Positions 1 through 39,709 of a DNA stretch of 39,709 nt are shown here, in pieces; positions within the stretch are counted from its first letter, which is position 1, and every line of letters starts with the position of its first letter. Made by a program: the position numbers and the translations under genes. Source of the DNA: a virus; IMG/VR virus record IMGVR_UViG_3300021963_000279, positions 1-39,709 of that record. One strand, written 5' to 3'. The notes under the pieces were generated by a model. The model saw only the letters and a program-made list of their open reading frames with translations. It was not told the origin of the DNA and searched no databases.

Positions 1-127
1 TATGCTCTAAAACACCCCTTAAAATGCGTTGTAGGGCATTCTTTTCACCTGCTTTGTAAGCATAGTTTACTAATGGTAAGAATAGAGTGTGATAACCTTT
101 TTCGTATGCTGGGTCTAAGTCTTTAGA
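1..127. repeat. 127-bp exact direct repeat of 37480-37606 (contig overlap)
   Basis: Bases 1-127 match 37480-37606 without a mismatch; the first difference is base 128 (t) against 37607 (c). Beyond it the two copies stay homologous but diverged (1-2763 against 37480-39709). A match of exactly 127 bases at a contig end is what a de Bruijn assembly with k=127 leaves at a fork. I read it as circular closure of a 37,479-bp genome, not as a biological terminal repeat. Confidence 0.85.
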
Positions 128-1030
128 TTGAGCTAACCAAATAGCATTACGGAAGCTACCAAAGCCATATTCAGCATTCATAGCTGTACATACAATCTTA
201 CCACCACCACTAGATGTTGTTTCTGATCTTGTAGTTAATGGTTGACCTGCTACTGTAGATGTAAACTGTGCAAGTCTTTGGTATGGTAAGTTTTGCTCAA
301 AGTTAAAGCGGTCTAAGTCAGCTTGTAGAGCTTGTTGAGCATAATTCTCACGTGCTTGACCAGTTTGTAATAGTTGATTAATAGGTTGAAAAGCTGCTTG
401 TGCCATAGTAGGTGCATTTCTAGCTGCTTGTTCTTGTAAGCCACGTTCTGCTGCATAGTTTTGATATGCTGCTTGACCTGCTTGATTTGCTAAAGCATTA
501 GCTAGATTTTGTTGTGATAATGATTCTAATTGTGTTTGTGCGCCTGAGCCATAACGACCTGCTTGAGCTGCATTACTACGTGTAGAACCAATAGCTTGTT
601 GATATGCTTGTGTCGCTGCTTCTTGTCCTGGTCTTAATGCTGCTTGTAGGAAAGGATTAGCACCCAAGTATGAACCACCTACAGCACCTTGTTGTTGTGC
701 TAGAGCTTGGTTAATAAGAGGGCTACCAGCTCTTGCTTGTTGTTCTGCCATAGTAAGTGCTGATTCTGTTTGTGCAGATGGACTTACATATGTTTGACCA
801 GCGTAGTATTGTGGTGTATATGTTTCGTATAATTTTTGAGCTTCTGATAAGCCTCTTTCAACATAAGGTCTCATAGACGGATCAATACCAGAAGTCGTAG
901 TTTGTTGTTGTGGCGATCCACCACCACCCCATAACATAAACCCATTGCGAGTCATAAATCCTGTTATAAGCCAATACATTTTGTCTTTAAATGAATTGTT
1001 ATATCCTAAATCAAAACCAAATAATTTCAT
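1..1030 (-). CDS. Tail/internal virion protein, allele 1 (C-terminus cut by window edge)
   Basis: The start is the ATG at 1030, with an AAGGAAG Shine-Dalgarno just upstream; the frame stays open to base 1, so the C-terminus is missing. It is the allele of the complete 370-residue gene at 37355-38467. The N-terminus (MKLFGFDLGYNN...) is 14 residues longer and unlike the other allele, but both share a Gly/Gln-rich stretch, the motif TTTSGIDPSMRPYVE, an Ala/Gln-rich helical middle with many QAAY/ANQA repeats, and the C-terminal motif KIVCTAMNAEYGFGSF. Ala/Gln-rich proteins at this place in podovirus maps are usually internal virion or tail-hub proteins; this is position-based inference. It follows the GNAT-like gene on the same strand. 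Confidence 0.75.
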   Translation of the reverse strand, partial: MKLFGFDLGYNNSFKDKMYWLITGFMTRNGFMLWGGGGSPQQQTTTSGIDPSMRPYVERGLSEAQKLYETYTPQYYAGQTYVSPSAQTESALTMAEQQARAGSPLINQALAQQQGAVGGSYLGANPFLQAALRPGQEAATQAYQQAIGSTRSNAAQAGRYGSGAQTQLESLSQQNLANALANQAGQAAYQNYAAERGLQEQAARNAPTMAQAAFQPINQLLQTGQARENYAQQALQADLDRFNFEQNLPYQRLAQFTSTVAGQPLTTRSETTSSGGGKIVCTAMNAEYGFGSFRNAIWLAQSKDLDPAYEKGYHTLFLPLVNYAYKAGEKNALQRILRGVLEH

Positions 1031-1039
1031 GTTGCTTCC

Positions 1040-1438
1040 TTAAAGTGTAAATTCCCATGTTGAAGGTTTAAAACCCATCTCTTTAGCTTTTCTATCCCAA
1101 CCACGTCTTTGAGATGTAAAAGTAATCTTTGTTTTACTGCCTTGTTTTGCTATTTCTTGAATTTCTTTCCATGCTTGTTGAAGTAAATCTTCATCATTAA
1201 TAGATGACCATGCTGCCCATACATGAAGTGCATTTCCTATAGGCTGTAATACTACAAAACCATAAGGTTGATTATTAGTAATGGCTAGAAATGTCATAGA
1301 TCGTTGTTCGTAACAATCACAATAGACATCTTCTACAATCCATTCAGGACTGCCTTTACTTCTTATAATCTCTAAACCATGCTTTATAAACTGCCAATTA
1401 GCACGTAATTGGTCTTTAGGTATATAATGTAAAATCAT
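1040..1438 (-). CDS. GNAT acetyltransferase-like virion-region protein, allele 1
   Basis: 132 residues. The layout (YGFVVLQPIG strand, WAAWSS, an amphipathic helix, then RRGWDRKAKEMGFKPSTWEF) resembles the C-terminal half of a GNAT fold, as in the small acetyltransferase-like proteins near T7 gp13. No clear acetyl-CoA loop (Q/RxxGxG/A) is visible, so enzymatic activity is doubtful. It overlaps the upstream gene by 4 bases and lies 9 bases before the next. A second allele at 38478-38876 has the same length and differs at about 29 of 132 residues by my count. Probable role is a virion-associated or assembly protein; confidence in function is low. Confidence 0.7.
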   Translation of the reverse strand: MILHYIPKDQLRANWQFIKHGLEIIRSKGSPEWIVEDVYCDCYEQRSMTFLAITNNQPYGFVVLQPIGNALHVWAAWSSINDEDLLQQAWKEIQEIAKQGSKTKITFTSQRRGWDRKAKEMGFKPSTWEFTL

Positions 1439-2244
1439 CCTACTATTATATAACGATATACCTTATTCGTGCCTGTATTTGCAGGGTGACTAATGGTTGC
1501 AGTACCTTGAGATTGTGCGCTGATGTAAGGTTCTGTAAATAAGTTTGTAGTGTATGAATTAGCACTTAAATACTGAATAGTTACAATAGCACTAGGTGTT
1601 ACAGGTCTAGTAGGATTAGTTTGTGCTGCAATATGTTCTAGTATGACTAATGTAGAAGTAGTAGCCCAAGCTAAACTTACATAATCATCTTTAGCTAGTT
1701 CTATGTTAAAGTTTAATGCTGCAATCACATGACCTTTAACGCTGCCATGTTTACTGTCTATAGAAAATTTACTATTAGAGCCTGCAACATCTGAACCATT
1801 TTTTCTAAGCCAAATATCTACATCTTGTATTTGTGAATCATCATTTGCTAACTGAACACTAAACTGTAAGTTATAAAGACCAGAGTAATCTACTTTTATC
1901 TTATAACCATCTACACGAGTTGTACCTAAAGAATAGTCTGTAGTATTAAGTGTAATATCGCCTGTAGCTGTAACAGTCGCTAAACTTTGATCTGTCGTAT
2001 CTTGGAAAGCACCGTATGGAAAGTATGTACTAGCTGCTGTTTGTGATAAAGGTTCTAACCCAATATATGAGTTATATCCTATACGTTCATCATTGATAGT
2101 AGTTGATACTGCACCACTAGCAACTAATGTAATTGTTCCTGTATTGTTAGATTTACCCTCTACAAGATTGTTTACAATTTCAGCTACACTTCTTTCATCA
2201 CCACCTGTAATAGGTAGTTTACGGTACATATCACTACGTGCCAT
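1435..2244 (-). CDS. Virion surface protein with C1q/TNF-like jelly-roll domain, allele 1
   Basis: 269 residues, ATG at 2244. The N-terminal ~55 residues (MARSDMYRKLP, SVAEIVNNLVEGKSNNTG) and the last ~30 (ending YRYIIVG) are shared with the 105-residue allele at 38873-39190. Residues ~80-235 are extra and contain a beta-rich block (YNLQFSVQL, DVDIWLRKNGSDV, KHGSVKGHVIAA) that I recognise from many environmental phages as a C1q/TNF-like trimeric jelly roll. Such domains commonly cap fibres and contact receptors. It lies between nozzle and GNAT-like genes with 1- and 4-base overlaps. The domain call is from memory of the family; the receptor role is inference. Confidence 0.75.
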   Translation of the reverse strand: MARSDMYRKLPITGGDERSVAEIVNNLVEGKSNNTGTITLVASGAVSTTINDERIGYNSYIGLEPLSQTAASTYFPYGAFQDTTDQSLATVTATGDITLNTTDYSLGTTRVDGYKIKVDYSGLYNLQFSVQLANDDSQIQDVDIWLRKNGSDVAGSNSKFSIDSKHGSVKGHVIAALNFNIELAKDDYVSLAWATTSTLVILEHIAAQTNPTRPVTPSAIVTIQYLSANSYTTNLFTEPYISAQSQGTATISHPANTGTNKVYRYIIVG

Positions 2245-3854
2245 TATCTTGTTCCTTGTTCAGAATAGTCTATATCCATTCCAATAGCAGATGTCCAGTT
2301 AGAGCCTGTAGGTGTTAAACTTACTCTATGATAACGACCTGCACTTCTTACAGAACATCTATCTTCTTCGTCTGTTGTTTTAGTGGCAGAATATGTAATC
2401 TCATCATTTAACATCTTACGACTTGCTATTTGTACAGTAGCAGAACCATTATCTACAGATGGTCTAATAAGATTTACTACAGAGTTATAACCATATTCTA
2501 GATCATTAGTTGTTAATGTTGCTGTTGCATTTACGCCTGTGAATGTAGCAATTTTTGTATTTTTTACACCGCTAAATAAGAACTTACCACCTTTATAAAG
2601 TCTATCATCTAGTGCTGTAGTTAATGTATCTATAGTTTTTAATCCTGCTGCACTTGCTGCCATGTCTATAGCAACACCTGTTCCTGATCCTGCACCTGTA
2701 GCTGTGAATAATACGCCTACTGTATTAGCAACTGCACCAATAAGTGTATAGTCTGTAGTGCCTATACTTCTTATGGTATATGATTTACCTACTGTAAAAG
2801 AGCCTGCTGTTACGTTATAAGCAGAGTCTATTGCATCTAAAGATGTGCCTGAAGTGGCTAATGTAGAAAGATAATTTACATCTGTATCTGCTTCACACCA
2901 TTTTTTAGTTTCATAGTTATAAATAAGTAAGGAGCGACTACCTGATGTATTTCCATAATTCCAAATAATAAGATTACGTTCTGGGTCTACTGCTGCAGAT
3001 ATAGTATCAATATCACCAATGTTAGCATTACTAAAAAAGTATCTATCTACCTTTTCAGCGCCTATACCGGTTAATGTTTGACCATTTGTAGCATAGAAAC
3101 CATCATCAGATAAGAAATATGAAATACCACCATATTGAGCAATAGAGTTTCCTTCTATACATCCAATGTTTCTTGAAATCGTGTCAAATTGGAAGAATAG
3201 TGGTGAGCCAATATATGACATACGTACAATGGCTTTTTCTAAGAATACGATACCAAATTCGCCACCTGTAATACCGGTAATATCACCACCATCAGGAATA
3301 TCTTGATAATCTGATTGTGATGCAGCACCTGCTGTCCAATCAGTAGGATCATTAATATCTGACCATTGAACACGTGATGGATTTGTTCCTGCACCTATAT
3401 TAGCACCTACTACAAAGTCACGAACTACTGTAATGTATTTAGCTACTGGTGCTGATGCTGCTAAATCTGCAAATAATGTAGATGAGCTTACATCATAATA
3501 TTGTATCTTTTCAGAACCATTAGTAGCGAGCGCATAATTACCAAATTGAACAAATTGCCATCTATTTGTGCCTGTATAGCCACCTGATTTAGATACATTA
3601 TCTAATGATAAATCTGTGCCATCTAGTTTAAATAATTTAGTAAGACCGCCTGTAAATATAAAAACATCATTATTAAGTTTAGCTGCAAATGCGTTATTTA
3701 GGTTTTCTGATGCTGCACCTGAATAATCTACAGCAGTTTTAAACGGACCATAACCTACCGCTAAAGGAATAACATTATTAGCTTCTGATACTGCGTCTAG
3801 GATAGATGGTTGATCAGGTAACCAATCTTTAAAAGCTATTCTTTGTGTTTGCAT
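2244..3854 (-). CDS. Tail nozzle protein, P22 gp10/SU10-nozzle-like
   Basis: 536 residues. Repeated beta strands with Trp/Tyr/Asn-rich turns (FTGGLTKLFKLDG, RVQWSDINDPTDW, ISYFLSDDGFYATNGQT, IIWNYGNTSGSRSLLIYNYETKKW) match the propeller-like nozzle / packaged-DNA stabilisation proteins of short-tailed phages. Residues ~350-395 hold an inserted module (GSFTVGKSYTIRSIGTTDY, IGAVANTVGVLFTATG) that also occurs in the fibre gene at 3858-5231. The C-terminal ~140 residues (RMLNDEITYS, RYHRVSLTPTGSNW, GMDIDYSEQGTR) are conserved in the partial second allele at 39190-39709. It follows the fibres by 3 bases, as expected for a tail module. Confidence 0.75.
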   Translation of the reverse strand: MQTQRIAFKDWLPDQPSILDAVSEANNVIPLAVGYGPFKTAVDYSGAASENLNNAFAAKLNNDVFIFTGGLTKLFKLDGTDLSLDNVSKSGGYTGTNRWQFVQFGNYALATNGSEKIQYYDVSSSTLFADLAASAPVAKYITVVRDFVVGANIGAGTNPSRVQWSDINDPTDWTAGAASQSDYQDIPDGGDITGITGGEFGIVFLEKAIVRMSYIGSPLFFQFDTISRNIGCIEGNSIAQYGGISYFLSDDGFYATNGQTLTGIGAEKVDRYFFSNANIGDIDTISAAVDPERNLIIWNYGNTSGSRSLLIYNYETKKWCEADTDVNYLSTLATSGTSLDAIDSAYNVTAGSFTVGKSYTIRSIGTTDYTLIGAVANTVGVLFTATGAGSGTGVAIDMAASAAGLKTIDTLTTALDDRLYKGGKFLFSGVKNTKIATFTGVNATATLTTNDLEYGYNSVVNLIRPSVDNGSATVQIASRKMLNDEITYSATKTTDEEDRCSVRSAGRYHRVSLTPTGSNWTSAIGMDIDYSEQGTR

Positions 3855-3857
3855 AGT

Positions 3858-5231
3858 TTACTCGTAAATGATATTTGCTGAACCTGCATCAAAATTACCT
3901 GCTGTGGTTGCAAGTTGAATTTGAGTAAGCGTACCCCCAAGATTAATTCCACCTCCACCAAATGAAACACCAGTACCACTTATACGACCACAATGATTTG
4001 ATACCCATTTATTTGTTGTAAGTAAAGTTATATTCATTGTACCAGTAAATGCTCTTGAATCTGCGTTTAATGCAATAATAAATCCAGCAGAGTTATTTTG
4101 AACTTCAGGAGATGTTAAAACTGATGATGAAGTGCTATCATAACCTGTAGATACAATACCACCTGACGTTCCTAATCTTACTAAAAGCTGTCCGCCTGAA
4201 GATAAAGAAACATTATCAAATACCAAAGTAATTCTTTTTACCCAAGATGGTATTGTGGTTGATAATGAAACAGTTGAACCTGATGTTGTAGCAACTGATG
4301 TACCACTTATTAAAGTAGGTGTAACACTTTCCCATTTATTAATAGTAGCAGTACCATTACCAGCACCTACTCCTGTTGCAGTAAATACAACACCTACAGT
4401 ATTGCTTGAAGCTCCAATTAAAGTAAAGTCTGTAGGAGTTGATCCTAATGTTAGTATTGTGTATTCTGTGCCAACAACAAATGACCCTGCATTAACTGTA
4501 TCACCTGCTGTGGATGTTAGTACGTTAGAGTTAGCTCCTGGTTTAATAGAAGAAATAGCGCTAGTAGCGTTTCCTACCAAGATTGCATTTGGAGAATTAG
4601 TTGCAACACCAGTACCACCATTAGCTACAGATAATGTACCAGTAACATTTTGTGTTAGATTGCAATATGTGATATTAACTGCTGTTCCTGTATCTGCTGT
4701 GCTAGTAATATCTCCTGCTGTTTGTGCATAAGTAAATGTATTTGTTCCAACAGTAGCAATTAAAAATGTTCCATTTACACTTGTATTTGTAACTGCTGTT
4801 ACGGTTACGTATGTACCGGCTGTAAATCCATGGCTAGTTGATGTAGTAATAGTCACTACATTAGATGTACGTGCTACGTTAGATATTGCTTTTTGAACTG
4901 CTCCAGTACCACCTTGTGCTGTTGATAAAGCAGTTGTTAATCCTGTAATAGAAGTAATATCAGAGTTAGCACCTGATTTAGCTGCACTTAAATTAGTTCT
5001 AGCAGTACTTGCTGTAATAGCACCTGTTCCACCTGCACCTACAGCTAAAGCATCACTATCTGATGTGTAGTAAGTTGGACTAGCTGATTGAAAGTCTTTA
5101 AGTTGAGCCATAAGACCACGTATAGCATTGTTTACGTTAGCTGGTGAACATCCTTCAGCAATATTAATATTACTAATATCCGTATTACTTGCTGCGGTTG
5201 AACTAAATTCTGAAATCTTGTTTTTTGCCAT
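3858..5231 (-). CDS. Tail fibre protein
   Basis: 457 residues, low-complexity Ser/Thr/Gly/Asn. The N-terminus (KISEFSSTAASNTDISNINIAEG, AMRGLMAQ-like ending) is a typical virion-attachment segment of environmental phage fibres. It is followed by GGTG linkers (ALSTAQGGTGAVQ, TLSVANGGTGVA), an Ig-like domain with the HGF signature (TSTSHGFTAGTYVTVTAV), the VGTEYTILTLGS / LIGASSNTVGVVFTATG module shared with the nozzle gene, and a C-terminal beta domain (~residues 300-457). It adsorbs to the host surface by inference. It lies 3 bases from the next gene on each side within the fibre block. Confidence 0.75.
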   Translation of the reverse strand: MAKNKISEFSSTAASNTDISNINIAEGCSPANVNNAIRGLMAQLKDFQSASPTYYTSDSDALAVGAGGTGAITASTARTNLSAAKSGANSDITSITGLTTALSTAQGGTGAVQKAISNVARTSNVVTITTSTSHGFTAGTYVTVTAVTNTSVNGTFLIATVGTNTFTYAQTAGDITSTADTGTAVNITYCNLTQNVTGTLSVANGGTGVATNSPNAILVGNATSAISSIKPGANSNVLTSTAGDTVNAGSFVVGTEYTILTLGSTPTDFTLIGASSNTVGVVFTATGVGAGNGTATINKWESVTPTLISGTSVATTSGSTVSLSTTIPSWVKRITLVFDNVSLSSGGQLLVRLGTSGGIVSTGYDSTSSSVLTSPEVQNNSAGFIIALNADSRAFTGTMNITLLTTNKWVSNHCGRISGTGVSFGGGGINLGGTLTQIQLATTAGNFDAGSANIIYE

Positions 5232-5234
5232 TTT

Positions 5235-6017
5235 TTATCCTTGTCTGAGCCATATATCGTTGCTTGGTGTTACTTCTGTCCATAATTCTGATCCTGCTGT
5301 TACTTCTGTCCATGTATCTGTAGATGGTGATATTGCTGACCATACGTCTGTAGATGGTGTTGCATCTGTCCATATTTCTGTGCCTGGTGTAACTGGTGTC
5401 CAACCTTCGCCTTGTATAAGACCTTGTGCTGTAACTGTACCTATACCTTCTACATAAGCAAAACCTGCTAATATAGCGTTAGAACTTGCTGTAACAAAAG
5501 CAAAACCATTTACTTGTGCATTGCCTGATAATTCCATGCCACCAAGTGCTGTGACTGTGGCAGTTCCTGTAATAGAACCACTATCTAATCTAATTCTATT
5601 GTAGTTTATTGTTACTGTAGCATTTGCTGTGATAGAAGCATTGCCACCTATTAATAATGAACCTAATGCTGTAACCGTTCCTGTTGCTGTAATGCTTGCT
5701 GAAGCTAATGCAATAGAACCGCCAGTAGCTGATACTGTAGCATTTGCAAATATAGACCCACTACCAAATTGTGTTCTGTATGCTATAGCAGATAAGTCTG
5801 CAAATGCGTTTATAGATGCACTACCAAAGACTAATGCGCCACTTGTTGTAACTGTAACTGTTGCAGTAGCTGTAATACTTGCTGCAGATGTTCTAAATCT
5901 TGTTGCTGATGCACTTACACTTGCATCTGCTGTAATAGAAGCAGAGCCTGTAATAATTTGTCCACTTATTACAAGAGAGCTAAATGGTGTTTGCGAAAAG
6001 GCATAAAAGCCAAACAT
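5235..6017 (-). CDS. Repeat-rich fibre/appendage protein (solenoid plus Trp decapeptides)
   Basis: 260 residues, ATG at 6017. Residues ~20-200 consist of about ten ~20-residue repeats of the form GSASITADATVSA, Ala/Ser/Thr/Val-rich, which should fold as a beta-solenoid. The C-terminal ~55 residues hold six Trp at 10-11-residue spacing in units like WTEVTPSTDT. There are no Cys and almost no charged residues in the repeats. The neighbours are fibre genes on both sides, so it is probably a surface appendage or fibre-associated protein. No specific family could be assigned. Confidence 0.65.
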   Translation of the reverse strand: MFGFYAFSQTPFSSLVISGQIITGSASITADASVSASATRFRTSAASITATATVTVTTSGALVFGSASINAFADLSAIAYRTQFGSGSIFANATVSATGGSIALASASITATGTVTALGSLLIGGNASITANATVTINYNRIRLDSGSITGTATVTALGGMELSGNAQVNGFAFVTASSNAILAGFAYVEGIGTVTAQGLIQGEGWTPVTPGTEIWTDATPSTDVWSAISPSTDTWTEVTAGSELWTEVTPSNDIWLRQG

Positions 6018-6059
6018 ATTTAACTCCTTTTATAATTTATTTGGTTTTTGGCTTCTGTC

Positions 6060-6299
6060 CTAACCATTGTGAATATTTAATTCTTTTAATTCTTCTACAG
6101 TAGTTGCATTATCTACAAGTTTTGTAATATCTCTTAATCTTTGCTTTTCTGCAACAATAGCAGATGTATCTTGACCATCTTCTAAAGCACGTTGAAACGC
6201 TACATCTTGAGCTTGTAGTAAAATTTTACGTTCTTCACGAAGCCTGTCTTTAGTAATATCTTTAGCTTTATTAATGTCAATAATTATTGCCATGTCCAT
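6060..6299 (-). CDS. Small coiled-coil protein in fibre block
   Basis: 79 residues from the ATG at 6299 (AGGAA just upstream); the in-frame ATG at 6293 is an alternative. Highly charged and mostly helical (DITKDRLREERKILLQAQDV, TSAIVAEKQRLRDITK, ATTVEELKELN). It overlaps the 64-residue gene upstream by 16 bases, so the two are probably translationally coupled. Short helical proteins beside fibre genes often act as fibre assembly chaperones. That role is inference from position, and I do not recognise the family with certainty. Confidence 0.6.
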   Translation of the reverse strand: MDMAIIIDINKAKDITKDRLREERKILLQAQDVAFQRALEDGQDTSAIVAEKQRLRDITKLVDNATTVEELKELNIHNG

Positions 6300-6478
6300 G
6301 CGTTCCTAAATGTTCTGTCTGTTGGTACTTCAGATGAATCTACAATAAAATATTCTTTACCTTGTGGAACATCTTTCTTAGCAATTTCTTCTATTGTATA
6401 TTGAGATAGGCACTCTGGAGTGGGTGTTAATATAGCTATACTTCCATCTTCATTTTTATAAATAATTAATTTATTCAT
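6284..6478 (-). CDS. Small fibre-associated protein (PTPECL/TFRNAW type)
   Basis: 64 residues. The features IIYKNEDGSIAILTPTPECL, TIEEIAKKDVPQGKEYFIVD and the C-terminal TDRTFRNAWTW recur in many aquatic phages immediately beside tail-fibre genes; I recognise the pattern but no assigned biochemical function. The RFRNAW-like end resembles the segment that joins fibre assembly proteins or fibre tips. It lies 9 bases after the 444-residue fibre gene and overlaps the next gene. Likely a fibre accessory or chaperone. Confidence 0.65.
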   Translation of the reverse strand: MNKLIIYKNEDGSIAILTPTPECLSQYTIEEIAKKDVPQGKEYFIVDSSEVPTDRTFRNAWTWQ

Positions 6479-6487
6479 AATTTTATC

Positions 6488-7822
6488 CTATCTAAAAATA
6501 GAAACACAAACATATTCAGAATTTGCATCAGCACCAGCATCAGAAATTGATCTTATTCTTAATGCTGTTGTAGTAGGAGTATTAGTTGATTGCCCTATAA
6601 TACGTGGAGCTCCTCCTGTATCTCTACCATTTGTTATATTAAAACAATAATTAGCATCAGGCATTGCAGTTGTAAAGTTTACGACATACTCTCCAGTTCC
6701 TAGATCGGCTACACTAGATACATTAGCACTTGCCCGAATTGGACTTCTAACTAATGTTATATTTCCACTTGTAGTAAGTGATGTGCCAGCAGTATATGTA
6801 AATACACTTGAACTTGTAACTGTTGCTACTACATAACGACCATCTACACCTGTGCCAGATGTTATATCTGCAAATATGTTATTACCTACTATTAACCCAT
6901 GATCTGTAACTGTTACTGTAACTGTAGTTCCAGATTGAGAGTATGTTCCACTTAAATTTGCTGTGTTACTTACACCATCAAAATTTACCCATGCACGACA
7001 TCCATAAGCTGTTGCTACTGAACCATATCCAGAGTCAAATGAAAGCGTAGTAAATGCACCTGTGTTAGGTGTTGTTGCACCTACAGTTCCGTTAATATTA
7101 ATAGATGCAGTTCCAGTTAAATTAGTAACTGTGCCTGATGAAGGTGTGCCTAATGCTCCTCCATTTGTTACAACTGCACCAGATGAGCCAACATTGACAG
7201 CAAGTGCAGTAGCTACGTTTGTACCTAAACCACTTACTCCAGTAGAGATAGGAAGTCCTGTGCAAGATGTTAATGTTCCAGAACTAGGAGTTCCCAAAGC
7301 TGGTGTTACTAATGTAGGGCTTGTAGCAAAGACTAAAGCACCTGAACCTGTTTCATCTGTAACTGCTGATGCTAAATTAGATGAAGATGGTGTAGCAAGG
7401 AATGTTGCAACTCCAGACCCAAGACCTGAAACACCTGTAGAAATTGGTAATCCTGTAGCATTTGTTAATGTTGCTGATGCAGGTGTACCTAAAGCTATTG
7501 CATTATTACTTGCATCTAAATATAAAGATTTTTCAGCAGGATAAGTAACAAATACGTTTTTAGTACCTGCACTAAAATTAACAGCAGTTCCGCCATTGCT
7601 AGACTCTAATATCGTATCACGAGATAAAGTAGTGCCTGAAGATGTATATGTGCCTAAACCTACTTCCCATTCTGATCCATTGGCAATAGTATAGTAAGTA
7701 GTATTACCATCACCGATAACAGAGAAATCTTGGAATCCAGATACGGCACTACCTAAAGTAAACGTGCCTGTGCCTGTGGTCGTAGAGGTAACCTGTACCC
7801 TATCCTTGACGACTAACGCCAT
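6488..7822 (-). CDS. Tail fibre protein with repeated GTPSSGT/TGLPISTGVSG motifs
   Basis: 444 residues. The N-terminal ~100 residues (VKDRVQVTSTTTGTGTFTLG, SRDTILESSNGG, VFVTYPAEKS) are the common virion-attachment domain of environmental phage fibres. The middle has near-repeats of TGLPISTGVSGLG and ALGTPSSGT typical of fibre shafts. At ~residues 300-350 there is an Ig-like domain with the DHGL signature (VTVTDHGLIVGNNIFADI), homologous in layout to the HGF domain in the fibre at 3858-5231. The C-terminal ~80 residues form a beta-rich tip. Probably a receptor-binding fibre. Confidence 0.75.
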   Translation of the reverse strand: MALVVKDRVQVTSTTTGTGTFTLGSAVSGFQDFSVIGDGNTTYYTIANGSEWEVGLGTYTSSGTTLSRDTILESSNGGTAVNFSAGTKNVFVTYPAEKSLYLDASNNAIALGTPASATLTNATGLPISTGVSGLGSGVATFLATPSSSNLASAVTDETGSGALVFATSPTLVTPALGTPSSGTLTSCTGLPISTGVSGLGTNVATALAVNVGSSGAVVTNGGALGTPSSGTVTNLTGTASININGTVGATTPNTGAFTTLSFDSGYGSVATAYGCRAWVNFDGVSNTANLSGTYSQSGTTVTVTVTDHGLIVGNNIFADITSGTGVDGRYVVATVTSSSVFTYTAGTSLTTSGNITLVRSPIRASANVSSVADLGTGEYVVNFTTAMPDANYCFNITNGRDTGGAPRIIGQSTNTPTTTALRIRSISDAGADANSEYVCVSIFR

Positions 7823-7831
7823 GAATTATCC

Positions 7832-8218
7832 TTAAGCTAAAGTAACTGAAAGGTTGCCTGTTGAAATCTTAAAGATGTCACCAGAGTCAATTGTTTTTGC
7901 TGTATCTAATGCTGTATGGTATAAAAGATTACCTGATGTAGAAGCATCATTAATACCAATCCAACCTACTGTACCCCATGAAGCTGTTGCTGTTGGGAAT
8001 GTTACGTCAGCAGAGTTAGTAGTAGCACCGTTAGATGGTGCACCAAATGTAACTGCTGTTCTAGCGTATGACCCACCAGTTACTTCTGTACCACTACCTG
8101 CATCTGTAGGGTCTGAAGTCCATAATGATACATAGACTGTTGCAACTGATGTATATGTTGTGTTGCGCAATGTTGCATTGATTAGCGCATTTTCCAAAAA
8201 ATTCGACATTTCAGCCAT
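7832..8218 (-). CDS. Tail/fibre base protein (mycobacteriophage gp80-like pattern)
   Basis: 128 residues, ATG at 8218 (in-frame ATG at 8209 possible). The pattern YVSLWTSDPTDAGSGTEVTGG-SYARTAVTFGAPSNGA followed by VTFPTATASWGTVGWIGI and a terminal beta segment (FKISTGNLSVTLA) matches a common small phage tail protein family seen at the start of fibre operons. It probably links fibre to tail or forms a fibre base. It is separated from the fibre gene by 9 bases; the HNH gene lies 5 bases upstream. The family is recognised from memory, and the exact role is unproven. Confidence 0.65.
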   Translation of the reverse strand: MAEMSNFLENALINATLRNTTYTSVATVYVSLWTSDPTDAGSGTEVTGGSYARTAVTFGAPSNGATTNSADVTFPTATASWGTVGWIGINDASTSGNLLYHTALDTAKTIDSGDIFKISTGNLSVTLA

Positions 8219-8223
8219 TTATA

Positions 8224-8676
8224 TTACTCCTGTATAAATTGATTACTCTTTGCTAGGTTTTCTGATTCTAATATTACTTGCAAATTAGATGGTATATGAA
8301 GTCCAGATACTAATTTACCTCTTAAAGGAATTATGTGATCTACGTGATACTTTCTTCCTTCAATATTACTTTTACGTTGTGCTACTTCATATATTCTTTT
8401 AATCTCTGCTCTATCAGACCATATAGGCATTCTTAATAACTTTGTTGCCCTTTTTCTAGCAGATTGTTCTAATACTTTTTCTGGGTATTTTAATGCCCAT
8501 GCTTTCATCTTGAGTCTATTAAGTTCCTTAAACTCAGGATCGTTTTTATTTTTATGATAGTATCTTTTTGCTGCCTCGTTTAATCTATCTTTATGAGCAT
8601 CATTCCATTTCTTAATAGCTTTCTTAACCTTTTCAGGATTATTTAAAGCGTATTTCTTTTGTGCTTCTTTACTCAT
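8224..8676 (-). CDS. HNH homing-type endonuclease
   Basis: 150 residues. The Lys/Arg-rich N-terminal ~90 residues are helical and probably bind DNA. The C-terminus carries an HNH core: [18 protein letters not shown] then [18 protein letters not shown], i.e. the DH pair, the Asn of PSNLQ and a following Asn, as in free-standing phage HNH enzymes. It is inserted, with 3- and 5-base spacers, between adaptor and tail genes. This suggests a mobile endonuclease that has landed in the late operon without breaking a neighbour. The specific cut site is unknown. Confidence 0.85.
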
Positions 8677-8679
8677 TAA

Positions 8680-9288
8680 CTATCTTGGGGTTACACTCAA
8701 TGTTGTATATGCATATGTTTGACCTAAGTCACTCTTCTTGATGTTAGCTATAGCACGATCATAAAGAGCAGACCATGTTTGTATTCTAGGATCATTGTAT
8801 AAATATGGCTCTGCTTCTGCTAAAGTTGCGTAAAGTAAAGCATCTGGGTAATATGCTAAGAACAAGTTACTAGCTGTTGTGCTAGAGATAAATGTAGGTT
8901 GAGCATAGTATAAAATTTGAACTGTATATGATGTATCTTGGCTAGGTGCAAATTGGAATTCTGTACCTAACATTGTAAAGTAGTGTGAACGACCTGATAA
9001 TGTTGTTTGACCATTACGGAAGAATAGATCAGGTGTTTGGAACTCTAATAGAATAGGAGGATTGCCTTGTAAGTGCATCTCTCTTAACTCTAAGAAATCA
9101 GATGGGAACGCTACTTTGTTATCAGTTGGGCTAGTCGTTGCAACCTTTAACATTCTTTCTGTTCTTAAATCACGACTTAATCTTAACTGTGCCATCTGAA
9201 CGAAGTCAGGAATAACACTTGTCAAGTCATTACGAGCTAAGTAGCTTTCTACTGTCGCTGTAAACGTGGTGTAGTTAGTTAATGCCAT
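8680..9288 (-). CDS. Head-tail adaptor protein, SU10-adaptor-like
   Basis: 202 residues, ATG at 9288. Pattern: YTTFTATVESYLARNDLT, IPDFVQMAQLRLSRDLR, PSDFLELREMHLQG, then YYAQPTFIS, FLAYYPDALLYATLAEAEPY and an amphipathic C-terminal helix (YDRAIANIKKSD). This is the helical-bundle adaptor family that sits below the portal in P22- and SU10-like short tails. In such maps it follows the capsid gene; here a glycosyltransferase block lies between. It overlaps the GT gene upstream by 14 bases. Confidence 0.8.
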   Translation of the reverse strand: MALTNYTTFTATVESYLARNDLTSVIPDFVQMAQLRLSRDLRTERMLKVATTSPTDNKVAFPSDFLELREMHLQGNPPILLEFQTPDLFFRNGQTTLSGRSHYFTMLGTEFQFAPSQDTSYTVQILYYAQPTFISSTTASNLFLAYYPDALLYATLAEAEPYLYNDPRIQTWSALYDRAIANIKKSDLGQTYAYTTLSVTPR

Positions 9289-9988
9289 CTAATTGTCCTT
9301 TTAATCTTTCCCAGCATTTGTCCATTTCGTCTCTATGCCATTCAGCACTTGCTAGTGAACGTAACCATTCAGTTCTATCTGGGTATTTTAAGTTTTCTAT
9401 ATCTTGAATTTTGTTGGAAATAGGTATCGCTGGACTATATTCTGAAACAATCACCGGAATACCATAAATACTTGCTTGTACATCTGCTACGCTACCAAAA
9501 CTTACAACAACATGAGCATTTTTTACAGCTTGGTTAAAGTCACCTTCACCTTTACGCTTAACTATGATTTTGCGTTCTGTATATTTGCGTATTTCTTCTA
9601 CAGTTTTATCTAGCCAATCGTTTGCTTGGTAGATATATGCTATTTTGTCAGCAGGTGGCAGTATGATTACATGTTCACCTGAACGATATTCTTTAACTTC
9701 TGGTATTTCTCTATCTGAAGTACGCCAATCTGTGCAATGATAATTATTTACACAGAATCTAGCCCATTCTAAATCAAAACTTCTATTAAAATAACCGTGA
9801 TCTATGAGAATATAGGGTATATTTTGTTTTCTACATTCAATTTGTATCTTATCAGCACCACTTCCGTTGCCAACAACTACAGGAATAGACTTACCATCCC
9901 ATTCTTTTTTTAAAGCACCATTACAGTAACGCTGTAAGCGCATTAAAACTTTATCTCTACGATCTATGCCACTCAGTATTAACTGCAT
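9275..9988 (-). CDS. Putative GT-B-type glycosyltransferase
   Basis: 237 residues. It has two Rossmann-like halves: an N-terminal half with SIPVVVGNGSGADKIQIEC and YILIDHGYFNR, and a C-terminal half with HVVVSFGSVADVQASIYGIP and VIVSEYSP. The S-x-x-S/A-D-x-x-x-A-x-x-G-x-P run resembles the donor-binding segment of polysaccharide-type GT-B enzymes. It overlaps the GT9-like gene by 32 bases and the adaptor by 14, so it is in the late operon. The substrate is unknown; it probably acts with its two neighbours on a surface glycan or a virion protein. Confidence 0.6.
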   Translation of the reverse strand: MQLILSGIDRRDKVLMRLQRYCNGALKKEWDGKSIPVVVGNGSGADKIQIECRKQNIPYILIDHGYFNRSFDLEWARFCVNNYHCTDWRTSDREIPEVKEYRSGEHVIILPPADKIAYIYQANDWLDKTVEEIRKYTERKIIVKRKGEGDFNQAVKNAHVVVSFGSVADVQASIYGIPVIVSEYSPAIPISNKIQDIENLKYPDRTEWLRSLASAEWHRDEMDKCWERLKGQLDGIN

Positions 9989-10706
9989 CTAAAACCTGCT
10001 CTACGGTAATTGATTGTGCTTTTAAAAGGCAATGCCGACATATACCACTATAAGTCCCACATGGTTCTGAACCATCGTGAATATTTCTATGGGTATCATA
10101 TCCTAAGTGCCTCGGAGAACTAAATCCTGTCCAAATAACTACAGATGGTATGCCTAAAGCTGCTGCTGCATGATGTAAACCACCATCTGTCCCTACAAAA
10201 ACACTAGCTTTGTTTAGTATAGCTAATGCTTCCCTGAATGTTTTTGTTTCTATCCAATCTGTATATCTTTTAGCAGTAACATCACCTACTTGTTTCCAAG
10301 GTAATTCATGTTTTACTAATTCATCCCATTTATCCCATGCTTTGTTTACAGTATGAATAAATGTACGTTTTACATTAGGCTCTATAAGTATAAAAGGTTC
10401 TTTTACTCTCTTATCAGCCCACATTTTTTCGTCTTTAGATAAGTATATTTCACCAGGCTTTGGCTTATAGTTATCATTAAAAACTAGATGTCCGTCTTTA
10501 GAACCATTTAGATATGGTCTATGATTAGGATAATTCTTTACCCATACTACATCTGTATCTGAATTAGATGCCATACGAGGATTGTTAGCAAATACTTGGT
10601 GATCGTAAAACATACTTACACCATTACCAATCTTGACTTTCTTACCTGTCTTTTCGTTTGCTTCCTTGACTTCTGCTGAAGCCATTATCCAATCACCCAT
10701 GCCCAT
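9957..10706 (-). CDS. GT9-like (heptosyltransferase-type) glycosyltransferase
   Basis: 249 residues. It begins MGMGDWIMASAEVKEA, an N-terminal segment like heptosyltransferase G-x-G-D-x-x-x-x. The C-terminal half holds ASVFVGTDGGLHHAAAALGI-PSVVIWTGFSSP, the GT9 nucleotide-sugar motif (D-x-G-x-x-H-x-A-A-A-x-G). Several Cys near the C-terminus (PCGTYSGICRHC) might bind zinc. It shares a 1-base overlap with the TPR gene and overlaps the next gene by 32 bases. The role in glycan modification is inferred from fold; the donor sugar is unknown. Confidence 0.75.
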   Translation of the reverse strand: MGMGDWIMASAEVKEANEKTGKKVKIGNGVSMFYDHQVFANNPRMASNSDTDVVWVKNYPNHRPYLNGSKDGHLVFNDNYKPKPGEIYLSKDEKMWADKRVKEPFILIEPNVKRTFIHTVNKAWDKWDELVKHELPWKQVGDVTAKRYTDWIETKTFREALAILNKASVFVGTDGGLHHAAAALGIPSVVIWTGFSSPRHLGYDTHRNIHDGSEPCGTYSGICRHCLLKAQSITVEQVLDAVNTEWHRS

Positions 10707-12034
10707 TATATTTGGGTAGCGACACTTTCTATGACTTCACGCCATGATCTGTCATCTTGGTAAATTAATCGCATAGAACGATACCAAGGCATACTAGGTT
10801 GAGCATAACGCCATTGGTGATATTTAGGTACTAGACACCATGTTTTAACACCCATAGCACTAGCACAATGTTGAGCTGTAGTATTGACACCTAGAACCAT
10901 ATCTAGTTCAGCAATCATAGCTGCTGTGTCATCATAATCTTTTGCGTCTGTTGCAAATTCAAAGTATTTTACGCCATCAATTTTGCGTTCTACGCTATAA
11001 TCTAGGCTTACTAATTGTATATCTTTGCGTCTTAATAGTGGCTGTAAATCATCTTCTGTAAGCTTACGACCTTTAGCATTGGTGAGTTTAATGCCACCTT
11101 TTGTAGTGATTCCTATAACTTTCTTTTTATAAGAGTCAAACAAAGCTCTCCACATAATACGTTTTTCAGGATCAGCTTTTAGATAAGGTGTGCCAGGAAA
11201 GTCTTTATTGTTATGTCTAAAGAACTCTGGTAATCCACCTACACCACATCTGTAATCAAATTCTTTATCTGCTATCCATTCAGGATGAGCTTCTTTACGA
11301 GTACCATGTACTTCTGCTTCAGGAAAGCTACGTCTAAATAATGTTTCTAGTTTAGGATCACAGTCTATATAAACTTTTTTACTAGCTTTTATAGCGTCAG
11401 GAATACATGAGCCATAGAATATCTCATCACCTAAACCTTGTTCGCCATAGATAACTAATGTTTTATTAGGTGTTCCATCCCATCTTACTTCGTTACCATA
11501 TATCCATTCTTTACGGAACTTACCACCTAAAGATTTAGACCACTCTGCCCAACCTTTATCATATTCACCTTTGGCTAAATAACTATGTGCTAGGTTTAAT
11601 TGTGCGTGTAAATCTGTAGGATTACATTCTAAAGCCATCTTACATGACTTTTCTGCATCATCCCATTTAGACATCTGTACTAGCGTTGCTGCTGCATTAG
11701 AATAAGCTAAATGATAATTAGGGTCTAGTTCTGCTGACTTTAGGAAGTATTGTATAGCTTCCTCTGGCATATCCATTTCGTGTGCTGCACGACCTAGAGA
11801 TGTCCATAATGCTTTGTTACCTGGTTGTTCTTGTAATGCTCTACGGAAGAATTGGTAAGCAAATGCTGGTTTATCACCTTGTAACCAAATATAACCTAAG
11901 AAATTTAGTGTAGCTGCATCATTAGGATATATCTCTAATACTGTGTAGATTAGAGGTAATGCTTCGTCATACGCTTCCTTAGTAATAAGGTCGTGTATAG
12001 CTAATTGTATATTCTTTAATTCGTCTTTATCCAT
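10706..12034 (-). CDS. TPR-domain protein fused to GT9-like glycosyltransferase
   Basis: 442 residues. Residues ~1-160 are tetratricopeptide repeats (EALPLIYTVLEIYPNDAATL, AFAYQFFRRALQEQPGNKAL, AIQYFLKSAELDPNYHLAY, SCKMALECNPTDLHAQLNLA). Residues ~190-440 form a glycosyltransferase-like half (TLVIYGEQGLGDEIFYGSC, LDMVLGVNTTAQHCASAMG, PWYRSMRLIYQDD), the arrangement of bacterial TPR/OGT-like and GT9 proteins. TPRs usually bind a protein partner, so a protein acceptor is possible. The ATG overlaps the stop of the lipoprotein gene by one base, implying coupled translation. Confidence 0.75.
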   Translation of the reverse strand: MDKDELKNIQLAIHDLITKEAYDEALPLIYTVLEIYPNDAATLNFLGYIWLQGDKPAFAYQFFRRALQEQPGNKALWTSLGRAAHEMDMPEEAIQYFLKSAELDPNYHLAYSNAAATLVQMSKWDDAEKSCKMALECNPTDLHAQLNLAHSYLAKGEYDKGWAEWSKSLGGKFRKEWIYGNEVRWDGTPNKTLVIYGEQGLGDEIFYGSCIPDAIKASKKVYIDCDPKLETLFRRSFPEAEVHGTRKEAHPEWIADKEFDYRCGVGGLPEFFRHNNKDFPGTPYLKADPEKRIMWRALFDSYKKKVIGITTKGGIKLTNAKGRKLTEDDLQPLLRRKDIQLVSLDYSVERKIDGVKYFEFATDAKDYDDTAAMIAELDMVLGVNTTAQHCASAMGVKTWCLVPKYHQWRYAQPSMPWYRSMRLIYQDDRSWREVIESVATQI

Positions 12035-12168
12035 TACTTCTTGTTTTTATCCATCTCTTTTAACATTCTATCTGAAGCAATGTTACCTATAAATGTTCCT
12101 GAGACTGATGCTGCAAATTGTGTGCATCCTGTTAATAATATGCAGATAATGAGAATATATTTAGCCAC
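12034..12168 (-). CDS. Small predicted lipoprotein (44 residues)
   Basis: GTG start at 12168, TAA at 12034-12036. The N-terminus VAKYILIICILLTGC is a short signal peptide ending in a lipobox (L-L-T-G-C, Cys15). The mature part is ~30 residues with a charged C-terminus (RMLKEMDKNKK). It overlaps the 107-residue gene upstream by 8 bases and the TPR-GT gene by 1, so it is embedded in the operon; there is no strong Shine-Dalgarno, consistent with coupling. Small phage lipoproteins include Rz1-type spanins and superinfection-exclusion proteins; with no Rz partner beside it, exclusion is the likelier guess. Confidence 0.7.
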   Translation of the reverse strand: MAKYILIICILLTGCTQFAASVSGTFIGNIASDRMLKEMDKNKK

Positions 12169-12484
12169 GTTTTGTAGTCAACTTTAAGTATGGATAGTTT
12201 TCGTTGATCTCTTTCATCAACTCTTTTGTTTGGTTAGGGTTATATATATCTATCCCTTTTTGTTTTAGCTGCATTTCCACTACTGGTGGAATACTAGCAA
12301 AGTGCGCCCATTCTTGTTTAACGCCTTTATCCCATGTATCTGGGTTATCTCTTGCTTGTTTAATCTTGTCTAACATTCCACTAATATCTTGTGTAGAAGT
12401 TAGGTAGTATGTATCTTTAGCTGGGTCGTAATCAAAGTATTGAGTTACACCTGTTACGCTATTGTGATCAAATAATATTGGCAT
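12161..12484 (-). CDS. Conserved phage structural-region protein of unknown function
   Basis: 107 residues. The pattern LFDHNSVTGVTQYFDYDPAKD, a 'TSTQDISGMLDKIKQARD' helix, WAHFASIPPVVEMQLKQKGI and a C-terminal NENYPYLKLTTKRG is one I recognise from podoviruses and other phages just after the capsid gene. There it is annotated as conserved hypothetical, possibly a head-completion or virion protein. It is separated from the capsid gene by an intrinsic terminator (12486-12520), so it should be expressed at a lower level than capsid. Confidence 0.7.
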   Translation of the reverse strand: MPILFDHNSVTGVTQYFDYDPAKDTYYLTSTQDISGMLDKIKQARDNPDTWDKGVKQEWAHFASIPPVVEMQLKQKGIDIYNPNQTKELMKEINENYPYLKLTTKRG

Positions 12485-12485
12485 A

Positions 12486-12520
12486 TATAAAAATACAAAG
12501 AGGGCGAATTAACACCCTCT
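12486..12520 (-). terminator. Intrinsic terminator after the major capsid gene
   Basis: On the minus strand an 8-bp stem AGAGGGTG/CGCCCTCT (one G-T pair) with loop TTAATT is followed by TTGTATTTTT. It lies 20 bases after the capsid stop and just before the 107-residue gene. Partial termination here would make capsid mRNA more abundant than the downstream adaptor and fibre mRNA. Confidence 0.8.
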
Positions 12521-12539
12521 ATTGTATCACATCTACTTA

Positions 12540-13493
12540 CTAAGCACCTACGTTTTGTACTTTAGCATGTGCATCTGGGTTTTGAACCACTAATGCATAT
12601 TCTGCTGTGAGTAACCATTTTGTGCTATCGCCAGTTTTAGCAAGTTCTTCTTTGCTCATTGGGCGTAGTGAAGCTAAACCAACATAACCAGGATCAACGC
12701 AGAGAACAGCTTGATCTCTCATGAAACGGTCTAGTTTAACTGTGTGGTTACCGAAGTCAGAAACGTAAACGTCTGCTGCGCCAGTAATTGTTGCTTGTGT
12801 TGTACCTTGAACATTGTTGAACTTAGTAGCAATACCTGCAAAGCCTGAGAAACGAGCTTTGTTAGTTGCTGACATAAGGATTAATGATGGTTCGCCACCA
12901 TCTGTCCAAGCTAATTGTAATGCTGATTTTAGGTCTGCTTCAATAAATGTTACAGAAGTACCATCTGTTGGTGATGCTACTGTGCCATTTGAGAAGCCAG
13001 GTGTTGTACCTGCTGTAGAACCTGTTGCAATTACTCGGTTAGTAATCCAAGATTCAATACCTGCTGTTGATCTAGCTGTTGCTGGACCACCTGCTGAAGA
13101 AGCTTGGTTACGTACGATTGCATATTCCATGTCACGTTTAAGTTCTTTACCAGCTTTCATAAGTTGGTAAGCAACTTCAGACTTACGACCATACTTACGT
13201 ACTACGTCATATGTGTTTGAAATTTGAACTGTCTTGCGTGAGATTTGTGTGTAGTTACCTAATACTGTTGTAGCAGGTAATGTTGCGAATGAAGCGTCAT
13301 CACCTTCAACAGATGTATTAGTACCTGCTGCTGCAAGTGCGTCTGTTTGCCATTGATGGTATGTTTGACCTGCTGTCATACGTTTTGCTAATGAAAGCAA
13401 TGGTGTATCTTCTGGAGAAATATCAAAAATGATATCCTCAAATGATTCCGCTATACCTTTACCGGTGTAGCTATTGGTTGCTGATGCTGCCAT
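12540..13493 (-). CDS. Major capsid protein, SU10-type (HK97 fold)
   Basis: 317 residues, ATG at 13493 with an AAAGGAA Shine-Dalgarno. Pattern: GIAESFEDIIFDISPEDTPL near residue 13, YHQWQTDALAAAG, SRKTVQISNTYDVVRKYGRK, KELKRDMEYAIVRNQ, a variable loop, then TFIEADLKSALQLAWTDGGE, YVSDFGNHTVKLDRFMRD and LTAEYALVVQNPDAHAKVQN. This is the SU10 major capsid protein family (formerly DUF5309). It follows the scaffold gene and is bounded by a terminator downstream. Confidence 0.9.
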   Translation of the reverse strand: MAASATNSYTGKGIAESFEDIIFDISPEDTPLLSLAKRMTAGQTYHQWQTDALAAAGTNTSVEGDDASFATLPATTVLGNYTQISRKTVQISNTYDVVRKYGRKSEVAYQLMKAGKELKRDMEYAIVRNQASSAGGPATARSTAGIESWITNRVIATGSTAGTTPGFSNGTVASPTDGTSVTFIEADLKSALQLAWTDGGEPSLILMSATNKARFSGFAGIATKFNNVQGTTQATITGAADVYVSDFGNHTVKLDRFMRDQAVLCVDPGYVGLASLRPMSKEELAKTGDSTKWLLTAEYALVVQNPDAHAKVQNVGA

Positions 13494-13514
13494 GATTATG
13501 GTTTCCTTTGTAAA

Positions 13515-14513
13515 TTAAAGCATGTTTTCTATGAGTTTTGCAGCCATATCTGATTTGCCTGTCTTACGTAATGATTCACGTAATTGACGCACATTAGAAT
13601 TGGCTTCGGCTTTTGTATCTTTAGCTCCAGGTTTCACTACTGGTTTAGCGCTTGATACTTTTTTCTTTACAGTAGAATTTTGTTGTAGTTTGCGCCATTG
13701 CATAGCGTCATGCAATACCTTCACGTGACGAGGGTCAACAATTGCGTTGAGTTCTGCATCGGTAAATCCATAATCCTTGCCAGTAGATAACAATGCTTGG
13801 TTAGTCTCAGGACTCCAATTTGGTATCTCTTTAGCTAGAATTTCCTTACCTTTAGCTATCTTCTCAGCCATCAATTGCGTTTGCTTAGTAACGAATTCTT
13901 GCTTCTTGGCTTCAAACTGTGAAACGAGTGTACTACGTTCTTGCTGTAGTTGGTTATATGTAAAGAAAAGTTTTTGCGCTTCCACAAAATCATTATCAGA
14001 CAATTGTTGCCAATTCACGTTAGCATATTGGTTTAATTGTTGGTCTAATGCTGTGATCTTTGCTACATCTTCTATCAACACATTGTTAAGTTGCATTTGT
14101 TCTTGAAAGGCTTGCTCTTGCAATTGTATTTGCTGAGCATATGCTTCTAGCTCTTTACGTTGTTCTGCTACTTGTTGTGTCTTTTGTGTGTAGTCTAAGC
14201 CTTGTTGTGCTAATGCTACGACTTCGTCTAGTGGCTTTTCAACTTCTTCACCATTAACTTTTAGCTTTAGGATAGCAGGAACTTCATCTTCTTCAGACTG
14301 TTCTTCTTCCTCAGCTTCTGCTTCTGGTTCTTCGTCTGTTGCTTCTTCTGTCTCTACTTCATCAGTAGTTTCAGCTTCTGCTTCAGCCTCTAGTGGTGGT
14401 TGTTCTCTTTCTTCTTCTTGAACTTCAGTTGGTTTAACGTCAGTTACAATACTATCACCTAGCATAGCCTCTAATCGGCTTTGTGGTGACTGTTCTGGGA
14501 CTTGGTCACTCAT
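13515..14513 (-). CDS. Capsid scaffold protein
   Basis: 332 residues from the ATG at 14513, chosen because AAGGAAAAT lies at the right spacing; an upstream ATG at 14537 would add 8 residues. Residues ~40-85 are extremely acidic (runs of E with D/A). The middle is a long coiled coil rich in Gln (QKTQQVAEQRKELEAYAQQI and following), and the C-terminus is basic (KVSSAKPVVKPGAKDTK). This composition and the place between portal and capsid are typical of P22/SU10-like scaffolds, which shape the procapsid and then leave. Confidence 0.85.
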   Translation of the reverse strand: MSDQVPEQSPQSRLEAMLGDSIVTDVKPTEVQEEEREQPPLEAEAEAETTDEVETEEATDEEPEAEAEEEEQSEEDEVPAILKLKVNGEEVEKPLDEVVALAQQGLDYTQKTQQVAEQRKELEAYAQQIQLQEQAFQEQMQLNNVLIEDVAKITALDQQLNQYANVNWQQLSDNDFVEAQKLFFTYNQLQQERSTLVSQFEAKKQEFVTKQTQLMAEKIAKGKEILAKEIPNWSPETNQALLSTGKDYGFTDAELNAIVDPRHVKVLHDAMQWRKLQQNSTVKKKVSSAKPVVKPGAKDTKAEANSNVRQLRESLRKTGKSDMAAKLIENML

Positions 14514-14532
14514 AATATTTTCCTTGAAATTA

Positions 14533-14560
14533 GACAATAAAAAAGACTCCGAAGAGCCTT
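14533..14560 (-). terminator. Intrinsic terminator with UUCG tetraloop between portal group and scaffold
   Basis: On the minus strand AAGGCTC-TTCG-GAGTCTT forms a 7-bp stem (one G-T pair) closed by the very stable C(UUCG)G tetraloop and is followed by TTTTTATTG. It lies between the 90-residue gene (ends 14575) and the scaffold (starts 14513). Read-through or antitermination is needed to reach scaffold and capsid, since I see no strong promoter between. Confidence 0.85.
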
Positions 14561-14574
14561 AAGTGGGCTTGTCC

Positions 14575-14847
14575 TTACCCAAATATCTTAAACTTAGGTC
14601 TGTCCGTTTGGATAGATGCTAACTTACCTGTTTGCATAACGTCAGTAAGTTGTTTGTTAATTTGATTTAATAACTGTAGTGCGATTACTAATCTATTGTG
14701 AGTTTTCTCATCACCTAGTGGACTTGTTGTCATACTAGCTACGATATTCTCACGTACTTTAGCAATAGCTTCTTGATACACAGGGTTATCTAGGATAACT
14801 GCTGCTTGTTCACCACGTTTAATTTCTTCTAATGACTTATCCGCCAT
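14575..14847 (-). CDS. Small helical protein after portal
   Basis: 90 residues, helical (SLEEIKRGEQAAVILDNPVY, AIAKVRENIVASMTTS, RLVIALQLLNQINKQLTDVM) with a basic C-terminus (DRPKFKIFG). It overlaps the portal gene by 11 bases. Small helical proteins of this size between portal and scaffold are common in aquatic podoviruses and are annotated as hypothetical; a head or portal accessory role is inferred from position only. Confidence 0.7.
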   Translation of the reverse strand: MADKSLEEIKRGEQAAVILDNPVYQEAIAKVRENIVASMTTSPLGDEKTHNRLVIALQLLNQINKQLTDVMQTGKLASIQTDRPKFKIFG

Positions 14848-16843
14848 ACATCATCCCTGACTGTGCTTTTATTTGTGCAATAGCTAAGTCAGTTTCTGCT
14901 TTTAATTGTGCTTTAAAGCGTTCCAACTCAGCTTGAGCTGCTATCTTCTCACGTTCTATTATAACATCATTTTGTGATCTGAGTTGCTCTTGTTGTAGTT
15001 GTGCTTGTGCTTTCTCACGTTCAATCTGTAATTGACCTTGAACAGCGATTTCTGCTTCTGAAGGCTTATCTTCTTGCTGACCTTCTTGTTCAGGTGTATT
15101 AGCTGGATTAACCCAGAACTCTTCAGGATTCTTAAAGCCTGCGTTTTGTGTGAGTTTAGCTAACGCATTGTAAATCTTTTCAGGGTTAGTTAAGCCTACT
15201 TGGATAGCTTCTTTTTGCATATTCAAGATAGTAGTTAAGTGTACTAATTGTTGATCTTTATTACCTGCACCTAAGCCTACAGAAATAGATAAGTCTTTAC
15301 GATCTTTCCATTCTCTTGGATCAACTTCTACCCATTTGTTTCTAATACGTACAATATCTGGTTTAGTAAGTGTTGTTCTTACTAATCTGTGAACTAGCTT
15401 AAATAACTCTTTTACGCCTGTTTCAGCAAATGTTCTAGCTACTAACTCTATGCGTTGTTGTGACGCATTCATAATTTGTGCTACACCGGTAGCTGTCTTA
15501 TTAAGACTGTTAGCATCTAAACCTTGATTGTAAGCTGTAACACCTGTTCTCTTCTCTTTCATAGAGTCCATGTATTCAACCATACCGAATGATGATGCTG
15601 GTAATGGTGGATGTGATAAAGGCATAATGCCTGAACCTGGATCACCTTCTACACGAACAATACCACCTGGTCTTGATGTAAGCATATCGTCTAGGTTTAC
15701 ACGATCTGATATAGCATAACGACCATTGTTAGCTAGATACATATTATCTAACTGACCACGAATAAGTGTGGACTTGATAAGCTGAATGTCCATAGTAAGA
15801 TCAGCGTATGATCTACCGATATGTCTATGTGGCATAATCATAGGTGTGATACATGCAAATGGAACATACTCGCATGGTTCTTTGTATAGAACTGTATTAC
15901 CTAATACAACCACTCTATGGCGTTTACCATCTAGTTTAATATATGTGTCTTTAACTAATGCTTCTTCTGATTCAATAGCTCTATCATATTCTTCGTCATA
16001 AATATCACGTGCATTAGATTCTTCTTCAAACGTATCACGTAAGTCTGACATGATAGACTTGATGTATTCTAGTGGCTTGTCAAATGTTTCTGCAATATCT
16101 GACAACTGCATAACTTCTCTATGTTGAACGAATCTAGCGTCTTGTAGATTAGGACCAGATACTTCTACAGATACCATCATGTTTTCAGGTGCTACGTTTT
16201 CAATGTTAATCTCTGTCTTTTTCTCTGTGACTTTGAGTTTAACGTCATGTAACATAGGTTGCATAACTGACATTGGGTCTACACCATTCATTGCTGCTTG
16301 TTGGTATAGTGCATCCATGTTGACAGATGGATCAGGATATGCTGTGTGTTCTAATACTTCTGTGTTCTCATCTGAAGCCAACATTTGTAGTTGTGCATCT
16401 GTAAGACCTTTATACTCGTATTCTTCTACTTCTTCCTCTTCTTCAGCATAGACTTTTACATAGCCATTCTTAGAGAGTAATGCGTCTTTAAACCATACGT
16501 AGAATGTCTTAAAGCCTTCATTCTTTTCCATAACGATATGGTTAATGTAATCTGTTTCTTGTTCTGCTGCTTCTTGATCTTCAGGACCTTTAGGATCAAA
16601 CTGAACAACCTTATCACCAGCTACGAATACTTTAAGTAATTGTGGTAATGCAGCTTCAATCGTATCTTGTACGTCATAGCTAACTACTTGTGAACGACCT
16701 TCTTCTTCGTTACCGAAAGGTTGACCTAAGTAGTAGTCAATTGCAGCAGCTCTGTCGTTAGATAATGCAGAGTCATTGACACCATACGCAATGTTCTCTT
16801 CAGCTTCTACACGAGCTATGATTTCCATGTCTTGTAACTTCAT
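14837..16843 (-). CDS. Portal protein, P22-type
   Basis: 668 residues. Recognisable portal features: an N-terminal RAAAIDYYLGQPFGNEEEGR, VSYDVQDTIEAALPQLLKVF, a core with YVPFACITPMIMPHRHIGRS, DIQLIKSTLIRGQLDNMYLA, VTAYNQGLDANSLNKTATGV, and a long C-terminal Gln/Glu/Lys coiled coil (~residues 590-655) like the P22 barrel. It forms the dodecameric DNA entry vertex. It shares a 1-base overlap (TAATG) with the terminase large subunit, so the two are coupled. Confidence 0.92.
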   Translation of the reverse strand: MKLQDMEIIARVEAEENIAYGVNDSALSNDRAAAIDYYLGQPFGNEEEGRSQVVSYDVQDTIEAALPQLLKVFVAGDKVVQFDPKGPEDQEAAEQETDYINHIVMEKNEGFKTFYVWFKDALLSKNGYVKVYAEEEEEVEEYEYKGLTDAQLQMLASDENTEVLEHTAYPDPSVNMDALYQQAAMNGVDPMSVMQPMLHDVKLKVTEKKTEINIENVAPENMMVSVEVSGPNLQDARFVQHREVMQLSDIAETFDKPLEYIKSIMSDLRDTFEEESNARDIYDEEYDRAIESEEALVKDTYIKLDGKRHRVVVLGNTVLYKEPCEYVPFACITPMIMPHRHIGRSYADLTMDIQLIKSTLIRGQLDNMYLANNGRYAISDRVNLDDMLTSRPGGIVRVEGDPGSGIMPLSHPPLPASSFGMVEYMDSMKEKRTGVTAYNQGLDANSLNKTATGVAQIMNASQQRIELVARTFAETGVKELFKLVHRLVRTTLTKPDIVRIRNKWVEVDPREWKDRKDLSISVGLGAGNKDQQLVHLTTILNMQKEAIQVGLTNPEKIYNALAKLTQNAGFKNPEEFWVNPANTPEQEGQQEDKPSEAEIAVQGQLQIEREKAQAQLQQEQLRSQNDVIIEREKIAAQAELERFKAQLKAETDLAIAQIKAQSGMMYGG

Positions 16844-18093
16844 TAAACAATTCCTCTATTTGTGTATTGTATCTTCTCTCTAGACCATGATTCATTCTTC
16901 ATAGCTTCTATAGAAGTACATAAATATCTGAAAGCATCTGCTCCATGAGAAAACTCATCATGCAATGGTGCGCCAGGTTCGTTAGTTGCAGAGTTTATAC
17001 TTCTGCGATAATTCTTTAAACATTCCACAAGTCTATTAGCTGACTTATCAAAGTATATTCTGTGGAAGTTCATTCTTGCTAGTTTAATACCAGACTCTAT
17101 ATCTTGTTTAGGAACGATACGAATATCCCATCCTAGTTTACGCATAATATCTTCTGCTGATATACCATGCTTAAAGTCTTTAGACTGTCCGTCATGTGGT
17201 AAGAACATTGTACCCCAATTGTATGGTAAGTTCTTGAGTTGTGCAGAATAACTATCTAAAGTCCTGTGGTCATCTTCTATGTAACCAATAACACGTAAGT
17301 CTGATACACCTTTTTGGCATAGGATAATAGCACACGCATCATTCCATCCAAGGTCAAACACTACATGAACCTTTAACATTGGGTCATAAGGAACAGTAGT
17401 AATACGGTTATTCTCTTGTGCTTCACGTATCTCGTTAGCATAGATAGCACCATCTACAGCAGCTTTACATTCACCCTCCCAGATGTTTGCATAGTCAGGG
17501 TTAGTCTTTTGACTGTGTTGACGTTCTATCTCTAATACTTCAGGAAACCATGGGTTGTCTGTATAGTTTACCTTTACGACTTTAGCGTTCTCTGGTGGCT
17601 CTACTACAAACCTTTGGTATGTATCGTCTGTATCTATGTTAGGGTTAAATGATACCCATATCTCTGAATTAGGTTTACGTATTGTAGGTATTAAAATATC
17701 CCACGACTTCTTTGATACTGTTTGTGCTTCTTCCACCCAGACAATATCACATCCTTCAAAAGACTTAATGGACTCCACAGTATTAGTAGCCAACCCAGTA
17801 AAACTGAACGTGCTACCGTTAAGACCACGTATTTCTGCTTCCAATACTTCATAGAAAGCTCCTAGACCTAATGCTTGTATTTGGTCATTAAGTAATGTAT
17901 GTACTGACTGCTTGATAGACTTTTGTATTTCACGTGCGCATAAGACACGTGTTGGCTCATTAGCTGCTTTTATAAGCAATGCTCTAGCAAATGACCATGA
18001 CTTACCACTTCCACGACCACCATAAGCTACCTTGTATCTATGTGGCTGGAAAAGAAAATCTAACTTCTCAGGAAAGGTTGCATTAACCTTCAT
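16843..18093 (-). CDS. terL: Terminase large subunit (Terminase_3 / PBSX type)
   Basis: 416 residues. Walker A GGRGSGKS at 25-32, Walker B IVWVEE at ~117-122, and a C-terminal RNase H-like nuclease with VFDLGWNDACA near 235-245 and HDEFSHGADAFRY near 385, supplying the Asp residues for metal binding. The protein drives ATP-dependent DNA packaging into the procapsid through the portal and cuts the concatemer. Members of this family are often headful packagers, which fits a circularly permuted map. It overlaps the terminase small subunit by 11 bases. Confidence 0.93.
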   Translation of the reverse strand: MKVNATFPEKLDFLFQPHRYKVAYGGRGSGKSWSFARALLIKAANEPTRVLCAREIQKSIKQSVHTLLNDQIQALGLGAFYEVLEAEIRGLNGSTFSFTGLATNTVESIKSFEGCDIVWVEEAQTVSKKSWDILIPTIRKPNSEIWVSFNPNIDTDDTYQRFVVEPPENAKVVKVNYTDNPWFPEVLEIERQHSQKTNPDYANIWEGECKAAVDGAIYANEIREAQENNRITTVPYDPMLKVHVVFDLGWNDACAIILCQKGVSDLRVIGYIEDDHRTLDSYSAQLKNLPYNWGTMFLPHDGQSKDFKHGISAEDIMRKLGWDIRIVPKQDIESGIKLARMNFHRIYFDKSANRLVECLKNYRRSINSATNEPGAPLHDEFSHGADAFRYLCTSIEAMKNESWSREKIQYTNRGIV

Positions 18094-18403
18094 CTTTTGG
18101 CTTTACGAAGTCTATAGCAATGCTTATAGGTAAATTAGAACCATCTACGCCAGTCAACTCTGTAGTTGCTACTGACTTACCATCTATTCTATCACCTAAT
18201 TCTTTTATAGCAGATACATCTCCTGATGCTGCTTTATCTATTAAAGCCTCTGCAATCATACGTAAACGTTCTGCATCTGACTGAACGACAGCACGTCTCA
18301 GAGTTTCTGCCCATAACCTATTGTTTTTGCTAGAATAAGTGTTGCCTTTGTTCACTTCTGCAGCTTTCTCTCTAGCTAATGCTAATTGTTCTTCTTTGTC
18401 CAT
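18083..18403 (-). CDS. terS: Probable terminase small subunit
   Basis: 106 residues. Central helix-rich segment NRLWAETLRRAVVQSDAERL and ALIDKAASGDVSAIKELGDR-IDGKS, a pattern I know from small terminase or terminase-adjacent proteins. The last ~30 residues are beta-like (LPISIAIDFVKPKDEG). AAGGGAG lies upstream of the ATG. The call rests mainly on the 11-base overlap with terL and on size; an accessory role remains possible. Confidence 0.7.
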   Translation of the reverse strand: MDKEEQLALAREKAAEVNKGNTYSSKNNRLWAETLRRAVVQSDAERLRMIAEALIDKAASGDVSAIKELGDRIDGKSVATTELTGVDGSNLPISIAIDFVKPKDEG

Positions 18404-18439
18404 TGTTTTGCAACTCCCTTAGGTTGGTTGCCCTCGTTG

Positions 18440-19159
18440 TTATTTCTTTTTCTTCTTTTCTTTAGGTTCTTGTAATAGTCCACTTACAGGTATAGCCATA
18501 GTAGCTGCTAGTAAGTCAGGTTCATTTGCTCTTGCTGGGTCAAATGCTGCAAAACGAGAACGAACATCTTGTGGATTAAAATTGTTATATTCTCTTATGT
18601 CGCCTTCTGGATAGAATTTAACGTTTAATGAGTTATATCCAGCGTTTCTTAAATCATCACCATAACTAGCAGTTGTACGACTTGTTCCTTTTTGATTAAC
18701 ATAATCACCAAATGATTCAAATTGTTTTGCTTTTCCTTGTTTAATTAACAAAGGCATTGTATTGGCATTTACAAAATCTTGAAAATATCCTTCTGCAATT
18801 TCAGGGTTTTTTGCTGTATAAACCCCTGCACCGTAAGTACCAATATCTGATGGAATAAAAGATGAAATATCAGCATTTGTACTATGATAAGCCGGTGTAT
18901 CGTATCCCATAGCCTTAGCTCTATCCATAGCAGTATTGCCTTTTGGTAGTCCTAATAGCGTTTCTGCGTTCTTAGATGCTATCTCTTGAGCTTTCTCAAA
19001 CTGTGTCTTACTTAGTAAACCTTTTGTTACATTACCTACTTGACTTGTAGATAAACCTAAGTATGGGTCTTGTAGGTATGATGGCATTTGGGCATAACCT
19101 TCTGCATATCTCTGTGCAGCAGGGAAGTTTCCTGATAGTATGTCCTGTAATGTAGCCAC
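18440..19159 (-). CDS. ADP-ribosyltransferase-like (ART-PolyVal type) protein
   Basis: 239 residues. Residues ~75-210 show an ART-like core: AYHSTNADISSFIPS (the H/Y-x-S/T beta strand), GTYGAGVYTAKNPEIAEGYF, and a C-terminal signature DVRSRFAAFDPARANEPDLL that recurs in phage polyvalent proteins of the ART-PolyVal group. The tail ends in five Lys. Possible roles are modification of a host protein after injection or during late infection. The position before the terminase small subunit is in the late operon, so virion packaging is possible. Catalytic residues cannot be fixed by eye. Confidence 0.65.
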   Translation of the reverse strand: MATLQDILSGNFPAAQRYAEGYAQMPSYLQDPYLGLSTSQVGNVTKGLLSKTQFEKAQEIASKNAETLLGLPKGNTAMDRAKAMGYDTPAYHSTNADISSFIPSDIGTYGAGVYTAKNPEIAEGYFQDFVNANTMPLLIKQGKAKQFESFGDYVNQKGTSRTTASYGDDLRNAGYNSLNVKFYPEGDIREYNNFNPQDVRSRFAAFDPARANEPDLLAATMAIPVSGLLQEPKEKKKKK

Positions 19160-19867
19160 TTATAACTCCGATTGTCGTTTATTGCCCTTTAGTGGGTATA
19201 TCATACGCTGATAGGTTTCAAACCACTCTTGAGCGTAATCACAATTTTGGTAATCCTTGAAGCATGGGCTACCAATGGTGTAATGGACTAGCTTTGCATC
19301 AGGGTTGTATTCTTGTTCACTAACTAACCAATTCCATGTTTCGTCTAATTTACCTACTTGTTCTTCAGGATACTTGAGCCATTCAAACCTGTGTAGGTAT
19401 TTACCTGTTTGTTCTTGAATAAACTTAGGCGTTAGCTGACGGTTCAACCAATGAGAACAGTTCCAGAGCATTACTGAAGACCAATTCTTTTTAGGATAGT
19501 TTTCGTTCTTTGCACCTAGATATTTGATAGGATGCTTTGTTGTGTAGTTATGCTTTACGACTTTGACTGCTTCGTCATTATCAAAGTTCGCTAGTATCTC
19601 TGCAATATCTGTTCGGCAAGTCATATCTCCATCTACGAATAGTGCGATACCTTTAAAGTTATTTAGATATGGCACTAAAAAGCGTGAGTATATAAATGCG
19701 TTGCTACCGTCTTTATGTGTTTCTTCGTAGTCTTTTAAAGTGTTTAGTGCTAATGGTGTAAAACTTACCGGTATAGATGACTTTTCTATAACTGACTGGC
19801 AAAAGTTATGATAAGCAACTGGTTCTACCTTGCCATCATATCCTACGTATATGTCTAGTTTTACCAT
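19160..19867 (-). CDS. GT8-like glycosyltransferase (GT-A fold)
   Basis: 235 residues. It begins with VKLDIYVGYDGKVEPVAYH, then SNAFIYSRFLVPYLNNFKG, IALFVDGDMTCRTDIAEIL with a D-G-D metal/nucleotide motif (DxD), YPKKNWSSVMLWNCSHW, and VHYTIGSPCFKDY (HxxxGxxKxx-like). These are GT8-family hallmarks. It probably transfers a sugar from a nucleotide donor, acceptor unknown. It is adjacent to the basic-protein cluster by a 1-base overlap; a separate set of three glycosyltransferase-like genes lies at 9.3-12.0 kb. Confidence 0.75.
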   Translation of the reverse strand: MVKLDIYVGYDGKVEPVAYHNFCQSVIEKSSIPVSFTPLALNTLKDYEETHKDGSNAFIYSRFLVPYLNNFKGIALFVDGDMTCRTDIAEILANFDNDEAVKVVKHNYTTKHPIKYLGAKNENYPKKNWSSVMLWNCSHWLNRQLTPKFIQEQTGKYLHRFEWLKYPEEQVGKLDETWNWLVSEQEYNPDAKLVHYTIGSPCFKDYQNCDYAQEWFETYQRMIYPLKGNKRQSEL

Positions 19868-20160
19868 TACTTCTTTTTGTTTCTTGCGCTTATAGCTTTA
19901 GCTTTAGACTTTGCGTCTGCTTTGCTAGATGCTCCCCATGCTTTTAGTGATAGTAATAGTCTTGTTGGTTCACCATTAGGTTTGCGTTCTGGTCCTGGCA
20001 TATTACCCATTCTTGCTAGAAAAGATGCACGTCTAGGATTATCACCTGACTTTACTGGTGCTTTTAAATTACCACCTGTTTCTCTATTGTATGAGGCACG
20101 ACCTTTAGCGTTTAAACCGCCTTTAGGGTTCTTACCTGCTTTCTTTTGCCAAACACTCAT
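19867..20160 (-). CDS. Small basic conserved phage protein (DUF6321-like)
   Basis: 97 residues, strongly basic. The pattern KKAGKNPKGGLNAKGRASYN, GDNPRRASFLARMGNMPGPE and LSLKAWGASSKADAKSKAKA, ending in NKKK, recurs almost unchanged in aquatic phages and is annotated as an uncharacterised domain (I believe DUF6321). Probably nucleic-acid binding because of its charge, but no role is known to me. Its ATG overlaps the previous gene's stop (ATGA). Confidence 0.8.
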   Translation of the reverse strand: MSVWQKKAGKNPKGGLNAKGRASYNRETGGNLKAPVKSGDNPRRASFLARMGNMPGPERKPNGEPTRLLLSLKAWGASSKADAKSKAKAISARNKKK

Positions 20161-20306
20161 TTCTTTTTCGCTTTTATGTCTTTATAGTGTAAAAGTTTTA
20201 CAGAAGTCTTACTATGTTCTTTACCTGTGAATAAGCCACTAGGCATTTTGTGAGTAGCACCTGTCCACTCTTTGCCATTAGGCAAATAATGTTTAACGCC
20301 TTTCAT
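20157..20306 (-). CDS. 49-residue basic protein
   Basis: ATG at 20306, TGA at 20157-20159; begins MKGVKHYLPNGKEWTGATHK and ends HYKDIKAKKK. Both ends overlap neighbours through ATGA junctions (20303-20306 and 20157-20160), a tight coupled array that argues the frame is real. LPNGKEWTG-THKM-SG is a motif I have seen repeatedly in small phage proteins beside the DUF6321-like gene. No function known. Confidence 0.75.
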   Translation of the reverse strand: MKGVKHYLPNGKEWTGATHKMPSGLFTGKEHSKTSVKLLHYKDIKAKKK

Positions 20307-20470
20307 TTCTTTGCTTTCTTAACAGGCTTGGCTGTCTTTGCTGCTTGTTTAAATGCCATAGCAGTTGGTGCGCCCTTTGTGCCTGGCTTTCTCATTTTTT
20401 CACCTGAACCAGCTTTTATTCTAGCTCTTTTGGCTGCAATGTTTGCGTAAAGTCCTGGTTTAGTAGCCAC
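20303..20470 (-). CDS. 55-residue basic protein (LYANIAAKRARI type)
   Basis: GTG start at 20470, TGA at 20303-20305. Contains KPGLYANIAAKRARIKAGSG and EKMRKPGTKGAPTAMAFKQA, a widely recurring basic phage protein pattern, ending in a Lys-rich tail. The GTG lies inside the end of the 43-residue gene (11-base overlap) and the stop overlaps the next ATG. Likely DNA- or RNA-binding by charge; otherwise uncharacterised. Confidence 0.8.
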   Translation of the reverse strand: MATKPGLYANIAAKRARIKAGSGEKMRKPGTKGAPTAMAFKQAAKTAKPVKKAKK

Positions 20471-20591
20471 GTTTAGCACCTTTTTTCATAGGCTTTGATG
20501 CTACTTTCTTACCTGTTTTCTTTGCGTATTCTTTAGCTTCTTTTTTACCTTTTTCTGTGTAAGCAAACTTTTTCATTCCGACCATTGGCAT
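20460..20591 (-). CDS. 43-residue basic protein (MKKFAYTEKGKKEAKEYAKK type)
   Basis: ATG at 20591, TAA at 20460-20462; 43 residues with ~16 Lys/Arg. The central segment MKKFAYTEKGKKEAKEYAKK is a recurring small phage motif, with a basic end (PMKKGAKRGY). It starts 2 bases after the upstream stop and overlaps the next gene by 11 bases. Function unknown. Confidence 0.75.
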   Translation of the reverse strand: MPMVGMKKFAYTEKGKKEAKEYAKKTGKKVASKPMKKGAKRGY

Positions 20592-20593
20592 AA

Positions 20594-20767
20594 TTATTTA
20601 CCTTTCTTTTTAGACATACCAGCTTCGCTAAGTGCAATAGCGATAGCTTGTTTAGGAGATTTTACTACTTTACCACCTTTACCTGAATGTAATGAACCTG
20701 TTTTAAATTCCTTCATCACTTTGCTGACTTTCGCCATCTTGCCTTTTTTCGTTGTTGGTTTCTTCAT
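20594..20767 (-). CDS. 57-residue basic protein (DUF6496-like)
   Basis: ATG at 20767 with AAGGAAAAG upstream, TAA at 20594-20596. Contains MAKVSKVMKEFKTGSLHSGK and VKSPKQAIAIALSEAG with a Lys-rich end, the pattern of the DUF6496 family common in phages. It overlaps the zinc-ribbon gene by 65 bases in another frame. First of the run of five basic proteins. Function unknown. Confidence 0.8.
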   Translation of the reverse strand: MKKPTTKKGKMAKVSKVMKEFKTGSLHSGKGGKVVKSPKQAIAIALSEAGMSKKKGK

Positions 20768-20882
20768 AACTTTTCCTTAACTTAATAAATCTGTGGTCGT
20801 ATTGACAATCAGGGCATTTATCATAACCTGTTTCATCAAATGGTGTTCCGCACGTTGTGCATATAGTAACTGAGAATGTCAT
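20703..20882 (-). CDS. Zinc-ribbon protein, first gene of the late operon
   Basis: 59 residues from the ATG at 20882. It has two CxxC knuckles, CTTCGTPFDETGYDKCPDCQ, spaced as in a rubredoxin-like zinc ribbon, followed by a charged tail (LRKSYEETNNEKRQDGESQQ). The start codon falls 2-3 bases after the U-tract of the terminator at 20884-20927, so it is made only if transcription passes that terminator. Might bind nucleic acid or RNA polymerase; no family assigned. Confidence 0.65.
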   Translation of the reverse strand: MTFSVTICTTCGTPFDETGYDKCPDCQYDHRFIKLRKSYEETNNEKRQDGESQQSDEGI

Positions 20883-20883
20883 A

Positions 20884-20927
20884 TAAAAGAAAAAGCCCAA
20901 CCACGGAGAGAGTGCAGTCAGGCTTTT
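20884..20927 (-). terminator. Intrinsic terminator in the late leader (tR'-like)
   Basis: On the minus strand AAAAGCC (20927-20921) pairs with GGCTTTT (20897-20891) across a 23-base loop that may fold further (CAC/GTG). The T-rich run TTTTTCTTTT follows. It sits ~45-80 bases after the predicted start of the promoter at 20973-21002 and directly before the first late gene. Confidence 0.75.
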
Positions 20928-20972
20928 GTAGAATTACGTTTTTTAAGGCAATAGGATGCCCTTACAGGCGTT

Positions 20973-21002
20973 ATTATAGCATACTTTGGTATTTCTGTTC
21001 AA
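20973..21002 (-). promoter_or_regulatory. Candidate late promoter (pR'-like) with extended -10
   Basis: Minus strand: -35 TTGAAC (21002-20997), 18-base spacer ending TATGC, then a perfect -10 TATAAT (20978-20973) preceded by TGC, i.e. an extended -10 (TGnTATAAT). Start predicted near 20966. The leader has a small inverted repeat (AAGG-CA/TGCCTT) and then the terminator at 20884-20927. Placement just after the Q-like and methyltransferase genes suggests antitermination control. Confidence 0.75.
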
Positions 21003-21007
21003 CAAGA

Positions 21008-21583
21008 TTATGTTCTTTTGTATATACTAATGCTTCTATCTTTATGCCCTGTGCTACCCCTATATAAAATAGCACCAACTTCTTTCCATTCAATATTTCT
21101 ATAAAAAGGTCTTTGCCAATCTAACCAAACAACATAAGCATTATTATCTGCAACTTTATACATTTCCCTGAATACTTGTTTTACGTTAATATTGTCTGCC
21201 TTACAACCATATCTTTGTTTATATTCTTTTAACCTTTCTTCTCCATACGGTGGGTCTGCAACAATTAAATCATATTTTTTTGTTAAATACTTAGAAAGCT
21301 CTCTAGCGTCTGCGTATATAGTATCTTCTGTTTGTGGATTAATGTCTACTTTATCACCTTTTAGCTCAACATCATTTACTTGACCAGCATATAAATGCAA
21401 TACATTTTTTGCTGTAGGGAAAAGGGCAGATATTCTTTTTAAATAATTTCCTTGATACCCACCATAATAATCATTACTTTTGGCATAATTATTTCCAAGA
21501 TATATTGCTCCTGTAACTAAATTAGATTGGTCTATCTGTAAATATCTACCAAATTCTTTATTGTAATTATTTATATCAAGCAT
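21008..21583 (-). CDS. DNA methyltransferase (DPPY, N6-adenine/N4-cytosine type)
   Basis: 191 residues. The catalytic motif IV DLIVADPPYGEERLKEYKQR is at ~residue 105-125. A degenerate AdoMet motif I precedes it (KNVLHLYAGQVND, where the usual FxGxG is altered). The C-terminal strands YVVWLDWQRPFY and ILYRGSTGHKDRSISIYKR complete the fold. It overlaps the Q-like gene by 8 bases. Probably modifies phage DNA against host restriction; specificity unknown. It ends just upstream of the late promoter. Confidence 0.8.
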   Translation of the reverse strand: MLDINNYNKEFGRYLQIDQSNLVTGAIYLGNNYAKSNDYYGGYQGNYLKRISALFPTAKNVLHLYAGQVNDVELKGDKVDINPQTEDTIYADARELSKYLTKKYDLIVADPPYGEERLKEYKQRYGCKADNINVKQVFREMYKVADNNAYVVWLDWQRPFYRNIEWKEVGAILYRGSTGHKDRSISIYKRT

Positions 21584-21905
21584 TTATTCTACGACTCGCA
21601 ATAGTCAAGAGATTATCATAAGCCATGTCTAATTGCCATGGATAAGCTAGTGGTGGTTTAGCACCTAAGTATTTAGCATAGATAGCGTCTTGTTGTCCTT
21701 GTTCTAGGCTATGTATGATAGCGTGTATAGTGCGTATGTTACTCATGTCTTGAGCTGAACACATTTCTTCAAACACTTCGCTTGTAGACTCACCACCTGA
21801 TGACATTCCTATGCTTTTAGATGGATAACCTAGCTTGTGATTATCCGACTTCATCCATCTAGCCCAGTCTTCCAGGATAGATAATAAGCGTTCCATACTA
21901 ATCAT
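21576..21905 (-). CDS. Phage antitermination protein Q-like regulator
   Basis: 109 residues from ATG 21905 (MERLL at 21896 is an alternative). ILEDWARWMKSDNHKLGYPS with SKSIGMSSGGES and the C-terminal helices TIHAIIHSLEQGQQDAIYAK and LDMAYDNLLTIASRRI follow the layout of the short Q/ArpU-like antiterminators (PF06530 style): WARW...YPS near the N-terminus and a sigma-like helical end. Its place two genes upstream of a promoter-terminator pair fits the role. It would load on RNA polymerase at the late promoter and pass downstream terminators. Family call from memory. Confidence 0.65.
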   Translation of the reverse strand: MISMERLLSILEDWARWMKSDNHKLGYPSKSIGMSSGGESTSEVFEEMCSAQDMSNIRTIHAIIHSLEQGQQDAIYAKYLGAKPPLAYPWQLDMAYDNLLTIASRRINA

Positions 21906-22242
21906 ATTGTGTTAGCGTATATGCTACGCTTTGCCCAAATGTTTCTTGTGTGGTTCTTTGTTGCAGGTTATGTTTAGCGTCATCTGCATTGTGTATGATA
22001 ATGCCTTTTATCTGGTCATCTGTAAAATTTGCTGTGTGTCCAAATATAGTTTGTAGTGGATGTGGTTGTGGCACGTAATAGTGCATGAGTCTATTTTGGT
22101 TATCTTTGTAAGCATGAATAACATTTGCATCTCTCATCTCTACAAGTATGTTCTTTGTAATAGGATAGTTAGATTGTATATGTTCTGCTATGTCGTTTAT
22201 GGTTCGTGGTTCTGTAAGATAAGCTAATATCTTTTCTTTCAC
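21898..22242 (-). CDS. Winged-helix HTH protein
   Basis: 114 residues from a GTG at 22242 that overlaps the upstream stop (GTGA); an ATG at 22269 would add 9 residues. The N-terminal ~60 residues (KEKILAYLTEPRTINDIAEH, IQSNYPITKNILVEMRDANV) are a winged helix with recognition-helix spacing, and the C-terminus is polar. Such proteins between nuclease and Q genes often regulate phage transcription. No specific family or operator could be identified. Confidence 0.6.
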   Translation of the reverse strand: MKEKILAYLTEPRTINDIAEHIQSNYPITKNILVEMRDANVIHAYKDNQNRLMHYYVPQPHPLQTIFGHTANFTDDQIKGIIIHNADDAKHNLQQRTTQETFGQSVAYTLTQYD

Positions 22243-22559
22243 GATACATCTTTCACTTTGCAATGCCATTTCCTTTTATCGTCTTGATGCCAACCGTGGC
22301 AATGTATGGACCACCCTGCATCACGAACTGCACCTACGTTTTCATGGTCACTTATTTTTTTGACCCTTGCATTTAGGTTTGTGGCTGTTGTGGTCTGAAT
22401 TGCTAATGTTTCATTTTTTTTAAGTGCAATTATATCTATGAAGCCAAATAAGTCTTGTCTGGTTTTACTCCAATGATTCCAATGTTCTGTAATCCAACAA
22501 GTGTATCCTTCTTCTCGTAATTTAGCTAATGATAATTGCGTAGGTGATTTACTCGCCAT
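22239..22559 (-). CDS. Putative PD-(D/E)XK nuclease-like protein
   Basis: 106 residues from ATG 22559; an upstream GTG at 22571 would add 4. The core EHWNHWSKTRQDLFGFIDII followed by ETLAIQTTTATNLNARVKKI matches a common phage protein with a PD-(D/E)XK-like arrangement (D in FGFIDI, then Q-T-T replacing the usual ExK), ending HCHGWHQDDKRKWHCKVK. It could be a nicking or resolvase enzyme, or an inactive relative since the ExK Lys is absent. It overlaps the 67-residue gene by 11 bases. Confidence 0.6.
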   Translation of the reverse strand: MASKSPTQLSLAKLREEGYTCWITEHWNHWSKTRQDLFGFIDIIALKKNETLAIQTTTATNLNARVKKISDHENVGAVRDAGWSIHCHGWHQDDKRKWHCKVKDVS

Positions 22560-22752
22560 CAAACTGCTCACTATTAGGTTTAGATGTGCCTTCCCATAAT
22601 CTTTCTAATTCACCTGTAGACTTGTTAAGTTCATATTCAGCTAGGTGTGGTGAAGTATCAGCATCTTTCTTTTTCTTGCCGAATATTTTATCCCAGTTAT
22701 CTTCAAACGTAGGTCTATCTGTAAAAGGTCTAGGAGAGCTGCCCTTGCCCAT
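22549..22752 (-). CDS. Small conserved phage protein (GKGSSPRPF type)
   Basis: 67 residues. The N-terminus MGKGSSPRPF and middle DNWDKIFGKKKKDADTS recur in many phages as a short hypothetical near DNA modification genes. It is polar, with no membrane segment or catalytic motif. It overlaps the methyltransferase by 23 bases and the nuclease-like gene by 11. Function unknown. Confidence 0.7.
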   Translation of the reverse strand: MGKGSSPRPFTDRPTFEDNWDKIFGKKKKDADTSPHLAEYELNKSTGELERLWEGTSKPNSEQFDGE

Positions 22753-23662
22753 GATTTATCCTTTCTTGTTGTAGTTTCTCATACTCTTTGTTTAGTTCAC
22801 AACCTAAATATTGTCTACCATGTTGCAATGCTACTTGTGCAGTTGTTCCACTTCCCATAAATGGGTCAAATACAATATCATTTTTGCGACTACCAGCTAA
22901 TACACATGGTTCAATCAGAGCTGTAGGATATGTAGCAAAGTGCGCTCCTTTGTAAGGTCTAACATTTACTGACCATACATCACGTTTGTTTCTTTTTTCA
23001 TAAACTTTATCAATTTTACTAAAATTATGTTGCACATATTTAGCCTCTTGTTCGGAAGCATTTTCTCTATGTTGTTTTTTATTTCTTTTAGCTATTTGTT
23101 CTTTTGCTGAATTAATACATGGTTCTTTTATGGCTTCATTGTCAAAGTAATACTTATCTGATTTAGATAATAAGAAAATATACTCATGTGACTTTGTGCA
23201 TCTATCTGTTACAGACTCTGGCATTGGATTAGGTTTATGCCAAATAATATCTTGTCTTAAATACCAACCAGCTTCACGTAATGCAAAAGCTAACATCCAT
23301 GGTATTCCAATTAGGTCTTTTGGTTTTATGTTTTGTATTACAGGTGGTCTAGTAACACCATATTCAGTATTACCTCTTAATGATTGATTGGTTGTTGATG
23401 TTCTGCCACCGCTAGAATAACTATCGCCAATATTTACCCATAATGTTCCATCATCAGCTAATAATTCTTTTACATGATTAAATACATCTACCATGTTTTC
23501 TATGTATTCTTTAGGTGTTTGTTCAAGACCAATTTGACCATCAACTCCATAATCTCTTAATCCGTAATAAGGTGGTGAAGTAATACAAGTTTGAACTTTA
23601 ACGCCTTCATCTATCCAGCGTTTCATTATCTCTCTACAATCTCCAAATTCTATTTTGTTCAT
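22730..23662 (-). CDS. Site-specific DNA methyltransferase (beta class, N4/N6)
   Basis: 310 residues. Motif IV TSPPYYGLRDYG near residue 28 precedes motif I DPFMGSGTTAQVALQHGRQY near 280, the order of beta-class amino-methyltransferases (TSPPY often N4-cytosine or N6-adenine). A target-recognition region lies between (~150-250), with a charged insertion of ~40 residues. It should protect phage DNA from host restriction. No cognate endonuclease is adjacent, so it is an orphan enzyme. Confidence 0.9.
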   Translation of the reverse strand: MNKIEFGDCREIMKRWIDEGVKVQTCITSPPYYGLRDYGVDGQIGLEQTPKEYIENMVDVFNHVKELLADDGTLWVNIGDSYSSGGRTSTTNQSLRGNTEYGVTRPPVIQNIKPKDLIGIPWMLAFALREAGWYLRQDIIWHKPNPMPESVTDRCTKSHEYIFLLSKSDKYYFDNEAIKEPCINSAKEQIAKRNKKQHRENASEQEAKYVQHNFSKIDKVYEKRNKRDVWSVNVRPYKGAHFATYPTALIEPCVLAGSRKNDIVFDPFMGSGTTAQVALQHGRQYLGCELNKEYEKLQQERINHGQGQLS

Positions 23663-23940
23663 AGAATACCTATCATTTCATGTTCCCAAAGATATTGCAT
23701 TGTAGTAACGTAAGCTCTATTCCACATGTCACGTCTTTCTTCTTTTGTTAAGTCTTTACCCATGTCTAGTGTGTAATGGCACTCATAACATAATGCAGCA
23801 CAAAGTGCGTCAGAAACCTTGATACCCATTCCTTTGCCTTCATTCCTATGTGCAGCACAAACTGTTTCAGACATGATACCACAATGTTGGCAAGGTAGCT
23901 GTCTTAAAAGTTGAGTTAGTTTTTGATTACGATATATCAT
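23659..23940 (-). CDS. YbcO-like phage nuclease (DUF1364)
   Basis: 93 residues. CQHCGIMSETVCAAHRNEGK (CxxC then H) and ALCAALCYECHYTLDMG (CxxCH) form the zinc/catalytic layout of the small DUF1364 nucleases known from lambdoid prophages (YbcO). A following helix region ends the fold. It overlaps both neighbours (4 and 14 bases) and is next to NinB, as in lambdoid nin regions. It probably acts in recombination or replication; the metal site is inferred. Confidence 0.75.
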   Translation of the reverse strand: MIYRNQKLTQLLRQLPCQHCGIMSETVCAAHRNEGKGMGIKVSDALCAALCYECHYTLDMGKDLTKEERRDMWNRAYVTTMQYLWEHEMIGIL

Positions 23941-24472
23941 TACAAACCTTTGTCATCCAGTAAATTAAATTATCAGGTGTATATTCACGTTGATATTGAG
24001 TGCATCTTTTTGTTCCTTTTACATTACCACATATTGACCTGTCAGTTGAAGATAAATTTTTAGGTGGCATAGGTGGTAATTTAGATTTATCTATTCCACA
24101 AATATAAAGTTTAGTATTTTTGTGTGCAACATGACCAAAGTCAAATTGGTCAATCTCAATAGTAAATCCACCAAACTTATCTACTTCATCACCCAATGGT
24201 AATGGTGCTTCTTTCCATAAACGACTACCAGCAGGATGTTCTAATATTCCACCATTTAGTCTTACTTGTGCTAAAGCATAATAAGCTAATTGTTTTTCAT
24301 CTGGTCTAGGGTTTGCCATGTGAGATAACATACCCCAAGCTCTACATGGTGGATGTGCTATTACAGGATAACTTTTACAATAGTTTCTAGCATCTCTGTG
24401 AATATCATATACATCATATCCATCAAGTTGTTTATAACGACTATTGTCTCTAGCAAACAAAACAGCTATCAC
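23927..24472 (-). CDS. Phage DNA-modification-type protein (HPPCRxW motif)
   Basis: About 181 residues from a GTG at 24472 that overlaps the ninB stop (TAGTG); an ATG at 24484 is the alternative. It starts VIAVLFARDNSRYKQLDGYD and carries YPVIAHPPCRAWGMLSHMAN, a PPC motif like motif IV of C5-cytosine methyltransferases, plus GGILEHPAGSRLWKEAPLPL, HKNTKLYICGI and a C-terminal helix. It is a common phage family annotated as methyltransferase-like or hypothetical; a complete AdoMet motif I is not visible, so activity is uncertain. Confidence 0.65.
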   Translation of the reverse strand: MIAVLFARDNSRYKQLDGYDVYDIHRDARNYCKSYPVIAHPPCRAWGMLSHMANPRPDEKQLAYYALAQVRLNGGILEHPAGSRLWKEAPLPLGDEVDKFGGFTIEIDQFDFGHVAHKNTKLYICGIDKSKLPPMPPKNLSSTDRSICGNVKGTKRCTQYQREYTPDNLIYWMTKVCNDIS

Positions 24473-24828
24473 TAATAATCCCATCCCCAACCCAGCGTTT
24501 GTCCAAACACTTCGATTTGTTGTTGGTATTCTGTCATCTCACTTGTGGTTAGTTTAGTTGTTGACTTTATAAGTTCTACTGGCATACCTGCAATTTCAGT
24601 TTGGTAGCGTAAGAATTTATATCCCATGAGTTCGTGTATTTTATCTTTTTCAATACCTAGATGATTACCTATGCTTGAATACAGTTCCCATAGTCTTTCG
24701 TTTTGTTCTAGGCTACGGTTTAGTTTAGCGTCTGTGACTGTTACTCTCCAACGCTTAGTAAAGTCAAGAGTTTTTAGTTTCTCTACTAGCATTGGTAAAT
24801 TGTCTTTGGTTAATGCCCACTTTATCAT
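24472..24828 (-). CDS. ninB: NinB-type recombination protein
   Basis: 118 residues; GGAGAG precedes the ATG. RSLEQNERLWELYSSIGNHL, KFLRYQTEIAG, and STTKLTTSEMTEYQQQIEVF-GQTLGW follow the NinB pattern (RS-EQN-R-W ... STT-LT--EM). NinB (lambda Orf) binds ssDNA/SSB and supports RecFOR-like recombination. It overlaps the 56-residue gene by 65 bases in a different frame. Works with the Sak3/exonuclease genes of the early operon by inference. Confidence 0.85.
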   Translation of the reverse strand: MIKWALTKDNLPMLVEKLKTLDFTKRWRVTVTDAKLNRSLEQNERLWELYSSIGNHLGIEKDKIHELMGYKFLRYQTEIAGMPVELIKSTTKLTTSEMTEYQQQIEVFGQTLGWGWDY

Positions 24829-24934
24829 CTCTCCATCCTTTCGATTTAAATACTTGTCCGTCTTTAGATGTAGCTTTATATTCTACATGACCAAAATGTT
24901 TTTGTATAGCTTTTAAGAAGTCATTTATAGTCAT
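24764..24934 (-). CDS. 56-residue protein of unknown function
   Basis: From ATG 24934, overlapping the stop of the upstream gene (ATGA). Starts MTINDFLKAIQKHFGHVEYK and continues with basic polar residues (SKGWRDDKVGINQRQF). The long 65-base overlap with ninB makes it less certain, but the ATGA junction and polar composition fit a real coupled gene. No family recognised. Confidence 0.55.
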   Translation of the reverse strand: MTINDFLKAIQKHFGHVEYKATSKDGQVFKSKGWRDDKVGINQRQFTNASRETKNS

Positions 24935-25254
24935 TTTAATGCAACCAAAATAATAATAAACGGGGTAACAACTATAAAAATTGTTAGGCATATAAAAATT
25001 GTATTTATATTATCAAGTTTTTTTAATGATTGTTGATGTTCAACTTTATTTTGTTCCATACTTTTTTCTCTATTAATAATATAATCCCTTAAACATTGTT
25101 CAGCTTGTTTTTGATTATCAAATTCACCTAACCAAACGTATTCACCTTCCCGATAAAATCCTTTTGGACATAACCAATGCGTTACAAATGTTTTATTTTT
25201 TGTTTCTTCAACTTTGCCATCTACAATACCATTTCTTGAATAAATATGTATCAT
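24931..25254 (-). CDS. Small membrane-anchored protein
   Basis: 107 residues. A soluble N-terminal part (HWLCPKGFYREGEYVWLGEF, KQAEQCLRDYIINREKSMEQ) with a helical coiled region is followed by one C-terminal transmembrane segment (~residues 83-104, IFICLTIFIVVTPFIIILV). Tail-anchored topology with most of the protein probably cytoplasmic. The gene abuts the helicase stop. Function unknown; membrane association of replication or host takeover are possibilities. Confidence 0.65.
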   Translation of the reverse strand: MIHIYSRNGIVDGKVEETKNKTFVTHWLCPKGFYREGEYVWLGEFDNQKQAEQCLRDYIINREKSMEQNKVEHQQSLKKLDNINTIFICLTIFIVVTPFIIILVALK

Positions 25255-26168
25255 TAAGGACTCTCCTTGTACCTTAAACCTTTTTGGTCAAACCAAAAAT
25301 TAAAGTTACCTTCCCATTGTGCATTACGCTGCTTCTGAACAAATACCTTGCAATCAGGAATAATCTTTAGTTCTTCTTCAGGTGTTTTACCGGCTTCAAC
25401 TAACTTTTCTTTAGCTCTGTTACGCCATACACAAATAATATTATCGCATAAATTTCTGATATGTGAACTACCCATAATGTTTGTAGCATCTGGTATTTCA
25501 TCCTCTGACTTCATCTTACGAGTATGAGCCACCAAGAAAATTGCAATGTTTAAATCACGTGATACAACTGCTAATTTATCTACAAATAATTTTTGAGCTT
25601 CTAAAGACTCTTCAGATATATCACTCATCTTCATAAGACTGTCAATCACAAATACATCTACACCAAGAATATGTTTGCCATAGTATAGCGTTGCTATCAT
25701 GTCTTGTGAAGTAGTGACACCTGTTTGGTCATAGATATACAATTTGTCTTTAGCTCTATCTGTCCACTTGCGAATAAAATCATCTGTTGGTTCTGGTGAA
25801 CCTAAAGTCTGTGTAATCATACGAGCTAATGTTAATACAGGTCGCATCTCTAAACTAGCTACTAAGCATTTAGTATTCTGTCGCATCATAGCTAATATGA
25901 CTTGTGATAACCACATACTTTTACCATGACCTGATACACCGGTGAGAATGTTTACTTCCGAATTCCTAACACGAAACTTATCTTCCGTCTTAACCCAGCC
26001 AAGTGATTTACCACTATGAATTTCCTCACCAAAATACTTGACCAAGTCATCAGCAAATATATCCGTACTTTTAACTTTAAACTCTGCATGACTAAACTCC
26101 TGTTCGTAGTAATCAGTAATGACAGACTGATTGACTGTAAGTTTATCTATCACTTCACCTATGTTCAC
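25254..26168 (-). CDS. DnaB-like replicative helicase / RecA-fold ATPase
   Basis: 304 residues from the GTG at 26168, chosen because GGAAGGTGG lies at good spacing and the GTG overlaps the previous stop (TAGTG); the frame is open to a TTG at 26186. Walker A ILTGVSGHGKSMWLS near residue 80, Walker B VFVIDSLMKM near 165-175, then IFLVAHTRKMKSEDE (motif H3/sensor) and VQKQRNAQWEGNFNFWF near the end, as in DnaB/T7-like hexameric helicases. The usual N-terminal DnaB domain is missing. Operates with the O-like initiator. Confidence 0.85.
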   Translation of the reverse strand: MNIGEVIDKLTVNQSVITDYYEQEFSHAEFKVKSTDIFADDLVKYFGEEIHSGKSLGWVKTEDKFRVRNSEVNILTGVSGHGKSMWLSQVILAMMRQNTKCLVASLEMRPVLTLARMITQTLGSPEPTDDFIRKWTDRAKDKLYIYDQTGVTTSQDMIATLYYGKHILGVDVFVIDSLMKMSDISEESLEAQKLFVDKLAVVSRDLNIAIFLVAHTRKMKSEDEIPDATNIMGSSHIRNLCDNIICVWRNRAKEKLVEAGKTPEEELKIIPDCKVFVQKQRNAQWEGNFNFWFDQKGLRYKESP

Positions 26169-26782
26169 TAAATACCACCTTCCCAAACTTTACGTTCTGT
26201 TGGCATTTCACCATCATTCCATCTTTCCTGGTTAAGTAAAGTTAATGGAGCTGGTGAGAAACCATCTTTCCATGATTGAGTACCTTTCATTTTCTTCACA
26301 TATCCTATAACTTCATCTGCTATTCCGTCAAGGTTTTTATTAGCCCATCTTTCTAAACAAGTTTTCTTGTTGACTTTACGAACATTTGGATAGCTTTCCC
26401 AAAATTCATCAAACCTATTGGTCGTTTTAACGACATATATATCTTCTCTTATCTTCTCTTCTCTTCTCTTCTCTATCCTAACAGGCGTATAGTTTTCCTC
26501 TAGCCAACCTCTAGTAAATAGTTCATTTACTATTTTTTCAATAAAATCAATAGGATAATGAAGTCTAAAAGCTATCTCATAGTTGTCAGGTAATACACCG
26601 TCACTTTCAGAACCAAGACACCATAACTCTACTAAAACAGCTTTTTGTTCAAAAGATAGCTTATGTATTTCTATGTCATTGATATAATCCGTACCATAAA
26701 ATTTAAACCATGTCATCTTTTTTTGATAGCGTGGGTTTCTAGGCTTGTAAAGGTTAAACTTCTCCCAATTCTTAATTCTCAT
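26168..26782 (-). CDS. Phage replication initiation protein (O/primosome-like)
   Basis: 204 residues. The N-terminus MRIKNWEKFN is the common start of phage replication initiators, followed by a winged-helix-like block (FEQKAVLVELWCLGSESDGV, YEIAFRLHYPIDFIEKIVNE), a basic/acidic spacer (EKRREEKIRED) and a C-terminal domain with FDEFWESYPNVRKVNKK, CLERWANKNLDGIADEVIGY and FSPAPLTLLNQERW. That C-terminus is typical of DnaC/DnaT-like or O-like phage proteins that recruit helicase. It overlaps the helicase start. The spacer DNA is a possible origin (26421-26475). Confidence 0.75.
   Translation of the reverse strand: MRIKNWEKFNLYKPRNPRYQKKMTWFKFYGTDYINDIEIHKLSFEQKAVLVELWCLGSESDGVLPDNYEIAFRLHYPIDFIEKIVNELFTRGWLEENYTPVRIEKRREEKIREDIYVVKTTNRFDEFWESYPNVRKVNKKTCLERWANKNLDGIADEVIGYVKKMKGTQSWKDGFSPAPLTLLNQERWNDGEMPTERKVWEGGI
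26421..26475. other. Possible replication origin: inverted repeat plus purine tract
   Basis: Within the O-like gene: GTCGTT-tt-AACGAC (26421-26434), then from ~26441 to 26475 a strand-asymmetric tract that is all purine but for a few T on the minus strand (repeats of GAGAA/GAAGA). In lambda the origin also lies inside the O gene, beside an AT/purine-biased tract. Here this is analogy only. Confidence 0.35.
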
Positions 26783-26791
26783 ATACTCTCC

Positions 26792-26986
26792 TTAAAATAA
26801 ACATTCTTCATAAAGTTCTGTTACTGGCACAACTTTTGCTTTAGGCAAAATATGGAGCTTGCAATTAGACCTATTCTCAAGAAACCATAACGCAGAAGCC
26901 TTGTTACTAAAGGCTCTTAGAGGTTTCCCATCAAATTCATCTAATATAATGTAACGCAATATCTCCATAGGGCAAAACATTACCAC
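26792..26986 (-). CDS. Small protein of unknown function, first minus-strand gene
   Basis: 64 residues (ATG 26986; MEILRY at 26968 is an alternative start). The pattern ILRYIILDEFDGKPLRAFSN-KASALWFLEN looks like a small alpha/beta fold with two strands and helices, then KLHILPKAKVVPVTELYEE. It is the first gene of the minus-strand early/middle operon, opposite the plus-strand operon across the divergent promoter region. It is not a recognisable Cro/CI repressor. Function unknown. Confidence 0.6.
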   Translation of the reverse strand: MVMFCPMEILRYIILDEFDGKPLRAFSNKASALWFLENRSNCKLHILPKAKVVPVTELYEECLF

Positions 26987-27039
26987 AATGTATTTCTAAT
27001 TGCAAACTATTTTATTTATAGATTTTTACTAGAAAATGC

Positions 27040-27067
27040 TTGACAAGTTATTTTAGGTGTTTAATAT
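27040..27067 (+). promoter_or_regulatory. Candidate early promoter of the plus-strand operon in a divergent region
   Basis: A perfect -35 TTGACA (27040-27045), 16 bases, then TAATAT (27062-27067). The -35 lies inside the near-palindrome CTTGACAAG; read on the other strand it gives TTGTCA (27046-27041), which could be the -35 of a divergent minus-strand promoter with TATA-rich DNA ~18 bases further (weak). The 26987-27097 region holds nothing else I can identify. Confidence 0.6.
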
Positions 27068-27097
27068 AACTATTGTAATTTTAACCAGGAGAGAAAC

Positions 27098-27193
27098 ATG
27101 AGTATTAAAACAATGATAGTAACAGTAGTATTTTTCTATGCCTACGTAGCCTTATGCCTATATATTATGGGTAAGTTAGCAGGTGCAATATGA
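27098..27193 (+). CDS. 31-residue membrane peptide
   Basis: ATG at 27098 with AGGAGAG upstream, TGA at 27191-27193. MSIKTMIVTVVFFYAYVALC-LYIMG is a single transmembrane segment. Its stop overlaps the start of the next small gene (ATGA). First gene after the early promoter, so expressed early. Probable membrane peptide of unknown role, perhaps host takeover or exclusion. Confidence 0.65.
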   Translation: MSIKTMIVTVVFFYAYVALCLYIMGKLAGAI

Positions 27194-27255
27194 ATAAATG
27201 GCTATGGCTATTCCTTTTTGTATTTTGGGGGTATATAATATGGCGAATGGTTTAG
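27190..27255 (+). CDS. 21-residue Trp-rich membrane peptide
   Basis: ATG at 27190 overlapping the previous stop, TAG at 27253-27255. MNKWLWLFLFVFWGYIIWRM is almost entirely hydrophobic with four Trp. The ATGA overlap supports translation, but the size makes it uncertain. It overlaps the start of the 54-residue gene at 27240. Confidence 0.45.
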   Translation: MNKWLWLFLFVFWGYIIWRMV

Positions 27256-27404
27256 AGCATATAGCAGATATACTTAAACGATTGAATGATGAAATTAAAT
27301 TAGATAACGATAAATGGGAGAGAGCAAATGAGTCAACAACAACACTACGATCAAGTAATGATGCAACAACATCAACAAGAGGAGAGAGCAAAGATGAACT
27401 ATAA
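27240..27404 (+). CDS. 54-residue charged protein
   Basis: ATG at 27240 preceded by GGGGG at suitable spacing. MANGLEHIADILKRLNDEIK is an amphipathic helix, followed by KWERANESTTTLRSSNDATT of low complexity. The last ~25 codons overlap the start of the Sak3 gene in another frame (27328-27404). The first half is convincing; the tail may be only a consequence of the overlap. Confidence 0.55.
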   Translation: MANGLEHIADILKRLNDEIKLDNDKWERANESTTTLRSSNDATTSTRGESKDEL

Positions 27405-27795
27405 CGAACTACGTAAAATCAATGTATCTGACCACATTGAGAAAAAGAACGGTCTATCATACTTATCATGGGCTTGGGCTGTGGATACTCTTCTACAGCA
27501 AGACCCAACTGCAACATGGACTTATGGCGAACCTAAACAGTTTGGTGAAACACTCATGGTATTTTGCACAGTCCATGCGTTTGGTAAGTCTATGACATCA
27601 CAATTACCTGTGCTTAACTTTAGAAACCAAGCTATTCCTAACCCTGACGCTATGGCAGTTAATACAGCTATGCAAAGATGTTTAGCTAAAGCTATTGCAT
27701 TACATGGTATTGGTTTGTATATCTATAGTGGTGAGGATATTCCAGAGTCAGAACAACCAACTCTAAAAGCTGTATCTAGCAAGGACTTTCTATGA
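27328..27795 (+). CDS. Single-strand annealing protein, Sak3/DUF1071 family
   Basis: 155 residues from ATG 27328 (GGGAGAGAG upstream); a second ATG at 27394, also with an AGGAGAG site, gives the usual family start MNYNELRKINVSDHIEKKNG. Core motifs: LSYLSWAWAVDTLLQQDPTA, LMVFCTVHAFGKS, DAMAVNTAMQRCLAKAIALH-GIGLYIYSGED. This is the DUF1071 (Sak3-like) recombinase family, which anneals ssDNA. It overlaps the exonuclease gene by 4 bases, forming a Red-like pair. The Gln-rich N-terminal 22 residues are probably an optional extension. Confidence 0.9.
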   Translation: MSQQQHYDQVMMQQHQQEERAKMNYNELRKINVSDHIEKKNGLSYLSWAWAVDTLLQQDPTATWTYGEPKQFGETLMVFCTVHAFGKSMTSQLPVLNFRNQAIPNPDAMAVNTAMQRCLAKAIALHGIGLYIYSGEDIPESEQPTLKAVSSKDFL

Positions 27796-28415
27796 TAGAG
27801 CAACGCACAGATGAGTGGTTTCAACAAAGACTAGGCAAGGTGACAGCATCCAGAATATCGGATGTTATCGCCAAGACTAAAACAGGTGTATCTACATCAC
27901 GTCAAAACTATCTTGTTCAATTAGTATCAGAACGTCTTACAGGAAAGAAAGGCGATAGCTTTGTAAACCAGGCTATGTTAGATGGGATTGAAAGAGAAAG
28001 TGCTGCTAGAGAGCTTTATATGCAATCTAAAGGGGTATCTGTAACAGAAGTAGGTTTCTTTGACCATCCTGTTATTAAGAATAGTGGCGCTAGTCCTGAC
28101 GGTGCAGTAAATGCAGAAGAAGAAGGTAAGTATGCAGGTCTTATAGAGATTAAGTGTCCTATAGAAACAACCCATACTAATACGCTTATGAGTAAATCAG
28201 TTCCTAGTAAATACATACCACAGATGCAATGGCAGTTAGCTTGTACCGGTGCTAAGTGGGTAGATTTTATTAGCTATAATCCTAATTTCCCTGTAGAATT
28301 ACAGCTCTTTGTTTCTAGGGTTGACAGGGATAATGATTATATTGCAGAACTAGAAGCTGAAGTGGTTAAGTTCCTAGACGAAGTAGACCAAACAATTTTA
28401 AAACTAAAGGAGTAA
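27792..28415 (+). CDS. Lambda-type exonuclease (YqaJ family)
   Basis: 207 residues. RTDEWFQQRLGKVTASRISD is the N-terminal YqaJ signature, with GIERESAARELYMQSKGVSV, the catalytic SGASPDGAV (D) and GLIEIKCPIET (ExK), then PSKYIPQMQWQLACTGAKWV, matching lambda Exo/YqaJ. Degrades one strand of dsDNA to give ssDNA for Sak3. ATGA overlap with Sak3 upstream and 3 bases before the SSB-like gene indicates one recombination cassette. Confidence 0.93.
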   Translation: MIEQRTDEWFQQRLGKVTASRISDVIAKTKTGVSTSRQNYLVQLVSERLTGKKGDSFVNQAMLDGIERESAARELYMQSKGVSVTEVGFFDHPVIKNSGASPDGAVNAEEEGKYAGLIEIKCPIETTHTNTLMSKSVPSKYIPQMQWQLACTGAKWVDFISYNPNFPVELQLFVSRVDRDNDYIAELEAEVVKFLDEVDQTILKLKE

Positions 28416-28418
28416 TAT

Positions 28419-28664
28419 ATGGCTGAATACGATAACACAAACACATTTGCATTATTTAAGAATGATAAAGGTGACAACCCTAAACGACCTGACTACACAG
28501 GTAATCTTAATGTAGATGGTATTGAGTTTAGAGTAAGTGGATGGGTTAGAGAAGGTGCTAAGGGTAAGTTTATTAGCGGTACTGTACAACTAAAAGATAA
28601 CAATTTTGCTGGTGCTACTAGGGGTGCTGCTGTAGAAGGTGCAGATGAGGATGTTCCTTTCTAG
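28419..28664 (+). CDS. SSB-like small protein with acidic C-terminal tail
   Basis: 81 residues, starting NTNTFALFKNDKGDNPKRPD after MAEYD, then YTGNLNVDGIEFRVSGWVRE and FISGTVQLKDN, a small beta-barrel-like family widespread in phages. The C-terminus GADEDVPF closely resembles the acidic DDDIPF tail by which SSB recruits partners. Position directly after annealase and exonuclease supports a ssDNA-binding role. The stop codon is inside the hairpin at 28649-28672. Confidence 0.7.
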   Translation: MAEYDNTNTFALFKNDKGDNPKRPDYTGNLNVDGIEFRVSGWVREGAKGKFISGTVQLKDNNFAGATRGAAVEGADEDVPF

Positions 28665-28672
28665 GAGCATCC
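28649..28672. terminator. Bidirectional hairpin between SSB-like gene and pqqA
   Basis: GGATGTTCC (28649-28657), loop TTTCTA, GGAGCATCC (28664-28672): a 9-bp stem with one T-G pair between two convergent genes. No strong U-tract follows on either strand, so termination may be weak, or it may only be an mRNA 3' stabiliser. Confidence 0.5.
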
Positions 28673-28687
28673 CCATAAGCATTATAA

Positions 28688-28759
28688 TTACTTGTTCATT
28701 ACGTACATTGTGACTTCAAAGCCAAAACGCATTTCAGTAGCTGCTGGTGTTGTCCACAT
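28688..28759 (-). CDS. pqqA: PqqA-like coenzyme PQQ precursor peptide (23 residues)
   Basis: ATG at 28759 (cat 28757-28759), TAA 28688-28690; AAGGAG lies 7 bases upstream, an ideal site. The peptide opens MWTTPAAT and ends RFGFEVTMYVMNK. Glu15 and Tyr19 in the E-V-T-x-Y motif sit exactly where the Glu/Tyr pair joined by PqqE is found in Klebsiella PqqA, which is also 23 residues; I count 11 of 23 identities with that peptide from memory, including M1, W2, P5, A6, R11 and G13. PQQ is the cofactor of periplasmic methanol/glucose dehydrogenases; host PqqB-F would mature the peptide. No pqqB-F genes are in the window. It is on the minus strand inside a plus-strand operon with its own -10 box, so it is a separately controlled cargo gene. 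Confidence 0.88.
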   Translation of the reverse strand: MWTTPAATEMRFGFEVTMYVMNK

Positions 28760-28766
28760 AGCGGTT

Positions 28767-28824
28767 CTCCTTTCTTTTAGATTTATAATAGAATTATACG
28801 CCTGTATGGTTTTGTTAGACACAA
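28767..28824 (-). promoter_or_regulatory. Promoter and ribosome-binding site of pqqA
   Basis: Minus strand: perfect -10 TATAAT (28798-28793), AT-rich start region, and AAGGAG (28772-28767) 7 bases before the ATG. The best -35-like hexamer (TTGTGT, 28824-28819) is 20 bases away, too far for a standard spacer, so an activator or an AT-rich upstream element may be used. A TTGT-N5-ACAA inverted repeat (28812-28824) overlaps it. Confidence 0.55.
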
Positions 28825-28845
28825 GAAAATCATGAAAGGACTATA

Positions 28846-29226
28846 ATGGATATACACCATTTAGAACTAGATATATCGTGTTATGCTACTGCTGTTTACC
28901 ACGAAGTTAATACAAGAACATTGGAGGAAAAAATTGGAGTCATTAATACTATCCGTAATAGGGTTCGTGATGGTCGTTGGGGTCGTGATGTATGCTCTGT
29001 TGTTTATGCTAATAATCAGTTTGCTGTGCAAGATCAGTCCCACAGTCCAGTTAATGAAAGGGCGTATTTGGAGACTAAACTTTTGGTTATTGATACGATT
29101 ATTCACAATAAATATGCAAACCCAGTTGCAAATGCTTTATACTTCCATGATGATTCAATACCGCCTAAAAAGGCATGGTTTGGTCAAAGGAAGAAAACAC
29201 ACATAGGAAGGATGGTATTTTACTAA
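28846..29226 (+). CDS. SleB-like cell-wall hydrolase (lysin)
   Basis: 126 residues; GAAAGGA upstream of ATG 28846. ISCYATAVYHEVNTRTLEEK (catalytic Glu region YHE), VINTIRNRVRDGRWGRDVCS-VVY, NNQFAVQDQSHSPVNE and ANALYFHDDSIPPKKAWFGQ follow the Hydrolase_2/SleB-type lytic transglycosylase pattern (YHEA..E....NRV...C.VVY...QFS). No signal peptide. It lies in the plus-strand early operon, apart from the holin cassette on the other strand. It probably cuts peptidoglycan. Confidence 0.8.
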   Translation: MDIHHLELDISCYATAVYHEVNTRTLEEKIGVINTIRNRVRDGRWGRDVCSVVYANNQFAVQDQSHSPVNERAYLETKLLVIDTIIHNKYANPVANALYFHDDSIPPKKAWFGQRKKTHIGRMVFY

Positions 29227-29429
29227 TGCAACAACATGATACGAAATTATGGTTAGCTAAAGTTCATAAAGATGTGATGGATGAAGCAAATATTAGACAA
29301 AAAATTGTAAGAGAAAATGAAGATTTAATATATGCTTTGGAATGGGTAATTGATGTATTTACAAATGGCGATCCTCAATGGCATGATGTTCCATGTATTG
29401 AAAACGCTAGAAAAGTGTTATACAAATGA
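29226..29429 (+). CDS. 67-residue helical protein of unknown function
   Basis: ATG 29226 overlaps the lysin stop (TAATG). TKLWLAKVHKDVMDEANIRQ, NEDLIYALEWVIDVFTNG, DVPCIENARKVLYK is all helical and polar. The 4-base overlap with the next gene shows operon membership. No family recognised. Confidence 0.65.
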   Translation: MQQHDTKLWLAKVHKDVMDEANIRQKIVRENEDLIYALEWVIDVFTNGDPQWHDVPCIENARKVLYK

Positions 29430-29662
29430 AAGATAAAATATTAGGTTACCTGGTAGAAGAATTTGATAATAATGGTGTTCTTGTATGGTCTGCGCTTATG
29501 CCATCTAAACCAACATCTTTAGAGATTGAAAAAGATATTAAGAATAAATTGCATAATTGGGTTATAACACCACTTGTTGCAGATACAAAAAACATTATTA
29601 AAGTCACTAACATTAAAAAATACGATAGTAAAAAATTAACGGAGGCTTATGGTGGACTCTAA
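29426..29662 (+). CDS. 78-residue protein of unknown function
   Basis: ATG overlaps the previous stop. MKDKILGYLVEEFDNNGVLV, WSALMPSKPTSLEIEKDIKN, KLHNWVITPLVADTKNIIKV: alternating beta strands and one helix, soluble, no motif. It overlaps the next gene by 14 bases. Confidence 0.65.
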   Translation: MKDKILGYLVEEFDNNGVLVWSALMPSKPTSLEIEKDIKNKLHNWVITPLVADTKNIIKVTNIKKYDSKKLTEAYGGL

Positions 29663-29798
29663 CCCACTTACACAAGAAGAGATTATTAAAGCGTATAAAG
29701 AAGCATTTGGAAGTGGTAATGCTGTTTTAACGCTTGACAGAATATTTAGATTTGCTAGGCTTATAGAACAAGCTCATGGGATTAAAAATGTACACTAA
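29649..29798 (+). CDS. 49-residue helical protein
   Basis: ATG 29649 with GGAGG 4 bases upstream, TAA 29796-29798. VDSNPLTQEEIIKAYKEAFG, LTLDRIFRFARLIEQAHG: two amphipathic helices of a small phage protein type. It overlaps both neighbours (14 and 11 bases). Function unknown. Confidence 0.65.
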   Translation: MVDSNPLTQEEIIKAYKEAFGSGNAVLTLDRIFRFARLIEQAHGIKNVH

Positions 29799-30045
29799 GC
29801 TAGACGATCAAAGACAAGCAAAGTTTATTAATGAATATATGCAAGAGCATCCTAATTGCACTATTAAGGATGTCATTCAGGGATGTGTTACAAATAGAGT
29901 GCGATTAAAGTATTTAGAAAGTCAAGGATATTTTAGCTTACCTAAACCACTTGAACATAAAGAAATATTAGATAGAAGGTTTAAGAATAGGAATTATGTA
30001 TCTGTAACTGTAGGAAGGGAGTATGGTAAATGGATAGGATATTAA
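29788..30045 (+). CDS. 85-residue probable HTH protein
   Basis: ATG 29788 (GGGAT upstream). The first ~55 residues, DDQRQAKFINEYMQEHPNCT, IKDVIQGCVTNRVRLKYLES, QGYF, have the spacing of a helix-turn-helix or winged helix, ending RRFKNRNYVSVTVGREYGKW. It may regulate early genes. It is followed by the membrane peptide in another frame (overlap 16 bases). Confidence 0.6.
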   Translation: MYTKLDDQRQAKFINEYMQEHPNCTIKDVIQGCVTNRVRLKYLESQGYFSLPKPLEHKEILDRRFKNRNYVSVTVGREYGKWIGY

Positions 30046-30146
30046 AAGTAATTGACTATTGTATATACATTTTAATAATTGGTAGTATAATAGGTTTTTT
30101 TTATGGTACGTATCAAGTGATTGATTTACTTTTTATAAGGGGATAG
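30030..30146 (+). CDS. 38-residue membrane peptide
   Basis: ATG 30030, TAG 30144-30146. MDRILKVIDYCIYILIIGSI and GFFYGTYQVIDLLF form one transmembrane segment. It overlaps the preceding gene end and stops 2 bases before the DUF3310 start. Unknown role. Confidence 0.55.
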   Translation: MDRILKVIDYCIYILIIGSIIGFFYGTYQVIDLLFIRG

Positions 30147-30148
30147 TT

Positions 30149-30424
30149 ATGGTAGATATGGTAAACAGACCACCGCATTACTTACAAGGCGGTATTGAAA
30201 CAATAGATGTGATTGAAAGTCGTTTGACCAAAGAAGAATTTATTGGATACCTAAAAGGTTGCAAAATGAAATATGACTTACGCTATCCTTTTAAAGGTGC
30301 TTTTGAACAAGACCTAGATAAATCAGAATGGTATAAAAATAAACTTATAGAAGTAATGCGTGATGAAGATGCTGTTAATCCACCTGAAGTAGAAGCTATT
30401 TTAGAAAGGTTTGATGATGAATAA
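30149..30424 (+). CDS. DUF3310 protein
   Basis: 91 residues; RPPHYLQGGIETIDVIES and FIGYLKGCKMKYDLRYPFKG, FEQDLDKSEWYKNKLIEV match the DUF3310 family, widespread in phages and often near nucleotide metabolism or replication genes. Biochemical function is not established. The ATG follows a GGGGA ribosome site. It overlaps the next gene by 8 bases. Confidence 0.85.
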   Translation: MVDMVNRPPHYLQGGIETIDVIESRLTKEEFIGYLKGCKMKYDLRYPFKGAFEQDLDKSEWYKNKLIEVMRDEDAVNPPEVEAILERFDDE

Positions 30425-30572
30425 GATATATTGGATATTCGGACTTGCTATGGTTGCATTAGCAATATTTGGAACAGAAAAGGCTTTTAGTCAAACCACG
30501 ACTATATATGCACCAGATGGCTCTGTAACTGTGTGTCAAGTAGGTAGTAATGGTATTGTTATTTGTGTCTAA
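30417..30572 (+). CDS. Small secreted protein (51 residues)
   Basis: ATG 30417, TAA 30570-30572. MNKIYWIFGLAMVALAIF is a signal peptide with a likely cleavage at AFS-QTT; the mature ~26 residues TTTIYAPDGSVTVCQVGSN-GIVICV hold two Cys that could form a disulfide in the periplasm. I recognise this DG..TVC..G...IC pattern from many environmental phages. Last gene of the plus-strand operon; it overlaps the convergent 30569-30745 gene by 4 bases. Function unknown. Confidence 0.7.
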   Translation: MNKIYWIFGLAMVALAIFGTEKAFSQTTTIYAPDGSVTVCQVGSNGIVICV

Positions 30573-30745
30573 TCGTCTCTAGGTGTTAATTCACCATAGA
30601 CAGATAACTCTTCACCACTTATTTCTATTAGGCTATCGTCATCTAATCCTATTACTATAGTGCTATCACCATGTAATGCTTCACATGATACAATGACTCT
30701 ACCAATCATGTGATTGCAGATAATTTCTACTTCTGACCGTTGCAT
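30569..30745 (-). CDS. 58-residue small beta-rich protein
   Basis: ATG 30745 chosen because AGGACA precedes it; upstream in-frame codons reach 30781. QRSEVEIICNHMIGRVIVSC, DSTIVIGLDDDSLIEISGEE suggest a small SH3/Sm-like beta barrel. It ends the minus-strand metallophosphoesterase operon (7 bases after that stop). No family recognised. Confidence 0.6.
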   Translation of the reverse strand: MQRSEVEIICNHMIGRVIVSCEALHGDSTIVIGLDDDSLIEISGEELSVYGELTPRDD

Positions 30746-30752
30746 AATTGTC

Positions 30753-31457
30753 CTAACAAATAGTGCCATTCCAACGCCCATTCTGTTTTAATACCATAGG
30801 CATTAGTTTTGGTTGTCCATTAATAATAATACCGCATCCTACAATAAAACGACTCTTGAAGTTTTTAGCATAGTCAAATGCCATAGACTTTTGGTGGATT
30901 AAACATCCGACCTGCATACCCCAAATAAGAGCATCAGGGTTGCTGTAATAACCAATACTAAATTTAGTATGATAGTGACCTTGCACAGTATTCATACCAT
31001 ATTGTTGTGCTACTTTAAGAACGTCAGCAGATAAGCCATGAGTAAAAAAACAACGACTATTATCAGATAAAGTAATAGTGTGGTCATCTACCCATACCCA
31101 ACCCTTTCCAACTCCTAAAAACTCGTTATAGTGCTTTAAATACGCTTTTGGAAGCCCATATTTTAACGCTCTGCGATATACTAAAGAACTGTGATTAGAG
31201 TGAACTAGAGTCATCTTTGGGAATATCTTTTCTAGTTCTTTTACGTGCTTTTTAGCTTGTTCTAATTCATGCCCAGGAGAGTATAGGTCTGGGTTATGTT
31301 CGTGCATAGAAATAGCATGTTGGTCTAACTCATCACCTATGTTGACTACATGGTCAAACTTGTATTTGTTTTTAAGTGCTTTTAGAAACGAAAATGCGTC
31401 AGGATGATGATATGGAATGTGTAAGTCAGATATAACTAAAACTGATTTATATTTCAT
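30753..31457 (-). CDS. Calcineurin-like metallophosphoesterase
   Basis: 234 residues. Metal-binding motifs in order: VISDLHIPYHHPD (DxH, residues ~9-11), VNIGDELDQHA (GDxxDxH), VHSNHSSLVYRR (GNH-like with SNH), FFTHGLS (GH/TH) and VQGHYHTKFS (GHxH). This is the metallophosphoesterase fold; phage members act as phosphodiesterases or nucleases/phosphatases. No transmembrane part. A promoter-like TATAAT lies upstream at 31484-31489. It is transcribed separately from the lysis cassette by a ~109-base gap. Confidence 0.85.
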   Translation of the reverse strand: MKYKSVLVISDLHIPYHHPDAFSFLKALKNKYKFDHVVNIGDELDQHAISMHEHNPDLYSPGHELEQAKKHVKELEKIFPKMTLVHSNHSSLVYRRALKYGLPKAYLKHYNEFLGVGKGWVWVDDHTITLSDNSRCFFTHGLSADVLKVAQQYGMNTVQGHYHTKFSIGYYSNPDALIWGMQVGCLIHQKSMAFDYAKNFKSRFIVGCGIIINGQPKLMPMVLKQNGRWNGTIC

Positions 31458-31483
31458 AAGTTTCTCTAGTGTTGAGATACTTT

Positions 31484-31489
31484 ATTATA
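31484..31489 (-). promoter_or_regulatory. Candidate promoter -10 of the metallophosphoesterase operon
   Basis: Minus strand TATAAT in the 109-base gap 31458-31566, with no good -35 at 17 bases (weak TCATGC). The gap also has two small palindromes: ACATA-a-TATGT (31541-31551) and AGATTA-aa-TAATCT (31555-31568), the latter overlapping the DUF5675 stop. They may be a weak terminator or operator. Confidence 0.4.
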
Positions 31490-31566
31490 TACTAGATATA
31501 AAATTAGCATGAGAAACATATATCTAAAATGATAAATGGCACATAATATGTCGCAGATTAAATAAT

Positions 31567-31956
31567 CTAACATATCTTAATTGTGGCTGTTTTAGCTTTC
31601 TGTAACTTCTCAAAAAACTTCTTATAAGCTACTTTAGAATTACCAATAAAATCTTGTCCTGACCATGTTGTTCCAAGTAATATGCAACCATCTGTATCAG
31701 CAGATGTATTACCTGAATGAATACGAACACCGGTAAAGTTTGGAACGTCTAGTATATGTGGCATATCTTGTTTAAAGCGTGTAGAAGCATCTATAATGAG
31801 TTTATATTCACCAGTAGGGATAGCAGTCTTACCTATTACTTTAGTGCCATTTCTGACCACATCTTCTAACGTATAACACTCATATACACCATCTATATAC
31901 ATCTTGCCTATAGTATGCGTGTCTTTAAACTCAAACCTTTTGACTTCAATTAACAT
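31567..31956 (-). CDS. DUF5675 lysis-region protein
   Basis: 129 residues. KDTHTIGKMYIDGVYECYTL-ED, PTGEYKLIIDASTRFKQDMP, GVRIHSGNTSADTDGCILLG match the DUF5675 family found in phage lysis cassettes; the H-S-G-N and DGC residues recall L,D-transpeptidase/endolysin-like sites. Function is presumed cell-wall related. It overlaps the 52-residue membrane protein by 11 bases and follows the holin. Confidence 0.8.
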   Translation of the reverse strand: MLIEVKRFEFKDTHTIGKMYIDGVYECYTLEDVVRNGTKVIGKTAIPTGEYKLIIDASTRFKQDMPHILDVPNFTGVRIHSGNTSADTDGCILLGTTWSGQDFIGNSKVAYKKFFEKLQKAKTATIKIC

Positions 31957-32104
31957 TAGAGTCTATATAAGTAAGTGCTTGTGTAAGATATTGCATAGCA
32001 TACATAAATAGAATAGAAAAACCCATAGCTACGAATAACAAGGATACGACTAGTAATTTAAGTATTGCTAAACCGATAAAGTTAAGTATGTCTAAGACTA
32101 TCAT
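31946..32104 (-). CDS. 52-residue single-TM protein in lysis cassette
   Basis: ATG 32104, TGA 31946-31948. MIVLDILNFIGLAILKLLVV SLLFVAMGFSILFMYAMQYL is one or two closely packed transmembrane helices with a short C-terminus. It has an ATGA overlap with the holin stop and an 11-base overlap with DUF5675, so it is a real coupled gene. Possibly a second holin, antiholin or pinholin-type protein; no spanin features (no lipobox, no periplasmic coiled coil). Confidence 0.65.
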   Translation of the reverse strand: MIVLDILNFIGLAILKLLVVSLLFVAMGFSILFMYAMQYLTQALTYIDSNVN

Positions 32105-32466
32105 TTCTTTTTAATGTAGAATAAACTACGTTCCCCAAAGAGATAGAAACCTACAGCACTTGCAAAGTTATCTACTTCAGGTGTTGCGATACCTTGTAGG
32201 TGCATTGTAGCCCATGTTGCTAATACTAATAAACCGATAAATGGTCGCATGAGTCTTACAATAGCTTCTACCCATGGATATGATGGGTTACCACCACCAG
32301 CTTCATTCATTACTTTAAAGAACTCTAAATCAATTTGTTTCATCTGAGCATATTGTTCTATAGTAGCTGGTTTGAATTGGTCAGGTGCTACAAAGCGATT
32401 AATAAGTGATTTACCTAAGTCTACTGCTAATGGTCCTAATGCTGCTAGTATAGTAATTGGGTCCAT
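32101..32466 (-). CDS. Holin (3TM GTA-holin-like)
   Basis: 121 residues. N-terminal ITILAALGPLAVDLGKSLIN, a charged loop (PATIEQYAQMKQIDLEFFKV), then two hydrophobic segments (MRPFIGLLVLATWATMHLQG and NFASAVGFYLFGERSLFYIK) with a basic tail. The order WVEAIVRLMRPF...GERS is typical of the GTA-type phage holins. It makes the membrane hole at lysis timing. It heads the lysis genes. Confidence 0.8.
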   Translation of the reverse strand: MDPITILAALGPLAVDLGKSLINRFVAPDQFKPATIEQYAQMKQIDLEFFKVMNEAGGGNPSYPWVEAIVRLMRPFIGLLVLATWATMHLQGIATPEVDNFASAVGFYLFGERSLFYIKKK

Positions 32467-32978
32467 TAAAACTCTCTTCCTAATCCAAATAAAAGTTGTT
32501 TTTCATAAGGGTTTGCATTTGCTGTTGCTTTTAATAACCAGTCATTTATTTGTTTTGCATATTCAGCATTAACACCTAAACCATCTTTACTATAATTAGC
32601 ACCACCTGTAAATTGACCACCTGCTAATGGTGTAGTGTATTGTGCAGAAGCATTAGGATAATTACCACCCATAACTTTAGCCATAATATTAGCATCACGA
32701 TATTCGCCATAGGGAGCAACATCACCTGGTTGACTTAATATACCACCTTTAAAATTTTGGTTTGTTAAAGCAATGTCTTTATATATTGGGTTTGTGCCTT
32801 CTTTGCCAACAGTACCACTTAATAAACCAACAGGAGTTTCTTGATAAGCATTAACATTACCGCCTAATGTAGGTCTAGTATAAGCATTAATATTTAAGTT
32901 ATCAGTACCTACGCTAGTAACATTTTGTTGAGTATTTTGTTGTTCTGTTAATTGCCTTAAAAATTCTGCAATATCCAT
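32466..32978 (-). CDS. Virion or accessory protein of unknown function
   Basis: 170 residues, Gly/Asn/Gln-rich with little predicted helix except the termini (DIAEFLRQLTEQQNTQQN, EYAKQINDWLLKATANANPY-EKQ). Middle segments TPLAGGQFTGGANYSKDGLG and NAEYAKQ look like outer-membrane-protein-like beta hairpins. It shares 1-base overlaps with the holin and SprT-like genes. No family recognised; may be virion-associated. Confidence 0.6.
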   Translation of the reverse strand: MDIAEFLRQLTEQQNTQQNVTSVGTDNLNINAYTRPTLGGNVNAYQETPVGLLSGTVGKEGTNPIYKDIALTNQNFKGGILSQPGDVAPYGEYRDANIMAKVMGGNYPNASAQYTTPLAGGQFTGGANYSKDGLGVNAEYAKQINDWLLKATANANPYEKQLLFGLGREF

Positions 32979-33337
32979 TATAATTCCTTTGGGTCGTAGC
33001 CAAGTGTATTAGCTACTCTCTTTTGTAGTTTTAAAAATAAACCTTTATGGCTAGTATATTTATCTGTTTTAGGTGATTCTAAATAGCATATCATGTGTAT
33101 GATTTCATGTGCTAGGGTCTTTAATACTGTATCTAAATGACCACACTTAGCTGTAGATATAGTAATAACATGAGGTTCACCAGCTTCAGGTGGCTCATAT
33201 TGTCCGCATATACTATGATCATGTACCACTACGAAATCAACACGACTTGCAGGTGGGAGTTTATAATCTTCAAATACAGGGAACTCTATTAAAGCAGAAT
33301 ATAGATTGGCTATGTTATTTTCAGTTATGAATGTCAT
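32978..33337 (-). CDS. SprT-like zinc metallopeptidase
   Basis: 119 residues. LKTLAHEIIHMICY contains the HExxH zinc motif (H-E-I-I-H) at ~78-82, followed by SHKGLFLKLQKRV with a possible third ligand His ~18 residues later. Upstream VVVHDHSICGQYEPPEAGEP-HVITIS matches the SprT-like N-terminal strands. Such phage proteases are of unknown target; the cell envelope or virion is possible. It overlaps the secreted protein by 4 bases. Confidence 0.8.
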   Translation of the reverse strand: MTFITENNIANLYSALIEFPVFEDYKLPPASRVDFVVVHDHSICGQYEPPEAGEPHVITISTAKCGHLDTVLKTLAHEIIHMICYLESPKTDKYTSHKGLFLKLQKRVANTLGYDPKEL

Positions 33338-33663
33338 AGTGTTGAACGTGGTTTAAATAGTTGTGGATTATATACTGCTGTTGCATCTATCTCTGGAAAG
33401 TAAATTAATACTGAGTCCATGTTGTTTACAGATTCTTTCTTCCAGCAACCTTCGTGATTAGCTTTACCTTTATCTGTAGCATACGCAGCATAAGGATAAC
33501 CACGTAAGCCCATTTTAGTAAACGTACATTCTTCTAGTGTTAATACTACTTCACCAGCCTCAGTAGCCATTGACATTTCTTTGGGTAGTTCTTTACTATA
33601 AGCATAGTCATATAAAAATAACCATAAGAGTATTAAAGTAATACCCATAAGAAAGTTTTTCAT
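33334..33663 (-). CDS. Secreted/periplasmic protein
   Basis: 109 residues. N-terminal MKNFLMGITLILLWLFLYDY AYS is a signal peptide (cleavage near AYS-K). Mature: EVVLTLEECTFTKMGLRGYP-YAAYATDKGKANHEGCWKKE with two Cys that could pair. A small secreted phage protein, seen often near lysis modules; function unknown. 4-base overlap with the SprT-like gene. Confidence 0.65.
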   Translation of the reverse strand: MKNFLMGITLILLWLFLYDYAYSKELPKEMSMATEAGEVVLTLEECTFTKMGLRGYPYAAYATDKGKANHEGCWKKESVNNMDSVLIYFPEIDATAVYNPQLFKPRSTL

Positions 33664-33664
33664 A

Positions 33665-33871
33665 TTATTTTCCTAATATGTTGTGCATAAAGAATGTAGC
33701 TAAGCCGCCTAAAAATGATGCTATAGTCATACCTGCCCAGAATCCACCTCTACCACGATTTGCTAATGCTAGAAGTTCATCCATGCCTTGTTCTAACTTG
33801 TCAATCTTTTTTTCCATTTGCTCAACTTGAGCTACAAGTTGTCCATATTTGAATGGGTCAATATCACTCAT
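33665..33871 (-). CDS. XhlA-like coiled-coil/TM protein
   Basis: 68 residues. Coiled coil YGQLVAQVEQMEKKIDKLEQ, GMDELLALANRG, then one C-terminal transmembrane segment FWAGMTIASFLGGLATFFMH with NILGK. This layout (N-in coiled coil, C-terminal TM) is that of small XhlA/holin accessory proteins. Located before the internal virion proteins and 11 bases from them. Possibly membrane-associated lysis helper. Confidence 0.65.
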   Translation of the reverse strand: MSDIDPFKYGQLVAQVEQMEKKIDKLEQGMDELLALANRGRGGFWAGMTIASFLGGLATFFMHNILGK

Positions 33872-33882
33872 TCTAAAATCCT

Positions 33883-35304
33883 TTACTCTTGATTAGTTTG
33901 CGTTAGTGACAATAATCCTGCTTGTTGTGGCAACGTTATTTGTTGTGTTGTTGGTGTTAAAATACCTGATTTTTTTGCGCCACTTACTTTATATAGCGTT
34001 TTAGCTAATAAAGTTTTAAAAGCTAGACTTCTAGTTGCTAAGAAACCAGCAGTTCTAGGAAGATTCTCAGCTAACCAACCCATAGCTACTGGGTCTTTAT
34101 TTAAATCCATAAATGCACGTCTTTCAACAACATCTAATGTATCTAAAAGTTTAGACTCTGTTTTATTAAGTTTTACAATATCTGGAACTTCACTTGCCAC
34201 TTTTTCTTTTAATCCACGTGCTAATGATTTCTGAGCTTCTACTTCAGTTGTTCCCATTTGACCATATTTTTTTTGTAATGCAGAATATGTTCCTTGTTTA
34301 ATTTCTTGAGCTGTTTGAACAGGAATAGTTTGCTTAGGACCACCTAATGGTGTTCTATTAGTTGTCATAAATTCATTAGCAACTTGGTCAATAGCTGCTA
34401 AATCAGCAGTAGGATTAACTTGGTTAGACTTTTTGGCACGTAATTCATCTAGGTAATTTAATACATCAGTTTTATTTACAGTACCTGTAGATGATTTTAC
34501 TTTATTAGCTATTTGTTCATTAATGTTAGCAATTTTATTTTTCATTATTTCTACTGAATCTCTAGAAATATCTAATCCATTTTCTAAAAGAGTTCTTGCT
34601 GCAACATCTGCTTTACCTGTTTTTAATTGTTTATAAGTAGGTTTTAAAGCACTTTGCATTAAATCATAAGACTTTTGTTCTAATTTAGGTCTAATAGATG
34701 GTAATGATTCCCCTACTTTAGATATACCTGTTTTTGCTTGTTCTAAAATTTGTGGAGTTTGCATTGTTGGCATACCTGCTACAGGTCTTAATCTTGATAA
34801 TGCTGATACTTCTGATAAACCAGGCAATGCTTCTATACCTGATTGTTGAATAACATTTGCTACTTTAGGTAAATATTCTTGACCAGATACAGTTCTAGGT
34901 TGGTACATAAAGCGTTGACCTTCTCTAGCAACTGATTGCTCAAAAGGTAAATTAGTGCCACCAAATCTTTCAGGTAATAATGCTTTAGTAGCACCATATA
35001 AACTACCATAAGCACCTGTAGCTAATGATGCCGGAACTTCTAATGCACCTGTAATTTTATTAAAGATACCAGCTTCAGATTTACGTTTTGCTAATTGACC
35101 ACGTTCTGTTGTTTGTTTTTCTCTTAATGCTAGTGCTTCTTGTGGTGGCAAAAATTCAGGAATACCACGTACATCAGTTAGTCCTGTTGCTACAGGATTT
35201 TGTATTCCTTTAATCTCATTAGCAAATAGTTGAGCAGCTTCAGTATCACCAGCATTATGAGCTTTAACTAATGCGTCTTTTAATTGCGTTAATCTATCTG
35301 CCAT
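33883..35304 (-). CDS. Internal virion protein (large helical)
   Basis: 473 residues, ATG 35304, rich in helix, Lys, Ala, Thr and Leu (LTQLKDALVKAHNAGDTEAA, QKSYDLMQSALKPTYKQLKT, NEQIANKVKSSTGTVNKTDV), with a Pro/Gly linker and C-terminal helices (AGFLATRSLAFKTLLAKTLYK). Follows the 452-residue gene by a 1-base overlap. Such long helical proteins at this place in podoviruses are injected or internal virion proteins. No catalytic motif recognised. Confidence 0.65.
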   Translation of the reverse strand: MADRLTQLKDALVKAHNAGDTEAAQLFANEIKGIQNPVATGLTDVRGIPEFLPPQEALALREKQTTERGQLAKRKSEAGIFNKITGALEVPASLATGAYGSLYGATKALLPERFGGTNLPFEQSVAREGQRFMYQPRTVSGQEYLPKVANVIQQSGIEALPGLSEVSALSRLRPVAGMPTMQTPQILEQAKTGISKVGESLPSIRPKLEQKSYDLMQSALKPTYKQLKTGKADVAARTLLENGLDISRDSVEIMKNKIANINEQIANKVKSSTGTVNKTDVLNYLDELRAKKSNQVNPTADLAAIDQVANEFMTTNRTPLGGPKQTIPVQTAQEIKQGTYSALQKKYGQMGTTEVEAQKSLARGLKEKVASEVPDIVKLNKTESKLLDTLDVVERRAFMDLNKDPVAMGWLAENLPRTAGFLATRSLAFKTLLAKTLYKVSGAKKSGILTPTTQQITLPQQAGLLSLTQTNQE

Positions 35305-36662
35305 TATTCAACTCCATATGCTTTTAAAATATCTTCTTTATTTCTTACTTGTGATGATGGTGTTTTTTCTTTGTAACCCATAATAACTTTAGAAGGATCA
35401 AGTTTATTTGTTTTAGCAATTTCTGCATATTGTATATCATATTTATTTTTAACTTCTTCAGCAGCTTGATATAGTTTATTTGCTACATTTAAAAAATCTT
35501 GTCTTTGTGTTGGATTTAATTTTTGACCAGTAGCAAGCATATTAAAGTAATTTTGTGCTCTATCTACTACACCAGTAGCTTCCATTGCTAATCTTAACTC
35601 TGTATCACGAACAACAGAAGTAGGATCAAGTAATTTCATAAATGTAGTAGCACCTGCTAAATCACCTGCTGGTGAAGCACTACTTAAAGATTTATTAATA
35701 ATATTATAAGCAGAACGAACTTCACCAAAGTTTTTAACTTCAGGAGTATCTTGATATTGTTTGCGTAAGTCTTGCTCTTGTTTAAATATATCTTGTTTTG
35801 TTTGAGCTTGTTTTTTAACAATAGGTGTTTGAGTTTGTTGTGCAACAGGCTGTGTAACTTGACCAGGTTTTGTAGTAATTTGTGGTTTAGTCATATCAAC
35901 TGGTTGTGTTGTAACATTTTCTTCATTATATATTGGAGGCAATATATTAGGTGGTAATGCAGATGGTTGAATTTTAACAGGTACTGTATATACATTACCA
36001 TTTTCATCCATTGTTTCTTGCATAATAGTTTTAGGAGAGGTTTGATTTCTGTAAGCAAGTGCATATTGAGATGTTTTTCTTAATGCTTCGCCTTCAGGAG
36101 TGTTTTGAGAACCTCTAGCTAAGATACTAAGTGATGATCCTTCTACTCCTGCGCCAAATCCAGCTAAACTACCAGATTCTTTAGCAATAGCTTGGTCAAG
36201 TATTTTAATCTGATTTTGAGCATTATTATATCCAGTATCAGTATCTTTAACTGTAGCAAGAGTTTCACGTCTTCTCATGAGTTTTTCTAATGGAGTTAAA
36301 CCTTCCATTTCAAGTCTTTTAGCACCTTGTTCCAATTCCATTTGCTTTACTCTACCTAGTAGTGCTTGGTCATATACATTTTGTGATGAACCCATGCCAC
36401 CTACATACGCTTTAGCTAGATATGGAATTGCACTACCTACATTTAAGTTTTTAGGTTGTGCAAAATAATTAGCAGCAGTTCCTATGATACCTTGAACAAT
36501 AGCTTGATTTTGTAATGTTTTTTGTTGTTCTGGAGTAAGAATACCTGTAAGAGCTTCAGATGGTCTAGCACCAAAAACATTCATGCCTGAAAACAAATTA
36601 CCAAGTCCAGATGTAACTGGATTAGTAAGTGCTGAAATTGGGTTGTTATCAAATAATGCCAT
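35304..36662 (-). CDS. Internal virion protein (Gln/Lys-rich)
   Basis: 452 residues from ATG 36662. N-terminal glycine-rich hydrophobic patch (NPISALTNPVTSGLGNLFSG), then helices (LEKLMRRRETLATVKDTDTG), a low-complexity region with QTQTPIVKKQAQTKQDIFKQ at ~275-300, then a helical C-terminus (LAMEATGVVDRAQNYFNMLA, LYQAAEEVKNKYDIQYAEIA). Likely virion-internal; function by position only. Expressed after the 229-residue gene (3-base gap). Confidence 0.65.
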   Translation of the reverse strand: MALFDNNPISALTNPVTSGLGNLFSGMNVFGARPSEALTGILTPEQQKTLQNQAIVQGIIGTAANYFAQPKNLNVGSAIPYLAKAYVGGMGSSQNVYDQALLGRVKQMELEQGAKRLEMEGLTPLEKLMRRRETLATVKDTDTGYNNAQNQIKILDQAIAKESGSLAGFGAGVEGSSLSILARGSQNTPEGEALRKTSQYALAYRNQTSPKTIMQETMDENGNVYTVPVKIQPSALPPNILPPIYNEENVTTQPVDMTKPQITTKPGQVTQPVAQQTQTPIVKKQAQTKQDIFKQEQDLRKQYQDTPEVKNFGEVRSAYNIINKSLSSASPAGDLAGATTFMKLLDPTSVVRDTELRLAMEATGVVDRAQNYFNMLATGQKLNPTQRQDFLNVANKLYQAAEEVKNKYDIQYAEIAKTNKLDPSKVIMGYKEKTPSSQVRNKEDILKAYGVE

Positions 36663-36665
36663 GAT

Positions 36666-37355
36666 TTATCCTATTAAAATTGGTCTACGTGGTAATTGTG
36701 CCATGCTATTAAATTGTGGGATAGGAACAGCACCTTGACCTATCATTTGTTGTGCGCTTAATGTTGGAGATGGTTGTAATGGAGCTTGTGATTGGTTCAT
36801 AGTACCATAAGCATTAAGTGCTAAGTTTCCATATCCTACTGGGTTACTCATCAAAACATCACCTGGCATAATACCGCTTACACCACGTTTTAATCCACCT
36901 AATAATGATGTATCATAACCTCCGCCACCTGCAAATGTTGCCGGTCCTTGACCACCTAAAAATGATGGGTCATATCCAAGTGTTGAATTTTTAGCTACAT
37001 CAAACATACCTTGAGAGCCTGTGTATAAAGATGGATTTAATCCTTGAGCATAAGTACCTGCTTGACCTAATGTAGTTCCAGCTCCAGTATTAAACATATT
37101 AGCCATGCCAATATTACCCATATTTGATGCACCTTCTGTAGCTATGGCGTTTCCAAGATTACTTGTTGTCCCTCCTGTTGCAGCTTTTACTCCACCTGCA
37201 CCGCCCATAGCACCACCTAGATAGCCACCTGTACCACCTACTGCAGCACCTATAGCTGCATTTCTTAATGATTTATCTAGACTTTTGCCTTGTAATAAAG
37301 ATGTTCCACCACTTACACCTGCACCTATCATTGCTGCTGTTACTGGATCACTCAT
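36666..37355 (-). CDS. Glycine-rich internal virion protein
   Basis: 229 residues. MSDPVTAAMIGAGVSGGTSL, LRNAAIGAAVGGTGGYLGGA-MGGAGGVKAATGG is an Ala/Gly-rich membrane-interacting segment; the rest is Gly/Asn/Gln/Tyr-rich (AGTYAQGLNPSLYTGSQGMF). Resembles the small Gly-rich ejection-type proteins of podoviruses that help DNA cross the envelope. 1-base overlap with the 370-residue gene. Confidence 0.6.
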   Translation of the reverse strand: MSDPVTAAMIGAGVSGGTSLLQGKSLDKSLRNAAIGAAVGGTGGYLGGAMGGAGGVKAATGGTTSNLGNAIATEGASNMGNIGMANMFNTGAGTTLGQAGTYAQGLNPSLYTGSQGMFDVAKNSTLGYDPSFLGGQGPATFAGGGGYDTSLLGGLKRGVSGIMPGDVLMSNPVGYGNLALNAYGTMNQSQAPLQPSPTLSAQQMIGQGAVPIPQFNSMAQLPRRPILIG

Positions 37356-38467
37356 TATTTGCCTACCTTTCCTACTACATAGCAGATTGGTTCTAAAATA
37401 GCACGATAAATCATGCCATAAACATCACGTTTTTTACCTCTTTTTTGTTTCCATATATCAGCAGTCCTATGTCTTGCGATATGCTCTAAAACACCCCTTA
37501 AAATGCGTTGTAGGGCATTCTTTTCACCTGCTTTGTAAGCATAGTTTACTAATGGTAAGAATAGAGTGTGATAACCTTTTTCGTATGCTGGGTCTAAGTC
37601 TTTAGACTGAGCTAACCAAATAGCGTTACGGAAACTACCAAAACCATATTCAGCATTCATAGCTGTACATACTATCTTGCCACCACCACTAGATGTTGTT
37701 TCTGATTTAGTAGTTAATGGTTGACCAGCTACTGTAGAAGTAAATTGTGCAAGTCTTTGGTATGGTAAGTTTTGTTGGAAGTTAAAGCGGTCTAGTTCAG
37801 CTTGTAGAGCTTGTTGAGCATAGTTTTCACGAGCTTGACCAGTTTGTAATAGTTGATTAATAGGTTGATAAGCTGCTTGAGCCATTGTAGGTGCATTTCT
37901 AGCTGCTTGTTCTTGTAAGCCACGTTCTGAAGCATAGTTTTGATATGCTGCTTGACCAGCTTGGTTAGCTAAAGCGTTAGCTAAGTTTTGTTGTGATAGA
38001 CCTTCTAATTGTGTTTGTGCGCCTGAACCATAACGACCTGCTCCTGCTGCTTGGCTACGAGTGCCACTAATAGCTTGGTTATATGCTTGTGTAGCTGCTT
38101 CTTGTCCTGGCTTTAATGCTGCTTGTAGATAAGGGTTAGCACCTAAATATTGACCACCTACTGCACCTTGTTGTTGAGCTAATGCTTGGTTAATAAGTGG
38201 GCTACCTGCTCTTGCTTGAGCTTCTGCCATAGTAAGTGCTGACTCTGTTTGTGCAGATGGACTTACGTATGTTTGACCACCATAGTATTGTGGTGTATAT
38301 GTTTCATATAGTTTTTGAGCTTCTGATAAACCTTTTTCAACATAAGGTCTCATAGATGGGTCAATACCAGAAGTAGTCGTTTGTTGACCACCACCACCGC
38401 CACCACCATAAAATGTAAATGACTCCACTAAACCTGTAAGCCAATTAGATAAATTCAGTAATTTCAT
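37355..38467 (-). CDS. Tail/internal virion protein, allele 2 (complete)
   Basis: 370 residues, ATG 38467. N-terminal MKLLNLSNWLTGLVESFTFY followed by seven Gly, TTTSGIDPSMRPYVEKGLSE, a helical Ala/Gln middle (QAQARAG, LAQQQGAVGGQYLG, NLANALANQAGQAAYQNY), KIVCTAMNAEYGFGSFRN, and a basic C-terminus (RHRTADIWKQKRGKKRDVYG). The C-terminal ~42 residues (C-terminal to base 37480) plus the next ~42 (37480-37606) are shared with the other allele's genome. Position and composition suggest an internal or tail-hub protein. Confidence 0.75.
   Translation of the reverse strand: MKLLNLSNWLTGLVESFTFYGGGGGGGQQTTTSGIDPSMRPYVEKGLSEAQKLYETYTPQYYGGQTYVSPSAQTESALTMAEAQARAGSPLINQALAQQQGAVGGQYLGANPYLQAALKPGQEAATQAYNQAISGTRSQAAGAGRYGSGAQTQLEGLSQQNLANALANQAGQAAYQNYASERGLQEQAARNAPTMAQAAYQPINQLLQTGQARENYAQQALQAELDRFNFQQNLPYQRLAQFTSTVAGQPLTTKSETTSSGGGKIVCTAMNAEYGFGSFRNAIWLAQSKDLDPAYEKGYHTLFLPLVNYAYKAGEKNALQRILRGVLEHIARHRTADIWKQKRGKKRDVYGMIYRAILEPICYVVGKVGK
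37480..37606. repeat. Second copy of the 127-bp exact repeat (junction)
   Basis: Identical to 1-127; the fork point between the two alleles. To the right (37607-39709) lies allele 2; the homologous stretch 128-2763 is allele 1. The length difference (533 bases) equals 42 from the N-terminus of the tail/internal protein, 492 from the jelly-roll insertion, minus 1 spacer base. Confidence 0.85.
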
Positions 38468-38477
38468 ATTTCTTTCC

Positions 38478-38876
38478 TTAAAGTGTATATTCCCATGTTG
38501 AAGGTTTCAAACCCATTTTGATAGCTTTTTTATCCCAACCACGTCTATGAGATGTAAAAGTTACTTTTGTTTTATTGCCTTGTTTTGCTATTTGTAATAC
38601 TTCTTGCCATGCTTCTTGAAGTAGTAATTCATCATTAAGTGATGACCATGCTGCCCATATGTGAATTGTATTTCCCATAGGTTGTAATACTACAAAGCCA
38701 TAAGGTTTGTTATCTGTTATTGCTAGAAATACCATAGAACGTTGTTCGTAACAGTCACAATAGACATCCTCTGCTAACCACTCAGGATGACCTTTGCTTC
38801 TGACTATTTCAAGACCATGCTTAATAAACTCCCAATGAGTCCTAAGTTGGTCTTTAGGTATGTAGTGTAAAATCAT
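38478..38876 (-). CDS. GNAT-like virion-region protein, allele 2
   Basis: 132 residues, same length as the allele at 1040-1438, differing at about 29 of 132 positions by my count. Conserved runs include MILHYIPKDQLR, YCDCYEQRSM, YGFVVLQP, WAAWSS and KPSTWE, and the changes are mostly conservative. The Cys-containing YCDCYEQ is kept in both. It overlaps the 105-residue gene by 4 bases. Confidence 0.75.
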   Translation of the reverse strand: MILHYIPKDQLRTHWEFIKHGLEIVRSKGHPEWLAEDVYCDCYEQRSMVFLAITDNKPYGFVVLQPMGNTIHIWAAWSSLNDELLLQEAWQEVLQIAKQGNKTKVTFTSHRRGWDKKAIKMGLKPSTWEYTL

Positions 38877-39190
38877 CCTACTATTATATAACGATAATTC
38901 CTTGCGACTGCATGACTTCCATGATTAACTGTGCAACTTCCTTGTGCAAAATTAGTAAAGTAAACGTCTTTAAGTTCTGCTGCCGAATTAGCGTCTTTAG
39001 GCATAAATAAGATGACTGAGTTAAAACCTATACGTTCATTACTAAGCGTTGTTGTAGTCGCACTTGTTGTGGTAGAAAAGTCACCAGTATTGTTGCTTTT
39101 ACCTTCTACAAGGTTATTTACAATTTCTGCTACACTTCTAGGGTCACCACCTGTCCAAGGTAGTTTACGGTACATATCACTACGTGCCAT
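38873..39190 (-). CDS. Short allele of the jelly-roll surface protein (105 residues)
   Basis: The N-terminal ~40 residues (MARSDMYRKLPWTGGDPRSV, AEIVNNLVEGKSNNTG) and C-terminal YRYIIVG match the 269-residue allele at 1435-2244. The middle is only ~30 residues (LKDVYFTNFAQGSCTV) and lacks the jelly-roll domain. Thus it keeps the virion-attachment part. Likely a fibre/tail decoration with variable receptor domain. Confidence 0.75.
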   Translation of the reverse strand: MARSDMYRKLPWTGGDPRSVAEIVNNLVEGKSNNTGDFSTTTSATTTTLSNERIGFNSVILFMPKDANSAAELKDVYFTNFAQGSCTVNHGSHAVARNYRYIIVG

Positions 39191-39709
39191 TATCTAGTTC
39201 CTTGTTCAGAGTAATCTATATCCATTCCAATAGCAGAGAACCAGTTAGCACCGGTAGGTGTAAGACTGACTCTATGATAACGACCTGCACTTCTTACAGA
39301 ACATCTATCTTCTTGACTTGCTGTTACAGATGAACCGTATGTAATAGTATCGTCTAACATACGTCTAGAAGCCACAGAAACGCTTGCAGAGCCATTATCT
39401 ACAGAAGGTCTAATAAGAGTAAGCACAGAGTTATAACCGTATTCTAGGTCGTTTGTAATGATATTTGCTGTAGCTGGAGTTCCTGTAAATGTGATAATTT
39501 TAGTATCACGAACACCACCGAATAGGAATTTACCACCCGCATATAGTCTATCATCTAATGTCGTTACAAGTGTGTCTACAGTCTTTAATGCTGCTGCACT
39601 TGCTGCCATATCAATAGCAACACCTGTGCCTGAACCTACACCTGTAGCTGTAAATAATACACCAACAGTATTAGCAACTGCACCAATACTTGTAAATGAT
39701 GTTGTGCCT
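39190..39709 (-). CDS. Tail nozzle protein, allele 2 (5' end outside window)
   Basis: The frame is open to the right edge. Visible C-terminal ~170 residues start with the module TTSFTSIGAVANTVGVLFTA and continue MAASAAALKTVDTLVTTLDD, GGKFLFGGVRDTKIITFTGT, RMLDDTITYGSSVTASQEDR, RYHRVSLTPTGANWFSAIGM, ending DYSEQGTR, homologous to the nozzle at 2244-3854. A 1-base overlap with the next gene. N-terminus missing. Confidence 0.8.
   Translation of the reverse strand, partial: GTTSFTSIGAVANTVGVLFTATGVGSGTGVAIDMAASAAALKTVDTLVTTLDDRLYAGGKFLFGGVRDTKIITFTGTPATANIITNDLEYGYNSVLTLIRPSVDNGSASVSVASRRMLDDTITYGSSVTASQEDRCSVRSAGRYHRVSLTPTGANWFSAIGMDIDYSEQGTR

What the first reader, a model, noticed from the sequence alone, without database searches (positions are those of the whole stretch)
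28688..28824. Phage-borne pqqA: a PQQ precursor peptide with its own promoter
A 23-residue minus-strand gene with ATG, TAA and an ideal AAGGAG site carries the PqqA hallmark E-V-T-x-Y with Glu15/Tyr19 in the same register as Klebsiella PqqA, plus the RFGFEVTMY core typical of betaproteobacterial PqqA. It is too short for standard gene callers and sits opposite to its neighbours, as a cargo gene with its own TATAAT box. Established knowledge: PqqE/PqqD join the Glu and Tyr side chains and PqqA is consumed one-for-one per PQQ. Inference: the phage supplies extra substrate so the methylotrophic host keeps methanol dehydrogenase active during infection, i.e. an auxiliary metabolic gene. I cannot tell whether it has been reported for such phages.
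Basis: partly seen in the sequence, partly recalled or inferred. Interest (0 to 1): 0.92.

Follow-up and report, generated by a model that had tools for sequence, protein, structure and literature searches.

The report
Phage gene for a PQQ precursor peptide
Viruses of methanol-eating bacteria, including nearly all those studied here, carry a tiny, usually unannotated gene for the 23-residue peptide from which the host builds the methanol-oxidation cofactor PQQ, probably to keep the infected cell's energy supply running.

Summary
Window 28688-28759 (-) encodes MWTTPAATEMRFGFEVTMYVMNK, a PqqA well over the curated cut-offs (TIGR02107 38.8 bits vs 20; PF08042 40.3 vs 21.1) and letter-identical to PqqA of Methylotenera/Methylophilus hosts. 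It is not a one-off. All nine Methylophilales phage genomes hit in the phage collection carry it, in unrelated families and usually unannotated. Across 50,697 phage records, three different PqqA queries hit only these, one related spring virus and two mis-filed Acinetobacter contigs. In an unbiased test, 134 of 136 loci chosen only by the neighbouring genes have pqqA there, on the opposite strand; one lacks it cleanly. Glu15 and Tyr19 never vary, and selection on the peptide is strong (pN/pS 0.18). No record searched encodes PqqE: phages carry only the consumed substrate. Hosts carry 1-12 pqqA copies, and a single pqqE in the ten genomes checked. Best reading: an auxiliary metabolic gene topping up PQQ precursor for methanol dehydrogenase. 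TATAAT is conserved in close relatives, but no -35 was found. Virus-borne pqqA was reported in 2020 (Lake Baikal), so the kind is known; its near-universality in methylophages appears unreported in papers I could search.

The parts
28688..28759 (-). pqqA: 23-residue PQQ precursor peptide MWTTPAATEMRFGFEVTMYVMNK (stop TAA at 28688-28690)
   Evidence: TIGR02107 38.8 bits (cut-off 20), PF08042 40.3 bits (cut-off 21.1); identical to host peptides in L132, L145, L183, L202
28767..28772 (-). Shine-Dalgarno AAGGAG, 7 nt before ATG
   Evidence: sequence; AGGA-type sites before nearly all viral pqqA listed
28793..28798 (-). TATAAT, candidate -10 element, 39 nt before ATG
   Evidence: sequence; at -39 in 44 of 95 distinct upstream regions of flank-selected relatives, exact TATAAT somewhere upstream in 83 of 95; no qualifying -35
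28419..28664 (+). single-stranded DNA-binding protein, neighbour used as an unbiased anchor
   Evidence: phrog_18154 E 5.8e-16
28846..29226 (+). endolysin-like protein, neighbour used as an unbiased anchor
   Evidence: phrog_938 E 8.2e-12
27792..28415 (+). YqaJ/RecE-type phage exonuclease in the adjacent operon
   Evidence: phrog_149 E 9.3e-45
27328..27795 (+). Sak-like ssDNA annealing protein in the adjacent operon
   Evidence: phrog_8492 E 3.8e-43
16843..18093 (-). large terminase, shows that the contig is a tailed phage
   Evidence: phrog_3717 E 1.2e-67
14837..16843 (-). portal protein
   Evidence: phrog_1216 E 7.6e-147
12540..13493 (-). major head protein
   Evidence: phrog_1328 E 1e-97

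Best explanation
The gene makes a genuine PqqA peptide and is an auxiliary metabolic gene of phages that infect obligate methylotrophs. During infection the phage peptide enters the host pathway: PqqD and PqqE join the Glu15 and Tyr19 side chains, and host PqqF/G, PqqB and PqqC finish PQQ, which keeps PQQ-dependent methanol dehydrogenases (MxaF/XoxF) active. It sits as a small separate unit (upstream TATAAT, ribosome site, 23 codons) inserted antisense between early genes. Shown here: the gene, its identity to host peptides, its distribution, selection on the peptide, the empty site, absence of pqqE in the phages and presence of pqqE in hosts. From the literature: the Glu-Tyr chemistry and that extra pqqA can raise PQQ. 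Inferred: expression in infection and benefit to the phage.
For: Profile hits. All nine Methylophilales phage records hit carry it, in lineages described as distinct (PMC10580990; taxonomy lines), at different genomic sites. Queries with Acinetobacter and Klebsiella PqqA find no further phages among 50,697 records. 120 IMG/VR loci, all with ATG and a stop shortly after Tyr19. Flank-anchored test: 134 of 136 positive, opposite strand. In 70 distinct sequences W2, P5, E9, R11, G13, E15, T17, Y19 and N22 never vary; pN/pS 0.177 against 0.263 for the endolysin and 0.479 for SSB. Third codon positions vary most. No PqqE in 54 phage records. All 120 host-family genomes have pqqA, mean 4.6 copies, range 1-12; exactly one pqqE in 10 of 10. 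PMC4109929 reports the same host pattern. PMC7936290 cites a rise in PQQ from single-gene overexpression in Gluconobacter, pqqA among the strongest. PMC10906245 gives the Glu-Tyr cross-link.
Against: No transcript, peptide or PQQ measurement exists for any infected cell. No consensus -35 was found, and upstream regions differ between phage groups. Hosts already carry several pqqA copies, so one more must matter through dose or timing. One close relative (L378) lives without it. Pattern-selected loci are circular for W, P, R, G, E, V, T and Y; only the flank-anchored set avoids this. pN/pS values are uncorrected and sequences are related.
Confidence: 0.8

Rival explanations
1. The phage PqqA acts as a decoy or competitor: it occupies PqqD/PqqE so that PQQ synthesis is slowed or shifted rather than raised.
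For: It would bind the same partners; phages often encode small inhibitors of host proteins (general knowledge).
Against: A decoy would be expected to lose the reacting residues, yet Glu15 and Tyr19 are invariant in 70 distinct flank-selected sequences, and the window peptide equals a host peptide letter for letter. One contig pairs pqqA with a PQQ alcohol dehydrogenase gene, which points to more, not less, PQQ use.
Confidence: 0.06
2. The extra PQQ serves another end, such as redox protection, or blocking a PQQ-bound outer-membrane receptor against superinfection, as PQQ blocks a PqqU-dependent E. coli phage.
For: PMC12124388 reports that PQQ closes PqqU and blocks phage IsaakIselin.
Against: The gene occurs in phages of unrelated families that need not share a receptor; no PqqU link was tested in Methylophilaceae.
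Confidence: 0.06
3. Recently captured or contaminating host DNA without function.
For: Peptide identical to the host's; hosts have many dispersed copies.
Against: Conserved position and strand in 134 of 136 relatives, low pN/pS, several unrelated phage families, phage peptides of OM43 phages differing from host ones, and no homologues of 27 window phage proteins around 118 host-genome pqqA loci.
Confidence: 0.02
4. The conserved stretch is really an antisense gene or a regulatory RNA, and the PqqA reading is a by-product.
For: Two records opened annotate an antisense hypothetical ORF over pqqA (ctXG6705 and Melnitz).
Against: Variation is concentrated at third positions of the PqqA frame (mean entropies 0.31, 0.23, 0.91); two antisense frames hold stops in 48 and 108 of 122 sequences. 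The third antisense frame is open in 108 of 122, which may simply follow from the peptide sequence.
Confidence: 0.02

Closest known systems
Bacterial PqqA (TIGR02107 / PF08042), e.g. host Methylotenera and Methylophilus PqqA
   Same: Length, every conserved residue, Glu15-x3-Tyr19; the window peptide is letter-identical to host copies
   Different: Encoded alone in a phage, antisense between early genes, with no pqqE found in the phage records searched
pqqA in Lake Baikal viral population VP_266 (Coutinho et al. 2020, PMC7678222)
   Same: Virus-borne pqqA in a predicted Methylophilaceae phage with the same proposed role
   Different: That was one T4-like metagenomic virus that also carries methanol dehydrogenase; here pqqA is alone, in a ~37-40 kb phage, and is found in many families, including cultured phages where it was missed
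Virus-encoded pqqA/pqqD/pqqE in reservoir sediment contigs (PMC13188868)
   Same: Virus-encoded PQQ genes reported
   Different: Discussed there as phosphate-solubilising genes; listed collectively, without sequence analysis in the passages that I read
psbA (D1) of cyanophages (own knowledge)
   Same: Phage replaces the fast-consumed component of the host's energy-gaining machinery during infection
   Different: D1 is a large photosystem subunit; PqqA is a 23-residue peptide substrate of a cofactor pathway

Membership tests
PqqA (TIGR02107 / PF08042) | Score over the curated cut-off | tested here: met
   38.8 vs 20 bits and 40.3 vs 21.1 bits
PqqA (TIGR02107 / PF08042) | Glu and Tyr spaced E-x3-Y near the C-terminus | tested here: met
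   Glu15/Tyr19; invariant in 70 distinct flank-selected sequences
PqqA (TIGR02107 / PF08042) | Short single-peptide gene with start, ribosome site and stop | tested here: met
   23 codons, ATG, AAGGAG, TAA
PqqA (TIGR02107 / PF08042) | Is cross-linked by PqqE with PqqD | not testable with these tools
   Needs biochemistry; known for bacterial PqqA (PMC10906245)
Auxiliary metabolic gene | Lies in a true phage genome | tested here: met
   Terminase, portal, major head protein, helicase, exonuclease, SSB, endolysin in the window; same gene in cultured phages
Auxiliary metabolic gene | Homologue of a host metabolic gene whose pathway the host completes | tested here: met
   PqqE in 10 of 10 host-family genomes; PqqC-like ORF in the same locus as PqqE in L249; pqqB/D/F not tested by model. 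Host assignment of this window rests on peptide identity and relatedness to methylophages
Auxiliary metabolic gene | Maintained by selection in the phage | tested here: met
   134 of 136 syntenic loci, pN/pS 0.177
Auxiliary metabolic gene | Expressed in infection and benefits the phage | not testable with these tools
   No expression or infection data available here
Moron-like cargo unit (own promoter and terminator, separable) | Cleanly separable from flanking genes | tested here: met
   L378 has the SSB and endolysin genes 17 nt apart with no pqqA in its 34,955-base record
Moron-like cargo unit (own promoter and terminator, separable) | Own promoter and terminator | tested here: inconclusive
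   Conserved TATAAT at -39 in close relatives but no -35 and no terminator by scan

The most novel reading that the evidence does not exclude
pqqA is a near-obligatory gene of phages that infect obligate methylotrophs, gained separately in unrelated phage families. The phages take over cofactor synthesis with the smallest possible cargo, the single stoichiometrically consumed peptide, and this 23-residue tag marks methylotroph phages in metagenomes although gene callers miss it.
Probability: 0.6. Interest if true: 0.72.

Novelty: new member of a known kind. Interest (0 to 1): 0.6.

Why it matters
It shows that a metabolic gene carried by every methylophage genome detected here has been largely overlooked because it is 23 codons long, and it corrects a published statement about phage P19250A. 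Cultured phage-host pairs (Venkman or Melnitz on OM43 H5P1, P19250A on its Methylophilaceae host) make the idea directly testable.

Tried and rejected
Conservation among pattern-selected loci was rejected as evidence because the pattern fixes those residues; loci chosen by neighbouring genes were used instead. 'Acinetobacter phage MD-2021a' hits were rejected as phage pqqA because the contig opened carries bacterial pqqB, C, D and a radical SAM gene with ppk. A phage origin of the many host copies was looked for: no homologues of 27 window proteins lie around 118 host-genome pqqA loci, a limited test. Phages of other hosts were tested with Acinetobacter and Klebsiella PqqA queries: none found. 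A tree of phage and host pqqA was not built: 69 bases hold too little signal. Named methylophages HIM624-A and MEP431-434, and Venkman EXVC038S, were not among the hits and I could not establish whether the collection holds them.

Full report
WHAT IS THERE. The minus strand of the window carries ATG...TAA at 28759-28688, 23 codons: MWTTPAATEMRFGFEVTMYVMNK. AAGGAG stands 7 nt before the ATG and an exact TATAAT 39 nt before it. hmmscan gives one family in each library: TIGR02107 (E 5.6e-10, 38.8 bits, cut-off 20) and PF08042 (E 3e-10, 40.3 bits, cut-off 21.1). A degenerate PqqA DNA pattern matches the window once and in none of 100 shuffles. The contig is a tailed phage: terminase, portal, major head protein, DnaB-like helicase, Sak annealing protein, exonuclease, SSB and endolysin are recognised by PHROGs.

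WHERE ELSE IT OCCURS. In 50,697 phage records, tblastn with the peptide at E up to 10 hits 12 records: P19250A (100% identical peptide), Venkman, MEP301, MEP401, MEP402, four Melnitz isolates, a spring-water podovirus (MW202481), and two 'Acinetobacter phage' contigs. Of the last two, the one I opened is bacterial: it carries pqqB, pqqC, pqqD and a radical SAM gene beside it. Queries with the Acinetobacter and Klebsiella peptides return the same 12 records, so phages of other PQQ-making hosts in that collection show no PqqA. In the methylophage records opened, pqqA is unannotated, or overlaid by an antisense hypothetical ORF. Their families differ (Zobellviridae, Kyanoviridae, unclassified), OM43 phages are described as distinct groups (PMC10580990), and the genomic context differs: antisense between early genes in the window group, first of a co-directional run in MEP401/402, near tRNA genes in Melnitz. 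None of the four cultured-methylophage papers I searched mentions pqqA; the only pyrroloquinoline mention is as a medium supplement.

METAGENOMIC VIRUSES. A minority have other peptide types; several of their contigs carry portal or head genes (L033, L036, L087, L112), so the gene may reach phages of other PQQ-making hosts.

UNBIASED TEST. The pattern fixes several residues, so I also collected loci by the neighbouring SSB and endolysin proteins alone. Of 136 loci with at least 900 nt on the right side, 134 carry a PqqA scored with a model built from bacterial peptides only, on the strand opposite to the anchor gene. Some contigs occur in both sets, so these are not 136 independent phages. Among 70 distinct sequences W2, P5, E9, R11, G13, E15, T17, Y19 and N22 are invariant; pN/pS is 0.177, against 0.263 (endolysin) and 0.479 (SSB, only 7 sequences). 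Even the most divergent forms (GMEITAY in L284 and L307) keep Glu and Tyr. Mean column entropies by codon position are 0.31, 0.23, 0.91, as expected for selection on this reading frame. L378 has SSB and endolysin genes 17 nt apart and no pqqA in its 34,955-base record: an empty site that shows the gene is a separable unit.

PROMOTER. A sigma-70 scan found no promoter and no terminator. Yet of 95 distinct upstream regions, 44 have TATAAT at exactly -39 and 83 have TATAAT somewhere within 130 nt; the window-like consensus is aaGcGTATAATtcta. A dedicated transcription start is therefore likely in the close group but not proven, and other groups have different upstream DNA.

HOST SIDE. The window peptide is identical to PqqA of Methylotenera and related genomes. 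All 120 sampled genomes of that host family have pqqA, mean 4.6, median 4, range 1-12 copies; ten of ten have exactly one pqqE. PMC4109929 had noted multiple pqqA but single other pqq genes in Methylophilaceae. PqqE was not found at family score in any of 54 phage records; one weak radical-SAM match is far below cut-off. One 72-kb viral contig (L051/G134) encodes a PQQ alcohol dehydrogenase besides pqqA.

MECHANISM. From the literature: PqqE, with PqqD, links Glu and Tyr of PqqA, then protease, PqqB and PqqC complete PQQ (PMC10906245). PMC7936290 cites that overexpressing single pqq genes in Gluconobacter raises PQQ, pqqA among the strongest. Inference: PqqA is the consumed part, the enzymes persist, and methanol dehydrogenase is central to these hosts' energy supply; a phage that must keep an obligate methylotroph running gains most from supplying the peptide. 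That only pqqA is carried, that hosts multiply only pqqA, and that phages of unrelated families carry it all fit. Not shown: expression, cross-linking of this peptide, or benefit.

NOVELTY. Virus-borne pqqA was reported in one Lake Baikal population beside methanol dehydrogenase (PMC7678222) and is listed for reservoir viruses (PMC13188868). The Baikal paper says P19250A encodes none of its putative auxiliary genes; for pqqA this is not so. I found no paper in the held library reporting pqqA across methylophages; subscription papers, including the P19250A description, are not held. Hence: a new member of a known kind, with a distribution that looks new and strengthens the case greatly.

Noticed in passing
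window 1-2742 and 37480-39688: The two ends of the contig repeat each other at 80-91% identity in the same order, as if a circularly permuted genome of about 37.5 kb had been closed with a strain variant, or the tail-region module is duplicated.
   Followed up: partly
window 23120-23328 (-), inside ORF 22730-23662: A stretch of the DNA methyltransferase gene is 81-86% identical in DNA to dam genes of Prochlorococcus and Synechococcus phages, suggesting exchange between cyanophages and methylophages.
   Followed up: no
L051 (record G134, 34049-35731): A 72-kb viral contig carries both pqqA and a PQQ-dependent alcohol dehydrogenase (608 bits over the joined frame), like the Baikal virus VP_266.
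   Followed up: partly
phages KX815270 (P19250A), MT375522, MW452941, OP830906, OP830907; MW202481 and MZ577095-MZ577098: pqqA is unannotated in the first five and lies under a 'hypothetical protein' in the others (antisense in the two opened, MW202481 and MZ577097); the public annotation could be corrected.
   Followed up: yes
CAKLQF020000010.1, CAKLQH020000055.1: Records filed as 'Acinetobacter phage MD-2021a'; the first is a bacterial contig with ppk and pqqB, C, D and a radical SAM gene, the second holds the same pqqA but was not opened.
   Followed up: partly
upstream of pqqA in L286, L298, L301, L308, L314, L315, L319 (about -40 to -15) and L265, L268, L404: Instead of TATAAT at -39 these have inverted-repeat-like stretches such as TAGACAAACAATTTTGTATGTCAT just before the ribosome site, possibly an operator.
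   Followed up: no
L012, L021, L026, L032, L036 (LGFEVTMYF types) and L033, L087, L089, L112: Viral contigs with PqqA peptides unlike Methylophilaceae ones; some resemble Rhodocyclaceae or gammaproteobacterial PqqA, so phages of other PQQ-making hosts may carry the gene too.
   Followed up: partly
L378 (empty site): The closest pqqA-less relative keeps the flanking SSB and endolysin genes 17 nt apart; its host is unknown and worth identifying.
   Followed up: partly
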